DNA from: a virus | Virus record (IMG/VR): IMGVR_UViG_3300042879_000289 | Coordinates: 1 to 49,892 of that record | Strand: one strand, 5' to 3' | DNA length: 49,892 nt | Shown: positions 1-49,892 of the stretch, one piece after another | Numbering within the stretch: the first letter of the stretch is position 1 | Layout of the letters: each line of letters begins with the position of its first letter | Notes under the pieces: model-generated | The model's input: only the letters and a program-made list of their open reading frames with translations | Told to the model about the DNA's origin: nothing | The model's database searches: none | Translations under genes and position numbers: made by a program

Positions 1-688
1 TCAAACGAGCCATCGGAATCTCACGGCTGTTGTTCCCAAAGTACAACTCACGCAACGCCAAAGTCGTGCCGTTGTAAGCACGAACCCTGTAATACTCAAC
101 AGTCTGCCCCGGCTCAACGTCTGTCCAAATCCACTGGTTGTCAGTTACGACAACTGTTCCCAAATCTTCGAGAGTATTCCAAGTAATTCCGTCCACGGAG
201 TACTCAAAGATAATGCTCCAAGTAGCTGAGCCGCCAGCAGCAACATAAGGAAGAATGCCGATACTGCCAACATAAACAGGATTATCAGTTCCATAAAACA
301 CCTGTATGTTTCCGTTTGCAGAAGTTTGCTGGCAGTAAGTGTCTATGTTTGAGTCGTAGACATTCTCAATGACCCCACCGGCAGACGATGTGTAGTCACC
401 ACTCGGACGATCCATTGTCCTGTACAGCACATTCAAGGCATCTACTGCCCCTAGAGGCAGCTTGTATACGTACTGGTCAGCCTGCAACCCAAAGACCTTT
501 TTGCTGATTGCCCAGTATTGGATACCCCGGTTGATTAGGTGAGACAGCAGAAAGAACAAAGACTGACGAGCAGACAGCTGCTGCTCAGAGGTCAGTTCTT
601 CAGCCAGCTTGCCACAGCGCCTAGCCCCATGATCAATCATGGTCTGGACATCAATGACAGTCGTCCCAATTGTTCCCGAGTAAGCCAT
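1..688 (-). CDS. virion/tail protein, C-terminus cut by window edge
   Basis: The reading frame starts with ATG at 688 (MAYSGTIGTTVIDVQT) and stays open for 229 codons to the left edge, so the C-terminus is missing. The first 75 residues are helical and polar (a run near residues 30-60 contains EELTSEQQLSARQSLFFLLS). The rest is rich in Gly, Ser, Thr, Val and Tyr, as in beta-sandwich virion proteins, and has a segment with WSIIFEYSVDGITWN that looks like a carbohydrate-binding or fibronectin-like strand pattern. It directly follows the 131-aa basic protein and belongs to the leftward structural operon. I cannot name the family. A tail or appendage protein is the best inference from composition and position. 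Confidence 0.65.
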   Translation of the reverse strand, partial: MAYSGTIGTTVIDVQTMIDHGARRCGKLAEELTSEQQLSARQSLFFLLSHLINRGIQYWAISKKVFGLQADQYVYKLPLGAVDALNVLYRTMDRPSGDYTSSAGGVIENVYDSNIDTYCQQTSANGNIQVFYGTDNPVYVGSIGILPYVAAGGSATWSIIFEYSVDGITWNTLEDLGTVVVTDNQWIWTDVEPGQTVEYYRVRAYNGTTLALRELYFGNNSREIPMARL

Positions 689-1084
689 TTAGAACCCCGA
701 ACATTTCCACCTGCGCATGGACGCCCGTGCGCGGGAACCCTTCTCACTCTTCTCTGCAATCAGACGCATCCGAGCACAGAACGAATCCTTACGTGGGCCA
801 CCTTCCGGCTGAGGAGCCTTCAGGTTGCTACCAGTCTCACGGTTGTACTTAGCCCTACCTTTAGCCGTCAGACCCGCTCCTTGGCTCACAGGGAGCTTTT
901 CTCCCCTGCCTATAGCCAACGATGGGCCGCCATCTTTCAAGCGCTCTGGGAGCTTTTTAGGGGCTTTGGTAGCCGATACAAACTCCTCGCCCACAGACTT
1001 GGAAATGCCAGTCTTCTTGGCAATCTTGGGGTTGTGGGCTACTGCCTGCATCAACCTAAACTGGGCTTTGGACTTTGCTGGCAT
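689..1084 (-). CDS. small basic phage protein, DUF3008/DUF6321-like
   Basis: This 131-aa Lys/Arg-rich protein begins MPAKSKAQFRLMQAVAHNPK, which resembles the short DUF3008-type start (MPAKSKAQ). The second half contains AGLTAKGRAKYNRETGSNLK followed by a Gly-Pro-Arg-Lys-Asp-Ser-Phe-Cys segment. I associate that part with a conserved phage domain of unknown function (DUF6321-like, from memory). It ends one base before the start of the next gene and follows the 194-aa virion protein without a gap. A positively charged small protein among virion genes may be a DNA-contacting or structural component, but its function is unknown. Confidence 0.75.
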   Translation of the reverse strand: MPAKSKAQFRLMQAVAHNPKIAKKTGISKSVGEEFVSATKAPKKLPERLKDGGPSLAIGRGEKLPVSQGAGLTAKGRAKYNRETGSNLKAPQPEGGPRKDSFCARMRLIAEKSEKGSRARASMRRWKCSGF

Positions 1085-1669
1085 TTAGGCCACCTGATTC
1101 ATGGTTGCAATAATCGAAGGTATTGCAGGCACAGCAGGTGATGCGCTCAAGGGAAGATGCTCTAGCGTCACCAACGTAGAACTAGGCAGCCAAACAAGCT
1201 CAACATACTGCCCTGCCGTCAAACTCAAGAAAATGTTCCAAGCAGCAACCCCATATCCGTAGATATTGCTGGTCTTTCTTGATGGGATCGTAATGTCAGT
1301 AGCAGAATTTGTAACGTCTGAGCCATTTATACGGAACCAAATCTTGACGTTGTGCTGCTCGTTGTCTGTGTTGACTATCTGAGCACTGAACTGCAGGTTG
1401 TAAATACCAGTGTTTGGAACCGTAATCCTGCTTCCACTAACCAACGTAATGCTGTCTTGAATATCGACAGCGCTAAACGTCATCACTGTGCCAGTAGACA
1501 CGTTCCCAGTCTGATCTTGGTCACTGCTAAGAGCAATGTAGGTGTTGTTGAACGCTTTTACATTCCCCAACGTAGACTGAACATTCAATCCATCTTGCAC
1601 AAGAGGAACAAGCTCAGCACCCGTTAAGGTACTGGCTGCTGGCATCTGCGAAATCTTCTGGTCTGCCAT
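1085..1669 (-). CDS. virion protein with fibre-like N-terminus and beta-rich C-terminal domain
   Basis: The protein has 194 aa. Residues 1-35 (MADQKISQMPAASTLTGAEL, then VPLVQDG) match a motif common at the N-terminus of phage tail fibres and appendage proteins. The remainder (Val/Ser/Thr-rich, with GIYNLQFSAQIVNTDNEQ and VKIWFRINGSDV) reads like a C1q/TNF-type jelly roll. It overlaps the stop of the 80-aa gene by one base (TAATG), so the two are translationally coupled. It is likely a short fibre or a head/tail decoration. The receptor-binding role is inferred, not shown. Confidence 0.72.
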   Translation of the reverse strand: MADQKISQMPAASTLTGAELVPLVQDGLNVQSTLGNVKAFNNTYIALSSDQDQTGNVSTGTVMTFSAVDIQDSITLVSGSRITVPNTGIYNLQFSAQIVNTDNEQHNVKIWFRINGSDVTNSATDITIPSRKTSNIYGYGVAAWNIFLSLTAGQYVELVWLPSSTLVTLEHLPLSASPAVPAIPSIIATMNQVA

Positions 1670-1911
1670 TACGATAACTCCAGAACTATCTTAGACCCGT
1701 CCTCTTGCAGCACATATCCCGGATCAGTTTCATCAGCTATGTAGTATTTGGTTACTACAGCAGCGCCGCCATACAGGTCTACTACACCAGTGTCGCCTAC
1801 GTTCTCACCGTAGCCATCAGTCACAGGTACATTCTTGGCACCAACCCCTAAAGCAAAACCATCAGAAGTATTTGCTTGGTTGGCTACGTTTGAGTACCCG
1901 ACATAAGGCAT
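1669..1911 (-). CDS. small virion-operon protein
   Basis: This 80-aa protein (MPYVGYSNVANQANTSDGFA...) is rich in Gly, Asp, Val and Tyr, with no charge clusters and no membrane segment. Its C-terminus (DPGYVLQEDGSKIVLELS) has the short alternating strands typical of fibre-associated small proteins. It is directly followed by the 194-aa virion gene and directly preceded by the 100-aa gene (stop at 1912), so it is clearly part of the operon. The family is not recognised. Confidence 0.65.
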   Translation of the reverse strand: MPYVGYSNVANQANTSDGFALGVGAKNVPVTDGYGENVGDTGVVDLYGGAAVVTKYYIADETDPGYVLQEDGSKIVLELS

Positions 1912-2214
1912 TTAAATTCCCGCCTGAACAACACTTATTGTTGCCGTGCCGTTACCAGAAGCCACTAACAGCTTGATCCCAGTCACAGGGAAGGCATAGT
2001 TACCATCCTGCGCGTCAGTCTTGCTGGCAATCGTAGGATGGCTGTACCAAGTCGTGAACCCAACGCCCGGGTCATCAAACGTATGCTGCACTGAATACGT
2101 CACGTTGCCAGATACAGTCACGCCAAAACCCACGTTAAATGGGCTGATGTTTGTGTTCATGACTAGCGCAGAGCTTGATCCCGTGCCAGTCTTAGATACG
2201 CTTTGTGCTCTCAT
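1912..2214 (-). CDS. small virion-operon protein, beta-rich
   Basis: The protein has 100 aa, starts MRAQSVSKTGTGSSSALVMN and is rich in Ser, Thr, Gly and Val. The segment ISPFNVGFGVTVSGNVTYSV followed by a His-Thr-Phe-Asp-Asp stretch suggests a small beta sandwich. Position (between two other small beta-rich genes) and composition suggest a virion protein such as a capsid decoration or tail accessory. I do not recognise a named family. Confidence 0.68.
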   Translation of the reverse strand: MRAQSVSKTGTGSSSALVMNTNISPFNVGFGVTVSGNVTYSVQHTFDDPGVGFTTWYSHPTIASKTDAQDGNYAFPVTGIKLLVASGNGTATISVVQAGI

Positions 2215-2223
2215 AATCAGCCC

Positions 2224-2646
2224 TTAAGCATAAGGATTCACGTAGTGCTTCTGCATCTCAAGAATGACCGTGTACGCATCCCCGGCACCAGTTTCATACG
2301 TAGTAAACGTAATGTTCCCAGTCTTGCCAGCACCAGCGTTATTTGTCAGGCCGCCAATGTTGGAATAATCCTGAATGTACTGAGTGTTAGAAGGAATCGT
2401 TTCAATCATTAAAGAAGTGTTTGCCTGCCAGTACATGGCAACTGACATGCCAGAAGTCAAAGCAGACACTTTTAACAGAGACACAGAGTTACACGCCCCG
2501 CCACCAGATTGTGATGGGGTCAGTGAAGCAGGATCGACTTTGACTACACCCGTCTCACCAGAAGAGTCTGTAGTCGTAAAGTCAAACTTCATGATGGCAA
2601 CGCGCTCACCATCAAACAAAGTCTGAGATGTTGCTGTTGCAGGCAT
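2224..2646 (-). CDS. predicted virion protein
   Basis: This 140-aa protein starts MPATATSQTLFDGERVAIMK. Alternating hydrophobic and Ser/Thr/Gly residues (VAIMKFDFTTTDSSGETGVV, FTTYETGAGDAYTVILEMQK) indicate a beta-rich fold. It follows a rho-independent-type hairpin at 2662-2690 and an AG-rich ribosome-binding region. It is the first gene after that hairpin, so its transcription may be attenuated relative to the capsid genes. Its function is unknown. Confidence 0.7.
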   Translation of the reverse strand: MPATATSQTLFDGERVAIMKFDFTTTDSSGETGVVKVDPASLTPSQSGGGACNSVSLLKVSALTSGMSVAMYWQANTSLMIETIPSNTQYIQDYSNIGGLTNNAGAGKTGNITFTTYETGAGDAYTVILEMQKHYVNPYA

Positions 2647-2661
2647 TCAAGTCTCCAATAA

Positions 2662-2690
2662 AAGACAGGGGGACTAAGCCCCCTTGTCTT
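2662..2690 (-). terminator. rho-independent-type terminator within the structural operon
   Basis: Left arm 2662-2672 (aagacaggggg) pairs with right arm 2679-2690 (cccccttgtctt) with one bulge and a 6-nt loop. Read on the minus strand, the hairpin is followed by TTTTATT. It lies immediately after the stop of the GG-repeat protein (2689), whose TAA is inside the stem base. The downstream virion genes may therefore be expressed at a lower level or depend on read-through. Confidence 0.7.
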
Positions 2691-3771
2691 AACAAGCTCT
2701 GCCGCCCCGCTTTTTACCCGGAGAGACAGTACGGCTTACTTCACGCTCAGTCGTTGTGACAGCACCCTGACCGCTCATACCCTTCTTGAGAGCATTAAAG
2801 CCTTCCCGAATCTTCCCGGGCAAGCTCTTCATCGTCTCAACTGGGTGCATCAAGGCGTCCATAGCTGCTTTACGATCGGCCTCATTTTCAGCCTTCTCAT
2901 TCTCGTAAAACTTCTTGTAGCCTTCGCTTTCCCGGGCAGAGCCGTGCATCGGATCACCACCATCTGCCATCTTCTTGCCTTGATATTTGCTGTACTTGTC
3001 AGTCAGCTTCATCTTGGCTTGCTTCATGGCAGTCGCGTTTTCCGACTTGTGGATCTTCTGCAAACGACCTTCAGCAGGAGTTACTGAGCCACCCGTTTTA
3101 AAGGTGCCAGACAACCGGCTGATGCTTACTGGCTGAGAGGGCTTCTTCTGCCCTTGAGGCATTTTGACGGCGCGTCCATCAGCCTGAACTGAACCACCGT
3201 CAGCAAACTTTTTTGCGTAGCCACCTTTCTTGTAGCCACCCGCGTTTGCTTTTGCCACACCACCAGTTTTGTAGCCACCACCGTTGCCCATCTTCACGCC
3301 GCCAGTCTTGGCAGGCGATTTGTCAGGCGTAGCAGTGTGCATCATGGTTTTGCCAGAGGTTGACTTGATGATGCCGCCATCCTTGTAACCGCCCTGACCG
3401 TCCACAACACCGCCAGTCTTCAAGCCTTTGTGCGCTTTTGACGCAGGCTTGTCAGCATGTTCCTTTAGCTTTTCAGCTACAGAACCGCCGTCCTTCATGG
3501 CAGGCTTAGCCATCATCGCCTTACGACGCGAGGCCATCGTGGGTTTTGCAGGGGTACGGATAGGATTAGCCATCGCAGGGCGACCCACCATCGGAGCCTG
3601 ACCAGCCATAGCGCCAGCAGCGCCAAGACCACCCATGCCACCGTCAGCCATCTTCTTGGCCTTGGTAGTGGAACCGCCCTTCTTCATAGCTACAGCACCG
3701 CCATTTTTGAGCTTCAGCTCTACGCTGGGCTCAGTGGTCATCATTTTGACCATTGGTCGAAAACTAGACAT
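2689..3771 (-). CDS. [K/D]xGG-repeat protein, probable virion component
   Basis: This 360-aa, highly basic, low-complexity protein has about eleven copies of a short motif of the form Lys/Ala-Lys/Asp/Thr-Gly-Gly (MKKGG, MADGG, MKDGG, LKTGG, YKDGG, AKTGG, YKTGG, YKKGG, FADGG, FKTGG, MADGG), spaced irregularly through residues 25-275. The last 90 residues are helical and charged. The same MADGG/KTGG motif recurs in the 1004-aa, 341-aa and 1109-aa proteins of this genome. It starts with ATG at 3771 (MSSFRPMVKMMTTEPSVELK) and overlaps the end of the GIY-YIG gene by 8 bases. It is likely a virion-packaged or assembly protein. The function of the motif is unknown. Confidence 0.7.
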   Translation of the reverse strand: MSSFRPMVKMMTTEPSVELKLKNGGAVAMKKGGSTTKAKKMADGGMGGLGAAGAMAGQAPMVGRPAMANPIRTPAKPTMASRRKAMMAKPAMKDGGSVAEKLKEHADKPASKAHKGLKTGGVVDGQGGYKDGGIIKSTSGKTMMHTATPDKSPAKTGGVKMGNGGGYKTGGVAKANAGGYKKGGYAKKFADGGSVQADGRAVKMPQGQKKPSQPVSISRLSGTFKTGGSVTPAEGRLQKIHKSENATAMKQAKMKLTDKYSKYQGKKMADGGDPMHGSARESEGYKKFYENEKAENEADRKAAMDALMHPVETMKSLPGKIREGFNALKKGMSGQGAVTTTEREVSRTVSPGKKRGGRAC

Positions 3772-4303
3772 TTTCTGTTTCCTTTACCTTTCTGAGTAAA
3801 TCACGGGCAATTTTCTTGGCTTTGATTTTCTCAATTGTTTCTTTTGAGTGCTTGTAACCGGGCCTATTGCTCGGCTTTCCTTTTTTTGACTCACTAATTT
3901 TTTTCTTAGTTTCGTCCGTTAAAGTCACACCCTTCCTCGGACTTGGATTTCCCATTAAAGACTTGGAAATCTTTTCCTTAGTTTCTTCAGAAACAATACT
4001 TCCCTTCGCAGCACCAACACCACACTCTCCACCTTTGGTCAAATTGTAACCATTGGGGTACATAGTGTTGTGCTGTTCAATCAACATTTTTTCTATGTCG
4101 AATGCTGCTTCTTTGTCAAAAGCATCAGCAAAATGGGTGAAGACAAAAGAATCTTTCCCGTATTTATTGATTGCTTTATGCAAAAGCGGAGTTTCCCCCA
4201 AAGCCCTTAAATGCCGTGCCCATCGTCTTTTCAAATGTTTAGAAACGCCAACATACTGCTTGCCGTTCCTAATATTTGTGATGATGTACACGGCATATCC
4301 CAT
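3764..4303 (-). CDS. GIY-YIG homing endonuclease with NUMOD3-type repeats
   Basis: The protein has 179 aa. The N-terminus MGYAVYIITNIRNGKQYVGV is a GIY-YIG nuclease core (Y..YIITN...GK.YVG), followed by the family Arg-rich helix (KRRWARHL) and the Glu/Asn region near residues 70-87 (IEKMLIEQHN, GYNLTKGG). The C-terminal 80 residues contain repeated SEETKEKISKSLMGN and TDETKKKISESKKGK units typical of NUMOD3 DNA-binding modules. It is AT-richer than its neighbours and is wedged between two virion genes, overlapping the next start by 8 bases. The TAGGG of the upstream gene's stop provides its weak ribosome-binding site. It is a free-standing selfish gene and I see no intron folding around it. 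Confidence 0.9.
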   Translation of the reverse strand: MGYAVYIITNIRNGKQYVGVSKHLKRRWARHLRALGETPLLHKAINKYGKDSFVFTHFADAFDKEAAFDIEKMLIEQHNTMYPNGYNLTKGGECGVGAAKGSIVSEETKEKISKSLMGNPSPRKGVTLTDETKKKISESKKGKPSNRPGYKHSKETIEKIKAKKIARDLLRKVKETENV

Positions 4304-4312
4304 GATGATGCC

Positions 4313-4759
4313 CTAGCGCTGTGCGTACAGAACAGTGAACTGAATCTGTGCCTGAGTAGTGGCAATGTTGCCATCAGGATCGACAGAGCAGTAGATAGCT
4401 ACGTTGCTTGCTACATTGCTACGTGCCAGCACATTAGCGGAAGTCAGAGTTCCAGAAGACACAACAGTTGCTGCCATGTTGGTCGTCGGGAAGTACGTCG
4501 CGCTATTGGATGCACTACCAACACGAATGTTGAGAGCGTTAGCAGTACCGCCACCAACCGTCCAATTCACCAGCTTCTCGGCAATAATGTCGATGATCTG
4601 AGAATTGGCAGGAACAGTGATCGTGCCGCTAGTGATGTTGCCGCCTGCATCAGAGGTAACAGTAGTTGCCTGCGATACTACGACCCATCCACCATCAACC
4701 GAGTCAGTAAGCGTGTCAGAGCCGGTACGGAGCGCCGAACCAATATAGGTTTGACTCAT
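4313..4759 (-). CDS. virion protein downstream of the major capsid gene
   Basis: This 148-aa beta-rich protein (MSQTYIGSALRTGSDTLTDS...) has many Ser/Thr/Val/Ala residues and an ITVPANSQIIDIIAEKLVN segment, consistent with a small jelly-roll or Ig-like decoration protein. The start is supported by ATAGGAG ending 7 bases upstream of the ATG. It is separated from the major capsid gene by about 50 bases that hold a UUCG-capped hairpin. A capsid decoration or head-completion role is inferred from position. Confidence 0.7.
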   Translation of the reverse strand: MSQTYIGSALRTGSDTLTDSVDGGWVVVSQATTVTSDAGGNITSGTITVPANSQIIDIIAEKLVNWTVGGGTANALNIRVGSASNSATYFPTTNMAATVVSSGTLTSANVLARSNVASNVAIYCSVDPDGNIATTQAQIQFTVLYAQR

Positions 4760-4779
4760 TTCATTTCTCCTATTTGATA

Positions 4780-4795
4780 GGAGGCCGAAGCCTCC
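4780..4795 (-). other. UUCG-capped hairpin after the major capsid gene
   Basis: On the minus strand GGAGGC-TTCG-GCCTCC forms a 6-bp stem with a cUUCGg tetraloop directly after the capsid stop (4813). It is not followed by a T tract (next bases TATCAAAT), so it is a weak terminator at best. It could stabilise the 3' end of capsid mRNA or mark a processing site. Confidence 0.45.
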
Positions 4796-4812
4796 ATCGT
4801 TTTACCAGTCTC

Positions 4813-5727
4813 TTAGACGCCCGGGGTGCCGTACATTGCACGTGGGTCGGTAAAGCCAACGTCGTAACGCTCGGTGGCCTTATAGCGCATCGAGTCAGTC
4901 TCGAAGTCACCTTCCATCGTCTTTTCCAGCTTACGACGCATCATCAGCTTCATGCCCTCAGGAGCATCAGTCTGAACCCACCATGCGGTTGCAGAAGTCA
5001 GACGCGACAGAACTGCAGCGCCCTCGTCCAGCAGGCCGATGGATTTGATCGGGTTGATGTCGTTGTTTGCATTGCCGGAACGCAGAACCGACTTCAGCAG
5101 AACTTCAGCTTGGAAGACGTTGCCCGGAGCCACCACCAGCTGGCGGGGAACCAGACGAATCTTCTTGCCGTTGTTGTCCACTGCCTGACGGATCTGGATC
5201 AGCATCTGTTCCAGAGAAGTCTGGGACAGGTTAGCTGCAGTCGTCAGCAGGTTCGAGAACGTACCGTTGACGATTGGGTGCGAAGCCGAGTTCAGCTGCA
5301 CACCGTCACCGCCCGGGTAGGCGCTGTTGAACGCACGATTCAGGACGTTAGCCGACAGCGTTTCTTTCGTCTCAATCAGAGACTGTGCCAAGTGACGGGC
5401 ATAGACCTGACCGATACGGATGTGATCGCCGTCCTCAACGAGAACTTTGGTCAGAGCAAATGCCAGACCATAGACGTTGTAGACGTAACGCTTGAGGAAC
5501 AGCACACCGCCCTGCTGATAGACGACAGGAGCGCCGTCAGGCATTTGCGGAGCTGCACCAAAGCCGTACAGAACCGGCTCTTCGTGGTAGTTACGGGGAA
5601 TGCCTTCCTGCTCGCGGAAGACTCGTGACCATTCATCAGTACGCTGATCGTAAACACCGTCGAAGCATTCATTCAGAATCGGTTCGACAATACTACGAAA
5701 GTCTGTACTTCTCATTGGGGCTGCCAT
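4813..5727 (-). CDS. major capsid protein (HK97-fold, Mu gpT-like)
   Basis: The 304-aa protein starts MAAPMRSTDFRSIVEPILNE. The sequence has the long helical spine region (residues 85-135, QVYARHLAQSLIETKETLSA) followed by NVLNRAFNSAYPGGDGVQLN and SASHPIVNG, a pattern I know from Mu-type and HK97-fold major head subunits. The segment near residues 190-215 (LVPRQLVVAPGNVFQAEVLL) reads as the P-domain loop seen in gpT-like capsids. It lies directly after the 190-aa head protein and downstream of the scaffold and co-chaperonin genes, which is the canonical head-gene order. It forms the icosahedral shell. Confidence 0.85.
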   Translation of the reverse strand: MAAPMRSTDFRSIVEPILNECFDGVYDQRTDEWSRVFREQEGIPRNYHEEPVLYGFGAAPQMPDGAPVVYQQGGVLFLKRYVYNVYGLAFALTKVLVEDGDHIRIGQVYARHLAQSLIETKETLSANVLNRAFNSAYPGGDGVQLNSASHPIVNGTFSNLLTTAANLSQTSLEQMLIQIRQAVDNNGKKIRLVPRQLVVAPGNVFQAEVLLKSVLRSGNANNDINPIKSIGLLDEGAAVLSRLTSATAWWVQTDAPEGMKLMMRRKLEKTMEGDFETDSMRYKATERYDVGFTDPRAMYGTPGV

Positions 5728-5744
5728 AGTTCAGTCCCTCCTTA

Positions 5745-6317
5745 TCAGATAGCCGCCGCATTGGCGAGATACTGGTGCTGGCTGATCTGAACCTGCACAA
5801 CAGTGTAGTTGTCACCCCATGCGTTGTCAGGATAGGGGGCCAGATTTACAACACGGCACTGCTTGACCGAACCAGCGCCAGCAGCCGTGGTGCCCAGAGT
5901 TGCCTGAGACAGACCAGTGACGTTAGAACCTGCAGTGGTGTTCGAGAGATTGAACTCGTCACCAACAGCAGCCTGAGTCAGAGAGCCTTCTGCCTGAATC
6001 TCATACACGATGTTAGGGTCAGTGTAGAAGTAGGCAACGCACGAACCAGTCTGGTAGGCGGTAGAGCCGGGCCAATAGTTCGATACGCGACGACGACCAG
6101 TGGTATCAGTCCACTCGACGCCAGCAAAGGCACCGACGAACTGCTCACCAGCAGCAGCAGGTTGAATCACGCCAGCACTGTCGAGTTTGACAGGCTGACC
6201 TTTGAGGATGTCCGAGCTATAGCCCGAGGTAATTCCGTTAGCCAGCACGGTGGCGCGATCCAGACCCGAAGGATGAAACGCAGGGCGCAGGCCGAACGGA
6301 GCATTTGTCGTAGACAT
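5745..6317 (-). CDS. head structural/decoration protein
   Basis: This 190-aa protein starts MSTTNAPFGLRPAFHPSGLD. It is Gly/Ala/Val-rich and has DUF2190-like features: a short N-terminal GLRPAFHPSG segment, a GEQFVGAFAGVEWTD segment and a VTGLSQATLG strand pattern. Proteins of this sort next to the major capsid gene are usually decoration proteins that bind the shell surface or cap pores. It is 17 bases upstream of the capsid gene and clearly co-transcribed. Confidence 0.7.
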   Translation of the reverse strand: MSTTNAPFGLRPAFHPSGLDRATVLANGITSGYSSDILKGQPVKLDSAGVIQPAAAGEQFVGAFAGVEWTDTTGRRRVSNYWPGSTAYQTGSCVAYFYTDPNIVYEIQAEGSLTQAAVGDEFNLSNTTAGSNVTGLSQATLGTTAAGAGSVKQCRVVNLAPYPDNAWGDNYTVVQVQISQHQYLANAAAI

Positions 6318-6345
6318 TTGTCACTCCATAAGGTTTAAAACACTC

Positions 6346-6885
6346 CTACCCTTGGAATACAGGAGCAGGCAGCGGTTTATCAAGTTGCTCGATGCCTTCA
6401 CCCTCCGTCCGACTCAGGGCTTTGCCTGAACTATCACGCTGCTGAAGTGCTTCAGCTTGAACGCGAATCTTATTAGCCTCTTCCAACGGTGCATCGTGGT
6501 GGAAGTGCGTCATAATTTCCTGATAGTGCTCCATCGGTATTTTGAAGAGCAGCATCTCGTTACACGCAATATAACCCTCATGTTCGCCAGCTTTTACACG
6601 GTAATTCTCGTATCCCCCTACCTCTTCAGCTTTCACTGGTACGTAGCCAAGGCGAATCCGCTTATCAATACTGTCGTAACTGTTGGTTGTCGATAGCCAG
6701 CATACATGCCAGCCGGGAAGATCAGGTGCATTGGGCAATGCGCTTTGTGTCCATTCGTCCTTCCACATCTTTCGACGTTCGTCGGCTGACACAAAAGTTT
6801 CCTCCGGTGCCTCACGAGACTTGTCGTGACTAGCGCGATCCTCGCGCCCACCTGCAGAGAGAGATTTTTTTAAACGAGAATCCAT
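6346..6885 (-). CDS. conserved head-operon protein of unknown function
   Basis: This 179-aa charged protein starts MDSRLKKSLSAGGREDRASH. The N-terminal 45 residues are disordered and polar, and a central folded part (residues 50-140) contains GWHVCWLSTTNSYDSIDKRI and GYENYRVKAGEHEGYI, followed by an amphipathic helix (MEHYQEIMTHFHHDAPLEEA). It sits two bases from the scaffold candidate and before the head proteins. A head-assembly role is inferred from position only. Confidence 0.7.
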   Translation of the reverse strand: MDSRLKKSLSAGGREDRASHDKSREAPEETFVSADERRKMWKDEWTQSALPNAPDLPGWHVCWLSTTNSYDSIDKRIRLGYVPVKAEEVGGYENYRVKAGEHEGYIACNEMLLFKIPMEHYQEIMTHFHHDAPLEEANKIRVQAEALQQRDSSGKALSRTEGEGIEQLDKPLPAPVFQG

Positions 6886-6887
6886 GA

Positions 6888-7877
6888 TTAGCTCCTGTTC
6901 TGTCGTGCTTCAATTGCGTAGCGTTTGATCATCCGGGCGCGCTTTTCAGGATCGTCCCAGAATCCGGCTTCTTTCATCGCTTGAACCTGCTCCCTACTAA
7001 GAACGAGCTGGTTCGCTTTCGGACTACTAGATGCCTCACGCCCCGAACTGGTTACAACACTCTTCGGAGGCTTCCTCACTGGCGGTTTCTCGCTAGTGAA
7101 ATCAGTATAGCGGTTGGGTAATACTTTTGACAAGCGATTGTCAAGCTCTTCCCAATATTCTGGCGTCTTAGGATCCCAGCCCTCGTCAGCCAAAGCTTGG
7201 TCTACCGTCAATGCAATCTTTGAGTCCATGTCTTGCCCTTGAGGGTTATACCAAGGATTAGCCTCCATCCATGACGAGGCGTAACGCTGAAGCAACGGAT
7301 CTTGCTGGATCGTCTGAGGACGGTCAGGCTGCACCATACGCTTCTTCATTGCGTCTAGGGCTTCAACCTCACGACGCGCTTCAAACCACATTTCTTGCGC
7401 TTGAGTAAGAAGCTCACCGTTCATTGACTCAGTGGCCTCTTGCATCTTGCGTTTCGCAAAGTCAACACGGAGCTGCTGATCTTCAATCGCCTTGTCTACC
7501 CGAGCCAACTCACTGCTTTGCGTTTTCTTTTCGATAACAGACAAACGCTCTAGCAATTCTTGGTTCTGACGTTGCAAGTTTTGCAAGCGAATATCCTTTT
7601 CCGTCTGTACTTGACGGTGGTATTCCTTGCGAGCTTTACGCTTGGCTCGTTTAGCAGCCCGGATAGCGTCTTGCTCGGGGTCTACGGAGCCATTAGCGGC
7701 GATCTCAGCCGCTTCTGCAGCCGCGTCAGCTGCATCCTCATCCTCGTGTGCCGCAGGCTCTGAAGCCGCTTCTACGGGCTCTGGTGCCAAATCTGCAGGC
7801 AGGCTGACTAACGCAGTCCCATCCTGCTCCTCAGACACAAACAAGTCTTGAGTCTTGTTGTCAATCTGATCACTCAT
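6888..7877 (-). CDS. putative scaffolding/capsid assembly protein
   Basis: The 329-aa protein starts at the ATG at 7877 (MSDQIDNKTQDLFVSEEQDG). That ATG overlaps the stop of the co-chaperonin gene (ATGA), and I prefer it to an in-frame upstream start at 7907. Residues 20-60 are Ala/Glu/Asp-rich and disordered. Residues 70-170 form a long charged coiled coil (RKARKEYHRQVQTEKDIRLQ, then QRQNQELLERLSVIEKK), and the C-terminus is basic (MIKRYAIEARQNRS). This plan (acidic tail, coiled coil, basic C-terminus, immediately upstream of head genes) is typical of scaffolds. No protease domain is visible. Confidence 0.72.
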   Translation of the reverse strand: MSDQIDNKTQDLFVSEEQDGTALVSLPADLAPEPVEAASEPAAHEDEDAADAAAEAAEIAANGSVDPEQDAIRAAKRAKRKARKEYHRQVQTEKDIRLQNLQRQNQELLERLSVIEKKTQSSELARVDKAIEDQQLRVDFAKRKMQEATESMNGELLTQAQEMWFEARREVEALDAMKKRMVQPDRPQTIQQDPLLQRYASSWMEANPWYNPQGQDMDSKIALTVDQALADEGWDPKTPEYWEELDNRLSKVLPNRYTDFTSEKPPVRKPPKSVVTSSGREASSSPKANQLVLSREQVQAMKEAGFWDDPEKRARMIKRYAIEARQNRS

Positions 7878-8311
7878 ACAAAGGCCCTCATGGTCAGCGG
7901 ATCGCAAGTCACCTTGGCGATCACTTCGTGGTCATTGAAGACGGCAAACAGCGCCGGATCTTCGTCGGGTTGGTCAGGAACAGATACTTCCCAACGGTCG
8001 CCGCCCCACTTCGGGACGCGAATGTAGTCCCCTACCTCGCACCATGAGCCTTCAGGCCAAGACTCCATTGTGTCGCGCTTCTTAAACGCTAATGGGCCAA
8101 CAGCAATTACCTTCGCAACCATGTTCTGCCACTTCTCAGTCTCTTTCGTTTCTTCAACGAGAATGATTCCAGCAGTTGTCGTCTTCTTCTTAGCACGACG
8201 TAGTTGCACAAGAATTCTTGCGCCAAGAGGTTGTGCGCCGGGGTCTACCGTGGGAAATGCCCACGCTATTTCAGCTTCGCTAGAAGCTACCGGCAGTTCA
8301 TTCATGTTCAT
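7874..8311 (-). CDS. GroES-like co-chaperonin (Cpn10 fold)
   Basis: The protein has 145 aa. Residues 25-75 carry the co-chaperonin pattern: PLGARILVQLRRAKKKTTTA and GIILVEETKE (core beta strand, mobile loop, then G-[I/V]-[I/L]), followed by VAKVIAVGPLAF, the G.V.AVG strand, and a later GDYIRVPKWGGD segment like the roof and second barrel strands. It overlaps its upstream neighbour (8298-8483) by 14 bases and the scaffold gene by 4. No GroEL is encoded, so by analogy with T4 gp31 it should work with the host GroEL, most plausibly to fold the capsid protein encoded just downstream. Confidence 0.85.
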   Translation of the reverse strand: MNMNELPVASSEAEIAWAFPTVDPGAQPLGARILVQLRRAKKKTTTAGIILVEETKETEKWQNMVAKVIAVGPLAFKKRDTMESWPEGSWCEVGDYIRVPKWGGDRWEVSVPDQPDEDPALFAVFNDHEVIAKVTCDPLTMRAFV

Positions 8312-8483
8312 TCGGTTCCTCTAAAAGTTTGTTAAGGATGTCTAATGCTTCACCGAGCCCAAGATAATTCCCCACTAGCCGGTGGTAACTCTCGATGTTC
8401 ATCGCGTTACCCTCAGCTAATGCAGTCGCTATCTCTGCCCGACGCGCTTTTACAACGCTTATGAAGTCGCTCGCGTATCTCAT
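8298..8483 (-). CDS. small helical protein between portal and co-chaperonin
   Basis: This 61-aa protein (MRYASDFISVVKARRAEIAT...) is almost entirely helical, with a Leu-rich second half (YLGLGEALDILNKLLEEPNE). It overlaps the 59-aa upstream gene by 4 bases (ATGA) and the co-chaperonin gene by 14, which argues for coupled translation. Its function is unknown. Small helical proteins at this spot often accompany portal or head assembly. Confidence 0.72.
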   Translation of the reverse strand: MRYASDFISVVKARRAEIATALAEGNAMNIESYHRLVGNYLGLGEALDILNKLLEEPNEHE

Positions 8484-8659
8484 GCGTTTCGCTTGTCTAC
8501 ACCTTTGCCACCACTAAAATTGCCGTGGTCGCTATTCGCTTTCGGCAGGGTCGCAGAACCCTGTTCTTTCATCTGCTCGCCATTCACCCATGCGCCTGCA
8601 GCCATGCGCTGGTGCTGCTTGACCTGCTCGGTCTGCTGCTCTTTGTCGTAATCAGCCAT
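8480..8659 (-). CDS. 59-aa polar protein downstream of portal
   Basis: ATG at 8659 overlaps the portal stop codon (TAATG) and the frame ends with TGA at 8480-8482, overlapping the next start (ATGA). The protein is Gln/Lys/Gly-rich (MADYDKEQQTEQVKQHQRMA at the start, GNFSGGKGVDKRNA at the end), hydrophilic and probably disordered. The tight overlaps at both ends and a good reading frame support it as a real gene despite its size. Its function is unknown. Confidence 0.7.
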   Translation of the reverse strand: MADYDKEQQTEQVKQHQRMAAGAWVNGEQMKEQGSATLPKANSDHGNFSGGKGVDKRNA

Positions 8660-11148
8660 TACAGTCTCCCTAAGTTACGTTGCGCTGCCTGTTGCAGCTT
8701 TTCAGCGGTTCTCTGCTGTTCTGCCTGAAGTCGAAGCTCATCCACTGTCAGATCAGCCTCCTTCATTCTTTCCTTCGTCAGGTTGTTCTCTGCGTTCATA
8801 GCAACCTCAACCTGCAGTTTGTCAGTTTCCATCTTCATGTCAGCCTGATCCCTCATCGCCCGACGCTGCGTCTCAGCCATCGAGGCCTGCAGAACAGCCG
8901 CCGCCTCAGGGTCACGCATAGCAGCAGCCTGTAGGTTCGTCTGGGCAGCCTGCATCTGGGCAAATTGCTGGCTCAACTGCTGCAGGATCGGCATTACCTG
9001 AGCAAACACCTGCTGGGCATCCATCTTCACGTGAGCTGTAGCTACGGCAACCGTCTGGTCAATAGCCTTCGACATCTTCAGCTCGCCGTATTTCTGCAGG
9101 TCAATGCCCGTCTCACCCACAGCGTACTGAGTCACTTGGTTCTGATACCACAGCAAGATGTGCTGCTTTACGTGCTCAATGGTCTGTGGAATGCAGGCTC
9201 CAGCCATGATTGGGCTACCACCCAGCACTGGGTCAGTCGCAAAGTCCAAATGACTCTGGATGTGCGCCAGATGATCCTGATTCGGGTAGGCAAACGCCGG
9301 TTTACCCAAGGCCATCGCTGCATTCTCGTCAGCCGCATTCATCTCCACCGGCTTGATGGCGTTAGGCATCAGCTCATTGACGTTTGGCACCTTCATCTGC
9401 TTCAGAGCCCGGGACACGACAGCCCTCGGGTCAAACAAACTGGGGTACTTGTCCATGTACGCAATCACGGCCTGAGTCTGCGCCATGCGTTGCGTTTCGC
9501 TAAAGATGTGTGGGTCAGAGACAGGGATGACGTCTGAGTTCTTCTCAAAGTCCTCGCGCTCAATCGGCAGGTCTGCCACCACATCAGACTTCAGCTGGTC
9601 GTCCAGATACCAGCGGTTGATGCGCCCTAGAACCTGCAGAAGGCGCTTCTGAGACGTATGCAGACGGGCATGGATAGCAGAGAACACCGCAGCGCCCTGC
9701 TCAATCAGCGCCTGCGTAGTGCCTACAGGAGCCTGAGAGTTGATGTCAGCAATCTTCTCCTCTGACGTAGTAACAACACCCTTGGCAGCCGTCTGCAAGA
9801 AGCCTAGAAGCTGGAACAGCACAGGGCTCGGCGGGTTGAACGGCATGGGCATCGCCACCTTACGGATGTCGTCAATACCGGGAGCCGCCTCAATCTCAAC
9901 CACCTGCGTCACATCTACCTGATCACTCTGACCAGAGAGCTTGCCGCCCTTCAGTTTCAGCAGGGTTGCAGCATTGTTAATGTGGGCAGAGTCCAGCAAA
10001 GCACGGAGAGCACCCGTCAGAGCACCTGCCAAGTCGCCCATCAGATGAGGTAGGCCAATGGCGTAGGCACCACGCCACGGGATGAACTTGAACTCAATCA
10101 GCCAATCCAGCTTAGTCAGCGTCTCGTCGCCCTCTTCCCAGTTGCGATACAGGCCTAGAACCTTGTTGTCTAGCTCGTCAATCATCAGGATGTACGGAGC
10201 CATCTCGCCTTCAGTGCGACCGTCTTCCTTTAGCTCCATCCAGCAGTAGACATGGTAGACAGTCCTCAGACCATCAATGTTCTCGCTGATCGATACGCCT
10301 TCGATCTTGTCGTTGGCCTTCTCTGCCTCAGTCTCACTAGGCGTCATCGAAGCACGGATGAAGTTGACGTCACGGTACAGGCCAGAGTTAATACGCGCCT
10401 CAAACTCATACTGGGAGATGTTGTGCTCTTCAGTCACGCGCTGGGCTGTGTAGAAGTTCACAGACGAGGCAGGCAGGTGGATCTTGTCTACAGGGACAAA
10501 CTCAGCACAGGGGCGCTTCTTCTTCTCGTCAAACCACAGCTTCATGTACTGCGATCCACCCATCGGCAGCTGGGTCAGCATCTGCTCCTGCTCGTCACGG
10601 AACTCCTCAATCTGCTCCGTCAGCTGCCAGTTCATGTAGTCACGCTTGCGCTCAGCCCTCTCAGTCTTCTCAGGCGTTACATCCCCAAGAATCTTGGTGC
10701 GGGTCGGGCCGTCAGGCGGGAACATCTCCTTGATCGCACGGGCAGCAAAGTCCACGCAAGCCTCAGCCAGCACAGGATGCGCAACCTTCGAGGCACCAGT
10801 GAACGTAGCACCACCCGGGGCATCCTCACCCAGACCAGAGCGCTTCAGACCTTCTGCATACTTCTTGTCGCGCTCCTTGCGGTCTTCCTTGTCCTTGTCG
10901 ATTAGCTCAAGGTAACGCAAGCTGATGTCTTGCAGCTCACCGACGTCCAGCGTCTCTGCTAGGTTGTCGTAAAAGTCTGTGTCGTCCCTCGGGGTTTTGA
11001 CATCAAGGCTGACGATCGCTGAGCCATCCTCCAGCTCCTCGACATCTGACTCCTCCATGTCAATGTCAATCACAGCCCCGCCATCAGGCGTATTTGTGAT
11101 TCCCTCAATGAATCGACCAAACTCTGGATCTATCGGCATTTCAGGCAT
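8659..11148 (-). CDS. portal protein
   Basis: The protein has 829 aa, longer than typical 500-700-aa portals because of a long C-terminal coiled coil. Residues 95-165 contain a segment I recognise from podovirus-like portals (ASKVAHPVLAEACVDFAARA, then IKEMFPPDGPTRTKI). Residues 190-520 carry the wing and stem (for example WRGAYAIGLPHLMGDLAGAL). The last 150 residues are Gln/Ala-rich helices (LPILQQLSQQFAQMQAAQTN-like), a barrel-type extension as in P22-like portals. It would form the dodecameric DNA entry channel at one vertex. It follows the 1004-aa protein by 12 bases and precedes the capsid assembly genes. Confidence 0.85.
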   Translation of the reverse strand: MPEMPIDPEFGRFIEGITNTPDGGAVIDIDMEESDVEELEDGSAIVSLDVKTPRDDTDFYDNLAETLDVGELQDISLRYLELIDKDKEDRKERDKKYAEGLKRSGLGEDAPGGATFTGASKVAHPVLAEACVDFAARAIKEMFPPDGPTRTKILGDVTPEKTERAERKRDYMNWQLTEQIEEFRDEQEQMLTQLPMGGSQYMKLWFDEKKKRPCAEFVPVDKIHLPASSVNFYTAQRVTEEHNISQYEFEARINSGLYRDVNFIRASMTPSETEAEKANDKIEGVSISENIDGLRTVYHVYCWMELKEDGRTEGEMAPYILMIDELDNKVLGLYRNWEEGDETLTKLDWLIEFKFIPWRGAYAIGLPHLMGDLAGALTGALRALLDSAHINNAATLLKLKGGKLSGQSDQVDVTQVVEIEAAPGIDDIRKVAMPMPFNPPSPVLFQLLGFLQTAAKGVVTTSEEKIADINSQAPVGTTQALIEQGAAVFSAIHARLHTSQKRLLQVLGRINRWYLDDQLKSDVVADLPIEREDFEKNSDVIPVSDPHIFSETQRMAQTQAVIAYMDKYPSLFDPRAVVSRALKQMKVPNVNELMPNAIKPVEMNAADENAAMALGKPAFAYPNQDHLAHIQSHLDFATDPVLGGSPIMAGACIPQTIEHVKQHILLWYQNQVTQYAVGETGIDLQKYGELKMSKAIDQTVAVATAHVKMDAQQVFAQVMPILQQLSQQFAQMQAAQTNLQAAAMRDPEAAAVLQASMAETQRRAMRDQADMKMETDKLQVEVAMNAENNLTKERMKEADLTVDELRLQAEQQRTAEKLQQAAQRNLGRL

Positions 11149-11160
11149 GATTGTTCCTTA

Positions 11161-14100
11161 TTAAAACGCTGGCCCCTGAACCATTTTCTCTGCATCAGAA
11201 ACGTCAGGGATTGTGTTGTAAGCAGCACCGCCCATTGCATAGCTGCCAACAACCTTGTTAGATAGATCAATAGCGCCACCACCAGCAATCATGTCGCCAA
11301 GATCAATAACGCGATTCTCAAATTCTGTCACTGCAGGGTGCGGCAGGCTGGCTGCAAACTTCTCTACGGCTGGATGAACAGCGCCGCCGTCTGCCATCTT
11401 TACAGCGCCACCAGTCTTGTACGGCTGGCCTTTAGATGTTGACTTCTTTACATCAGGCGTAATGTCTATGTAGTTAATTGTCTGACGACCTTCGCCCGGG
11501 ACATCCAAGGTAGTCTGACCATACTTGCCCTTGTATGTGTTAGCGTACTTCTTCAGCGACCCCTCAAGCTCTTCGTCGTAGAACTTCTTCATGCCAGCTT
11601 CACGAGGGGCTACAATGCCAGCATCCTTCTCTTGCATCTGCTTCCAGATGCGATCAGTCAGCTTCTGCAGCTCTGCCTCTGATTTGCCGCGACCAATCTT
11701 TGCAACGGTGGCATAAAGACCATCTCTGTTATCAACAGTATGATGACGAGATTCTTGAAGGATGCCACGAGCACGAGCATCGTCCTCAAGGTTAATGTTC
11801 CCAGCCCTGCCACCACGCTGTTCTGTTGCGGTAACTCTCCAGCCGCCACTAGGCGCTTTTTCCCAAGCAACTACATCCGTTCCCCAACGATTGACTTGCG
11901 GCTGCGCTTTAGAGAATCCAACCCTCGTATAGCCATTGTCAGCGGCGTATTTCATAACGCGCTTCAATGCCATCTTGTGCCAATTGTCTGTAAACGGGCC
12001 AGATGGAACCATGTCTTTGTACTTGCCGTATTCTTCTTGCAGATTTTTTAGCTCTTTATTTGCTACGTCAAAGTCGTCTTTTAGTTTATTAAGTTTTTCA
12101 ATTTCTGCAGCATTTGTTATTTTGTCTGACCTCACCATTTCTTGCTTTAACAATTGCTGCCGACGAAACAGCTCATTGACCTCCATCTGCTTCTTGTCTC
12201 GCATGTCTAAGACTTGCTGCATTTTTATCTCAGACTCTTTACTTCTGTACCCATGCCGACGGCCTTCTTGATGCCAGTCAGATTGCATCTCGTCTACGTA
12301 CAGAATCTTATTGCCTTCGTCGTCAACGCGGTCTTGCAGGCGAACGTGAGCCAGCACATTAGGCTCGTCCCAATGGCTGCTCTCATACGATTCAGGGAGC
12401 ATTTCAAACTCTTCAGAAACCCTATCCAACTGTTTTTGAAGTTGAGCTCTTTCTACGGGGTCTGTCTCATCTGCTAAAGCATCATCGAGACTTCTTAACT
12501 CTTTTCGTAGTTTGTCTCTCTCGTTTCCGGGCGTTTTAATGAGAATCTCACGATAGTTGCTACCCCCCGGCAGCTGGTAATCGTGATACTTCGTCTCGCC
12601 CTCATCAACGTACCCATAGTCCATGCCATGCTGACGAACCTCACCCTCAGCCGTCTCAAAGTCATAGACACCACGGCTTGGGGTAATGTCACGACCTCTT
12701 GGGTCTTGGATTTGGTAGCCAACATCGTCGTTGCCAAAGATTTCGTATCCGGTGTCGTTTCTCCAGCGCCGATAAGGGTTGTCATAGTATTCGTCTGATG
12801 CCATTTGATAGGCAGTCTCGCTGATGGCATCATCGACCATCTCGTCAATACGCCCACTATTGATCAATGGCTCGGCTTCCTCTGGGGTGTAACGATCTAG
12901 TATTTCCTCACGAATCTGATCTCTTGACTTGTGCCCGTAATTGTCCCAGTCATAAACTATGTCGTCAGCCCTCATTTGGATGCCGTCATAGTCATCAACG
13001 ACTTCCCCCTCACGAGGGAACTTCATCTCATCTATATCGCTAGTGCCCTGCCTGTACTCCACCTCCTCAAGCACAAGCCGGTTCTTGTTCATGTAGTCTT
13101 GGATCTCTTGCTTACTGACAGTCTTCTTGCCCTTCAGCCAGCGCTCAAGCCCGGTAAATTCCAAGTCATCTGGCGACACATCAGGCGCTCTCTTGATGTC
13201 TTGCAGGAACGCCTCGCCCGTGCCAATGTTGCGCTTCAAGTTAGCTGCAGCCTTCTCAGCAGGCGAGTAAAAGCCCAATTGGTCAGCAGGCACCTTGACC
13301 TCTTGAGGCTTCAGGTCAGCAGCTGTGGCCTTCTTCTCCTCTCTCGCCAGATTCTGCGCTGCGTACTTCTCGCGCATCATGCGGCTGTACTCTTCCTTAC
13401 TGAGCTTCGCCCCATCTTCAGGGGCTGCGTACATCCTCGTCGGCGCTGTCGCCCTCTCAAGCCCTGTCTCCATGAGCTCTGTAAACGTGGGCTGCAGTGC
13501 CTTCAGCTTGCGTCCAGCTGCTTGCATCTCTGCAATATCAAAGGGCATGAAGCGCCCAAGCTTGGCTGACACCTCAAACTCTTGCGGAGGCTTGAACTTC
13601 TCTAGCCCCTTCTCCAGCAGGTATTCAGATGTCGGGGCAGGAATGTCAGGGCCTTTGGGGGCAAACTGCTGCACGAGCGCCTTGGAAATCTCTGAGGGCA
13701 TACCAGCCATGCCAAACATGGGGATCATGGCTCCCGTGGCTGCAGTTGGCTCAAGGATGTCTGCAGGCATACCCAACGTGCCTACAGTGCGACCAAAGGC
13801 CAAACCACCCAGCGTATTAGCCAGCCCACGCAGAGCCCCGCCTAGGACGTTCGTATCCTCTACAGGCACACCAGCTCGGGTGCGGGGACGGGCAGCTCTG
13901 CGCTCGACCTCAGCTTGGAACTCTTCTTGTAAGGGGAAGGCTTGACCGCCAGTCGCCATCTTGCGAATGGGGAACTCTTGCGAGCCAAGGATGTCCTTCA
14001 TGTCTGACAGAGCCGATCGGCCTGTAGCAGTTGAAGGCGTATGTGGTGCGTACTGTGCTGCCCTGATTGCCTCTCGCAGCTCTGCTTCAAGCCTTGCGGC

Positions 14101-14175
14101 TTCCTGCGCCTCCTTGCTGCCAGCGGGAAGTTTAGACAGCAGCTGCATTAACTTTGAGGGATTGGGCATGATCAC
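11161..14175 (-). CDS. 1004-aa polyvalent-like protein between terminase and portal
   Basis: This is a very large multidomain protein. Residues 1-130 are Ala-rich and contain MATGG. Residues 120-190 are hydrophobic and Gly-rich (LANTLGGLAFGRTVGTLGMP). Residues 300-570 are acidic and Tyr/Asp-rich. Residues 590-660 carry LAHVRLQDRVDDEGNKILYV and DEMQSDWHQEGRRHGY, a segment I associate with large polyvalent-protein domains found in phage and plasmid ejection proteins. Residues 650-740 are a coiled coil, followed by RVMKYAADNGYTRVGFSKAQ. The C-terminus has KTGGAVKMADGG, the motif shared with other virion proteins here. It overlaps TerL by 4 bases (ATGA). It is probably a virion-packaged protein delivered to the host. 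Its enzymatic activity is unknown. Confidence 0.7.
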   Translation of the reverse strand: MIMPNPSKLMQLLSKLPAGSKEAQEAARLEAELREAIRAAQYAPHTPSTATGRSALSDMKDILGSQEFPIRKMATGGQAFPLQEEFQAEVERRAARPRTRAGVPVEDTNVLGGALRGLANTLGGLAFGRTVGTLGMPADILEPTAATGAMIPMFGMAGMPSEISKALVQQFAPKGPDIPAPTSEYLLEKGLEKFKPPQEFEVSAKLGRFMPFDIAEMQAAGRKLKALQPTFTELMETGLERATAPTRMYAAPEDGAKLSKEEYSRMMREKYAAQNLAREEKKATAADLKPQEVKVPADQLGFYSPAEKAAANLKRNIGTGEAFLQDIKRAPDVSPDDLEFTGLERWLKGKKTVSKQEIQDYMNKNRLVLEEVEYRQGTSDIDEMKFPREGEVVDDYDGIQMRADDIVYDWDNYGHKSRDQIREEILDRYTPEEAEPLINSGRIDEMVDDAISETAYQMASDEYYDNPYRRWRNDTGYEIFGNDDVGYQIQDPRGRDITPSRGVYDFETAEGEVRQHGMDYGYVDEGETKYHDYQLPGGSNYREILIKTPGNERDKLRKELRSLDDALADETDPVERAQLQKQLDRVSEEFEMLPESYESSHWDEPNVLAHVRLQDRVDDEGNKILYVDEMQSDWHQEGRRHGYRSKESEIKMQQVLDMRDKKQMEVNELFRRQQLLKQEMVRSDKITNAAEIEKLNKLKDDFDVANKELKNLQEEYGKYKDMVPSGPFTDNWHKMALKRVMKYAADNGYTRVGFSKAQPQVNRWGTDVVAWEKAPSGGWRVTATEQRGGRAGNINLEDDARARGILQESRHHTVDNRDGLYATVAKIGRGKSEAELQKLTDRIWKQMQEKDAGIVAPREAGMKKFYDEELEGSLKKYANTYKGKYGQTTLDVPGEGRQTINYIDITPDVKKSTSKGQPYKTGGAVKMADGGAVHPAVEKFAASLPHPAVTEFENRVIDLGDMIAGGGAIDLSNKVVGSYAMGGAAYNTIPDVSDAEKMVQGPAF

Positions 14176-15608
14176 ACCGCATAAGGATTGACGCGCTTAG
14201 GCTTAACGTCAACGTAGTCATCGTCGTCATACTGCGGCGGCGGATCAATGTCAAGCCAGCCAGCATCGCGCAAGTATCTCAGAGCCTGTGTACAACTGTC
14301 TACGTAATCATCATGAGTTGATTCTGGGAAACTGCATATCTGGCTCACGAACCCTTCAGCCCAGTCCCTGACGTACCCCTTGCGCACTGAGCTCTCAGGT
14401 ATCCACACCCGCTTATGAGCAATGATGTTCGCTACGATGCTAAGACGCTGGATCTTATCGGCCTTGCCGGGGTTGTAGGCTCTCACCGGCAGGTGGGCTC
14501 TCTGTAAGTCTTGGATGAGCGATATACCTGCAGCCTTGTCTTCAATAAGCACCAAGTCAACCTTCTTGCCGCCGGTAAAGTTTCCTCTGGACTCGGCCTC
14601 GGGGTCAGAGCCATACGACACCTTAAACTCTTCAATGACCTTCGGGCGTAGATCCGGATACTGAAGTCGATCTTGCCACGCATCGATGAGCATGACCCCC
14701 ATCGGCCCGTCAAGTGGCTTAAATACTCCCCAAGTAGTAGCCGCCGTCGGGTCATTAACCGTCTTTTCGGTGTACGCACAGTCATAGCTTTGTAGGATGA
14801 ACTCGAACTTAGGAAACTCTTTGTTGGCAGGCCACAGCCTGAACATCTCGCGCTTCACAATCCCTGACTCTTCAGGGTCGATCAGCTCAGCCTCAATCTC
14901 CTGCCTGCCCAGCTTGGTGCCCTCATACTGCAGGATCTGGCGCTTGAAGTTGTCAGCAAGGTTGTTGATGTTGGCGTAAGTCGAGGCCCGGGTGATCACC
15001 ACATCGTCGCCCTCTCGGCCTACCAGATCCACGATCAGATCCTTCGGCCTTGGGGTCGTAGTGCAAAGCAGGCGCACCCGTGTGCCCAACCGCATACCAA
15101 ACTGGAGCATGTCCCACGCCTCGTCGATGTAGTCCCACGCCGCCAGCTCGTCTAGCCAGCCACCGTGGAACTGCGGCCCCCGGAAGCGCTCAGGCTCACT
15201 CGCCGGGATGCCCTTGATCAGGCTGCCGTTCACCAGCATCAGCTCGTGTAGCGCCTTGTTGTAGTCCTTAATCAGAGCTTGGGGGATAACGGACAGGAGG
15301 CCTGAGTCGCCCTCAAAGCAGGTGCCCCTGACGTCTGCAGAGGTAGGAGCTGATACTAGCCAGCGGGTCTTGGGTTGGCTCCATGCCCACCAGCCGAGCT
15401 CTTCAGCAGCTGTCCTAGTCTTACCTGCGCCACGGCCTGCAAGCATCAGCCAGATTGACCACCAGTCGCCATGAGGGCGGATCTGATGGGGGTGGGCCTT
15501 GATCAGCCAGTTGCTGCGCCATTCAAAGGCGGCGCGATATTCTGCCGGGAGGTTGGCATACTTCTTGTGAATCTCTGGGTCTTTCAGTAGCTCAGCTAGG
15601 TCGGTCAA
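14172..15608 (-). CDS. terL: terminase large subunit
   Basis: The 478-aa protein has an N-terminal ATPase with Walker A AGRGAGKT at residues 57-64, a Q/W-rich adenine-binding region before it (HGDWWSIWLML), Walker B WLDELAAW at about 151-158 (Asp153/Glu154) and a coupling-motif-like CTTTPRP near 190. The C-terminal RNase H-like nuclease begins at SYDCAYTEKTVNDPTAA (first catalytic Asp about residue 281), with a later LVLIEDKAAG carrying the second acidic residues. It powers DNA packaging through the portal. It overlaps the 181-aa gene by 17 bases and the 1004-aa gene by 4. Confidence 0.95.
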   Translation of the reverse strand: MTDLAELLKDPEIHKKYANLPAEYRAAFEWRSNWLIKAHPHQIRPHGDWWSIWLMLAGRGAGKTRTAAEELGWWAWSQPKTRWLVSAPTSADVRGTCFEGDSGLLSVIPQALIKDYNKALHELMLVNGSLIKGIPASEPERFRGPQFHGGWLDELAAWDYIDEAWDMLQFGMRLGTRVRLLCTTTPRPKDLIVDLVGREGDDVVITRASTYANINNLADNFKRQILQYEGTKLGRQEIEAELIDPEESGIVKREMFRLWPANKEFPKFEFILQSYDCAYTEKTVNDPTAATTWGVFKPLDGPMGVMLIDAWQDRLQYPDLRPKVIEEFKVSYGSDPEAESRGNFTGGKKVDLVLIEDKAAGISLIQDLQRAHLPVRAYNPGKADKIQRLSIVANIIAHKRVWIPESSVRKGYVRDWAEGFVSQICSFPESTHDDYVDSCTQALRYLRDAGWLDIDPPPQYDDDDYVDVKPKRVNPYAV

Positions 15609-16137
15609 AGTTCTTTTCCCTCAGCTTGGCTTCGATGGCATGGGCAAATGAACGCACATACTCGCCCGGTATTGCCGCTGGTGTTGCTGCGATCTCCATG
15701 ATCTCCTCATCCGTCAGCCCAACCCATTCGCGCTGTGGTGGTGTGTCGTGCGATGTTTGATCCATCATCACAGTACGGGCTAAGGCTTCACAGGTCTGGC
15801 ATGGTGTTGGGTCTTTGTATAACGCAGTCCATCTGTCAGGGTGTCGGTCTAAATCCACAGGTCGATGGGCAATAACAACCTCGTCGATAAAGTTGTGCAT
15901 CCACGCTACAGGCTCCTGCTTTGTTGGTACGTCATACACAGGCAAAGAACCAAACAGAGTCGCCACAGGCTCCTGCTCTGGCTGCGCTAATGCTGCGCGG
16001 AGTGCGCCCATCGCCTGATTCATAAAGTGTTCCGGGCGTGACATAACTTGCTCGTGCGAGTACTGGTCAAGGCATGTAGATACGCATTGCTCCAACGCAT
16101 CCAGCGCCATCTGCGCCGCTTCTCGTAGTGTTGTCAT
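15592..16137 (-). CDS. conserved phage hypothetical protein (REAAQMALDALE / WVGLTDEE type)
   Basis: The protein has 181 aa. The N-terminal helix MTTLREAAQMALDALEQCVS, then ALRAALAQPEQEPVA, a QEPVAWMHNF repeat, and WVGLTDEEIMEI with a C-terminal AHAIEAKLREKN are a modular pattern I know from many betaproteobacterial phage proteins of unknown role. Linkers are Pro/Gln-rich, suggesting separate helical modules. It lies between TerS (8 bases) and TerL (17-base overlap). It supports a betaproteobacterial host but not a function. Confidence 0.75.
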   Translation of the reverse strand: MTTLREAAQMALDALEQCVSTCLDQYSHEQVMSRPEHFMNQAMGALRAALAQPEQEPVATLFGSLPVYDVPTKQEPVAWMHNFIDEVVIAHRPVDLDRHPDRWTALYKDPTPCQTCEALARTVMMDQTSHDTPPQREWVGLTDEEIMEIAATPAAIPGEYVRSFAHAIEAKLREKNFDRPS

Positions 16138-16144
16138 CTCACCC

Positions 16145-16612
16145 TCACTTTTTTGTCTGCTTCTGCAGCTCTAGGTTTTGTAGGATCGCCTCAAATACGC
16201 TCGCGTCCTGCTTGATCTCCACTGGGTTCTCAGCATCCCCCGCAAGGATCTGCCTGTCGCCATACACCCTAGGCAAATACTTGGCTGCCAACCACTTCCT
16301 CGCCTCCATGCGGAGCTTGTTGTAGCTGATGCTCCCACTGTCATATCGCCTGTTACCCGCCTCATCAAACACTTCTAGGGGCTTCTCATCTGCGATCTCT
16401 TGTATCTGACTTGCTAGTGTATGTGCCCCATCTTTCCTTGCAGACTCATACATCTCTCGAAATTGCTCGTTATCAATAAGCCAACGGTAGATTGTGGCTT
16501 GTCCGGGCATGTGGGCATCCTTTGTTATTTTTGTAATTGGCTCACCCTCTGCCAGTCTTGCGCATATCTCGATGGCTAGATCCTTTGTGTACTTTGTAGG
16601 CCTTCCTGCCAT
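16145..16612 (-). CDS. terS: terminase small subunit
   Basis: The protein has 155 aa. Residues 1-60 form an N-terminal HTH (MAGRPTKYTKDLAIEICARL, EGEPITKITKD, TIYRWLIDN), as in the Bcep22-type small-terminase family (MAGRP.KYT...). A central helical oligomerisation region follows (FREMYESARKDGAHTLASQI), then LRMEARKWLAAKYLPRVYGD, another conserved block of the family. It recognises packaging-site DNA and recruits TerL, encoded one gene downstream. It is preceded by a 43-base gap without an evident promoter. Confidence 0.9.
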   Translation of the reverse strand: MAGRPTKYTKDLAIEICARLAEGEPITKITKDAHMPGQATIYRWLIDNEQFREMYESARKDGAHTLASQIQEIADEKPLEVFDEAGNRRYDSGSISYNKLRMEARKWLAAKYLPRVYGDRQILAGDAENPVEIKQDASVFEAILQNLELQKQTKK

Positions 16613-16655
16613 GATAGTTCTCTGAGGGGTTTGTTTAATTGCTCAGAGTGTAATG

Positions 16656-16865
16656 TCAACTATCGGCTGCCGCAATCTTTATGTCTTCTAGGGTGTTTAG
16701 TGCCCATGTAGCGGTGCCAATCATCTCTCGGGCTGTTGTGCGGCCTTCTTTGATTTGCTTTAGGGCGTCTAGGGCTACCTCTAGCTCACAGTGGTAGGTG
16801 TAGGCCAGCTGTTCCATGCGTGAAAGTTCTGCTTGCAGCTTCGCAATTTCTAGTTGTTCTTCCAT
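16656..16865 (-). CDS. 69-aa helical protein upstream of TerS
   Basis: I place the start at ATG 16865 because AGGGGG lies 4-5 bases upstream. The frame is open to 17030 but that extension is unlike protein sequence (MLREEMAPRVGKRACSLRFR). The protein (MEEQLEIAKLQAELSRMEQL...) is one long amphipathic coiled coil ending IKIAAADS. It is the first gene after the structured terminator at 17.2 kb and begins the packaging/late gene block. Its function is unknown. Confidence 0.65.
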   Translation of the reverse strand: MEEQLEIAKLQAELSRMEQLAYTYHCELEVALDALKQIKEGRTTAREMIGTATWALNTLEDIKIAAADS

Positions 16866-17110
16866 CGTTCCCCCTAAATTTTCCACAAACTCGACTTGTC
16901 TTTTGGTCAGCCAGTTTTCGGAATCTTGATGTTTGACACCCACCCTTGGTGAATCTTGGAGCGAAGCAAGCCTAAACCGTAAGCTACAGGCTCGCTTTCC
17001 CACCCTCGGAGCCATCTCCTCGCGTAGCATCCCAGACTATTGTTCAACCACCCGGCTCTAAGATTCGCCCACCGTCCCTGCTCTGGCTTGCTCGTGTAGC
17101 AGGGTAGTCA

Positions 17111-17140
17111 ACAGACACCACCGACGTTCCGCATGTCTGT
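17111..17140 (-). other. secondary hairpin in the 450-bp non-coding stretch 16866-17319
   Basis: Arms acagaca (17111-17117) and tgtctgt (17134-17140) give a 7-bp stem with a 16-nt loop, lying on the leftward transcript just after the large terminator. In the rest of 16866-17319, apart from the terminator element at 17159-17283, I see no gene, no tRNA and no convincing promoter. Confidence 0.4.
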
Positions 17141-17158
17141 GGCGGCACCAATAAAAAA

Positions 17159-17283
17159 GCCCAGTTAAGGAGGCTTTAGGCTTGGTTTGCCGCACACGAG
17201 AGATGCCTATCCATCTTCTCGAAGCTTTGACGAAGCCGCCTTAACTGGGCGTTCTTTCGCTTGATAGGAGCTACTGCCCGGCA
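17159..17283 (-). terminator. structured leftward terminator with pseudoknot-type upstream arm
   Basis: Arms 17159-17176 (gcccagttaaggaggctt) and 17233-17250 (aagccgccttaactgggc) pair over 18 positions with one mismatch. On the minus strand the stem is followed by TTTTTTATT. The 56-nt loop holds a second hairpin: cgag+agatg (17197-17205) with catct+ctcg (17212-17221) and a one-base bulge. Its 6-nt apical loop (17206-17211, cctatc) is exactly complementary to gatagg at 17263-17268, just 5' of the stem on the transcript. A second block, tgccg (17188-17192) with cggca (17279-17283), nests outside it. A terminator is well supported. The tertiary pairing and any regulatory role are inferred. Confidence 0.7.
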
Positions 17284-17319
17284 CCACCCGTAGCAGATAG
17301 CTCAACTATACACGCCCTC

Positions 17320-17511
17320 TCACAAACTTTCAATCGTTACTGAGTACCGCTTACCGTTGTTGTCTTCAAGCAAGATGATCTTTGTTGTGCTGATCATGGC
17401 ACCGTTCTCATCCAGATCCCACTGCACTTTGCCTACATGGCTTAGCAGCCAGTCAGGGTCTTTGGATAGGGCTTCTCTGCACAGGTGGGCTATGTAGTCA
17501 CAGTAGATCAT
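17320..17511 (-). CDS. 63-aa hypothetical protein
   Basis: This small acidic alpha/beta protein (MIYCDYIAHLCREALSKDPD...) ends with ISTTKIILLEDNNGKRYSVT, a likely beta hairpin. Its start overlaps the stop of the 85-aa gene by 4 bases (ATGA), so it is translationally coupled. It is the last gene before the 17.2-kb terminator. With its neighbour it forms a two-gene unit behind the promoter at 17808-17836. Confidence 0.62.
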   Translation of the reverse strand: MIYCDYIAHLCREALSKDPDWLLSHVGKVQWDLDENGAMISTTKIILLEDNNGKRYSVTIESL

Positions 17512-17765
17512 TCCTCATCCCCCCTGTCGCCCACTGAATCTAGCCTGTACTCCTCGCGGCGCTCAAACTCCCAGTCAACGTCCTCAATGTCCAGCGCCTC
17601 CTTCAGGTACTCAATCGCCTTCTCAGGCGTCGGGCCATACTGACAGAAGTCATCACCACAGGAACCTTCCCTGTATGCAATCCATGCCAGCTGAGGGAAC
17701 AACGTAGCTCCATAGTCGTTGTAGATCACAATGAAACCTTTTTCGCATGCAACTTCGCTTTCCAT
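17508..17765 (-). CDS. 85-aa acidic hypothetical protein
   Basis: The start is at ATG 17765 (MESEVACEKGFIVIYNDYGA) because AAGGAGAG lies 5 bases upstream. An in-frame start 10 codons earlier lacks this site. The protein is acidic, especially at the C-terminus (EDVDWEFERREEYRLDSVGD). It has a FCQYGPTPEKAIEYLKEALD segment that reads like a helix following a short strand. The leader is almost identical to that of the 97-aa gene at 19.4-19.7 kb. Its function is unknown. Confidence 0.68.
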   Translation of the reverse strand: MESEVACEKGFIVIYNDYGATLFPQLAWIAYREGSCGDDFCQYGPTPEKAIEYLKEALDIEDVDWEFERREEYRLDSVGDRGDEE

Positions 17766-17769
17766 GATT

Positions 17770-17836
17770 CTCTCCTTGTTCGCTGTCCTGCACATGCAGT
17801 ACGTGTAAGATTAGGTTAAACAAACACCCTTGTCAA
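17770..17836 (-). promoter_or_regulatory. leftward promoter and repeated leader (copy 1)
   Basis: On the minus strand -35 TTGACA (17831-17836, perfect consensus), 17-bp spacer, -10 TAATCT (17808-17813, weak). The 5' leader contains GGACAGCGAACAAGGAGAG (17770-17788), which includes the Shine-Dalgarno of the 85-aa gene and matches the leader at 19694-19712 in 18 of 19 bases. The promoter overlaps the 3' end of the SDR gene. Confidence 0.6.
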
Positions 17837-18656
17837 CAAATATTTTGTCCATCGCAGAAATAATTGTTTCCATACTTGTAAGCGTCGGCTCCCAGCCAAA
17901 ATGCTCGTATGCGCGGCTTTCGCTGTAATACCAAGGCTTGAGTCCTGTGGTGCTCTTCAAGCTCTCCTGAGGGGCTTCTCGCACGATCTTGAGGCCATAC
18001 CGCTCCGTCATCTCCAACATCAGCTCATTGACTGACACTGTTTCTTTGCTGACAACATCAATCGCCATGTTCACAGCCGGTGCCCCTATGATTTTCTGGA
18101 TCAGGGCAGCTAGGTCATCAGCCCCGATGTAGTCCCGGATCATCAGATCGGTCTGGACGTTGAGGGGCAGCTTGTTCTGGATGCACTTGACCACTTGGCT
18201 CATCAGTAGGCCAGCTTCAGGGTTCACTGTTTCTGAGAAGTAACTAAACAGTCTGACGTCTACGATCGGCAGGTCAGGCAAGGCCCGGTGTCTAAGCTCT
18301 GCCATCAGCTTGGCGCTAGAGTAACGGTTAGGGATCTGATTGATGCCCACCACGGCAGGGCTGTGCCAGTCCACAGGGTTACTGAAGTCTGTACTGTACG
18401 CCGCACCTGAGCTAAAGAATATGTACTTTGTCTCAGGGATGTTTTGCACGTAGTCAAGAATCATGGAGTCGAACTTGACTGTCGTCTCTACGATGTCTTG
18501 ATCTCGGGCATTCCCAACGCAGTTGATGACGACGTTGTACCGCTGCGTCCCAAACTGATCCATGTTGTTACGGTCAAACAGGCTCAGGTTGTATGGCAGG
18601 CGCTTTGCCAAGTCTCCAGCTATCCAGCTTTTGCTGCCTATGATTGCTACGTTCAC
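17811..18656 (-). CDS. NAD(P)-dependent SDR epimerase/dehydratase/reductase, sugar-nucleotide type
   Basis: The 281-aa protein starts GTG at 18656, overlapping the upstream stop (GTGA). The N-terminal Rossmann segment MNVAIIGSKSWIAGDLAKRL carries a degenerate G-x2-G-x2-G. The catalytic triad of extended SDRs is visible as Ser in FSSGAAY (about residue 83) and Tyr112-x3-Lys116 in YSSAK. The C-terminal half has the substrate-domain pattern (MIRDYIGADDLAALIQKIIG; GWEPTLTSMETII). It resembles dTDP/CDP/GDP-4-keto-6-deoxysugar reductases. It is isolated in the leftward operon, but the genome also encodes RfbH and a TPP enzyme on the other strand. It may supply the final 4-keto reduction for that pathway (inference). 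Confidence 0.8.
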   Translation of the reverse strand: MNVAIIGSKSWIAGDLAKRLPYNLSLFDRNNMDQFGTQRYNVVINCVGNARDQDIVETTVKFDSMILDYVQNIPETKYIFFSSGAAYSTDFSNPVDWHSPAVVGINQIPNRYSSAKLMAELRHRALPDLPIVDVRLFSYFSETVNPEAGLLMSQVVKCIQNKLPLNVQTDLMIRDYIGADDLAALIQKIIGAPAVNMAIDVVSKETVSVNELMLEMTERYGLKIVREAPQESLKSTTGLKPWYYSESRAYEHFGWEPTLTSMETIISAMDKIFVDKGVCLT

Positions 18657-18937
18657 ACTACCTCCGCTGATTTAAGTTTTGCTGTTTCGCCATCAAATAA
18701 AAGACGAAGATTTGGACGTGCTGTAGAAATAGCTACGCTGTCTTTCCAAGGATAAACACACGTATACAAAACTATATCTGGCTTTGGCTCTGGCTTGATG
18801 CGGTATTCTGCGTGGTCATCCCATAACAAATGTCTTGGCTCATCCATCCATTCCCCATGCCCGGGAACTGGCCTAAATTGAATTGCGGCACCATTAGCCC
18901 AAGCAATGATCAGATCTCTATGTTTGTGCGGCTTCAC
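18653..18937 (-). CDS. conserved phage protein, KHxDLIxAWAxGAxIQ type
   Basis: I place the start at GTG 18937, which overlaps the stop of the 28-aa gene (GTGA) and has AAGGAAGGA upstream. The in-frame upstream stretch is the shadow of that microgene. The 94-aa protein begins MKPHKHRDLIIAWANGAAIQ and continues with WLLWDD-like EYRIKPEP, a pattern I know from many proteobacterial phage proteins of unknown function: a short N-terminal helix, then a beta sandwich binding an unknown partner. The stop overlaps the start of the SDR gene. Confidence 0.75.
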   Translation of the reverse strand: MKPHKHRDLIIAWANGAAIQFRPVPGHGEWMDEPRHLLWDDHAEYRIKPEPKPDIVLYTCVYPWKDSVAISTARPNLRLLFDGETAKLKSAEVV

Positions 18938-19020
18938 AGTAATCCTTCCTTTGCCATGACCAGTACCAGTATTGCCAGCGCTACGCACACCCAAGCTACA
19001 GCTTCGTCGATGTCTATCAT
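18934..19020 (-). CDS. 28-aa single-pass membrane microprotein
   Basis: ATG at 19020 overlaps the stop of the lipoprotein-like gene (ATGA) and TGA at 18934-18936 overlaps the next start (GTGA). The peptide is MIDIDEAVAWVCVALAILVL followed by VMAKEGLL: an acidic N-terminus and one hydrophobic helix of about 16 residues. The overlaps on both sides make chance unlikely. Its role is unknown. It is one of three such microgenes in 18.9-20.6 kb. Confidence 0.6.
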   Translation of the reverse strand: MIDIDEAVAWVCVALAILVLVMAKEGLL

Positions 19021-19289
19021 TTCTTCCTCGCTGTAAAGTCTGTAGGTTTGAAGCTTGACGATCTTCCGTTGTCCCAAGCTATGTGAACCATCTCTGCAAA
19101 GTAATACCAGCAGCCCATCACATTGTCTCCAGCTGGAGTCGTAGCAATCACAAGCTTGCCGTTCTCGGTTTTCCCGCAGCTGCTCTCCAGCAACATGATC
19201 TTCCCGCCTGCATTGTTTGGCATCTCAAACCATTGCTCTGCATGGGCGCAACCAGTCATTAACAGCAAGCACAGTAGAAGCTTTTTCAT
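19017..19289 (-). CDS. exported protein, probable lipoprotein
   Basis: The protein has 90 aa. The N-terminus MKKLLLCLLLMTGCAHAEQW has a basic n-region, a Leu-rich core and a lipobox-like MTG-Cys14. An alternative type I cleavage after AHA (residue 17) is possible. The mature part is small, with Cys38 and Cys60 (SSCGKTENGKLVIATTPAGD, MGCWYYFAEMVHIAW) that could form a disulphide in the periplasm. It lies far from the lysis genes, so it is probably not an o-spanin. A superinfection or envelope role is possible but not shown. Confidence 0.72.
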   Translation of the reverse strand: MKKLLLCLLLMTGCAHAEQWFEMPNNAGGKIMLLESSCGKTENGKLVIATTPAGDNVMGCWYYFAEMVHIAWDNGRSSSFKPTDFTARKK

Positions 19290-19396
19290 CTTTCCCTCCA
19301 GACTTTAAAAGCTGCACAGAAAAATCCCCACAAGAAGGACAACAAAAAAGCAAATATGACTCCAGAGAGGAATGATTTGATATGAATGGCAATCAT
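19286..19396 (-). CDS. 36-aa membrane microprotein
   Basis: ATG at 19396 overlaps the stop of the 97-aa gene (TAATG) and TGA at 19286-19288 overlaps the start of the lipoprotein-like gene. The peptide (MIAIHIKSFLSGVIFAFLLS, then FLWGFFCAAFKVWRER) is one long hydrophobic helix with a basic C-terminus, predicted N-out. GGAGG-like sequence near its end serves the next gene. It may partner the exported protein encoded immediately downstream. Confidence 0.62.
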   Translation of the reverse strand: MIAIHIKSFLSGVIFAFLLSFLWGFFCAAFKVWRER

Positions 19397-19689
19397 TAGC
19401 GGCTCGTCACTTTGACAGCAAACACAGCACTGACGCTGGTGTACTTGGCGATCGTAGCCTCGTCAACACCAAGGTCAGCCAACAGCTTCTTGTAGTCAAC
19501 AGTTTTGCGGTTCTGCTCAACGACTGTAGCCTTGAAGATGGCACCCTCGAAAGTATTACCAGCGCCGGGACGGGTGGCAATCTCTTTCATGGCATCTTTG
19601 ATGAGATCAGCCTTGGCAGTCAGATCCGCGATCTGCGCGTTGATCATGCCAAGCTCGTCGATGGTGTTGAAGTCGATGTCGTTGTTCAT
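19396..19689 (-). CDS. 97-aa coiled-coil hypothetical protein
   Basis: The protein (MNNDIDFNTIDELGMINAQI...) has an N-terminal coiled coil (ADLTAKADLIKDAMKEIA), then GNTFEGAIFKATVVEQNRKT and a C-terminal helix-strand part (YTSVSAVFAVKVTSR). The pattern recalls small phage proteins in the early region of unknown role. Strong AAGGAGAG precedes the ATG. It is the first gene behind the second repeated promoter-leader cassette. Confidence 0.72.
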   Translation of the reverse strand: MNNDIDFNTIDELGMINAQIADLTAKADLIKDAMKEIATRPGAGNTFEGAIFKATVVEQNRKTVDYKKLLADLGVDEATIAKYTSVSAVFAVKVTSR

Positions 19690-19693
19690 GGTG

Positions 19694-19760
19694 CTCTCCT
19701 TATTCGCTGTCCGATCACATGACCGTCCTCACAGTTTAAGGGCTCATTAAACAAAGTCAA
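19694..19760 (-). promoter_or_regulatory. leftward promoter and repeated leader (copy 2)
   Basis: On the minus strand -35 TTGACT (19755-19760), 16-bp spacer, -10 TAAACT (19733-19738). The leader contains GGACAGCGAATAAGGAGAG (19694-19712), an 18/19 match to the leader at 17770-17788. Both promoters also share TTTGTTTAA within the spacer. It lies in the only real gap (about 78 bp) between the upstream recombination genes and the 97-aa gene. Confidence 0.6.
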
Positions 19761-19767
19761 GGACTTT

Positions 19768-20061
19768 TTAAAATATTTTTTCGTCTTTCTCTATTGGCAA
19801 GCCGTCTGACAACAGGCGCTCAATCGTTATATTTAAGGCATCTAGCTCATCCATCTTACGGATAGCCCATGCTCGCTTCTGCCCGTGCCAACCCATAAGG
19901 GAGCCTTGGTGGCAGTCGTAGCACAGGGCTACCGTGGTGTATTGCTGGCCTTGAACAATATGGTGGGCAGAGCTGGGAGGGGGAGCGTTACAGACGCTGC
20001 AGGGCAAGCTCTTGACGTTAGCAAGATGTCTACGCTCTGCAGCTGTAAGTTTGTTGTTCAC
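19768..20061 (-). CDS. Ref-like/HNH nuclease candidate
   Basis: I prefer the GTG start at 20061, overlapping the upstream stop (GTGA). An ATG at 20109 would add 16 residues and overlap more. The 97-aa protein carries LPCSVCNAPPPSSAHHIVQG and a later CYDCHQGSLMGWHGQKRAWA, that is C-x2-C, His-His, C-x2-C-H: the zinc and HNH-like pattern of the P1 Ref (recombination enhancement) and related phage nucleases. The C-terminal RKMDELDALNITIERLL helix is typical of that group. It lies in the recombination/replication block together with a RuvC-like resolvase. Confidence 0.75.
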   Translation of the reverse strand: MNNKLTAAERRHLANVKSLPCSVCNAPPPSSAHHIVQGQQYTTVALCYDCHQGSLMGWHGQKRAWAIRKMDELDALNITIERLLSDGLPIEKDEKIF

Positions 20062-20393
20062 AGTGTTGCCCTGTACTCTGCTCGGTTGCTGGCTTCCTGT
20101 GAGCGCCATACTTCGACCCTAGCCTCAGCCGCCACCATCTGCCACCTCAATGTCTCTTCTGCCTCTACAGCCTCTCTTAGACCCTTTAATAGTTCTTGGT
20201 ACTCAGGATGGGCATACGCCTCTCTTTCCTGAGCATTGACTGCATTCTCTCCACTGCGCTTCATCAGGATTGCCTTCAAGCTCTTTCGATATTCTTCTAA
20301 GTAGATTCTGTCAGCCTTTGCCTGCGCAAACTTCTTACCGTTGTCTCGAATGAAGTCAACTGCTTTGTTTGGGTCTATCTCTCTGTCGCTCAT
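20058..20393 (-). CDS. coiled-coil phage protein
   Basis: The 111-aa protein starts MSDREIDPNKAVDFIRDNGK and is helical throughout. Features include KADRIYLEEYRKSLKAILMK, EREAYAHPEYQELLKGLREA and a long terminal helix. I recognise the general pattern from phage early regions, next to Ref-like or NinG-type genes, but not a function. It overlaps the next gene by 4 bases and follows the 58-aa membrane gene (TGATATG junction). Confidence 0.72.
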   Translation of the reverse strand: MSDREIDPNKAVDFIRDNGKKFAQAKADRIYLEEYRKSLKAILMKRSGENAVNAQEREAYAHPEYQELLKGLREAVEAEETLRWQMVAAEARVEVWRSQEASNRAEYRATL

Positions 20394-20394
20394 A

Positions 20395-20571
20395 TCACCC
20401 CCAGATTCGCCAAAAGATCATCATGCTCCCCACTATCCCCATGCCAAACGTACACAGCATCACGATAGTAATTGCCACCATCAAAACCCTAAACTCCTGC
20501 TCCTCCTGTTTTGTTGGTTTGCTTCTTTCTATTCGCACATCCCTCGCAGATCCATCGTCTTCGTTTTCCAT
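20395..20571 (-). CDS. 58-aa single-pass membrane protein
   Basis: ATG at 20571 (AAGGTG 7 bases upstream) to TGA at 20395-20397. A charged N-terminal 28 residues (MENEDDGSARDVRIERSKPT) precede a Met-rich transmembrane helix (VLMVAITIVMLCTFGMGIVG and on). It overlaps the zinc-ribbon gene by 83 bases in another frame. An ATG at 20481 with TTTAGGG upstream would give only the 28-aa helix without overlap, so the start is uncertain. The membrane helix is clear in either case. Confidence 0.55.
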   Translation of the reverse strand: MENEDDGSARDVRIERSKPTKQEEQEFRVLMVAITIVMLCTFGMGIVGSMMIFWRIWG

Positions 20572-20659
20572 CGGCGAACACCTTATAAATTCCGCCCTTG
20601 CGAGCCTTTGTCATCATGCAGTTCGTACAGAACATCGGCCTGTCCGGGTCTAGCTTCAT
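20489..20659 (-). CDS. 56-aa zinc-ribbon protein
   Basis: ATG at 20659, TAG at 20489-20491. The sequence MKLDPDRPMFCTNCMMTKAR then GIYKVFADGKRRRWICEGCA has two C-x2-C pairs (Cys11/14 and Cys38/41) around a basic beta hairpin, a classical small zinc ribbon. It overlaps the HTH gene by 77 bases and the membrane gene by 83 bases in different frames. The clean Cys spacing makes it likely real. Probable nucleic-acid or protein adaptor. Its function is unknown. Confidence 0.65.
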   Translation of the reverse strand: MKLDPDRPMFCTNCMMTKARKGGIYKVFADGKRRRWICEGCANRKKQTNKTGGAGV

Positions 20660-20780
20660 TAGAGACACGATTGATAATCCTTTTTATCTGAGACTTGTCC
20701 AACTTATAGTTCTTGGCAAGGGCACCTACTGATGCACCCTTCATGAACGCTTCGTAAATACTAATGTCTTGTGGTTGCAT
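20583..20780 (-). CDS. 65-aa helix-turn-helix protein
   Basis: The sequence MQPQDISIYEAFMKGASVGA, LAKNYKLDKSQIKRIINRVS reads as a resolvase/sigma-like HTH (short helix, turn at Gly-Ala, recognition helix with KSQIKRII). Sequence GGGAG lies 6 bases before the ATG. The last 20 residues (EARPGQADVLYELHDDKGSQ) look unstructured and lie over the zinc-ribbon gene. It is probably a small DNA-binding regulator. Confidence 0.62.
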   Translation of the reverse strand: MQPQDISIYEAFMKGASVGALAKNYKLDKSQIKRIINRVSNEARPGQADVLYELHDDKGSQGRNL

Positions 20781-20946
20781 TACGAACTCCCATCATCATG
20801 TCAGCCATGTCGAAACATGTTTCAGCGATGAACCTTCTGTTGTGTTCATTCTCTAATATCTCTGGGTCTACACTTGCCATCAAACCCTGCAAGGCAAACG
20901 CAGCAAACGCGCAACGCATCTGCTCTTCTGAATCAAACATCTTCAT
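20761..20946 (-). CDS. 61-aa helical hypothetical protein
   Basis: MKMFDSEEQMRCAFAAFALQ is followed by a further helix with FIAETCFDMADMMMGVRNAT. Met-rich, no recognisable domain. The start overlaps the RuvC-like stop (ATGA) and the 3' end overlaps the HTH gene by 20 bases, so it is coupled to both. Its function is unknown. Confidence 0.65.
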   Translation of the reverse strand: MKMFDSEEQMRCAFAAFALQGLMASVDPEILENEHNRRFIAETCFDMADMMMGVRNATTRH

Positions 20947-21401
20947 GCAAATGTCCTCCTCGCGTACTCTGCTATCAATAATGCCTCTGCCTTGCCGTGA
21001 TGCTTCTTTAGATTAAGCATGGCATCAGGAAACAACTCTCTTGCCATACGTAAAGATTCTTCCTTGTCTGCCTTTAGCCCCATCGTTTTCTTCCAAGCTT
21101 GAGGCAAAACCATCTCTACTCTGTCACAAGTCAACTGGGCTACAGCTTCAATCGCACCAAACGCCCTCATGAACTTCCCTGATGAGGCTATGCCTTGCCC
21201 GGGCCTAACGCCTACATGCTCAATGCAGATCGCAAAAGAATCCCCCGGCACAGTCAACCTAAAGATCAGTTCCCTCAAAGCTTTGGAGTCAATCTTGTCG
21301 CCGTCAGCAGGTATGTCGTAGGCATAGACGTACCGCCCATTGTGATCAATGGAAGCAATGGCTCCGGTTCTTAGGCCCGGGTCAGCACCGATCCAAATAA
21401 T
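20943..21401 (-). CDS. RuvC-like Holliday-junction resolvase with displaced start
   Basis: The reading frame that includes the catalytic N-terminus has no ATG, GTG or TTG before an in-frame stop. The only well-placed start is ATT at 21399-21401, with AGGAG seven bases upstream. This gives 152 aa: IIWIGADPGLRTGAIASID with the first catalytic Asp7 in G-A-D-P-G, second acidic Glu61 in ICIEHVGVRPGQG, and the C-terminal block KKHHGKAEALLIAEYARR. A TTG at 21278 would remove Asp7. The HNH gene ends two bases before the ATT. An ancestral GTG start followed by the same codons lies on the far side of the HNH gene. It resolves branched DNA during replication and packaging. Confidence 0.78.
   Translation of the reverse strand: MIWIGADPGLRTGAIASIDHNGRYVYAYDIPADGDKIDSKALRELIFRLTVPGDSFAICIEHVGVRPGQGIASSGKFMRAFGAIEAVAQLTCDRVEMVLPQAWKKTMGLKADKEESLRMARELFPDAMLNLKKHHGKAEALLIAEYARRTFA
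21387..21401 (-). repeat. imperfect direct repeat flanking the HNH gene, downstream copy
   Basis: The sequence ATTATTTGGATCGGT (minus strand) matches GTGATTTGGATAGGT at 21919-21933 in 12 of 15 bases. Both encode (start)-Ile-Trp-Ile-Gly, the expected first residues of the RuvC-like protein. Confidence 0.75.
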
Positions 21402-21402
21402 T

Positions 21403-21912
21403 TTATTTCTCCTGAAAAAGCTTTGACGTCAGCTTTGAAGCATGTCTGGGTGTAATGCCAAACATCAAAGCTATTATGTTTAATTTTTTTCCTTTTTTTC
21501 TTAGATTGACCATTTCTATTATTTGCTTGTCTGTCACTTTAGAACTTGGGTGCTGCTCTCTTGAGATTCCCTTCCACGCCGCAACTGATCTTCCTTTTTT
21601 CATTCTATCTTTTATATTGTCTAAGTTCGTTCCTAAAAACAAATGATTTGGATTTACGCAGGGTGGGTTGTCACATTTGTGACAGACATGCAGCCCATCA
21701 GGAATTCCCCCAAAATGCACAATCCAACTTAGTCTGTGGGCTTGGTACGCTTTCCCTTTTCTTCCGCCAATTCTAGTTTGACCGTATCCATTGATATTTA
21801 TGTATCCTTGCCATTCCCAACATTCATCCATTGACAATGGTTTGACATGTCTTTCAAATATTTCTTTTTCATTGCTTATAAATTTTCCGTTTTTACTTTT
21901 TACCTTTTCCAT
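21403..21912 (-). CDS. HNH homing endonuclease inserted at the ruvC start
   Basis: The start is at ATG 21912 (MEKVKSKNGKFISNEKEIFE). In-frame sequence upstream belongs to the previous gene and the ruvC start remnant. The 169-aa protein has CWEWQGYININGYGQTRIGG and a YQAHRLSWIVHFGGIPDG region, then the HNH_3 core HVCHKCDNPPCVNPNHLFLG with GTNLDNIKDR, and a C-terminal HTH (TDKQIIEMVNLRKKGKKLNI, FGITPRHASKL). AT-richer than its neighbours. Its last codons (CAG GAG AAA) supply the Shine-Dalgarno for the resolvase. It is a free-standing mobile endonuclease. Confidence 0.9.
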   Translation of the reverse strand: MEKVKSKNGKFISNEKEIFERHVKPLSMDECWEWQGYININGYGQTRIGGRKGKAYQAHRLSWIVHFGGIPDGLHVCHKCDNPPCVNPNHLFLGTNLDNIKDRMKKGRSVAAWKGISREQHPSSKVTDKQIIEMVNLRKKGKKLNIIALMFGITPRHASKLTSKLFQEK

Positions 21913-21918
21913 GTTTTT

Positions 21919-21933
21919 ACCTATCCAAATCAC
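21919..21933 (-). repeat. imperfect direct repeat flanking the HNH gene, upstream copy (ruvC start remnant)
   Basis: GTGATTTGGATAGGT: the GTG overlaps the stop of the 73-aa gene (GTGA) and would have been the native resolvase start, cut off after five codons by the HNH gene beginning six bases later. Confidence 0.75.
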
Positions 21934-22151
21934 TTCCAGTCTCCATGTTCTCCTCTGTTGCCTTTGCTCCACTGATCTCTGACGTCAGCTTCAAGCCTGC
22001 TTCCGGGGTGTAGCTCATTCCAACCTTTTTGCCAGCTACCGTCAGGCTTTGTCCATCCAGAAAGAAACCGATAGGCTTCATCCCTGCTCCTGATCCGCAT
22101 TCGTATAACTTCTCGAACAAGACATTCGTACTTGTAGCGTTCGACATTCAA
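21930..22151 (-). CDS. 73-aa conserved phage protein (RYxYECLVREVI type)
   Basis: It starts TTG at 22151 with GAAGG eight bases upstream. The sequence MNVERYKYECLVREVIRMRI, SRDEAYRFLSG, WNELHPGSRLEADVRDQWSK, GNRGEHGDWK is a compact basic domain I associate with replication-region proteins of proteobacterial phages. An alternative frame starting ATG 22147 exists, but its product has no family resemblance. The stop overlaps the original resolvase start. Its function is unknown. Confidence 0.7.
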   Translation of the reverse strand: MNVERYKYECLVREVIRMRIRSRDEAYRFLSGWTKPDGSWQKGWNELHPGSRLEADVRDQWSKGNRGEHGDWK

Positions 22152-22160
22152 AATTTACCT

Positions 22161-23501
22161 TCAATCAAAGCTTCTTGGTGTTGATGTTTCTCTCGTGCTG
22201 GGAGGCCTCCATTGAAACGCAAGGTTCTCAAATCTTGTTTGATTTCCTATGTACGTCAACGCCGTCGTCCCAATCTCGCCTTGCCTTTGCTTTGCTGTGA
22301 TGACTTCGCAAACGCCTTTGTCTGGTGAATCTAAGTTATAAACCTCGTCGCGGTAAAGAAAAATTACGGTTGATGCGTCTTGTTCAATAGAACCTGAGCT
22401 GGACAAATCGGACAAAATGGGGCGCTTGTTGTTGCGTTTCTCGCACTCGCGGTTTAGCTGAGCAAGTAACACGATTGCACAATCAAGTTCTTTTGCCAGC
22501 GCCAACAACCCACGGGTATAGTCTCCAATCTCATAAGCCTTGTTCTCTGCCTTGCTGCCAGTGATGAACGACAGCTGATCGATTACCAGCAAGTCCAGCC
22601 CAGCCTTACGTTTGATGAACCGTGCCTTAGACCTGATAGACAGCAGGTTGAGGCCTGTCTGGTCATCAATCCAAAGTTTTAAGGTCTGGGCCTTAGAAAA
22701 AGCAGCTGTCAACCGATCCCAGCTATGCTGATCGTTCTCATCAGGCTTGCGTAACCATGAGATAGGAACCCTACCCAGCGCAGCTATGTTTCGATCAATG
22801 ACTTGCGCTTTTGGCATCTCCATTGATAAAAACCCAGCGCTTCCCCACTCAGCCACATTTCTAGCCAACGCCAAACCAAAGGCTGTCTTACCCATACCCG
22901 GGCGAGCAGCCAGCACCGTCAAAGTACCACGCTCAATCCCGCCATCCAGTCTTTTGTCCAAGTCAACAAAACCGGTGGCAATCGGCTTAACCGTGCCATC
23001 CATCCGGGCCTGCAACAGCTCAACGTAGTTGGTCAGGGACTCTTGAAACTCCACCGGCTCCTGAGAACTTGCACTTGAGGAAATCAGGTCGAGCTTGCCA
23101 GCTAAGGCATCTGCCAGCTCAACTGCAGGCACCGTCCCGGCTTGAGCCTCAATCTCACGGCAAGCAGCCACCAATTTTCGGCGCTTTGAGTAGTCAATGA
23201 CTAAATCCGCATGGACGCGAATAGAGGCCGCTGAAGGCGTCGAAGACGAAAGTTGGTGTGCATACATCAACCCGTCTGAGATTTCGCCTTGTAGGGCGTC
23301 TGAGAGGCTTATAACGTCACATTGTTTGCCAGAGGTGATCTGCTCAACAATCTTGACGTAAATCTTACGGTTGTCAGAATTGTAAAAGTCTTCAGCGCGG
23401 AGGTCAGAAATTTTGTCTAAGGCCGAGTTAAAGTTGAGCAGCGCACCCAAAATCGCCTGCTCGGCTTGCATAGAAAAAACTTGCGGCAGGTCGTTGATCA
23501 T
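22161..23501 (-). CDS. dnaB: replicative DNA helicase, DnaB family
   Basis: The protein has 446 aa. The N-terminal DnaB domain (residues 5-100: SMQAEQAILGALLNFNSALD, AEDFYNSDNRKIYVKIV) is followed by the RecA-like motor: Walker A AARPGMGKTAFG at about 198-209, FLSMEMPKAQV, Walker B LDLLVIDQLSFI at about 302-313, then VLLAQLNRECEKRNNKRPIL and DLSSSGSIEQDASTVIFLYR, the conserved H3/H4 motifs with the arginine-finger region. It unwinds DNA at the phage replication fork. The start overlaps the DnaT/DnaC-like gene upstream by 4 bases, which supports a loader-helicase pair. Confidence 0.95.
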   Translation of the reverse strand: MINDLPQVFSMQAEQAILGALLNFNSALDKISDLRAEDFYNSDNRKIYVKIVEQITSGKQCDVISLSDALQGEISDGLMYAHQLSSSTPSAASIRVHADLVIDYSKRRKLVAACREIEAQAGTVPAVELADALAGKLDLISSSASSQEPVEFQESLTNYVELLQARMDGTVKPIATGFVDLDKRLDGGIERGTLTVLAARPGMGKTAFGLALARNVAEWGSAGFLSMEMPKAQVIDRNIAALGRVPISWLRKPDENDQHSWDRLTAAFSKAQTLKLWIDDQTGLNLLSIRSKARFIKRKAGLDLLVIDQLSFITGSKAENKAYEIGDYTRGLLALAKELDCAIVLLAQLNRECEKRNNKRPILSDLSSSGSIEQDASTVIFLYRDEVYNLDSPDKGVCEVITAKQRQGEIGTTALTYIGNQTRFENLAFQWRPPSTRETSTPRSFD

Positions 23502-24277
23502 GCTGCCTCCTTGTGAACCTTCTCAGCCTGTTGACCAGTCGTGGTCAAGGCATAGCCATTGTCAGTGGCATACCAAAGCTTGAACCAGTTTCCACGAACC
23601 GACTTGTTGAAGGCCAGAGGCCAAGACTTGTACTTTTTGGCATCAGGAACTGAGTACCGAGCTTTGAACTCTAGCCAATGCAACTTTAGAAACTCCGAAG
23701 GTATTCCAGCCTTCTCGGCATATTCAAAAATCGGATCGTCTTCAGGTATTGCCTTCTTGCCAAGCTCCTTGCAGTTTTGCAGGTAGGTCTTCAGGGCAAT
23801 GGCGTGAGAGCCCCCTTTAGGGGGTTTGGGGGTTTTATTTATTGAAGATGAAGATGAAGATGAAGGGGTTGGTTTTTGCTTATCCTCATGGTTAACCTTC
23901 AGCTTATCCTCTTTTGCCTGCATGAGGTTAGGGTTCCCACCAAGCTTACCGCCTGCAGCCCTTATTTTCCGCAGGTTTTCGTCCCTAATCATTCTGCGAC
24001 TTACGATGACGCCATCTGATGTCAAATCATAAACGCCTGCATGTTTGAGTTCTTGGAGCCAACCTTCAACAACCTCTAAGGTTTCTCCAACCATACGTGC
24101 AAGGTTGATCGGAAGGATAACCTTATCGCCAACCTTTAGATGACCATAAGGATTACCTTCATGCATGTAGCAGATCATGTCTATCCACAGTCCACGAGCT
24201 CCTGTTGAGCAGGATCTGAGTGCTGTATCTCTGAGCCAGTCAGATGGATAAAACTGGAATGATGGTCGTTTAGGCAT
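23498..24277 (-). CDS. replication initiator/helicase-loading protein (DUF1376-like N-terminus)
   Basis: It starts ATG at 24277 (MPKRPSFQFYPSDWLRDTAL) with GGAG six bases upstream, inside the end of the HNH-AP2 gene. The 259-aa protein has an N-terminal winged-helix-like domain (ALRSCSTGARGLWIDMICYM, then VSRRMIRDENLRKIRAAGGK), a Ser-rich linker of eight serines near residue 145, and a C-terminal helical domain with WPLAFNKSVRGNWFKLWYA, as in phage primosomal proteins that deliver DnaB. It overlaps the DnaB gene by 4 bases. The role is inferred from fold and position. Confidence 0.75.
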   Translation of the reverse strand: MPKRPSFQFYPSDWLRDTALRSCSTGARGLWIDMICYMHEGNPYGHLKVGDKVILPINLARMVGETLEVVEGWLQELKHAGVYDLTSDGVIVSRRMIRDENLRKIRAAGGKLGGNPNLMQAKEDKLKVNHEDKQKPTPSSSSSSSINKTPKPPKGGSHAIALKTYLQNCKELGKKAIPEDDPIFEYAEKAGIPSEFLKLHWLEFKARYSVPDAKKYKSWPLAFNKSVRGNWFKLWYATDNGYALTTTGQQAEKVHKEAA

Positions 24278-24779
24278 CTTCAACTCCAGAAAATGCAAAC
24301 GCTCCAAAATACTTTGACGCTGCCTGTCTATAGGCTAGTGAAGCATCTTCAGAAGTTTCAAAAACCCCTAAAGTAATTTCTTTCCTGTTTACCATTATTC
24401 TGGCGCGCCATTTTTTTATGTCTCTTCTATAACTAACGCCCTTGATGCCCGATTGATTGTTTTTCTTTATTTTCTGATTGGCAGAATTTTGTGATTGATC
24501 CCCAAGTCGAAGATTTGTTATTTTGTTATTGAGCTTATTACGATCAATGTGATCGATATTTTTTGCAGGCCATTCTTTATGAACATAGAACCATGCAAGC
24601 CTATGGGCCAAAAATCTTTGTTCCTTAATTTGCAACATCCAATATCCTTGAATGTGCTTCGCGCCCGCAACTTTCCCATTCAGTCTTTTTTTGTTTCCTT
24701 CTAAATTTTTCCAAAAAAATAAACCAGATTCAGGATCGTAATCCAAAATACTTGTTAAAAAATCATGAGATATGCTCAT
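24270..24779 (-). CDS. HNH-AP2 homing endonuclease
   Basis: The 169-aa protein has NUMOD4/HNH features: a YDPESGLFFWKNLEGN N-terminus, the core LAHRLAWFYVHKEWPA, IDHIDRNKLNNKITNLRLGD (His-Asn pair), followed by a C-terminal AP2 DNA-binding domain (SGIKGVSYRRDIKKWRARIM, TLGVFETSEDASLAYRQAA). It is markedly AT-rich. It sits between the YdaS-like gene and the helicase-loading gene and overlaps the latter start by 8 bases. Its ATG follows GGGGGAATT directly after the U tract of the 24.8-kb terminator. Confidence 0.92.
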   Translation of the reverse strand: MSISHDFLTSILDYDPESGLFFWKNLEGNKKRLNGKVAGAKHIQGYWMLQIKEQRFLAHRLAWFYVHKEWPAKNIDHIDRNKLNNKITNLRLGDQSQNSANQKIKKNNQSGIKGVSYRRDIKKWRARIMVNRKEITLGVFETSEDASLAYRQAASKYFGAFAFSGVEDA

Positions 24780-24796
24780 AATTCCCCCAAAAAAAA

Positions 24797-24890
24797 GGGG
24801 CTACACCTGCTGTCTCACCCTATTGGGCGTTGGCGGACTGGCTCAGTACCAGCAGACAGCATGTGTAACCCCACTGAGAAACGCCGCCAA
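24797..24890 (-). terminator. structured leftward terminator with pseudoknot-type upstream arm
   Basis: Arms 24797-24815 (ggggctacacctgctgtct) and 24854-24872 (agacagcatgtgtaacccc) pair over 19 positions with two mismatches. On the minus strand the stem is followed by eight Ts. The 38-nt loop contains ttggcgg (24830-24836) and ctcagt (24842-24847). Both are complementary to the sequence just 5' of the stem on the transcript (ccgccaa 24884-24890 and actgag 24873-24878) in nested order. This is the same architecture as the 17.2-kb element. Terminator function is well supported. The upstream-arm pairing is seen in sequence but its folding is inferred. Confidence 0.72.
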
Positions 24891-24909
24891 GCGTCTATTT
24901 GAAATCATT

Positions 24910-25110
24910 CTAGCAAAAAACATCTGGACGCAACGTCTTGCGTGATACTTTCCCTCTGGTGTAATTTGAGATTGCCACTGCTAGTACAGGGGAGGGGATT
25001 TCTTTTCCGCTAATAATCAGGGATAGCCAAGTCTTACTGATACCCAGCGCTTTTGCCATTGCCACTTTGGCACCTCTTGGCTTCTCGTCAAAAAATTCTT
25101 GTAGGGTCAT
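24910..25110 (-). CDS. Cro/YdaS-type HTH regulator
   Basis: The 66-aa protein MTLQEFFDEKPRGAKVAMAK, ALGISKTWLSLIISGKEIPS, VLAVAISNYTRGKVSRKTLR matches the YdaS/Cro-like pattern (one five-helix HTH, then G-K-V-x-R-x-x-L-R-P-D). It is divergent to the rightward operon and adjacent to an operator-like inverted repeat between the two promoters. It probably represses one or both of these promoters, acting in the cytoplasm as a dimer. No partner toxin is visible, so the antitoxin label of some homologues does not apply. Confidence 0.82.
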   Translation of the reverse strand: MTLQEFFDEKPRGAKVAMAKALGISKTWLSLIISGKEIPSPVLAVAISNYTRGKVSRKTLRPDVFC

Positions 25111-25132
25111 GTCTGCACTCCATTAAGACCCA

Positions 25133-25161
25133 ATTAAACCACGACAACATTTTTTTCGCAA
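25133..25161 (-). promoter_or_regulatory. leftward early promoter
   Basis: On the minus strand -35 TTGCGA (25156-25161), 17-bp spacer, -10 TTTAAT (25133-25138), five of six -10 consensus bases. It drives the YdaS-like gene and, through the 24.8-kb terminator, the replication genes. Confidence 0.65.
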
Positions 25162-25169
25162 GGTGTTGT
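25144..25169. promoter_or_regulatory. operator-like inverted repeat between divergent promoters
   Basis: The sequences acaaca (25144-25149) and tgttgt (25164-25169) form an inverted repeat with half-site centres 20 bp apart, two helical turns. It overlaps the spacer of the leftward promoter and the -35 of the rightward one. It is a plausible binding site for the adjacent HTH regulator. Confidence 0.45.
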
Positions 25170-25194
25170 AATCTGACGTTAAATCTTGTATCTT
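25166..25194 (+). promoter_or_regulatory. rightward early promoter
   Basis: -35 TTGTAA (25166-25171), 17-bp spacer, -10 TATCTT (25189-25194). It lies 24 bases upstream of the GTG start of the first rightward gene, whose AGGAGG is at 25207-25212. Confidence 0.6.
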
Positions 25195-25217
25195 GCTAAT
25201 TCAAATAGGAGGTTAAA

Positions 25218-25463
25218 GTGGAAGACATTGAATTCACACCGTACAAGCACAAAGTGACGCCCTACAAAACCCGCACAGGCATTGAAATTGGGAAGTTCTA
25301 CATGCCTCCAGCAGGCAAGCCCATGAGCTTTGACGAGGAGTTGATCCAGCTGGCGTTCATTGAAGACCGTGGCTACATCCTGCGGGAGAAGTTGAAGAAC
25401 CTAGCCGTAATGATTGGAGTCTGTGGCGGTGTGCTGGCATTGATGTTTCTGACGAGGAACTGA
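25218..25463 (+). CDS. 81-aa protein with C-terminal membrane helix
   Basis: It starts GTG at 25218 with a perfect AGGAGG five bases upstream. The protein (MEDIEFTPYKHKVTPYKTRT...) has a polar N-terminal domain, a helix (FDEELIQLAFIEDRGYILRE) and a C-terminal hydrophobic helix (LAVMIGVCGGVLALMFL) ending TRN, so it is a tail-anchored, N-in membrane protein. First gene of the glycan operon. It might anchor the glycosyltransferases at the inner membrane (inference from position). Confidence 0.68.
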   Translation: MEDIEFTPYKHKVTPYKTRTGIEIGKFYMPPAGKPMSFDEELIQLAFIEDRGYILREKLKNLAVMIGVCGGVLALMFLTRN

Positions 25464-25464
25464 T

Positions 25465-26229
25465 GTGATTGACGGACGCCCAACCATCATGATTGGTACA
25501 CCTGCTTACGGCGGTGCCATGTTCATGGAGTACGTAGACAGCTTGGCTAGAAACCTGTCCTTCCTTGAGCAGAAAGGTATCCGCACCCGCTGGCAGTTCA
25601 TGAATAAGGAGGCCTTGATTACCCGTGCCCGTAACGAGATCGCCAGATACTTCCTTGACGAGACGCAAGACGACTACCTGATGTTCATTGATGCTGACAT
25701 CTGGTTCCCTACTGACGGCATCTACAAGCTGCTAGAACACAACAAAGACATGGTGTGTGGCGTCTACCCTAAGAAGTTCTTGTTCTGGGATCGCATCCGA
25801 GAAGCAGCCCTGCGCGGAGAGAAGGACATTGACAAGTTTGGCTGCAGCTACGTCCTGAATGCCGTGGCTGACGATGGCGACAAGGTTCCTGTTGGTGAAG
25901 ACGGTCTGGTCGAGACGCTCCACGGTGGCACAGGATTCATGCTGATACACAGGAACGTGTTCAAAGCCCTGAGATTCAAGGTTCCTACCTACCGTACCAG
26001 CCTGATCACAAACCCTGCTAATGGGCAGTTCCTAGCTCCTTTGACTAGAGAATTTTTTGGCACATCCATCACAGAGCTAGGCCTACTGTTGTCAGAGGAT
26101 TATCACTTTTGCGAGCTGTGGAAAAAAGAGGGCGGCAAGATATACGCTGACCCAACAATAGAACTACGTCACGTAGGACAGCATGTCTATGCAGGCGACC
26201 TGATGAGAGCAGGGAGGAACAACACGTGA
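25465..26229 (+). CDS. GT-A fold glycosyltransferase (paralogue 1)
   Basis: The 254-aa protein starts GTG at 25465 with GAGG upstream. The N-terminal nucleotide-binding segment is PTIMIGTPAYGGAMFMEYVD. LITRARNEIARYFL and FIDADIWF (Asp76-Ala-Asp78) form the metal-binding DxD motif. CGVYPKK, HGGTGFMLIHRNVF and the C-terminal LLSEDYHFCELWKKEGGKIY are shared with the gene at 26947, pointing to tandem duplication. It transfers a sugar from a nucleotide donor. Donor and acceptor are unknown. No membrane segment. Confidence 0.82.
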   Translation: MIDGRPTIMIGTPAYGGAMFMEYVDSLARNLSFLEQKGIRTRWQFMNKEALITRARNEIARYFLDETQDDYLMFIDADIWFPTDGIYKLLEHNKDMVCGVYPKKFLFWDRIREAALRGEKDIDKFGCSYVLNAVADDGDKVPVGEDGLVETLHGGTGFMLIHRNVFKALRFKVPTYRTSLITNPANGQFLAPLTREFFGTSITELGLLLSEDYHFCELWKKEGGKIYADPTIELRHVGQHVYAGDLMRAGRNNT

Positions 26230-26954
26230 AGGTAGCAGTAATAACAAGTACACGGGGCAGGAAGACAATCCAGAAGGCTCATCTGTCTATCCTCAATCAA
26301 ACCTACCCTGCAACTCACTACGTCTTTGCTCACGGCAAAGACTGCTGGGATGCAGTGGACAAAAATATGGACGGATGCAATGCACAAATTGTTTATCTAC
26401 CTCGCGCTAATGGTGGCGGTGGTTTTGGTATGGCTCCCGTTTTTGCTATGGCTGGGTATTGTGTTACCGAAGACATAGTGTTCTACCTTGACGACGACAA
26501 CTGGTACGAACCTGACCACATTGAATCTCTAGTAGAAATCATTGAGAAGAACGACCTTGGCTGGGCGTACAGCTTACGCAAGATCGTAGACCACGAAGGC
26601 AACTGGATCTGTGACGACAACTGTGAGTCTTTGGGGGCTCACCATAACTCTCACCACCAGCACCTTGTAGACAACTCCTGCTATGCCGTCAGGACTGACG
26701 TAGCGAGGCGCTATGGCTACGCTTGGTATGTGCCCGTCATCTCAGATAGGAACTTCTTCAAGGTGCTTGTAGAGGCTGGGATGACCTTTGGAGCCACTGG
26801 TAAACACTCTGTGAACTACAGCCTGTCTCTTGATGGAACTGGAGGCATGACGAAAGAAAAGTTTCTTGCAAACAACGAGTTAAACCAGCAGAATTACAAA
26901 GGTATTTCCCCTTGGCTTCTTCAATCAATCTTCAAACAGGAACAACATGCCTAA
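26226..26954 (+). CDS. glycosyltransferase family 2-like
   Basis: The 242-aa protein starts MKVAVITSTRGRKTIQKAHL, the GT2 nucleotide-binding strand. DIVFYLDDDNWYEPDH carries Asp89-91 as the DxD-equivalent, followed by YAVRTDVARRYGYAW and FFKVLVEAGMTFG. It overlaps both paralogous GT genes (4 bases upstream, 8 downstream), implying tight co-translation. It is probably an inverting transferase that adds a residue to a lipid- or protein-linked glycan. Substrates are unknown. Confidence 0.82.
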   Translation: MKVAVITSTRGRKTIQKAHLSILNQTYPATHYVFAHGKDCWDAVDKNMDGCNAQIVYLPRANGGGGFGMAPVFAMAGYCVTEDIVFYLDDDNWYEPDHIESLVEIIEKNDLGWAYSLRKIVDHEGNWICDDNCESLGAHHNSHHQHLVDNSCYAVRTDVARRYGYAWYVPVISDRNFFKVLVEAGMTFGATGKHSVNYSLSLDGTGGMTKEKFLANNELNQQNYKGISPWLLQSIFKQEQHA

Positions 26955-27711
26955 GATTTATATAGGAACCCCAATGTATGGGGGCCAGTGCTTTGGCTTC
27001 TACGCTCAGTCACTGCTGTCACTGAACAACATACTGCGTGACCACAAGATTGACTCCATGATCAGCTTCATGTTCAACGAGTCTTTGATCACCCGAGCAC
27101 GTAATGCTCTGACTCACACTTTCCTGAAGTCAGACTGCACTCACCTGTTCTTTATTGACGCAGACATCAAGTTCAACCCTCAGGATGTTCTCGGGATGCT
27201 GCTGGCAGACAAGCCGATCATCTGCGGAATCTACCCAAAGAAAGAACTGAACTGGGAGAACGTAGCTAACGCAGCCAAGGCAGGCGTTCCTCATGACAAG
27301 CTGCGTTACTACACAGGCTCCTTCGTGGTCAATCTGGCAGGCTATGTAGACCAAGTGACCGTCCAGCACGATAAGCCTTGTGAGATTTGGAACGGCGGCA
27401 CTGGCTTCATGATGATCAAGCGTGAAGTGTTTGAGCAGCTGGCAGACAAGGTTCCTGAATACACCAACGACTCTACAGACCTCTCTGGTGCCATCCAGCA
27501 TCAGGAAAAGATCAAAGAATACTTTGCTACCTCGATTGAGCCGGGAACTAACCGTCTCCTGTCTGAGGACTACCATTTCTGCCGCATCTGGAGAGAGATC
27601 GGCGGGAAAGTCTGGGCTGCTCCGTGGGTACATCTAGGCCACGCAGGCACCCATTTGTTTGATGGAGCGCTGGCAACCCCAGCCTACCCTAACCCTGTGG
27701 AGAGCAGATGA
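26947..27711 (+). CDS. GT-A fold glycosyltransferase (paralogue 2)
   Basis: The 254-aa protein has the same length and block order as the gene at 25465: IYIGTPMYGGQCFGFYAQSL, SLITRARNALTHTFL, FFIDADIKF (Asp71-Ala-Asp73), CGIYPKKELNWENV, NGGTGFMMIKREVFEQL, LLSEDYHFCRIWREIGGKVW. Roughly 40% identity by eye, so an old duplication with likely different substrate use. It overlaps the following 59-aa gene by 4 bases (ATGA). Confidence 0.82.
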   Translation: MPKIYIGTPMYGGQCFGFYAQSLLSLNNILRDHKIDSMISFMFNESLITRARNALTHTFLKSDCTHLFFIDADIKFNPQDVLGMLLADKPIICGIYPKKELNWENVANAAKAGVPHDKLRYYTGSFVVNLAGYVDQVTVQHDKPCEIWNGGTGFMMIKREVFEQLADKVPEYTNDSTDLSGAIQHQEKIKEYFATSIEPGTNRLLSEDYHFCRIWREIGGKVWAAPWVHLGHAGTHLFDGALATPAYPNPVESR

Positions 27712-27887
27712 CACCTGCAGAGAATCATCAAGTGAATCTTGAGAGACAACAGAGACTCGAAGAAGCCTTGAGAAGAGCCATTAACTATTGCGCAAGTGAT
27801 GACGACTGGGCGGTCATCTACTATGAATGCGGAGTTTCAGCCCGTTTAAGGAAAGAGCATGAGTCTGATAGCGAAAGCAGAATCTAA
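27708..27887 (+). CDS. 59-aa charged helical protein
   Basis: ATG at 27708 overlaps the previous stop (ATGA). TAA at 27885-27887. Sequence MTPAENHQVNLERQQRLEEA, LRRAINYCASDDDWAVIYYE is mostly helical. It overlaps the next gene by 29 bases, and that gene's AAGGAAAG lies inside it. The family is not recognised. Confidence 0.6.
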   Translation: MTPAENHQVNLERQQRLEEALRRAINYCASDDDWAVIYYECGVSARLRKEHESDSESRI

Positions 27888-28479
27888 CAGCGGCAGCTTT
27901 ACCCCTGTCCCTCCCGGTATGCACCTAGCACGGTGCTACCGAATCATTGACCTTGGCACTCAGAAGTCGTCTTACAAAGGCGTCGAGAAGCAGCTGCACA
28001 AGATCATGATCCAGTTTGAGGTTCACAGCGAGGATGACGAAGGAAACCCCCTGCTCACAGACAAGGGTGAGCCTTTGTCCATCAGCAAGAACTACACACT
28101 ATCTTTAGCAGAAAAGGCAACACTGTCTATTGACCTTGAGTCTTGGCGTGGCGCTGCCTTTACGGCTGAAGAACGTAAGGGTTTTGAGCTGAAGAAGCTT
28201 CTAGGTGTGTGGGCAATGATCAGTGTCACTAAGTCTATTGGCAACGATGGCAAAGAGTACACGAACATCTCAAACATCAACCCTGTACCAGCAAACATTA
28301 AGAAAGCTGGGCTTCCTGAAGGCATCAATGATCTGAAACTCTTCTCTATTGATGAGCCAGACATGGAGCTTTTTGGAAGTTTTGGCGACAAGTTAAGGGC
28401 AAAGATTGAGTCTAGCCCTGAATGGCAGCGTCGGTCTGGAAAGAAGACTGACCCTTTTGACGACGACATTGATTTTTAA
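27859..28479 (+). CDS. probable single-stranded DNA-binding protein
   Basis: The 206-aa protein MSLIAKAESNSGSFTPVPPG begins a beta-rich domain: HLARCYRIIDLGTQKSSYKG, LHKIMIQFEVHSEDDEGNPL, SISKNYTLSLAEKATLSIDL, VWAMISVTKSIGNDGKEYTN. It ends with an acidic tail DPFDDDIDF closed by an aromatic residue, as in SSB and T7 gp2.5 tails that recruit replication proteins. The tail and the beta-rich body are seen. OB-fold and ssDNA binding are inferred. It precedes two HTH genes in the rightward early operon. Confidence 0.6.
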   Translation: MSLIAKAESNSGSFTPVPPGMHLARCYRIIDLGTQKSSYKGVEKQLHKIMIQFEVHSEDDEGNPLLTDKGEPLSISKNYTLSLAEKATLSIDLESWRGAAFTAEERKGFELKKLLGVWAMISVTKSIGNDGKEYTNISNINPVPANIKKAGLPEGINDLKLFSIDEPDMELFGSFGDKLRAKIESSPEWQRRSGKKTDPFDDDIDF

Positions 28480-28488
28480 GGAGACATG

Positions 28489-28716
28489 ATGGCACCGGAG
28501 CATCCACTGTTGGACTTTCTGAAACGAGAATACGAACTGAGATCAGATAGAGCATTGTGTGATGCTCTTGGTGTCACTCCTCCTGTAATAAGTCGTATCA
28601 GGGCACGTAGATGTAAGGTCAGCGCAGAACTGATCATTATTATTCACAAGAAGACTGGCATGTCTATTGAAGACATTGAGGATCTGATTGAGGAGAAGAA
28701 AGATGACAACTCATAA
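28489..28716 (+). CDS. small HTH regulator
   Basis: Of two adjacent ATGs (28486, 28489) the second has the better distance to AAGGAG (five bases). The 75-aa protein has an HTH: DFLKREYELRSDRALCDALG, VTPPVISRIRARRCKVSAEL, IIIIHKKTGMSIEDIEDLIE, typical of XRE/Cro-like phage proteins. Probably binds operators as a dimer. It overlaps the next gene by 14 bases. Confidence 0.75.
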   Translation: MAPEHPLLDFLKREYELRSDRALCDALGVTPPVISRIRARRCKVSAELIIIIHKKTGMSIEDIEDLIEEKKDDNS

Positions 28717-29017
28717 AAACAGTGTTGCTGCAAAAATCCGCAAGTACAAAAAAGAAAACCCTTTGGCTAGTCGTGAGGCTATTGCAGAAGCCACTGGGGC
28801 TACCTTACAGCGAGTCAGTAATGTTTTGAGCATAGCTCGTCGTAAGGCTGGCCTAGCTAGAAAACGTAAAGCTTCTGTCGGAGTAAAGAAACCGAACAAC
28901 AGTGCCGGAGTACGCTTAGATGGCGGATATTATTCCTTGGAGAAGCTCAAAGATATTGTCAAAGCCTTGGAATTACTTAGCAAAATCTCAGGTGTGGCGA
29001 AAGCGAACAATGACTAG
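28703..29017 (+). CDS. basic HTH protein
   Basis: It starts ATG 28703 (MTTHKNSVAAKIRKYKKENP) with GAGGAGAAGAAAG before it. An upstream in-frame ATG would have no such site. The 104-aa protein has LASREAIAEATGATLQRVSN, VLSIARRKAG (HTH), a basic linker RKRKASVGVKKPNN and a C-terminal helix (LEKLKDIVKALELLSKISGV). Likely a small DNA-binding regulator of the early operon. It overlaps the GT10 gene by 8 bases. Confidence 0.72.
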   Translation: MTTHKNSVAAKIRKYKKENPLASREAIAEATGATLQRVSNVLSIARRKAGLARKRKASVGVKKPNNSAGVRLDGGYYSLEKLKDIVKALELLSKISGVAKANND

Positions 29018-29981
29018 ACCTATCAAAGTCGCAGTACAGAACAAGTATGAGTTCATTACAAAGGACGGATACCTGTTCAACAATCCCCAGAGCGACATCG
29101 GTCACAACCTTTTGAAGGGCTGGAATGACCTCAAACGTGTTGGAGAAGAGAGAGGCATCTTATTCTTCACGCTTGACCAGATTCAGAAGGAAGAGATCGA
29201 TGTCGCTATTTTTATGGACAGGCCAGACGTTGATCCAGAGCTGACGCCTAACACCAGAAAGATCCTGATGATCTATGAGCCTGACATGCTCATCCCGGGT
29301 AATTGGGACAGGGATTATCACATACGCTTTGACAGGGTTCTTACGTGGAATGATGAGCTACTAGACAACGTAAAGTATTTCAAGAACAACTTTACGACTG
29401 ACTTTGATCTGAACAACCTGAACGTGACTGAAGAAGACTTCAACAGTCGCAAGATGTTGTTCATCATGAACACAGTCAAGAACAACCCTCACCCTGACTG
29501 CCTGTACGGACATAGAGTCTTTGCCTCTCAATACTTTACAAGACAAGCCATCTTTGACTTTGACATCTATGGTCGTGGTTGGGACATCCGTCAGTTTCCT
29601 ACCTACAGAGGCCATGTAGAGAACAAGATGGAAACCATGAGGAAGTACAAGTTCTGTCTGGCGTATGAGAACTGCAGACACGCTGTGGGATACATCACAG
29701 AGAAGATGATTGACTGCATATCTGCAGGGGTTGTACCCATCTACTACGGCGCTCCTAATGCTGCAGATCACATCCCAGAGGGCTGCTTTATTGACGTCAG
29801 AAAGACTGACGACTACGGGAAGATCCTAGACACCATGCAGCAAATGACCTATGACCAGTACATGGGGCACATGCAGGCCATGAGTGACTTTGTTCATTCT
29901 GAGAAGTCTGAGCAGTTCAAGAATAGTTTCTTCGTAGACAACATGATCAATCACATACGGGACGTCCACAATGCGGTTTGA
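29010..29981 (+). CDS. GT10-type (alpha-1,3-fucosyltransferase-like) glycosyltransferase
   Basis: It starts ATG 29010 (MTRPIKVAVQNKYEFITKDG). An ATG at 28920 would overlap the HTH gene in another frame. The 323-aa protein has the GT10 core FCLAYENCRHAVGYITEKM (Glu220, Asn221, then Tyr-Ile-Thr-Glu-Lys) and AGVVPIYYGAPNAADHIPEG, the nucleotide-sugar binding block of alpha-1,3/4-fucosyltransferases, with the N-terminal GT-B half before it. Donor is probably GDP-fucose or a related deoxysugar. No membrane anchor. It would extend a glycan in the cytoplasm. Confidence 0.82.
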   Translation: MTRPIKVAVQNKYEFITKDGYLFNNPQSDIGHNLLKGWNDLKRVGEERGILFFTLDQIQKEEIDVAIFMDRPDVDPELTPNTRKILMIYEPDMLIPGNWDRDYHIRFDRVLTWNDELLDNVKYFKNNFTTDFDLNNLNVTEEDFNSRKMLFIMNTVKNNPHPDCLYGHRVFASQYFTRQAIFDFDIYGRGWDIRQFPTYRGHVENKMETMRKYKFCLAYENCRHAVGYITEKMIDCISAGVVPIYYGAPNAADHIPEGCFIDVRKTDDYGKILDTMQQMTYDQYMGHMQAMSDFVHSEKSEQFKNSFFVDNMINHIRDVHNAV

Positions 29982-31203
29982 GCCGGGAGTGACCTTTATT
30001 CCAGCCTCTGGGCAAGTCATTGGAGAACTGGAGAAGGAGTACATGAGGAAGGTTGTGGACTCTGGCTGGCTGACAGCTGGCAAGTTCAATGACACCTTTG
30101 AGCAGACCCTGAAAGACTTTATGGGGGTCAAGGCAGTCAGAACCTGTAATTCAGGTAGTTCTGCCAATCTCCTAGCGTTTACAGCCCTGACAAGCCCTAT
30201 TCTTGGGGACAAGGCTATCCAGCCGGGAGATGAGGTCATCACAGTCGCCTGTGGCTTTCCTACGACCATCAACCCTATCCTGCAAAACGGCTGTGTCCCT
30301 GTGTTCTTGGACGTCAACACGACTCTGAACATCAACACAAACCAGCTGGAACAGGCCCTGACCAGCAGAACTAAGGCTGTGATGATTGCTCACACCTTGG
30401 GGAATCCGTTCAACATGGATCTGGTGGCTGAGTTCTGCAGGAAACACAAGCTCTACCTCATAGAGGACTGCTGTGACGCCCTAGGAGCCCGTTGGAGAGG
30501 CCGTAATGTCGGGACTTATGGGGATGTAGCCACCCTGTCCTTCTTCCCGGCACACCACATCACGATGGGTGAGGGTGGGGCTGTCCTGATTAACAACGAG
30601 AAACTTGCCCGAGCCGTTGAGTCCTTGAGAGACTGGGGCAGGGATTGCTGGTGCATCCCGGGCAAAGACAATACCTGTGGACAGCGGTTCTGCCAAAAGC
30701 AGGGTGAGCTGCCCTATGGCTACGACCATAAGTACATCTTCAGCCATCTTGGATACAACCTGAAGATTACAGACGTACAGGCTGCCTGTGGCCTCGCACA
30801 GCTCTCTCAGGCCCCTAAATTTATCGAGGCAAGGCAAGAGAACTACGCCTACCTGAAAGAGCGCCTAGGGGGCTATGAACAGCTCTGGCTGCCCTCTGTG
30901 TATCCAGATGCAGAGCCCTCTTGGTTTGGCTTCCCCATCACCCTAAACCCGAACGCAGACATCAACCGCAATGACATGGTTGCTTACCTAAACGATAACA
31001 AGATAGGTACACGGTTATTGTTTGCAGGCAACGTCACAAAGCAGCCGTACATGAAGGGCAGGGAGTACAGGGTCATTGGAGACTTGAAGAACTCAGACCT
31101 TGCGATGAACAACCTGTTCTGGATCGGGGTTCAGCCTGCTCTGACACGAGAGATGCTGGACTACACAGCGACGAAGATTGAAGAATTCTTAGGACATTTC
31201 TAA
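29971..31203 (+). CDS. rfbH: RfbH-type CDP-4-keto-6-deoxyglucose 3-dehydratase (E1)
   Basis: The 410-aa PLP/PMP enzyme of the DegT/DnrJ fold starts MRFEPGVTFIPASGQVIGEL. SGSSANLLAFTALTSP and the FFPAHHITMGEGGAV block carry His195 where aminotransferases have the PLP lysine, as in RfbH/E1 and ColD. The [2Fe-2S] motif of E1 is complete: Cys168-x57-Cys226-x1-Cys228-x7-Cys236 (RDWGRDCWCIPGKDNTCG), which ColD lacks. It therefore should remove the 3-OH of CDP-4-keto-6-deoxyglucose, needing an electron donor that is not encoded here. It overlaps the GT10 gene by 11 bases and the TPP gene by one (TAATG). Confidence 0.9.
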   Translation: MRFEPGVTFIPASGQVIGELEKEYMRKVVDSGWLTAGKFNDTFEQTLKDFMGVKAVRTCNSGSSANLLAFTALTSPILGDKAIQPGDEVITVACGFPTTINPILQNGCVPVFLDVNTTLNINTNQLEQALTSRTKAVMIAHTLGNPFNMDLVAEFCRKHKLYLIEDCCDALGARWRGRNVGTYGDVATLSFFPAHHITMGEGGAVLINNEKLARAVESLRDWGRDCWCIPGKDNTCGQRFCQKQGELPYGYDHKYIFSHLGYNLKITDVQAACGLAQLSQAPKFIEARQENYAYLKERLGGYEQLWLPSVYPDAEPSWFGFPITLNPNADINRNDMVAYLNDNKIGTRLLFAGNVTKQPYMKGREYRVIGDLKNSDLAMNNLFWIGVQPALTREMLDYTATKIEEFLGHF

Positions 31204-32210
31204 TGAGAGTAGCTGACTGGATTGCAAACTACTTATGGGATATAGGCGTCTCCCGTGTCCACGGCCTCATGGGTGGAGGGGCTGCAGGCCTAAACGACGG
31301 CTTTATCAAACGCAATGGGATTGAATACATCTGCTACCACCACGAGCAGGGCGCAGGTCATGCAGGCGTAGGTGAGGCTAAGTACACAGGGAAACTCTCT
31401 GTCGTCAATCCTACGACTGGCTGCGGGGGCACTAACTGCGCCACTAGCGTCTTGAACGCCTATCAGGATGGTGTGCCCGTCTTATTTCTATCAGGCAACG
31501 TCAAGCTTGAGAACACTGCTCGTTGGGTAAACAACAAAAGTAACGTCAGAATTAGGCACTACGGAGCTCAGGAGCACGATATTGTCAGCACTATGCGGTC
31601 AATGACTAAGGCTTCGTACTTTGTAGACAGGCCTGAGCTTGTTGAGCATGCCATCCAGAGCGCCATCCATCTGGCGACATCAGGACGTCCCGGCCCTGTT
31701 TGGGTAGACATCCCTGCCAATATCCAAACGGCACAAATGCCAGAGCTGAAGAACTACAAATTTGCAGACAAGGAAGCAGAGCCTATTGACCCTTACGCCG
31801 TATGGAAGCACATCTACGTAAGCAACCGGCCTCTAGTCATTGCAGGCGTAGGCATCCGTCAGGCAGGGCAGGTAGAGCAGTTCATCCAGTTCGTAGAGAA
31901 GTACCAGCTTCCCTTTGTGACGACCTACGGAGCTCAGGATTACGCCGCCTATGACCACCCACTGAACATCGGCACCCCGGGTGTTAGGGGCAACAGGGCC
32001 GGCAACTTTGCCATGCAGAACGCTGACCTTCTCCTCATCCTTGGCACCTCGCTAGGCTCTACGGTCGTCGGCTATGACCCCAAGCAGTTCAACCCTACGG
32101 CTTACAAAATCTACGTGGACATTGAGCAAGACGAGCTCAATAAAGACATCATCCCGGTGGACTTGAAGATAGAAGCCAACATCAAACAATTCTTGGGAGC
32201 CATGCTATGA
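31203..32210 (+). CDS. TPP-dependent enzyme, Pyr and central domains (acetolactate synthase/YerE-like)
   Basis: The 335-aa protein MRVADWIANYLWDIGVSRVH, GLMGGGAAGL is the Pyr domain with the catalytic glutamate Glu48 in ICYHHEQGAGHAG, then LSVVNPTTGCGGTNCATSVL and GRPGPVWVDIPANIQ. Residues 190-335 form the central DHS-like domain (RPLVIAGVGIRQAGQVEQFI, LLLILGTSLGS). The ThDP-binding domain is missing here and is encoded by the next gene. ThDP enzymes of this family in 3,6-dideoxysugar clusters (YerE) add an acetyl unit from pyruvate to a 4-ketosugar. That activity is inferred from the RfbH neighbour. Confidence 0.82.
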   Translation: MRVADWIANYLWDIGVSRVHGLMGGGAAGLNDGFIKRNGIEYICYHHEQGAGHAGVGEAKYTGKLSVVNPTTGCGGTNCATSVLNAYQDGVPVLFLSGNVKLENTARWVNNKSNVRIRHYGAQEHDIVSTMRSMTKASYFVDRPELVEHAIQSAIHLATSGRPGPVWVDIPANIQTAQMPELKNYKFADKEAEPIDPYAVWKHIYVSNRPLVIAGVGIRQAGQVEQFIQFVEKYQLPFVTTYGAQDYAAYDHPLNIGTPGVRGNRAGNFAMQNADLLLILGTSLGSTVVGYDPKQFNPTAYKIYVDIEQDELNKDIIPVDLKIEANIKQFLGAML

Positions 32211-32935
32211 CACGGGAAGAATGGGTAGCAAAGTGCCAGCACTGGAAGGCTAAATGGCCTGTGATGCAGCCAGAATACTTGGACGACACCCACGGTCTAA
32301 ACATTTACGCTGTGCTAGACGCCATCAGTAATCACTCCTCAGAAGATGCTGTAATCATGTGTGACGCCGGTAGTGCCTTCTACATGGTTCCACAAGCCTT
32401 CAGGTTTAAGAAAGGCCAGAGGCTAGTCATGAGCCAGTCCCAAGGGGATATGGGCTGGGCCTTGCCTGCTGCGATCGGGGTAGCTAAAGCAGGCGCTAAG
32501 CAAGTCATCTGCATCGTAGGCGACGGTAGCTTCATGTCTAACATGCAGGAGTTGGCAACCATCCGTGAGCACGACCTGCCGATCAAGATCATCATCCTGA
32601 ACAATCGTGGGTATCTCAGCATCAAGAACACACAGTCTAAGTTCTACGGCAACGTCCACGGTGTAGACAGTGACACAGGTGTTTGGTTCCCTGACTTCCT
32701 TCAACTGGCAGACGTATTCCACATTAACGCTGTCAAGGTCTGGGGTAATGCAGTCATGAACAAGCATATGCCTCAGGTTTTTGAGACAGTGACACCCTAC
32801 ATCATGGATGTTCTGTGCCTGCAAACCCAGCAAATCCTGCCATCTCAGTCGTTCAAAGACGGCAAGCAAGCCCCTCTACATGACATGATGCCCTTCTTGT
32901 CTGACGAGGAGATGGCTCAGGAGCTGCTTATATGA
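32207..32935 (+). CDS. TPP-dependent enzyme, diphosphate-binding domain
   Basis: The 242-aa protein overlaps the previous gene by 4 bases (ATGA). The ThDP motif is complete: VGDGSFMSNMQELATIR (Gly-Asp-Gly at 105-107) and LNNRGYLSIKNTQSKFYG (Asn-Asn at 132-133), 25 residues apart as usual. QSQGDMGWALPAAIGVAKAG is the preceding conserved block. With the 335-aa partner it totals 577 aa, the size of a normal single-chain acetolactate-synthase-type enzyme, split exactly between domains. The two must assemble because the active site uses residues from both. Confidence 0.82.
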   Translation: MTREEWVAKCQHWKAKWPVMQPEYLDDTHGLNIYAVLDAISNHSSEDAVIMCDAGSAFYMVPQAFRFKKGQRLVMSQSQGDMGWALPAAIGVAKAGAKQVICIVGDGSFMSNMQELATIREHDLPIKIIILNNRGYLSIKNTQSKFYGNVHGVDSDTGVWFPDFLQLADVFHINAVKVWGNAVMNKHMPQVFETVTPYIMDVLCLQTQQILPSQSFKDGKQAPLHDMMPFLSDEEMAQELLI

Positions 32936-33924
32936 TCCAGTTCCATAGGTATTCAGCCATAGACGCAGACAGACAGGCTGCTATAGACGCTAGGATGTAT
33001 CTATGGGGCAGGCTGTCTGAGAAAGAGGTCTTGGAAAGACTTCCTAAGGAACTACCTAAGAACTGGTTCTACAGACAAGAGATTGTTTGCTGCTTGGGAA
33101 GACACCTAGCCTTCAAAAAGTACGACATAGAAGAGAAAGAGTGGGAGCTGTGTAGAGGGCTAATCCATTATGCAGACACCATTTATGCTGACAACCCTGA
33201 AAAGCGTGAGCTTTACTACCAGCCCAGAAACTCAGGGCTATTCTCTGTCATTGAGAACATCATAGTTGCAGAATTTTATGCAACGCAACTAAACCACAAG
33301 CTTGTGATTATTGGAGACGGTAACTGGTGGAACTATGATGAGGAGTTCTCTGCCATCTTTCCTTACAGGGTCAAGTATGGGGTCAAGCCTAACATTGACT
33401 TTGATGCCATGAGGAACAACATATTTAATGCAGACCTGACAACTATCAATCAGTTCTACACATTCAAAAGACACTCTTACCAAAACATCCTGAGGTCTGT
33501 CTTCAAGATAGTTGACTGTGGAGACGTTACAGGATCTTGCCTCTTCTTCTTTAGGGGTGGAGACAAGCTACTGACAGAGACTATCCTGCCGCCTGACGAC
33601 ATCATTCGTGCTGACATTAAAGCTGCTTCCCGTAGGCACAAGCTGACTTACCTGCTGTCAGATGACGGACAACTAGCCAAGAAAATCGCTGCTATGGATG
33701 GCTCGATTATTAGCTTAGTTACAGACAATAAGCAGGGCTACCACCATGTGCCGGGACAGAAGATTTCTTGTTTACCTATCCTTCAGAACTACGTCATGCT
33801 GGCAACCTGCGAAGAAAGCATCTCTTGCCCCTCTGCTAACTTAGTCAACGCAGCTCATTGGTCTAGGGATGCAGAGTTCATCTACCCTACCTTCAACCCT
33901 GTCTATAGGTACGCACTTATATGA
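32932..33924 (+). CDS. putative glycosyltransferase, GT23/POFUT-like features
   Basis: The protein has 330 aa. No family is certain. Residues 105-145 (SGLFSVIENIIVAEFYATQL, HKLVIIGDGNWWNYDEEFSA) look like a first Rossmann-like half. FFFRGGDKLLTE near residue 208 resembles the H-x-R-R-x-D-K donor-binding motif of alpha-1,6- and protein-O-fucosyltransferases, followed by LTYLLSDDGQLAKKIAAMDG, a second strand-helix unit with an acidic pair. ATG overlaps the TPP gene stop. Context (GT and deoxysugar genes) supports a transferase. The specific class is a guess. Confidence 0.5.
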   Translation: MIQFHRYSAIDADRQAAIDARMYLWGRLSEKEVLERLPKELPKNWFYRQEIVCCLGRHLAFKKYDIEEKEWELCRGLIHYADTIYADNPEKRELYYQPRNSGLFSVIENIIVAEFYATQLNHKLVIIGDGNWWNYDEEFSAIFPYRVKYGVKPNIDFDAMRNNIFNADLTTINQFYTFKRHSYQNILRSVFKIVDCGDVTGSCLFFFRGGDKLLTETILPPDDIIRADIKAASRRHKLTYLLSDDGQLAKKIAAMDGSIISLVTDNKQGYHHVPGQKISCLPILQNYVMLATCEESISCPSANLVNAAHWSRDAEFIYPTFNPVYRYALI

Positions 33925-34685
33925 TCGCTAAAGACACAGCCTCAGAAGCAGGCCACTGGTATGCCAGAGACGGCTCCCCCATGTATACCGTCATGGGCAA
34001 GACCACTGGTAAACCACGTAACACCACCTTGCGTGACGCCAGAGAGATGAACTTAGTTCCCTCTGTCACCACTATCCTGAACGTAGCTGCTAAGCCAGCT
34101 CTCACTAATTGGCTGCAGGAACAGGCTATTCTGGCTGCCCTGACCCTTCCAAGAGCCCCAAATGAACCTGAGGCAGATTGGCTAAAGCGCGTCCTCTCTG
34201 ACTCCAAACAGCAGGGCAAAGACGCAGCAGACTTAGGCACAGAGATCCACGGAGCCATCCAGAACTACTACGAAGGCAGGAAAGAGTCTAAGTTCCCTCA
34301 CCACGTAGAAAGCTGCAGGCAGGCTATCAGAACCATGTATGGCGACAGAACATGGCTGTGTGAGAAGTCGTTTGCCCATGAGCTAGGCTTTGGCGGTAAG
34401 TGCGACATGCACAACACTGACGGAGACGGCATAGTCATAGACATCAAGACTAAAGACTTCAGCGACCTATCTAAGCCTTTGTGGTACGACGAGCACCTCT
34501 TACAACTAGCCGCCTATAGAGAAGGTCTGGGTTTCCCGGGAGCTAGGTGTGCAAACGTCTTTGTTTCAAGAACTAATCCAGACCTCGCTATTGCTCACGA
34601 ATGGACGGAGGAGGATTTGAAAAGGGGCTGGAAGATGTTCCAGCATTTATTGAACTACTGGCAACTAAAGAACAATCATGAGTGA
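33921..34685 (+). CDS. PD-(D/E)XK nuclease, Cas4/RecB-like
   Basis: The 254-aa protein has the motif order of the superfamily: ADLGTEIHGAIQNYY (motif I helix), WLCEKSFAHELGFGGKCDMH with Asp, then GIVIDIKTKDF (Asp...Ile-Lys-Thr-Lys, the D-x(n)-ExK equivalent) and LLQLAAYREGLGFPG (Gln-x3-Tyr helix). No iron-sulphur cysteine set is visible. Probable exonuclease for replication, recombination or host DNA degradation. ATG overlaps the upstream stop and the 3' end overlaps the 87-aa gene by 8 bases. Confidence 0.82.
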   Translation: MIAKDTASEAGHWYARDGSPMYTVMGKTTGKPRNTTLRDAREMNLVPSVTTILNVAAKPALTNWLQEQAILAALTLPRAPNEPEADWLKRVLSDSKQQGKDAADLGTEIHGAIQNYYEGRKESKFPHHVESCRQAIRTMYGDRTWLCEKSFAHELGFGGKCDMHNTDGDGIVIDIKTKDFSDLSKPLWYDEHLLQLAAYREGLGFPGARCANVFVSRTNPDLAIAHEWTEEDLKRGWKMFQHLLNYWQLKNNHE

Positions 34686-34941
34686 TACTGAAGCCCTAAT
34701 GAAAGACGTAAAAAATTACGTCACTGAAGAACTCGTCAAACAAGTTTACTTCTACTGCGACCATAACAATCCTCAAGGCCTCCATGTCGATGAATGCGAC
34801 ATTCAGGAGTTTGCTGAGAAGATCGTGGCAGTGGTAGGACGAGATATAGCAAGAGCAGAACGAACAGAATGTATAAAGTTCGTCGAGTCTTTGAATAAGG
34901 AAGTGGCTCAGGCATTGAAAGACCGTAGAGGCTTCCTATAA
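34678..34941 (+). CDS. 87-aa hypothetical protein, last rightward gene
   Basis: It starts ATG 34678 (MSDTEALMKDVKNYVTEELV), overlapping the nuclease stop. Helical with an acidic middle (HVDECDIQEFAEKIVAVVGR) and a basic end (ECIKFVESLNKEVAQALKDR). Ends nine bases before the leftward terminator. Family not recognised. Confidence 0.68.
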   Translation: MSDTEALMKDVKNYVTEELVKQVYFYCDHNNPQGLHVDECDIQEFAEKIVAVVGRDIARAERTECIKFVESLNKEVAQALKDRRGFL

Positions 34942-34949
34942 ACAAAAAA

Positions 34950-34971
34950 CCCCCGGGGGCCAGCCCGGGGG
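34950..34971 (-). terminator. leftward terminator at the convergent junction
   Basis: GC-only 8-bp stem (34950-34957 cccccggg with 34964-34971 cccggggg) and a 6-nt loop. Read leftward it is followed by TTTTTTGTTT. It ends the tail/internal-protein transcript. In the rightward direction the T tract is missing, so it is at most a weak stop for the glycan operon. Bases 34942-35012 contain nothing else evident. Confidence 0.8.
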
Positions 34972-35012
34972 AAACTGATCAAGTGAAGGTGTGATCGTTG
35001 CCAACCACAGCT

Positions 35013-36272
35013 TTATCTTACAGGATTTCCTTGAATGTCGTACTCAATTTCTGCAGCTCCTCGCGTTACAGGAGCCAAACCCCTTTGCTGTCTAAGCTTA
35101 TTTTCACGCAACGCTTTTTGTATGTAAGCAGCAGGCTGAGAAGCTATGTCCATCGCAGTACCAGCAAGCCTCATCCCGGGGTGAGGAACCAAAGACATCA
35201 AAGCACCAAGACCACCGGCACCACGAATACCAGCACCAGTGACGTTTCCTTCTTCTAATTCTTTAGCAGCTTCTGCAATGTTTTGTCCTGCAGAAACGCC
35301 CATCATGGTGCTGCCCAAAGGAATCCTGCCCAAAGTTTTAGACAGAACACCGGGGGCTTCTGCAACTGCCTGAGCACTACGAAGTTTAGACTCAAGCTCG
35401 CCTGCCTGCTTAGCAAGACGCATCTGCTCGTTGATGTTCAAAGATCCACCAACAGGAATCTTGCTGGAAATTTTCCCCTTGTTTTTAGCTCTCTGGAAAG
35501 CCTCAGAAACCTCTCTGACAGTCTCTCCCTCACCGCGACCGTATCCAGTAGCCATAGACCACTTCTGTCCCGGGGTGCCCGTTCTGACCTGCCCGGGGGC
35601 TTCTACAGCGGCTTTTTTGCCTATGTAGTCCCTTGTTTTTTCTGCAGCTCCTGCAAGGGCTCCTACGCCACCTGTGAGGGCTCCAGCAGTCTCTACATCT
35701 ATCTCACCTTTGGCACCTTCAAGCATGGGCCTGACAGTCTTATACCAATTGGGTAGGTCTTCCATAGATACAGGAACCTCTGGGCTTACAACGTGCTCAG
35801 GGAGCTCAGGATCAGTCGTAAAGGTCTTTGCTTCTTCTGCAACTGCAACCGTCCCCGGCTGATCCAGTGGGTACATCTGGTCAATCGTCTTCAGGTAGCT
35901 TTGGGTTTCCTGCGGCAGCAAAGATATATCCCCAGCCTTCATGGCCTTGTCCACAGTCTTTGGACTAGCGTTGTAAGCCGCTACAGCCAGCATGGTGTCG
36001 CCATACCGATCAAGGTTTTCTTTCAGGATTCTGCAACCAGCCTCAATGTTCTTGTCGATGTCTTTCAGATCATCAACTTTCATCCCGAGGTTTTTAGCGT
36101 TCTCAGGCATAACTTGCATCGGGCCGATCGCACCCTTAGGGCTAGTGCGGTTCTTGAACTCGTTCTCAGTCCATCCCACAGAAAGCGCTAGAGCTGGGTC
36201 AATGCCCAGCCTTTCACACGTATCTGCAATCTTGTTAGCTATTGCCTGCTGCTCTTTGGAGAACTTTGCCAT
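35013..36272 (-). CDS. virion-associated lytic transglycosylase
   Basis: The protein has 419 aa. The N-terminal SLT domain carries the catalytic glutamate Glu36 in SVGWTENEF, then RTSPKGAIGPMQVMPENAKN and the conserved LAVAAYNASPKTV. Residues 180-420 are Ala/Gly/Glu-rich helices with two hydrophobic stretches (SAGQNIAEAA, AGGLGALMSLVPHPG), resembling ejection proteins that insert into the envelope. It ends the internal-protein block. Likely packaged in the virion to open peptidoglycan during DNA injection. Confidence 0.85.
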   Translation of the reverse strand: MAKFSKEQQAIANKIADTCERLGIDPALALSVGWTENEFKNRTSPKGAIGPMQVMPENAKNLGMKVDDLKDIDKNIEAGCRILKENLDRYGDTMLAVAAYNASPKTVDKAMKAGDISLLPQETQSYLKTIDQMYPLDQPGTVAVAEEAKTFTTDPELPEHVVSPEVPVSMEDLPNWYKTVRPMLEGAKGEIDVETAGALTGGVGALAGAAEKTRDYIGKKAAVEAPGQVRTGTPGQKWSMATGYGRGEGETVREVSEAFQRAKNKGKISSKIPVGGSLNINEQMRLAKQAGELESKLRSAQAVAEAPGVLSKTLGRIPLGSTMMGVSAGQNIAEAAKELEEGNVTGAGIRGAGGLGALMSLVPHPGMRLAGTAMDIASQPAAYIQKALRENKLRQQRGLAPVTRGAAEIEYDIQGNPVR

Positions 36273-37849
36273 TACTCACCTCCACGCAGCTGCTCAAGCA
36301 TACTTCTACCAGTGCCGGGAGTAGACCTAGCCCTTGCTGGAGTACTTGGGAAATACTTGTTCTGCAATTGCTTAAGATGGTCGTTGTACTCATTTACTAG
36401 GCGCTCGTACTCAGGCGTAGACTTGAACTTCTTGGCATGAGCGTTAGGGTTCTTATCTTCCCAAACCTCCAGAAGCTTGTTAGCCTCTTGGTCAAATTTT
36501 GCGCGAGCAATCAACACTTCAGCTTTAGCCATAGCCACCCTTGGAGAGTCAGCCAAAGATCCGCCCAAACGACGAACAACTTCTGTTTCCATGTTAGAAA
36601 TAGCTCCTTGCCCTTGACCTCCGTAGTATGTTCTACGAAAACCAAGCTCAAGCTCTGAAAGATAACGAGCAGCCATTAGAGCAGCATCAATCTCTGCTTG
36701 AGTTCCACCAATCTTACGTACAGCTTCTTCAATACCGGGGAAGGAAATAGAAACAGAACCAGCTTTAGCCCCCTCGGTTAAAGCCGATAAAATAGCAGTT
36801 CTTATTCCGGGCTTAGATAAAACACCAAAAGCTCCAGCCGTCTTGGGATCAGAAGCAAGATTGTAAATGGCTTCAGAGGCACCTATGATTATTGGCGCTT
36901 GATCTGCTGCAGTGTAAATCTTATCTTTAATTGCAGAAGAAGATTCACCACGTTTTTGACCAGCAACCTCAAGTTCTTTAGCACGAGCAGCCTTTTCTTC
37001 TGCGCTTTCAGGTTTTGGTATAACCTGATCCGGCCTCTCAGGGGGCTGCATTAGGCCATTGTCAATGTAGAACTTGTAGAGAATCTGCTTGTTACCAGTT
37101 TCAGCAGCTTGCTTGGCAGTCTGACGATATTGCTGAGCCAATGGGAATGGAACTTTTACGTCCCCAATGTCTAGCATGTTGACTGTCACTTCTTGCTGAC
37201 CGGCTTTTTGAGCTTCAAGGGCATATTTACGTTCCTCAAGCTCACGCTTGAGCAGCTCCTCCATCATCTTTGCCATAGGAGGGTTGAACTGCTGCATCAA
37301 CACTAGCTCATCTGCAGTAGGAAGCTTCATGCCTTGGTAGTAGCCCGGGGTTCCAGCAGACACACCACCAGCAGGTGCTGCACCGACTCCGCCAGCAGGT
37401 GCGCCACCGGCAGGGGCTGCAGGCATCTGAGGAGCTTGTTTCTGCTGCATGTACTGCAAAGCCATCTGGTTGCCCATCATCTTCTGACGCTGCTCTAGCC
37501 CTGCAGCCTCTAGCTCGTAGGCAAGCTTGGCTTCTTGCTGTTGGCGAGCAAATTCTTTCTCTTGCTCCTCAGCCATTCCAGCTACACCATAGCCCAAAGA
37601 TTCCCCAAAGCTACCTGTCTTAGTAGGCGCAAGAAGGCCTGCAGCCAAACGCATAAGACTCGGGTCAAAAGCACGAGACTTACGGCTGGTCATTGCAGCA
37701 ATCAGCTGCTCACGGCGAGCGTCAAGCTTTGCCTGACCTTCGAGATAGCGCTTTTGAGCATCCATCGCCATAGACTTCATGTCTGTTGGCAATGTTGGTT
37801 CTGCCTCTACAGGCTGAGCTGCACTCAAACCTCCAATGTTCTCTGCCAT
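36272..37849 (-). CDS. internal virion/ejection-type protein, coiled coil
   Basis: The protein has 525 aa. Residues 25-145 are a long charged coiled coil (AMDAQKRYLEGQAKLDARRE; AEEQEKEFARQQQEAKLAYE). Residues 140-175 are Pro/Ala/Gly (APAGGAPAGGVGAAPAGG). The rest is helical with GLRKIGGTQAEIDAALMAAR-like blocks and a C-terminus MLEQLRGGE. Lies between the transglycosylase (TAATG coupling) and the other internal-protein genes. Function from context: injected core protein. Confidence 0.65.
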   Translation of the reverse strand: MAENIGGLSAAQPVEAEPTLPTDMKSMAMDAQKRYLEGQAKLDARREQLIAAMTSRKSRAFDPSLMRLAAGLLAPTKTGSFGESLGYGVAGMAEEQEKEFARQQQEAKLAYELEAAGLEQRQKMMGNQMALQYMQQKQAPQMPAAPAGGAPAGGVGAAPAGGVSAGTPGYYQGMKLPTADELVLMQQFNPPMAKMMEELLKRELEERKYALEAQKAGQQEVTVNMLDIGDVKVPFPLAQQYRQTAKQAAETGNKQILYKFYIDNGLMQPPERPDQVIPKPESAEEKAARAKELEVAGQKRGESSSAIKDKIYTAADQAPIIIGASEAIYNLASDPKTAGAFGVLSKPGIRTAILSALTEGAKAGSVSISFPGIEEAVRKIGGTQAEIDAALMAARYLSELELGFRRTYYGGQGQGAISNMETEVVRRLGGSLADSPRVAMAKAEVLIARAKFDQEANKLLEVWEDKNPNAHAKKFKSTPEYERLVNEYNDHLKQLQNKYFPSTPARARSTPGTGRSMLEQLRGGE

Positions 37850-37857
37850 GTCAACCT

Positions 37858-38739
37858 CTATCCAGTTTTGCTAGGAGTTACGGGGGTTACGCTTTGATTC
37901 AAAGCGCTAGATATGCCAGAGGTAGGATTGATGAACGCCCCAAGAGCTGCCAACAAGCCAGAAATCTGCGCCAAGGGGCTGCCAGAGTACGCAGTAGATC
38001 CAGTCGTTTGCTTAGTCTCGCCAGTTGGGATCGTCAGACCACGTAGCAGCTGTGAATACTGGCTTGCAGCCGTCATCGGGTAGTCCAACATCCGTTGCGC
38101 CAAAGCCTGCTCTTGACCGCCTAGGGTAGACAAGGTTCCAAGCCCAGTAGTAGCAGCTGTCTGCTGTTGAGAGCCCAGACCACCCAAAACCTGCCCAGAC
38201 TGCATCTGACGCTGAAGATCCGCCTGAGATGCCCCTAAGGCTTGCGTATAGCCTTCCTGAAGAGCTTTTGTCTGCTGGCCTAGCAAGTTCCTTTGTAGGT
38301 CACTCAAAGTCTGCCCACCAACCTGTATTTGCCTCTGTGAGCCATACCCGCCAGAACCCACACCGATCGACTGAAGGGCAGGCAGGATGCTCTGCTGAAC
38401 ATTTCTTTCCTGCAATCTTGCCATCTCGTCCACTACAGACTTGGTGTAGGGGTTCATGTAGTCAGCAACAACCTGAGGAGCTGTAGTAGCTCCTGCCCTT
38501 GTCGCCAGCTCAGCACCCGTTCCCATCGTCCCTAGGCCTGCAAAAGCAGCCTCAGGAGCCATTGAAAGGGCTTGCTGCTGTAGAGGAGATAGGCCAGCTA
38601 CACCACCCCCAGTAATGCCTGCCATCCCTAGGTTGGCAATATCTTGGAGGTAGTTCGTATAAAACTCAGGCGCTACCTGCTGAGTCTGTGCGGTAGAGGT
38701 AATCGCTGGTAGCGGTTCACCTTGAAACATGTCAGCCAT
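37858..38739 (-). CDS. internal virion protein candidate, Gln/Gly/Ala-rich
   Basis: The protein has 293 aa. The N-terminus MADMFQGEPLPAITSTAQTQ, the GSGGYGSQRQIQVGGQTLSD block and a Gln-rich helical middle (LQRNLLGQQTKALQEGYTQA) are of a type I have seen next to podovirus ejection genes. Gly/Ala-rich C-terminal helix (ISGLLAALGAFINPTSG). No enzymatic motif. Between the 525-aa and 341-aa proteins with no gap. Confidence 0.65.
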   Translation of the reverse strand: MADMFQGEPLPAITSTAQTQQVAPEFYTNYLQDIANLGMAGITGGGVAGLSPLQQQALSMAPEAAFAGLGTMGTGAELATRAGATTAPQVVADYMNPYTKSVVDEMARLQERNVQQSILPALQSIGVGSGGYGSQRQIQVGGQTLSDLQRNLLGQQTKALQEGYTQALGASQADLQRQMQSGQVLGGLGSQQQTAATTGLGTLSTLGGQEQALAQRMLDYPMTAASQYSQLLRGLTIPTGETKQTTGSTAYSGSPLAQISGLLAALGAFINPTSGISSALNQSVTPVTPSKTG

Positions 38740-39765
38740 TTATGCGCTCCTTACTTTTTTCTGAGCCGCCTTCATATAAGCAAGAGGCGATTTAGACGGC
38801 GGAGGGATCTTGTCTACAGGCGCTGAGCGCTTGTGAGCCCTAATCTCTTCCCTAAACTTGTCTAGCAGGTCAGAACCTGCCTTCGTAGAACCATTTCCAA
38901 GCTGAGCTACAGTCTCTGAATCAATGACGTATTCCCCATCTGCAAGCATGGCAGGGATGTCATCTGACTGACCGTCACCTTCACCAGTTACCCGGGCACC
39001 AGCACGGTAGTCATGACGGCCTTCCACAGTAGGAACATGCAGCCCACCATGCTTTGCAGCACCACCATGAGCCATCTGATTCATGATTTCGTTGGGGTCA
39101 ACAGGAGTGCCATAAGTGTAATAGGAAGCTTGGCCTCCGTCAGCCATTAGAGGGGTAGCAAGTCCACCTTCTTTAAAGAAAATTCCACCAATATCACTGA
39201 CTACGCCCTTGACGAAAGGATTTGAACTGATGACGTCAAAAATTCCAGAAGAGGACGACCCAGATCCTCCCCCGCTACCACTAGGAGCTGGAGTAGCTTG
39301 TGGATTGGGCATCAAAGACCCTAAAGCAGCGCCAAGCAACGCGCCCACAGCAGGGTTAATTGTATTTTCTCCACGAGGAGTCAAAGTGGTAGATGGCATT
39401 ACTCCAGACCCAGATCCGGGGCTAGAAACGCTCACAGATGGCATAGCAGCAGCTGTTGGGCGAGCTGTGTATTGAGACATAGGCCCCAATCCACTAATCC
39501 CCAAAGGAACGCCTAGAGCTCTGCGAGCCTCTACAGACAATGAGACTGGTTCTCTAGCCCCATATTCAGCAGCTGTAACAAATCGAGGCGTATAGCTAGT
39601 CGTTCTGCCGGGGATTGCCCCAACTTTAGACATGTCTACGCCAATATTGACCCCGCCGGGAGGCTTATAAGCACTCAGAAGCGTACTCATCAGAGCGCCA
39701 AGAGCCGCTCCTCTACCAGTTTGGGTGCCAGTTACAGAACTTAAAAGATCGCTTAGTGTTGCCAT
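38740..39765 (-). CDS. GG-motif protein with tape-measure-like C-terminal segment
   Basis: The protein has 341 aa. Gly/Ser/Pro-rich first 190 residues, then FFKEGGLATPLMADGGQASY, MAHGGAAKHGGLHVPTVEGR (GG motifs shared with the 360-aa and 1004-aa proteins), followed by GQSDDIPAMLADGEYVIDSE, a block I compare with the D-x-V-P-A-x-L-x-x-G-E-x-V segment at the end of tape measure proteins, and SDLLDKFREEIRAHKRSAPV. It overlaps the 1109-aa gene by 13 bases. Probably a packaged tail/core assembly protein. Confidence 0.65.
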   Translation of the reverse strand: MATLSDLLSSVTGTQTGRGAALGALMSTLLSAYKPPGGVNIGVDMSKVGAIPGRTTSYTPRFVTAAEYGAREPVSLSVEARRALGVPLGISGLGPMSQYTARPTAAAMPSVSVSSPGSGSGVMPSTTLTPRGENTINPAVGALLGAALGSLMPNPQATPAPSGSGGGSGSSSSGIFDVISSNPFVKGVVSDIGGIFFKEGGLATPLMADGGQASYYTYGTPVDPNEIMNQMAHGGAAKHGGLHVPTVEGRHDYRAGARVTGEGDGQSDDIPAMLADGEYVIDSETVAQLGNGSTKAGSDLLDKFREEIRAHKRSAPVDKIPPPSKSPLAYMKAAQKKVRSA

Positions 39766-42700
39766 TTCGCATTCCTCTTCATGGATGCAAGTCCACCGCG
39801 CTTAAACGGGGTGATTGACTCATAAAGTTCAGCAGGGTTGATGTAGCCCCTTGCTGCTTGTTCTTCGGGTGTTAAGTAATAAACAGACTTAGGGTCAACT
39901 AACTCCTGAGTCTTTTGTTGCTGTTGCGTTCTTATTCTTTGCATATATTGCTGTAATGCCGCTTCTTTTTGTGCAGCTTCTTCTTTTGCTGCTTCCTCAT
40001 CAACAGGTTGAGTCAGTGTTTGATCTGGAGTCAATTGCGAACCACTTGCTTGTTGCAAACCACCGGGCTGTTGTGGAACAGGCTGGCTTACGCCGGGTTG
40101 GCTTGCCCCCGGAGCCAAACCAGCTTGAGTAATTATTTGCCCCGTGCCCGGGCGAACGATTGGTTGAGCACCCGGCACTGTTTGAGCAGATGGCTGTGCA
40201 GCTGGTTGAGCTGCTGGTTGTCCAGCAGTCTGCGGTGACTGCATAGCATTTGAAATTAGCTCACTGGTAAGATTTTGTATTTGCGCCGGAGTAGGAGCAA
40301 CTCCAACATTTTTGTACAAATTGTTTGCAAGATTCTCATACTGCAAATAAGAAGTTCCAGATCGTTGGAAAAACTCAGCAACAGGAGTAGGAATGCGATC
40401 TGCTGTTACAACGACAGCAGGAAGAGTTCCACCTTCTCCGGGGACAAAAGGCTTTGCTTGTTGTGCTTGTTGTGCATTTACATAATTATCAACCAATGCC
40501 GCAGCAAAAGAGGCGTCTCCTCCTAATGCTCCCAGCATGGGGTTTTCCAACATAGCTTTTCTAAGCTCTTCTGAGCCCGGAGCAGCAAGAACTCCTGTTC
40601 CAGCAGCTGTAGCAGCAGCGCCACCAGCGCCAACAACGCCAAGGGTACTAGCCAATGTAGCAAGCTCAGAAAGCCCTGCAGCCTTTAGCATCTGCACTGA
40701 CTCTGGAGACGAAACAAGTCGCGCAAACCTTGGGTCATTAGCAGCCCATTGACCAAACTTCTCCGCAAGATTTGCTGATTGGCTTCTTGCTAACTGACCT
40801 ATTTGTTCAGCAGTAACCGGCATAGCCTGAGCTACTTCTAATTTCTCTCCTTTTATTGTTTTTAAAATTTCATCTTTTAAATCATCAATGGTTGCAGGTG
40901 TTCCTTGAATTTTTTGAGAGAAAATTCTTTCTTCAATCTCAGCAGGAACAGGCTGGTTTGCAGCAGAAATACCACTTGCAAGAATACTTGGAGCGGCGGC
41001 GTTCAAAACTTTGCTTAAGTCTTGTCCTGTAACTAAAGCATTGCCAGCAAGATTTGCCACATTACCCGCAATATCAGCGGCTGCAGTTAGTTGTTTGTCA
41101 TCAAGATTACTGAGGTTTTTAGCAACAACTTGTTTGGCTTCTGCGCTCGCAAAGTTACCTGCAACATTAGCAATGACATCCTGCGCAAGGTTTTTGCTTC
41201 CTGTTACGCCTCCAGCTACTGTTGTAGAAACACCATTAGCTATGATAGTTTTGACTTCGTTTGGATCTAGCTTTACAACAGAAGCAATGTTATTAATTGC
41301 TGCGTCAGAAATATTTAGTGCTTTAGTTATTTGACCGGGATTTTGTGTGGCATAAGTACCAGCGCCAGCCATTATTGCGCCCTTAATAGGGTCGCCACCA
41401 GTAATTGCAGACATACCAGCACCGAGGGCAGCATTAGCCGCCACAAGAGCGCCACCAGTTGCGCTAAGGCCTGTAGCAGTAGCAATCTGCCCAGCCAAAG
41501 CACTGCTAAGCCCCGGCAAAGCAAAAGAAGCAGCAATAGCAGCTATTGGCAAAAGATCGCCGTACCAAGTCTCTCCAGTGACGTTCCTAGTGGCTGTGTA
41601 GTAATTAGCCATAGGAGCGCCCTGCTCATTAGTCACAGGGACTAGGTTTCCTGAGCCATCAGCACGGAACAGCAGAGCAGCATGTTTGTCGCCATCAATA
41701 GAGTTGGCAACCATGTAGAAGTCTTTTGTGCGATCAGCAATGTCGTTGTACAAACTTTGCCTATCAAGCACTTTCTGTGTGCTCTTCGTTCCATAAGCAC
41801 CAGAAAATTCTTTAGTCGTGTAATAGTCGTTGATATTTATGCCGAGCTGATCTGCAGCTTTTTTGAAATCAGCATCAGAAGCTGCTTCTCTAGTGCCTGC
41901 TCTAACAATTCCCGGCGATCCTCCGCCCATACCTTGCTGAATATATCCCATGTCCAGACCAACAATGGCAGGGCCGCGCATGGCTGTAGAGGCGTCAGAT
42001 TTGACGTTCCAGCCAAACTTGTTCCAGTTGTCACGGTACTGCTGGGTATCTATCTTGTTGCTCTTGTAGCGATCAAGAACAGCATCCAGCCCACCCTGAT
42101 CTAAGATTGGCAGGCCAGTATTTGGGTCAATATTGCTAAAGGCGTCAGGGTTAGCGCCCTGAATGTTTACCTTAGGAATAGCCGCCATTTTCAATGGATC
42201 TATCTGGGAGATCATTGAAGTAACAGGCTTTATCAAGTCATCTAGCTTTGTGCCTTTGACAGCAGTCTGTATCTGCCCCAACAAGGTCTGAACCTGTTTG
42301 GCGTCAGCAAACTTTGTGACGTCCCCAAGGCTGCCCCTGATGGTGTCTACGTAGCTACTAACATTATTAATAGCTTCGTTACGCTGATCTAATAGAGGCT
42401 GGAAAGAGTCAAGAAGACCCTGATACTTTTCTTGAGTTTTGTCAAAGGTAGATTGACTGGTGTCTACAAGCTTTTGCTGATTTGCAATTGGAACATACGC
42501 AGCCTTCTCAGCCGCTACACGAGCCTTCTCAAGATTTGCGTTAGAAGTATCGTAAGCTTTCTCTGCTGTTGTAATAGCGGTCTGCGCTAATTTCTCTGCA
42601 GCTGCGCGAGCCCTATCGGCATTTGTATAAGCCGTGTCTACAGTCTTGTTGGCTGCAGTCAAAGCTCTCTCTAAAGAAGCCCTAGTCCTATCTGTTGCAT

Positions 42701-43082
42701 TATCAAGCCTTGTCTGTGCAGCGTCTCTGTTCTTTTCAGCTGTTTGAATAGCTTTTAAAGCATTCTGATAAGCAGAGTTCTTTTCAAGAAACTGCCCAGA
42801 ATCCAAGAACGACCTAGCATCATTGAGCTTTTTTTCAGCTGCAGTCAGCGCTGTGTTGGCAGTCTTGTACCCAGCATTGGTTGTTAGGTACTTTTGATTG
42901 TCAAAGTCAGACTGTAGAGCTTGTAGCTTTGATTGCGCAGTCTCCAAAGCTTTGCGAGCATTGTTGACAGCAGTCTCAGTAGTCTTTGATGAGGCTTGGG
43001 CGTCAGTGTACTTCTTGTTCGCAGCAGTAACCGCAGCGATCGCCTTCTGAACATCAGCAAGTTTTACGGCGGTATAAGCCAC
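39753..43082 (-). CDS. giant internal/tape-measure-like protein
   Basis: The start is chosen at GTG 43082 (GGGGA upstream); earlier in-frame sequence reads through the previous gene. The protein has 1109 aa. Residues 1-230 are an Ala/Lys/Thr-rich coiled coil (AANKKYTDAQASSKTTETAV, NNARKALETAQSKLQALQSD), residues 230-500 a folded part, residues 510-640 hydrophobic and Gly/Ala-rich (LPIAAIAASFALPGLSSALA, GGALVAANAALGAGMSAITG), then a Gln/Pro/Ala linker and a C-terminal FKRGGLASM. This plan (coiled coil, membrane-active middle) is what ejection or tape-measure proteins have. No SLT or amidase domain seen. Confidence 0.68.
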   Translation of the reverse strand: MAYTAVKLADVQKAIAAVTAANKKYTDAQASSKTTETAVNNARKALETAQSKLQALQSDFDNQKYLTTNAGYKTANTALTAAEKKLNDARSFLDSGQFLEKNSAYQNALKAIQTAEKNRDAAQTRLDNATDRTRASLERALTAANKTVDTAYTNADRARAAAEKLAQTAITTAEKAYDTSNANLEKARVAAEKAAYVPIANQQKLVDTSQSTFDKTQEKYQGLLDSFQPLLDQRNEAINNVSSYVDTIRGSLGDVTKFADAKQVQTLLGQIQTAVKGTKLDDLIKPVTSMISQIDPLKMAAIPKVNIQGANPDAFSNIDPNTGLPILDQGGLDAVLDRYKSNKIDTQQYRDNWNKFGWNVKSDASTAMRGPAIVGLDMGYIQQGMGGGSPGIVRAGTREAASDADFKKAADQLGININDYYTTKEFSGAYGTKSTQKVLDRQSLYNDIADRTKDFYMVANSIDGDKHAALLFRADGSGNLVPVTNEQGAPMANYYTATRNVTGETWYGDLLPIAAIAASFALPGLSSALAGQIATATGLSATGGALVAANAALGAGMSAITGGDPIKGAIMAGAGTYATQNPGQITKALNISDAAINNIASVVKLDPNEVKTIIANGVSTTVAGGVTGSKNLAQDVIANVAGNFASAEAKQVVAKNLSNLDDKQLTAAADIAGNVANLAGNALVTGQDLSKVLNAAAPSILASGISAANQPVPAEIEERIFSQKIQGTPATIDDLKDEILKTIKGEKLEVAQAMPVTAEQIGQLARSQSANLAEKFGQWAANDPRFARLVSSPESVQMLKAAGLSELATLASTLGVVGAGGAAATAAGTGVLAAPGSEELRKAMLENPMLGALGGDASFAAALVDNYVNAQQAQQAKPFVPGEGGTLPAVVVTADRIPTPVAEFFQRSGTSYLQYENLANNLYKNVGVAPTPAQIQNLTSELISNAMQSPQTAGQPAAQPAAQPSAQTVPGAQPIVRPGTGQIITQAGLAPGASQPGVSQPVPQQPGGLQQASGSQLTPDQTLTQPVDEEAAKEEAAQKEAALQQYMQRIRTQQQQKTQELVDPKSVYYLTPEEQAARGYINPAELYESITPFKRGGLASMKRNAKWQH

Positions 43083-43084
43083 AA

Positions 43085-43333
43085 TCAAGTCCCCGGAAGC
43101 ACAGCACCAACAACCGCTTGAGCCCACTCCATCCAGTTGTCATAGATGGCAGGCCCCGGTATGCCTTCATTCGTAAATACGTCAATCGCCTTCAGACCCT
43201 CCGCCCAAGATTTCCAGTTCTCCTCTGGAGGGGGCATCATCAGCATCTGAGTCGCATACAGCTCACACATCAAACAAGCCCATGACTCCCAAGTGTGATA
43301 CCTCGGGTCATAGACTAAGGCTACATTAGCCAC
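43085..43333 (-). CDS. 82-aa Trp-rich virion protein
   Basis: MANVALVYDPRYHTWESWAC, LMCELYATQMLMMPPPEENW, KSWAEGLKAIDVFTNEGIPG: a helical, Trp-rich small protein of a kind conserved next to podovirus tail hubs. It overlaps the 696-aa gene by 8 bases. Its function is unknown, probably tail. Confidence 0.68.
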   Translation of the reverse strand: MANVALVYDPRYHTWESWACLMCELYATQMLMMPPPEENWKSWAEGLKAIDVFTNEGIPGPAIYDNWMEWAQAVVGAVLPGT

Positions 43334-45416
43334 TGTAGCCCCTCACATCACCAATGTTGGCGTTCAAGAGAACCCGACCCATCTGGTAGTTCCCACCCGC
43401 CTCGTTGCTGACAAACTTCAGCCTTAATTCACGGCGCTGCTCACGCATGTCAATTTTGCCGGTTGTCGGGCTGAAAACATAGGGGTCTGACACTTTATCT
43501 GCTTCTTGAGCATAAGGACGACCAACGATGTACAAGGTCATGTTGCCTTCTTGCAAGAAGTCAGGCTCAACCCTTTCTAAGTGCAGCCAGAAGTTGTCGC
43601 CTACGCCAGCTCTAGCAGGCTCAGGAGAGTTTGCAGGCCCACCGTTGACCCAACCTAGGTCAGACGTCTGAAAGTAGCTCTCAATCGCGTCTACCTGCTC
43701 TCCATTGACCTGATCTACCCCATACTCGTGCTGCCAGACAGTCGTCAATCCTGCCTCTGTGCGGAAGTCTGCCGTCTCTGTAGCAGCATTCAAGCAAGTT
43801 GCAGATATGGTAACAGTCAGGTTGTTTGTTGTAGGAGCAGGAGCAATAGCCGTAATGGTTGCTCCTGACGTTACATTATTAGAAACAACAACCTGCCCCA
43901 AAGCAATCTGGTTGTTTACAGCAGTCGTAAAGGTATTGTTCCCAGCTGAGGTCGTAATCTGCTGAGCAAACACAGACTCAGAAACCGAAAGCTCAGTGCC
44001 TGCATTAACGGGATAGGCCAATACCTGAGAGAAGTAGCCTGCAGACCTACGGGCACCTACAGCCGTGCCAGCGTCGTACCAAGTGTTCTCACGGATGTTG
44101 TAGATGATGCAGTCATTGCACTCTGTGGAGTCTCCATTTGGGTAGAACCACCAGATTTCCCCAAACCGTGGGACTTTCGTCGCCCAGACCTTCTGCCTTT
44201 GACTGTAGTTCAGATTGTCAAAGAAGTAGTTCTGGTTCATGTTGTTTGGGATTTCCTTTACAACACCGTTGTACAGAAGGAACCGATCAACACCAATCCA
44301 GTAATAAATGCCATCGTACTCAATGATGCACTGAGAAGATAGTATGGATGTCTGCGTCGAAATAATGTCATAGCGCCAGTAGATCGTAGTGGTTGTTCCG
44401 CCAATAGTAATCTGCGTCGGCGCATAGCTAACACGTATCAGCGAATCCAAAGCCCAGAACAGCCCTGAAGGAGAGTTTGAGCCACCTCGAACTGGCAAAC
44501 CTTTGACTATCTTGGTCGCAGAAGCGTTCGTCTCGTTGGCATCTGCCCCATTCCAGTTGAAAGGATCTCCAGCCACACAGTTCTTGATCAGGCCATTGTC
44601 CCCATAGACAAACACATAGGGATGCAAGACACATACCCCACCAGATACCTCAATGGTTTGCCCAGTAGGAGCAGGCCCGTTAATGTCTTTAAGGGGGGTC
44701 GTTACAGAACCGCCGATAGGAGCCGCCAGAACAGCCGTGTTGACTGTGCTATCTATCTGCCCTAGGTTCTGCCCGGGATGCGCTAGAAGCAGCGTCTGAC
44801 CGCCTTGTGAGTCAAACATGGAGTCAAACTGCCACAGGTTGTATTGGTTGGCTGTGAACTGGCTATCTACTGTAGAAACAGAGACATTCCATCCAGATCC
44901 AGCACCCCCAATACTTGCGTTGCTGGAACTTAGAACATCGCCGGATAGATAGTAAGAACCATTGCTGACAAAAGACAGATTGGATACAGCATTAGCACTG
45001 ACAGTGACATTAGCCACCGCTCCAGATCCATCTCCAGTGACTGATATGAGGGAAACATTGGCATAAGTGTTGTTTGTATATCCAGAACCGCCGTTGATCG
45101 CACTAATCGTTACGATCGATCCGCCGAACTCAAAGTCCACCAGCCCCGATCCCACTCCATTATTGTCCACGGTGAGGGTTTGGATACCAGACTCATGTCC
45201 AGAGAAAATCGTGTTGACTCCATCTTCGGAATTAACAAAGATTCCACGCGAAATGCCTTGGAGCTTGTTGGATATGGAGCGAAAGCCACCAATCTTTCTC
45301 GGGCGACCACGCTGGAACCTGACCCAACGTCCATCTGAGTAATAGCTTTTGTCAAAGAACGTCCCGTCCCGCTGAACACCGGGCAAAGTATCTATGCTGA
45401 AAACCTTCTTAGTCAT
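43326..45416 (-). CDS. tail hub/stabilisation protein (P22 gp10-like)
   Basis: The protein has 696 aa. N-terminus MTKKVFSIDTLPGVQRDGTF, DKSYYSDGRWVRFQRGRPRK, IGGFRSISNKLQGISRGIFV is the start I associate with podovirus packaged-DNA stabilisation/tail hub proteins. The following blocks (NLWQFDSMFDSQGGQTLLLA, LHPYVFVYGDNG, IIYNIRENTWYDAG) repeat as in a beta propeller. It is coupled to the fibre gene (1-base overlap). Expected to close the portal channel and carry fibres. The gp10 relation is by pattern only. Confidence 0.72.
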   Translation of the reverse strand: MTKKVFSIDTLPGVQRDGTFFDKSYYSDGRWVRFQRGRPRKIGGFRSISNKLQGISRGIFVNSEDGVNTIFSGHESGIQTLTVDNNGVGSGLVDFEFGGSIVTISAINGGSGYTNNTYANVSLISVTGDGSGAVANVTVSANAVSNLSFVSNGSYYLSGDVLSSSNASIGGAGSGWNVSVSTVDSQFTANQYNLWQFDSMFDSQGGQTLLLAHPGQNLGQIDSTVNTAVLAAPIGGSVTTPLKDINGPAPTGQTIEVSGGVCVLHPYVFVYGDNGLIKNCVAGDPFNWNGADANETNASATKIVKGLPVRGGSNSPSGLFWALDSLIRVSYAPTQITIGGTTTTIYWRYDIISTQTSILSSQCIIEYDGIYYWIGVDRFLLYNGVVKEIPNNMNQNYFFDNLNYSQRQKVWATKVPRFGEIWWFYPNGDSTECNDCIIYNIRENTWYDAGTAVGARRSAGYFSQVLAYPVNAGTELSVSESVFAQQITTSAGNNTFTTAVNNQIALGQVVVSNNVTSGATITAIAPAPTTNNLTVTISATCLNAATETADFRTEAGLTTVWQHEYGVDQVNGEQVDAIESYFQTSDLGWVNGGPANSPEPARAGVGDNFWLHLERVEPDFLQEGNMTLYIVGRPYAQEADKVSDPYVFSPTTGKIDMREQRRELRLKFVSNEAGGNYQMGRVLLNANIGDVRGYSG

Positions 45417-46774
45417 CAGAATGTTCCGCCAGAAATCCCACCGATAGCCGTCAAAGATCCACTAAACGTAGCAATATTGGCGCTGACATTGCCTGTAATC
45501 GTTACACCACCACTAAATGTCGCATTAGCAGCAGATACGTCTCCAGTCAGAGTCGCAGAGTTTGCAGTCAACCCGCCGACAATCGTCAACCCGGAAGCCG
45601 CCAGCGTGAACCGCAGAACACCTAAGATCGCAATGTTGAACTGGCCTGCAGCAGCCCTGTAAACGCCTGTAGAGCCCTCAGAAGCAAAGCTCAAAGCAGG
45701 AGATCCTACGTTACCGTTGCCCAGTGCAATCGTCGTAGAGCCCGCCAGAACTGTGTTGGCGTTAAACAGGTTTACAGAGTCACAGACTAGAGTCGCCTGC
45801 TGACCTGCAGAAATAGTAGCAACAGCGCCAGACCCAGTAGTTACTGTAATGGTGTAATCATTTACCCCACCTACCGTGTCATTGATGATGTAGTACACCT
45901 GAACGGTTGGAGGAACTACGATCGTCACGTTACCTGCAAGGGTTCCTGTGTACTTCTGGATGACGTTAGACGCCTCAGAAGAGGTCAGGGTAAACGTACC
46001 ACCAGCGGCAACATCTTTAGTCAGCTGTGTGTAGTTGAACAGCGTAGATTTGCCAAGACCAACTGTGTAAAAAGCCGTGCCCGAGCACACCACCATGCAC
46101 GAATCAGTAGGCTGTAGAACGATGGAGGCTGATCCATTGATCAACGTACCGCCAGACGGAGAGAGAGTGAGAGCCCCCGTCCCGCCGTTACGGATATGCA
46201 TGAACCAGTTGTTCCCTAACGCCGAAGTAGTATCAAACGTCAGTGTTCCAGCCCCACCAGTCCAGACGTAAGTCTGGGCACGGAAAGCGTCAGTAGCGGT
46301 GACATTCGCGCTAAATGTAGATACAGGCGTTGACTGATTTAGGGTCGTAGCAAGGGCAACGAGGCCATATCCTGCCAAGGTAGCTGCGTCAGCAGAAGAA
46401 GAACCAACGCCAAAAGCAATATTGCCCCAAGTACCCTCGTTGTCAGGGTTATCAGTGATGTAAATGTATTTAGACTCACCAGAAGCTACCGTAATGATTG
46501 TGTTGTTCCCGCCAAAATCCATGACGGAGAACGTGTTTGAACCAATGTTCCTAAGCAGAACGTCGTTACCCACAGAAGTCTGATCTGCAGGCGGCATGTA
46601 AAGAGCTAGATTGGATGCAGAGGACGTAACCTCCATGATCCTAGCTGTGTAATTGGCAGTAGCCGTACCATTGATAGGCCACTCAAGCTGAGTGTTATCC
46701 GTCAGGACGACTTCCCTGTACGAAACATCAGTGGGCTGGATCACAGTCCCAGTAAAAGGCGAGTTGTAGCTCAT
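45416..46774 (-). CDS. tail fibre/appendage protein
   Basis: The protein has 452 aa, starts MSYNSPFTGTVIQPTDVSYR and is Thr/Gly/Asn/Val-rich and repetitive. Repeated ATLTGDVSAANATFSGGVTI units at the C-terminus and LTKDVAAGGTFTLTSSEASN in the middle indicate a beta-helical or collagen-free fibre. It lies between the adaptor and the tail hub. Receptor recognition is inferred. No endosialidase or depolymerase motif seen. Confidence 0.75.
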   Translation of the reverse strand: MSYNSPFTGTVIQPTDVSYREVVLTDNTQLEWPINGTATANYTARIMEVTSSASNLALYMPPADQTSVGNDVLLRNIGSNTFSVMDFGGNNTIITVASGESKYIYITDNPDNEGTWGNIAFGVGSSSADAATLAGYGLVALATTLNQSTPVSTFSANVTATDAFRAQTYVWTGGAGTLTFDTTSALGNNWFMHIRNGGTGALTLSPSGGTLINGSASIVLQPTDSCMVVCSGTAFYTVGLGKSTLFNYTQLTKDVAAGGTFTLTSSEASNVIQKYTGTLAGNVTIVVPPTVQVYYIINDTVGGVNDYTITVTTGSGAVATISAGQQATLVCDSVNLFNANTVLAGSTTIALGNGNVGSPALSFASEGSTGVYRAAAGQFNIAILGVLRFTLAASGLTIVGGLTANSATLTGDVSAANATFSGGVTITGNVSANIATFSGSLTAIGGISGGTF

Positions 46775-47410
46775 TTACGTATCCAGAACAGTTGCCTGAC
46801 GATCACCAATACGCTGCAAGTCTTCAGTCTTTAGAGTCTGTATGATCAGGTCATACTGAGCCTGCCACATCGGGATACGTTCATCGTTCCGCAAGAAGGG
46901 CATAGCCTGCAGTAAAGAACCATACAAAAGAGCCTGAGGCGCGTACTGTGTGAACCAGTTGGTTTGGTTGGAAGAGTCAAGCGGCTGTACCCGCTCGTAA
47001 TAAAGAACCTCAAACGTGTAGTCAGTATCCGGCGTCGGGCATACCAACCAATGCGTATAGTCGTAGTCCCCGTAATACTTGGGAGTACCCGTCTCTGTGG
47101 GATCAGGCCAGTATTCACGCAGGTACTCGTATTTCCTCAAAAGAACAGGCTGCTTTTTGCCAGCTACAGTGACGTTCATAGAGACAGTCTTGTGCCAACG
47201 TGCGGGCTTACTGATGACTGGCTCATTAGCCGTCATCTGAGATTCCATCGGAAGTAAGTTGCCAAGGAACTTGATCTGGCTGGCAATGACTTGCTCTGCC
47301 AACATGATGAAGGTGGGGATCTTCGCCAGTGTCGCGGCATCAGTACGCTCAAGGTAGGACGATATGTTCTCTACCAGTGAGTCGTAAGTCATTACGGCTG
47401 CTTGCGTCAT
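46775..47410 (-). CDS. head-tail adaptor protein
   Basis: The protein has 211 aa. MTQAAVMTYDSLVENISSYL, ERTDAATLAKIPTFIMLAEQ, VIASQIKFLGNLLPMESQM: an N-terminal helical bundle, then RKYEYLREYWPDPTETGTPK, YYGDYDYTHWLVCPTPD and a C-terminal FLRNDERIPMWQAQYDLII helix, as in SU10-type and other podovirus adaptors that sit beneath the portal. Start overlaps the upstream stop (TAATG). Confidence 0.75.
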   Translation of the reverse strand: MTQAAVMTYDSLVENISSYLERTDAATLAKIPTFIMLAEQVIASQIKFLGNLLPMESQMTANEPVISKPARWHKTVSMNVTVAGKKQPVLLRKYEYLREYWPDPTETGTPKYYGDYDYTHWLVCPTPDTDYTFEVLYYERVQPLDSSNQTNWFTQYAPQALLYGSLLQAMPFLRNDERIPMWQAQYDLIIQTLKTEDLQRIGDRQATVLDT

Positions 47411-47577
47411 TACCAGTTACCTTTCTTAGCCTTGGCACCATGAATATTGGCGACCAAAGAGGGATAAGGTGTGCCAGTCCTTTTGGCAAAGCTTTTCGCA
47501 GCTTTCTTCTGGTTTGGACTAAGCTTTTGAGGCTTCCCAAGTTTCTTGGGACGGGGTTTTTCCCATACTTCCTTCAT
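47410..47577 (-). CDS. 55-aa basic protein (LSPxQKxxAKxxAKxxGxPYPxLV type)
   Basis: ATG at 47577 with GGAGG six bases upstream, stop TAA at 47410-47412 overlapping the adaptor start. The sequence MKEVWEKPRPKKLGKPQKLS, PNQKKAAKSFAKRTGTPYPS, LVANIHGAKAKKGNW follows a pattern conserved in small proteins of many tailed phages. Strongly basic, so nucleic-acid binding is possible. Its function is unknown. Confidence 0.75.
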   Translation of the reverse strand: MKEVWEKPRPKKLGKPQKLSPNQKKAAKSFAKRTGTPYPSLVANIHGAKAKKGNW

Positions 47578-47618
47578 TGTATGCCTCCATTGTTTTAATG
47601 TAAATATTACATAAACGA

Positions 47619-47837
47619 TTACTTGTCAGCTTTTGAGTCAAGCTTCTTAAAAATCTGCTTACAGATTTCTTTGATCTCATCGATGTCGCGGTGGTAGTCC
47701 TCTTTCGTGACGTAAGTCTTCGGCATCTCACGGACATCTTTGTCCAGACGCTCGATGGCCTTAGTGATGTTGTTAAGAACCCAACCACCAAAAAAAGCTG
47801 CCAATCCAATAATTATGTTGAAAACCATCTGATCCAT
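47619..47837 (-). CDS. membrane-anchored coiled-coil protein of the lysis cassette
   Basis: The protein has 72 aa. One N-terminal membrane helix (MVFNIIIGLAAFFGGWVL) is followed by a charged coiled coil (TKAIERLDKDVREMPKTY, DIDEIKEICKQIFKKLDSKA). This is the plan of an inner-membrane spanin or of small DUF-type phage proteins with a single anchor. No outer-membrane lipoprotein partner is encoded beside it, so the spanin label is weak. Confidence 0.65.
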   Translation of the reverse strand: MDQMVFNIIIGLAAFFGGWVLNNITKAIERLDKDVREMPKTYVTKEDYHRDIDEIKEICKQIFKKLDSKADK

Positions 47838-47850
47838 TCCATCCCTCTAA

Positions 47851-48309
47851 TTATCCTTGCCGGTAAGGGCGAGTTCCTTTTTTGTCAATAATCAACGCCA
47901 TCTTTCTTGGCTTGGCGTCCCGAGTATTAGGGATGCTGACATGCGTCCAGCCTCCACCCTTCACAGGATCAGAAAACTCTCTAATTACTTGATCAAATGG
48001 CAATGAAGATGCAAGGATCTTCTTTACTACCTGATCTGGCACCATCCCAGCTACCCTTATGTCTGCCGCTGTACCTTGACAGTGCTGGCTGGTTCTGGAG
48101 CCCTTTACAGCCGCATTAACCTCAGGACTACGATAAGCTGAGTTGATGCTTATCGGCTTGCCTAAAAACGCCCTGAGAGCTTCTAGGAAGGCCGCAAGGC
48201 GCTTTAAATTCATCAGATGATCGTTCTCTGGAGTGTTGTCCAGCCCGTGTCTCGCGGCATAGTCGCTGACAGTCAGCTCCTCCAGCGTGAAGTTGGGCGA
48301 GAGCTTCAT
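47851..48309 (-). CDS. endolysin, peptidase M15 family
   Basis: The protein has 152 aa. Zinc site: INSAYRSPEVNAAVKGSRTS, QHCQGTAADI (His76 and Asp83) and GWTHVSIPN (His123), as in Peptidase_M15_3/D-Ala-D-Ala and L-Ala-D-Glu peptidases. No signal peptide, so it needs a holin to reach peptidoglycan. It overlaps the upstream holin gene by 4 bases (ATGA). Confidence 0.9.
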   Translation of the reverse strand: MKLSPNFTLEELTVSDYAARHGLDNTPENDHLMNLKRLAAFLEALRAFLGKPISINSAYRSPEVNAAVKGSRTSQHCQGTAADIRVAGMVPDQVVKKILASSLPFDQVIREFSDPVKGGGWTHVSIPNTRDAKPRKMALIIDKKGTRPYRQG

Positions 48310-48800
48310 TTCTTCAGCAACTCCTTGGTCTTATCCTTACTGCTCTGACTAGAACCAAAGAAGAAGTTCAGCACAGTTGCCACGACGGTGCCAAGCAGGA
48401 AACCAAGAACGGTGTCTACAAACCGGATGTTCTTCTCAGGTATCTCGCACAGGGTAATGACAATAATGTAACCAACCGCAAAGACTGACCAGAAGGCAGC
48501 AAGGATGTACACAAACCGGCGCACCCACGGATCAGCGTTCTCCATCGCCTTTTCTTGCATGTCCCGCGCATCCTGCGTGTTCTTCAGGTCAATCTCTGCC
48601 ATGAACTCCGCATGTTTCATAGCCGCCATTTGTAAATCTGCGAGCTTGGAATCGTCAAGTACGCCGTCTTCATTGGGTGTTAGCTTGATCCCCAGCTTCT
48701 CCTCGACATGCTCCACGCCTTTGTCCAGCACGGCGTCAGCAACCTTCTGGAGTCCGGCACCAGCTAACTGAGACAGGATAGGGGCTAGTAACGGGATCAT
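48306..48800 (-). CDS. holin-like protein
   Basis: The protein has 164 aa. A soluble N-terminal part (residues 1-95, ending KHAEFMAEIDLKNTQDARDM) precedes two membrane helices (FVYILAAFWSVFAVGYIIVI and FVDTVLGFLLGTVVATVLNF) and a Lys-rich C-terminus. Pattern (DADPW/ENADPWVRRFVYILA) is that of the 3TM holin-related family associated with phage and gene-transfer-agent release. It pairs with the M15 endolysin. Confidence 0.8.
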   Translation of the reverse strand: MIPLLAPILSQLAGAGLQKVADAVLDKGVEHVEEKLGIKLTPNEDGVLDDSKLADLQMAAMKHAEFMAEIDLKNTQDARDMQEKAMENADPWVRRFVYILAAFWSVFAVGYIIVITLCEIPEKNIRFVDTVLGFLLGTVVATVLNFFFGSSQSSKDKTKELLKK

Positions 48801-49216
48801 TATTTAGTCTCCGCAATAACCTTGTCGTCACCGCGTTTGACGGTAACTTTTCCATCCTCAACGTCAACCTGCATGGATGGCTCTTTACGATCTAGCCTGT
48901 CTAGCTTGTCAATTAGCTGCTTCATGACTTCAAACTCAGGCTTGTCTTGCTTAGGCGTGGCTCCGGCAATCCCGTTCAGCATGGAGATCAGAGCTGTCAG
49001 CGCAGCGCCCAGAAGACCCATCACGGCAGCAATCTTGTTCTCTTCAAGAAACACAGATGCCACAACGCCGATGACGACAATAGATGTGATGTAGGCCAAG
49101 CCATGTTTACCGATAGCCTTGCCTGCCACTTCCTTGGCTGTGCTATTAGCCTCCAGCCGGTTTAGTTCTGCTGCCGCCTGCGCCTTGAAAACAGCCAAGT
49201 CTTTGTCGTCCATCAC
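48800..49216 (-). CDS. second membrane protein of the lysis cassette
   Basis: The protein has 138 aa. Helical N-terminus (FKAQAAAELNRLEANSTAKE), two hydrophobic helices around residues 38-85 (AYITSIVVIGVVASVFL; IAAVMGLLGAALTALISML), then a helix and a C-terminal beta part (MQVDVEDGKVTVKRGDDKVI). May be a second holin/antiholin or a membrane modulator. Coupled to the holin by a 1-base overlap. Confidence 0.7.
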   Translation of the reverse strand: MMDDKDLAVFKAQAAAELNRLEANSTAKEVAGKAIGKHGLAYITSIVVIGVVASVFLEENKIAAVMGLLGAALTALISMLNGIAGATPKQDKPEFEVMKQLIDKLDRLDRKEPSMQVDVEDGKVTVKRGDDKVIAETK

Positions 49217-49221
49217 TCACC

Positions 49222-49590
49222 TCAAGCGGCTTGTTGTGCTACCCAGCTAGTCGTAGCCTCATCCCACGAGTACATCTGACCGTCAGTAGGCATGTCCACA
49301 GGAGCCTTCCACTGGCAGGTGTCTTCGTTCAGAACCCACGAGGCAAAAGGCTTGGGCGGGATAAATGCATCGCGCTGCTCATCATAGGTGTAACCCTGAC
49401 CAGCGTAGTTCTTGCGCTTGTTGCCGTTGTAGCTGGTCTGTACCCAGCGGCCACCCAGCAGACGCTCGCAGAACGCAGCACCGATGTACTCTTTCTCGAT
49501 ACCAGCGGCATCAGACGTATCTTTGTTGTCCACGACAATCACTTGTTCGACCACGTTGCCGGGGCCAAGCTTTGCGAAGTGCGCCATCAT
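49222..49590 (-). CDS. conserved virion-operon protein (MAHFAKL type)
   Basis: The protein has 122 aa. MMAHFAKLGPGNVVEQVIVV, ERLLGGRWVQTSYNGNKRKN, GYTYDEQRDAFIPPKPFASW, VLNEDTCQWKAPVDMPTD: a block order I know from many aquatic phages, including cyanophages, of unknown role, usually near tail or oxygenase genes. Start overlaps the oxygenase stop (ATGA). AGGAG lies four bases upstream of the first ATG. Confidence 0.78.
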   Translation of the reverse strand: MMAHFAKLGPGNVVEQVIVVDNKDTSDAAGIEKEYIGAAFCERLLGGRWVQTSYNGNKRKNYAGQGYTYDEQRDAFIPPKPFASWVLNEDTCQWKAPVDMPTDGQMYSWDEATTSWVAQQAA

Positions 49591-49892
49591 TCTTCTCCTA
49601 GTTGCAGTCCAGTTAAGCTCTCATCGACACCGATGTGCCCCTTGAGAAAGGTGTTAAATGCAATGCTGACACGAGTCTCGTTACCTACCTTCGTCTCAAC
49701 CATGTGCTCAAGATGCGACGGGAACAGAATTAAGTCTCCCGCCCCTACCTCAAACCACCAGCTCTCAGAGTTCCAGTGATTCCATGTCTGGGGCGCTACC
49801 TTGATACGCTCGTAGCCGCTCTTGTAAAAGTAAATCTTGTCTACCGACCTGTCAGCCTGCGGGTAGAACACACCGCTGATAAAGCTGTTCGG
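49587..49892 (-). CDS. 2OG-Fe(II) oxygenase-like protein, N-terminus cut by window edge
   Basis: The frame runs without a stop to base 49892, so the N-terminus is missing. A GTG at 49871 is a valine of the domain, not a start. The visible 101 residues (NSFISGVFYPQADRSVDKIY; WWFEVGAGDLILFPSHLEHM; GNETRVSIAFNTFLKGHIG) match the C-terminal half of the TIGR02466-type phage dioxygenase fold: distal His in HLEHMV and the 2OG-binding Arg in TRVSIAFN. The proximal H-x-D/H would lie outside the window. Probably hydroxylates a protein or small molecule. Target unknown. Confidence 0.78.
   Translation of the reverse strand, partial: PNSFISGVFYPQADRSVDKIYFYKSGYERIKVAPQTWNHWNSESWWFEVGAGDLILFPSHLEHMVETKVGNETRVSIAFNTFLKGHIGVDESLTGLQLGEE

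Follow-up and report, generated by a model that had tools for sequence, protein, structure and literature searches.

Based on gene content, phylogeny and comparison with related loci, the phage analysed here probably carries the distal half of a pathway for a CDP-linked, branched 3,6-dideoxyhexose, in which the thiamine diphosphate (ThDP) module is exchangeable and the precursors come from the host. Branched-3,6-dideoxysugar chemistry is likely, and its donor, product and target remain unproven in the absence of biochemical data.

The sugar cassette and its phage

The virus contig IMGVR_UViG_3300042879_000289 (49,892 bases; analysed over its whole length and hereafter called the window) is a genuine phage. 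Its structural and replication genes lie on the minus strand and most of the putative sugar genes on the plus strand:

4813-5727, minus strand: capsid/protease
8659-11148, minus strand: portal
14172-15608, minus strand: large terminase
17811-18656, minus strand: SDR with a Rossmann start and the motifs SSGAAY and YSSAK, candidate branch or keto reductase, homologous to the SDR found in relatives after tppC or its replacement
22161-23501, minus strand: DnaB
25465-26229, plus strand: gt1, GT2-like glycosyltransferase (PHROG 1574)
26226-26954, plus strand: gt2, GT2 glycosyltransferase
26947-27711, plus strand: gt3, GT2/Anp1-like glycosyltransferase (PHROG 1574)
28920-29981, plus strand: gt10, glycosyltransferase of the GT10 fucosyltransferase family; by homolog comparison, the start may be 29010
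29971-31203, plus strand: rfbH, E1-type PMP/[2Fe-2S] NDP-6-deoxy-4-hexulose 3-dehydratase, assigned by NCBIfam score, matches to solved E1 structures, His195 and four cysteines
31203-32210, plus strand: tppN, N-terminal and middle domains (TPP_N and TPP_M) of a split YerE-like ThDP carboligase, with catalytic Glu48
32207-32210, plus strand: ATGA stop-start overlap at the tppN/tppC split site
32207-32935, plus strand: tppC, C-terminal ThDP-binding domain (TPP_C) of the split YerE-like carboligase, with GDG-x25-N at residue 105
32932-33924, plus strand: x330, no Pfam match, predicted fold like GT23/FUT8/NodZ/POFUT fucosyltransferases

By terminase and portal, the nearest named kin is MW202545 (Manatee Spring; 69% and 61%), followed by the Caulobacter phages RW, KcrB, RLK and GB2A (46%). 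The layout of MW202545 resembles that of the window; its genome gave no ThDP match in the full match list, and the portion of its record that we considered has no annotated sugar genes. Therefore, the sugar genes appear to be accessory in this phage type. An HNH homing-type endonuclease gene (24270-24779, minus strand) adjoins the replication genes.

A reading of the window from sequence alone had proposed that rfbH encodes a 3-dehydratase rather than a sugar aminotransferase, and this proposal held. The protein scored 648.8 bits against the NCBIfam RfbH model NF011936, above the curated equivalog cutoff of 423, and matched the solved E1 structures 3bcx/3bb8 with an E-value of about 1e-160, whereas the match to ColD was much weaker (about 1e-47). 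In the motif SFFPAHHITMGEGG, His195 occupies the position of the PLP lysine, and Cys168, Cys226, Cys228 and Cys236 match the Fe-S pattern C-x57-C-x1-C-x7-C. Judged by score and residues, the protein is a true E1-type 3-dehydratase; that it dehydrates CDP-4-keto-6-deoxyglucose is inferred. The open reading frames of rfbH, tppN and tppC, all on the plus strand, were recovered where the sequence-only reading had placed them, and the proposed translational coupling of rfbH to the ThDP enzyme was borne out by a 1-nt overlap with tppN. Among named phages, ThDP matches were all distant (below 33%) and partly represent bacterial DNA in phage records; the best match to RfbH (58%) also came from one such record. 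Separately, IlvB or RfbH genes in some records of the phage collection, e.g. OR851175 and AFYI01000003, look bacterial, suggesting contamination.

The ThDP enzyme, its split and its slot

Automatic annotation would call the ThDP pair an acetolactate synthase and assign it to branched-chain amino acid auxiliary metabolism, an interpretation that we consider practically untenable. Its support is that the best NCBIfam matches are acetolactate synthase models; however, these matches are far below the cutoffs (the N-half reached no more than 182 bits where at least 509 is required), with the halves being short for such models. In a careful tree, the pair stood with its homologs from viruses and cells, with JanthE and with PpYerE (structure 5ahk), apart from IlvB, IlvI, Ilv2 and Gcl with support of 100/99, and forcing the pair to join the acetolactate synthases cost 128 log units (AU p 9e-17). 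On this basis, and given the RfbH context, we rejected acetolactate synthase. A phylogeny against YerE and IlvB had been set beforehand as the test that could refute a YerE-type pair, and it did not do so. The best solved relative is 8rph, i.e. JanthE, a YerE-like enzyme (PMC12188165; PMC12247030). Identity to characterised enzymes is low (31.5% to JanthE, 26% to PpYerE), which counts against the pathway as proposed here; aldehyde-ketone ligation onto a deoxyketosugar and FAD binding are only inferred from its kin and neighbours.

The enzyme of the window consists of two proteins of 335 and 242 amino acids, with the break between the middle and the C-terminal domain. An NTGA overlap between the halves was found in 40/40 related loci (39 ATGA, 1 TTGA), and both halves, compared with their nearest relatives, showed a dN of about 0.15 and a dS above 1.8 or saturated. 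Because the overlap is kept throughout and dN lies well below dS in both halves, the split is not a sequencing frameshift; a programmed frameshift was rejected on the same grounds and for want of a slippery heptamer at the junctions, which were inspected by eye. None of the 28 split pairs in the tree has lost the catalytic Glu or the GDG motif; that the halves assemble into one enzyme is an inference. These pairs, which come from phages of ~60 kb and from contigs of up to 337 kb (a terminase check was done on some of the large contigs), form a single clade (SH-aLRT 99 in the wider tree) whose sister group is unsplit viral enzymes. Among cellular homologs, 76/80 are unbroken and the remaining four represent contig ends or broken frames. 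The candidate split cellular copy L165 was discarded, since it has a gap and a shift of frame, as if the gene were broken.

A different type of split, separating the N-terminal domain from the middle and C-terminal domains, occurs near RfbH in 11 viral loci (L098, L104, L113, L114, L115, L121, L124, L127, L132, L136, L138), which fall in two separate places in the tree. Splitting of YerE-like genes thus seems to be a virus-specific habit that has arisen at least three times in this sample. Characterised YerE-like enzymes are single polypeptides of ~590 residues, a trait that the pair in the window does not meet; as this is a property of the characterised members and not a defining one, in contrast to clade membership and motifs, we call the pair a variant. 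The sequence-only reading, correct as to the coupling with rfbH, had not stressed the two-gene nature of the enzyme and had missed that the split is conserved.

In the relatives, the slot between rfbH and the SDR gene holds one of three modules: a split YerE-like pair (L002-L008, L010, L011, L014, L028), a fused YerE-like enzyme belonging to a different clade (L081-L084, L087, L094) or a transketolase encoded by two genes (L080, L091, L092, L095). In the window, the split YerE-like pair follows rfbH, but the SDR gene is located elsewhere. The DNA of L083 and L095 is 92-97% identical until 10 bases before the end of rfbH, shares nothing across the module (9230-11017 and 9236-10931, respectively) and resumes with an 87% match at the very start of the SDR gene, placing the breakpoints at gene ends. 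The same swap pattern was observed between L094 and L080 (94% before the module, then 91%), and in the comparison of L006 or L007 with L092, module and SDR differ together. On the RfbH tree, five module changes were counted (minimum two), and sister pairs with unlike modules are supported at 100/99, 98/94 and 96/93. These results suggest that phages alter the sugar coat of the host, or their own, by exchanging one enzyme. We lean, by a modest degree, towards a modular branching system with a constant frame of RfbH, SDR and glycosyltransferases and a single exchangeable ThDP slot for these three modules, swapped between near-identical phages to change the sugar antigen during infection, and with YerE repeatedly split in viruses only.

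The cassette as a whole has probably moved between phage lineages, as judged from sequence identities: RfbH (about 67%) and the split ThDP halves (63-81%) are far more similar between the window and its relatives than the portal family (only about 31%) or the terminase (about 39% over the C-terminal part), and gt1 reaches up to 95%. This gene is 80-95% identical in several phages with ~31% portal identity and only ~40% in others, consistent with recent transfer or very strong constraint.

The gene following the ThDP module encodes an SDR of 300-323 amino acids in 18/18 relatives' loci tested. The SDR of the window shares about 33% identity with these proteins (E 3e-40), and its motifs are intact; its location outside the rfbH-tppN-tppC operon, unlike in the relatives, and this limited identity both count against the proposed pathway. 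Both this gene and slot swapping had escaped the sequence-only reading. Of the yersiniose pathway genes, those for RfbH, YerE and a reductase thereby all have a counterpart, with the reductase role of the SDR inferred. The ketoreductase step of yersiniose formation was described as uncharacterised in 2016 (PMC4753412), and the SDR is the strongest candidate for the enzyme completing the branch by reduction.

Precursor supply, substrate and destination of the sugar

The context of the cellular homologs agrees with the proposed CDP-3,6-dideoxy chemistry, as they adjoin rfbF, rfbG and rfbH. In Methylophilaceae LSUCC0401, the gene order is rfbF-rfbG-rfbH-aminotransferase-yerE (fused)-SDR, with rfbH confirmed by family score and rfbF and rfbG read from sequence; two other cellular loci encode a CDP-glucose 4,6-dehydratase at 498 and 518 bits (cutoff 278). 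Of all 80 cellular loci, many of which are short, 46 yielded rfbH, 45 rfbF and 40 rfbG, and a crude Hcr probe, which is a weak test, detected no E3 nearby. Conversely, viral loci fetched by RfbH alone contained a ThDP carboligase within 6 kb in 47 of 62 cases (42 YerE-type, 5 transketolase); these 62 loci are related to each other and are not independent draws.

In agreement with the sequence-only reading, the window lacks a cytidylyltransferase, a 4,6-dehydratase and an E3 reductase. No nucleotidyltransferase (PF00483) reached the cutoff in about fifty viral records (controls 14/14 positive), and no E3 reductase (Fer2) was found in 25 (controls 12/14 positive). CDP-glucose 4,6-dehydratase was likewise not detected at cutoff in 20 viral records, with only 1/14 controls passing, as expected for a rarer enzyme; none of the window's 60-kb relatives yielded it. 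Two relatives, L092 and L084, have perfect repeats at their ends, of 123 and 127 bases, respectively, which suggests that their genomes are complete, and in both of them the cytidylyltransferase, E3 reductase and CDP-glucose 4,6-dehydratase were not found. Because the upstream genes are missing even from these apparently complete genomes, the phage likely taps a host CDP-sugar pool, as had been proposed; the host is unidentified and the pool unverified. The occurrence of rfbF, rfbG and E3 in one genome, as in the yersiniose pathway, is not met by the window or its relatives, and without an E3 reductase, E1 must borrow host electrons, a further point against the pathway.

Upstream supply may differ in larger phages, whose clusters include a dTDP-glucose 4,6-dehydratase-like enzyme (299 bits, cutoff 365). 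In L009 (5526-16229) and similar large phage contigs, the sugar cluster comprises RfbH, an aminotransferase, a split YerE, an SDR, a 4,6-dehydratase, an HldE-like kinase and a fused PDH-E1-like ThDP protein. A class I aminotransferase gene lies between rfbH and yerE both in a cellular operon (L218, 8826-9995) and in large phages (L009, 6845-8014); its possible roles are supply of the keto-acid donor and amination of the branch.

We propose that host enzymes would provide CDP-4-keto-6-deoxyhexose and electrons, and that the phage RfbH would remove the C3 hydroxyl. The two-subunit YerE-like enzyme would then decarboxylate an alpha-keto acid, probably pyruvate, and attach the C2 unit at the 4-keto carbon, after which the SDR would probably reduce the resulting ketone to give a yersiniose-like product, which the phage glycosyltransferases would attach to a glycan. 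Exchange of the ThDP gene for another YerE-like enzyme or a split transketolase would change the branch, leaving RfbH, SDR and glycosyltransferases in place.

The five transferase-type genes reported previously could be recovered, as three GT2-like enzymes (two of them weak), one GT10 and one GT23-like enzyme by predicted fold only. The predicted model of x330 (pLDDT 72, i.e. moderate) matched GT23 fucosyltransferases with an E-value of 8.5e-6 and a TM of about 0.4, and its assignment is tentative; a pattern scan retrieved no relatives of x330, although relatives exist in L003, L004, L010 and L028. Elsewhere in the phages L081, L082 and L091, a Gmd-like GDP-mannose 4,6-dehydratase and a second SDR are encoded, possibly for GDP-fucose supply to GT10/GT23-like enzymes.

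That GT10 and GT23-like enzymes usually use GDP-fucose and not CDP sugars is a point against the pathway. It could indicate a GDP- or dTDP-linked substrate and a colitose-like or other branched sugar, a reading to which the Gmd-like and second SDR genes of some relatives and the dTDP-glucose 4,6-dehydratase-like enzyme of the large phages lend some weight. We consider it unlikely, given that RfbH is far nearer to the CDP-specific E1 than to ColD and keeps its Fe-S cysteines, and that the cellular neighbours are rfbF and CDP-glucose 4,6-dehydratase. Still less credible is that RfbH, making a plain 3,6-dideoxyhexose, and the ThDP pair, serving something else, are independent passengers: they are separate enzymes, and other genes intervene in some phage groups, but they are immediately coupled in translation and recur as neighbours in viruses and cells. 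Moreover, the ThDP enzyme is replaced in its slot only by other C-C ligating ThDP enzymes, which is our strongest argument that it acts on the product of RfbH.

As to the destination of the branched sugar, the same chemistry might serve virion glycosylation, with the sugar placed on phage proteins instead of host LPS or capsule. This is possible but doubtful: the five glycosyltransferases have no obvious lipid-carrier partner, a GtrA flippase-like protein (PF04138) being absent from 18 viral records, and cytoplasmic proteins are conceivable targets, whereas the cassette genes lie among plus-strand early-type genes opposite the structural genes, and the cellular relatives sit in rfb-type clusters. 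Several phages glycosylate their DNA, and the cassette is situated amid early genes; even so, decoration of phage DNA seems very remote, since no thymidylate synthase-type hydroxymethylase was found in 18 viral records, and we rejected hypermodification on this basis. GtrA-type seroconversion was rejected by the absence of its marker from 18 viral records. Known YerE products are LPS sugars (PMC12247030). The host envelope is the inferred target, only weakly favoured over the virion by strand and early-gene position.

Relation to known systems

The kinds of enzyme involved are known, and we did not find the phage-borne distal pathway, the virus-specific splits or the swapped branching slot in the accessible open-access literature, where a search for a phage paper on YerE or branched-sugar synthesis returned none. 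Such systems are easily missed, because one survey counts viral K01652 as amino-acid metabolism, listed alongside viral rfbG (PMC8226683), and contigs carrying LPS-type gene islands were left out of a global ocean survey (PMC11360552). If the proposed pathway is true, phages go beyond the transfer of existing sugars known from serotype conversion; they make new carbon skeletons and alter them by swapping one enzyme. It would also mean that viral "acetolactate synthase" calls can mislead, that the conserved SDR is a candidate ketoreductase for yersiniose formation, and that nature offers a series of ThDP ligases for probably the same ketosugar, which would be useful for biocatalysis.

The closest known system is the yersiniose pathway of Yersinia and other Gram-negatives (RfbF-RfbG-E1/E3-YerE and a reductase), with which the phage shares an E1-type RfbH followed by a YerE-like ligase and an SDR. 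Whereas rfbF and rfbG adjoin the cellular homologs, the phage has only the distal half, two genes encode its YerE-like enzyme, and other ThDP enzymes take the place of this enzyme in the slot of some relatives. The phage system may therefore work like the yersiniose pathway without being a full copy, with rfbF, rfbG and E3 possibly supplied by the host. With the YerE-like ThDP lyases YpYerE, PpYerE, JanthE and ErwE, the pair shares a common clade, the catalytic Glu, the ThDP motif and the rfbH neighbourhood; it differs by its break, at ~30% identity, and JanthE has CDG in place of the GDG of the phage pair. The split transketolases of the phage slot resemble, in being encoded by two genes, the transketolase of the miharamycin/amipurimycin clusters, which was proposed to branch a ketosugar (PMC12247030), with the difference that the phage copies adjoin RfbH. 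As in phage serotype conversion (gtrA-gtrB-gtr), phage genes are expected to alter a host surface glycan; in contrast to that GtrA-dependent system, the cassette of the window would make a new nucleotide sugar and not only transfer an existing one.
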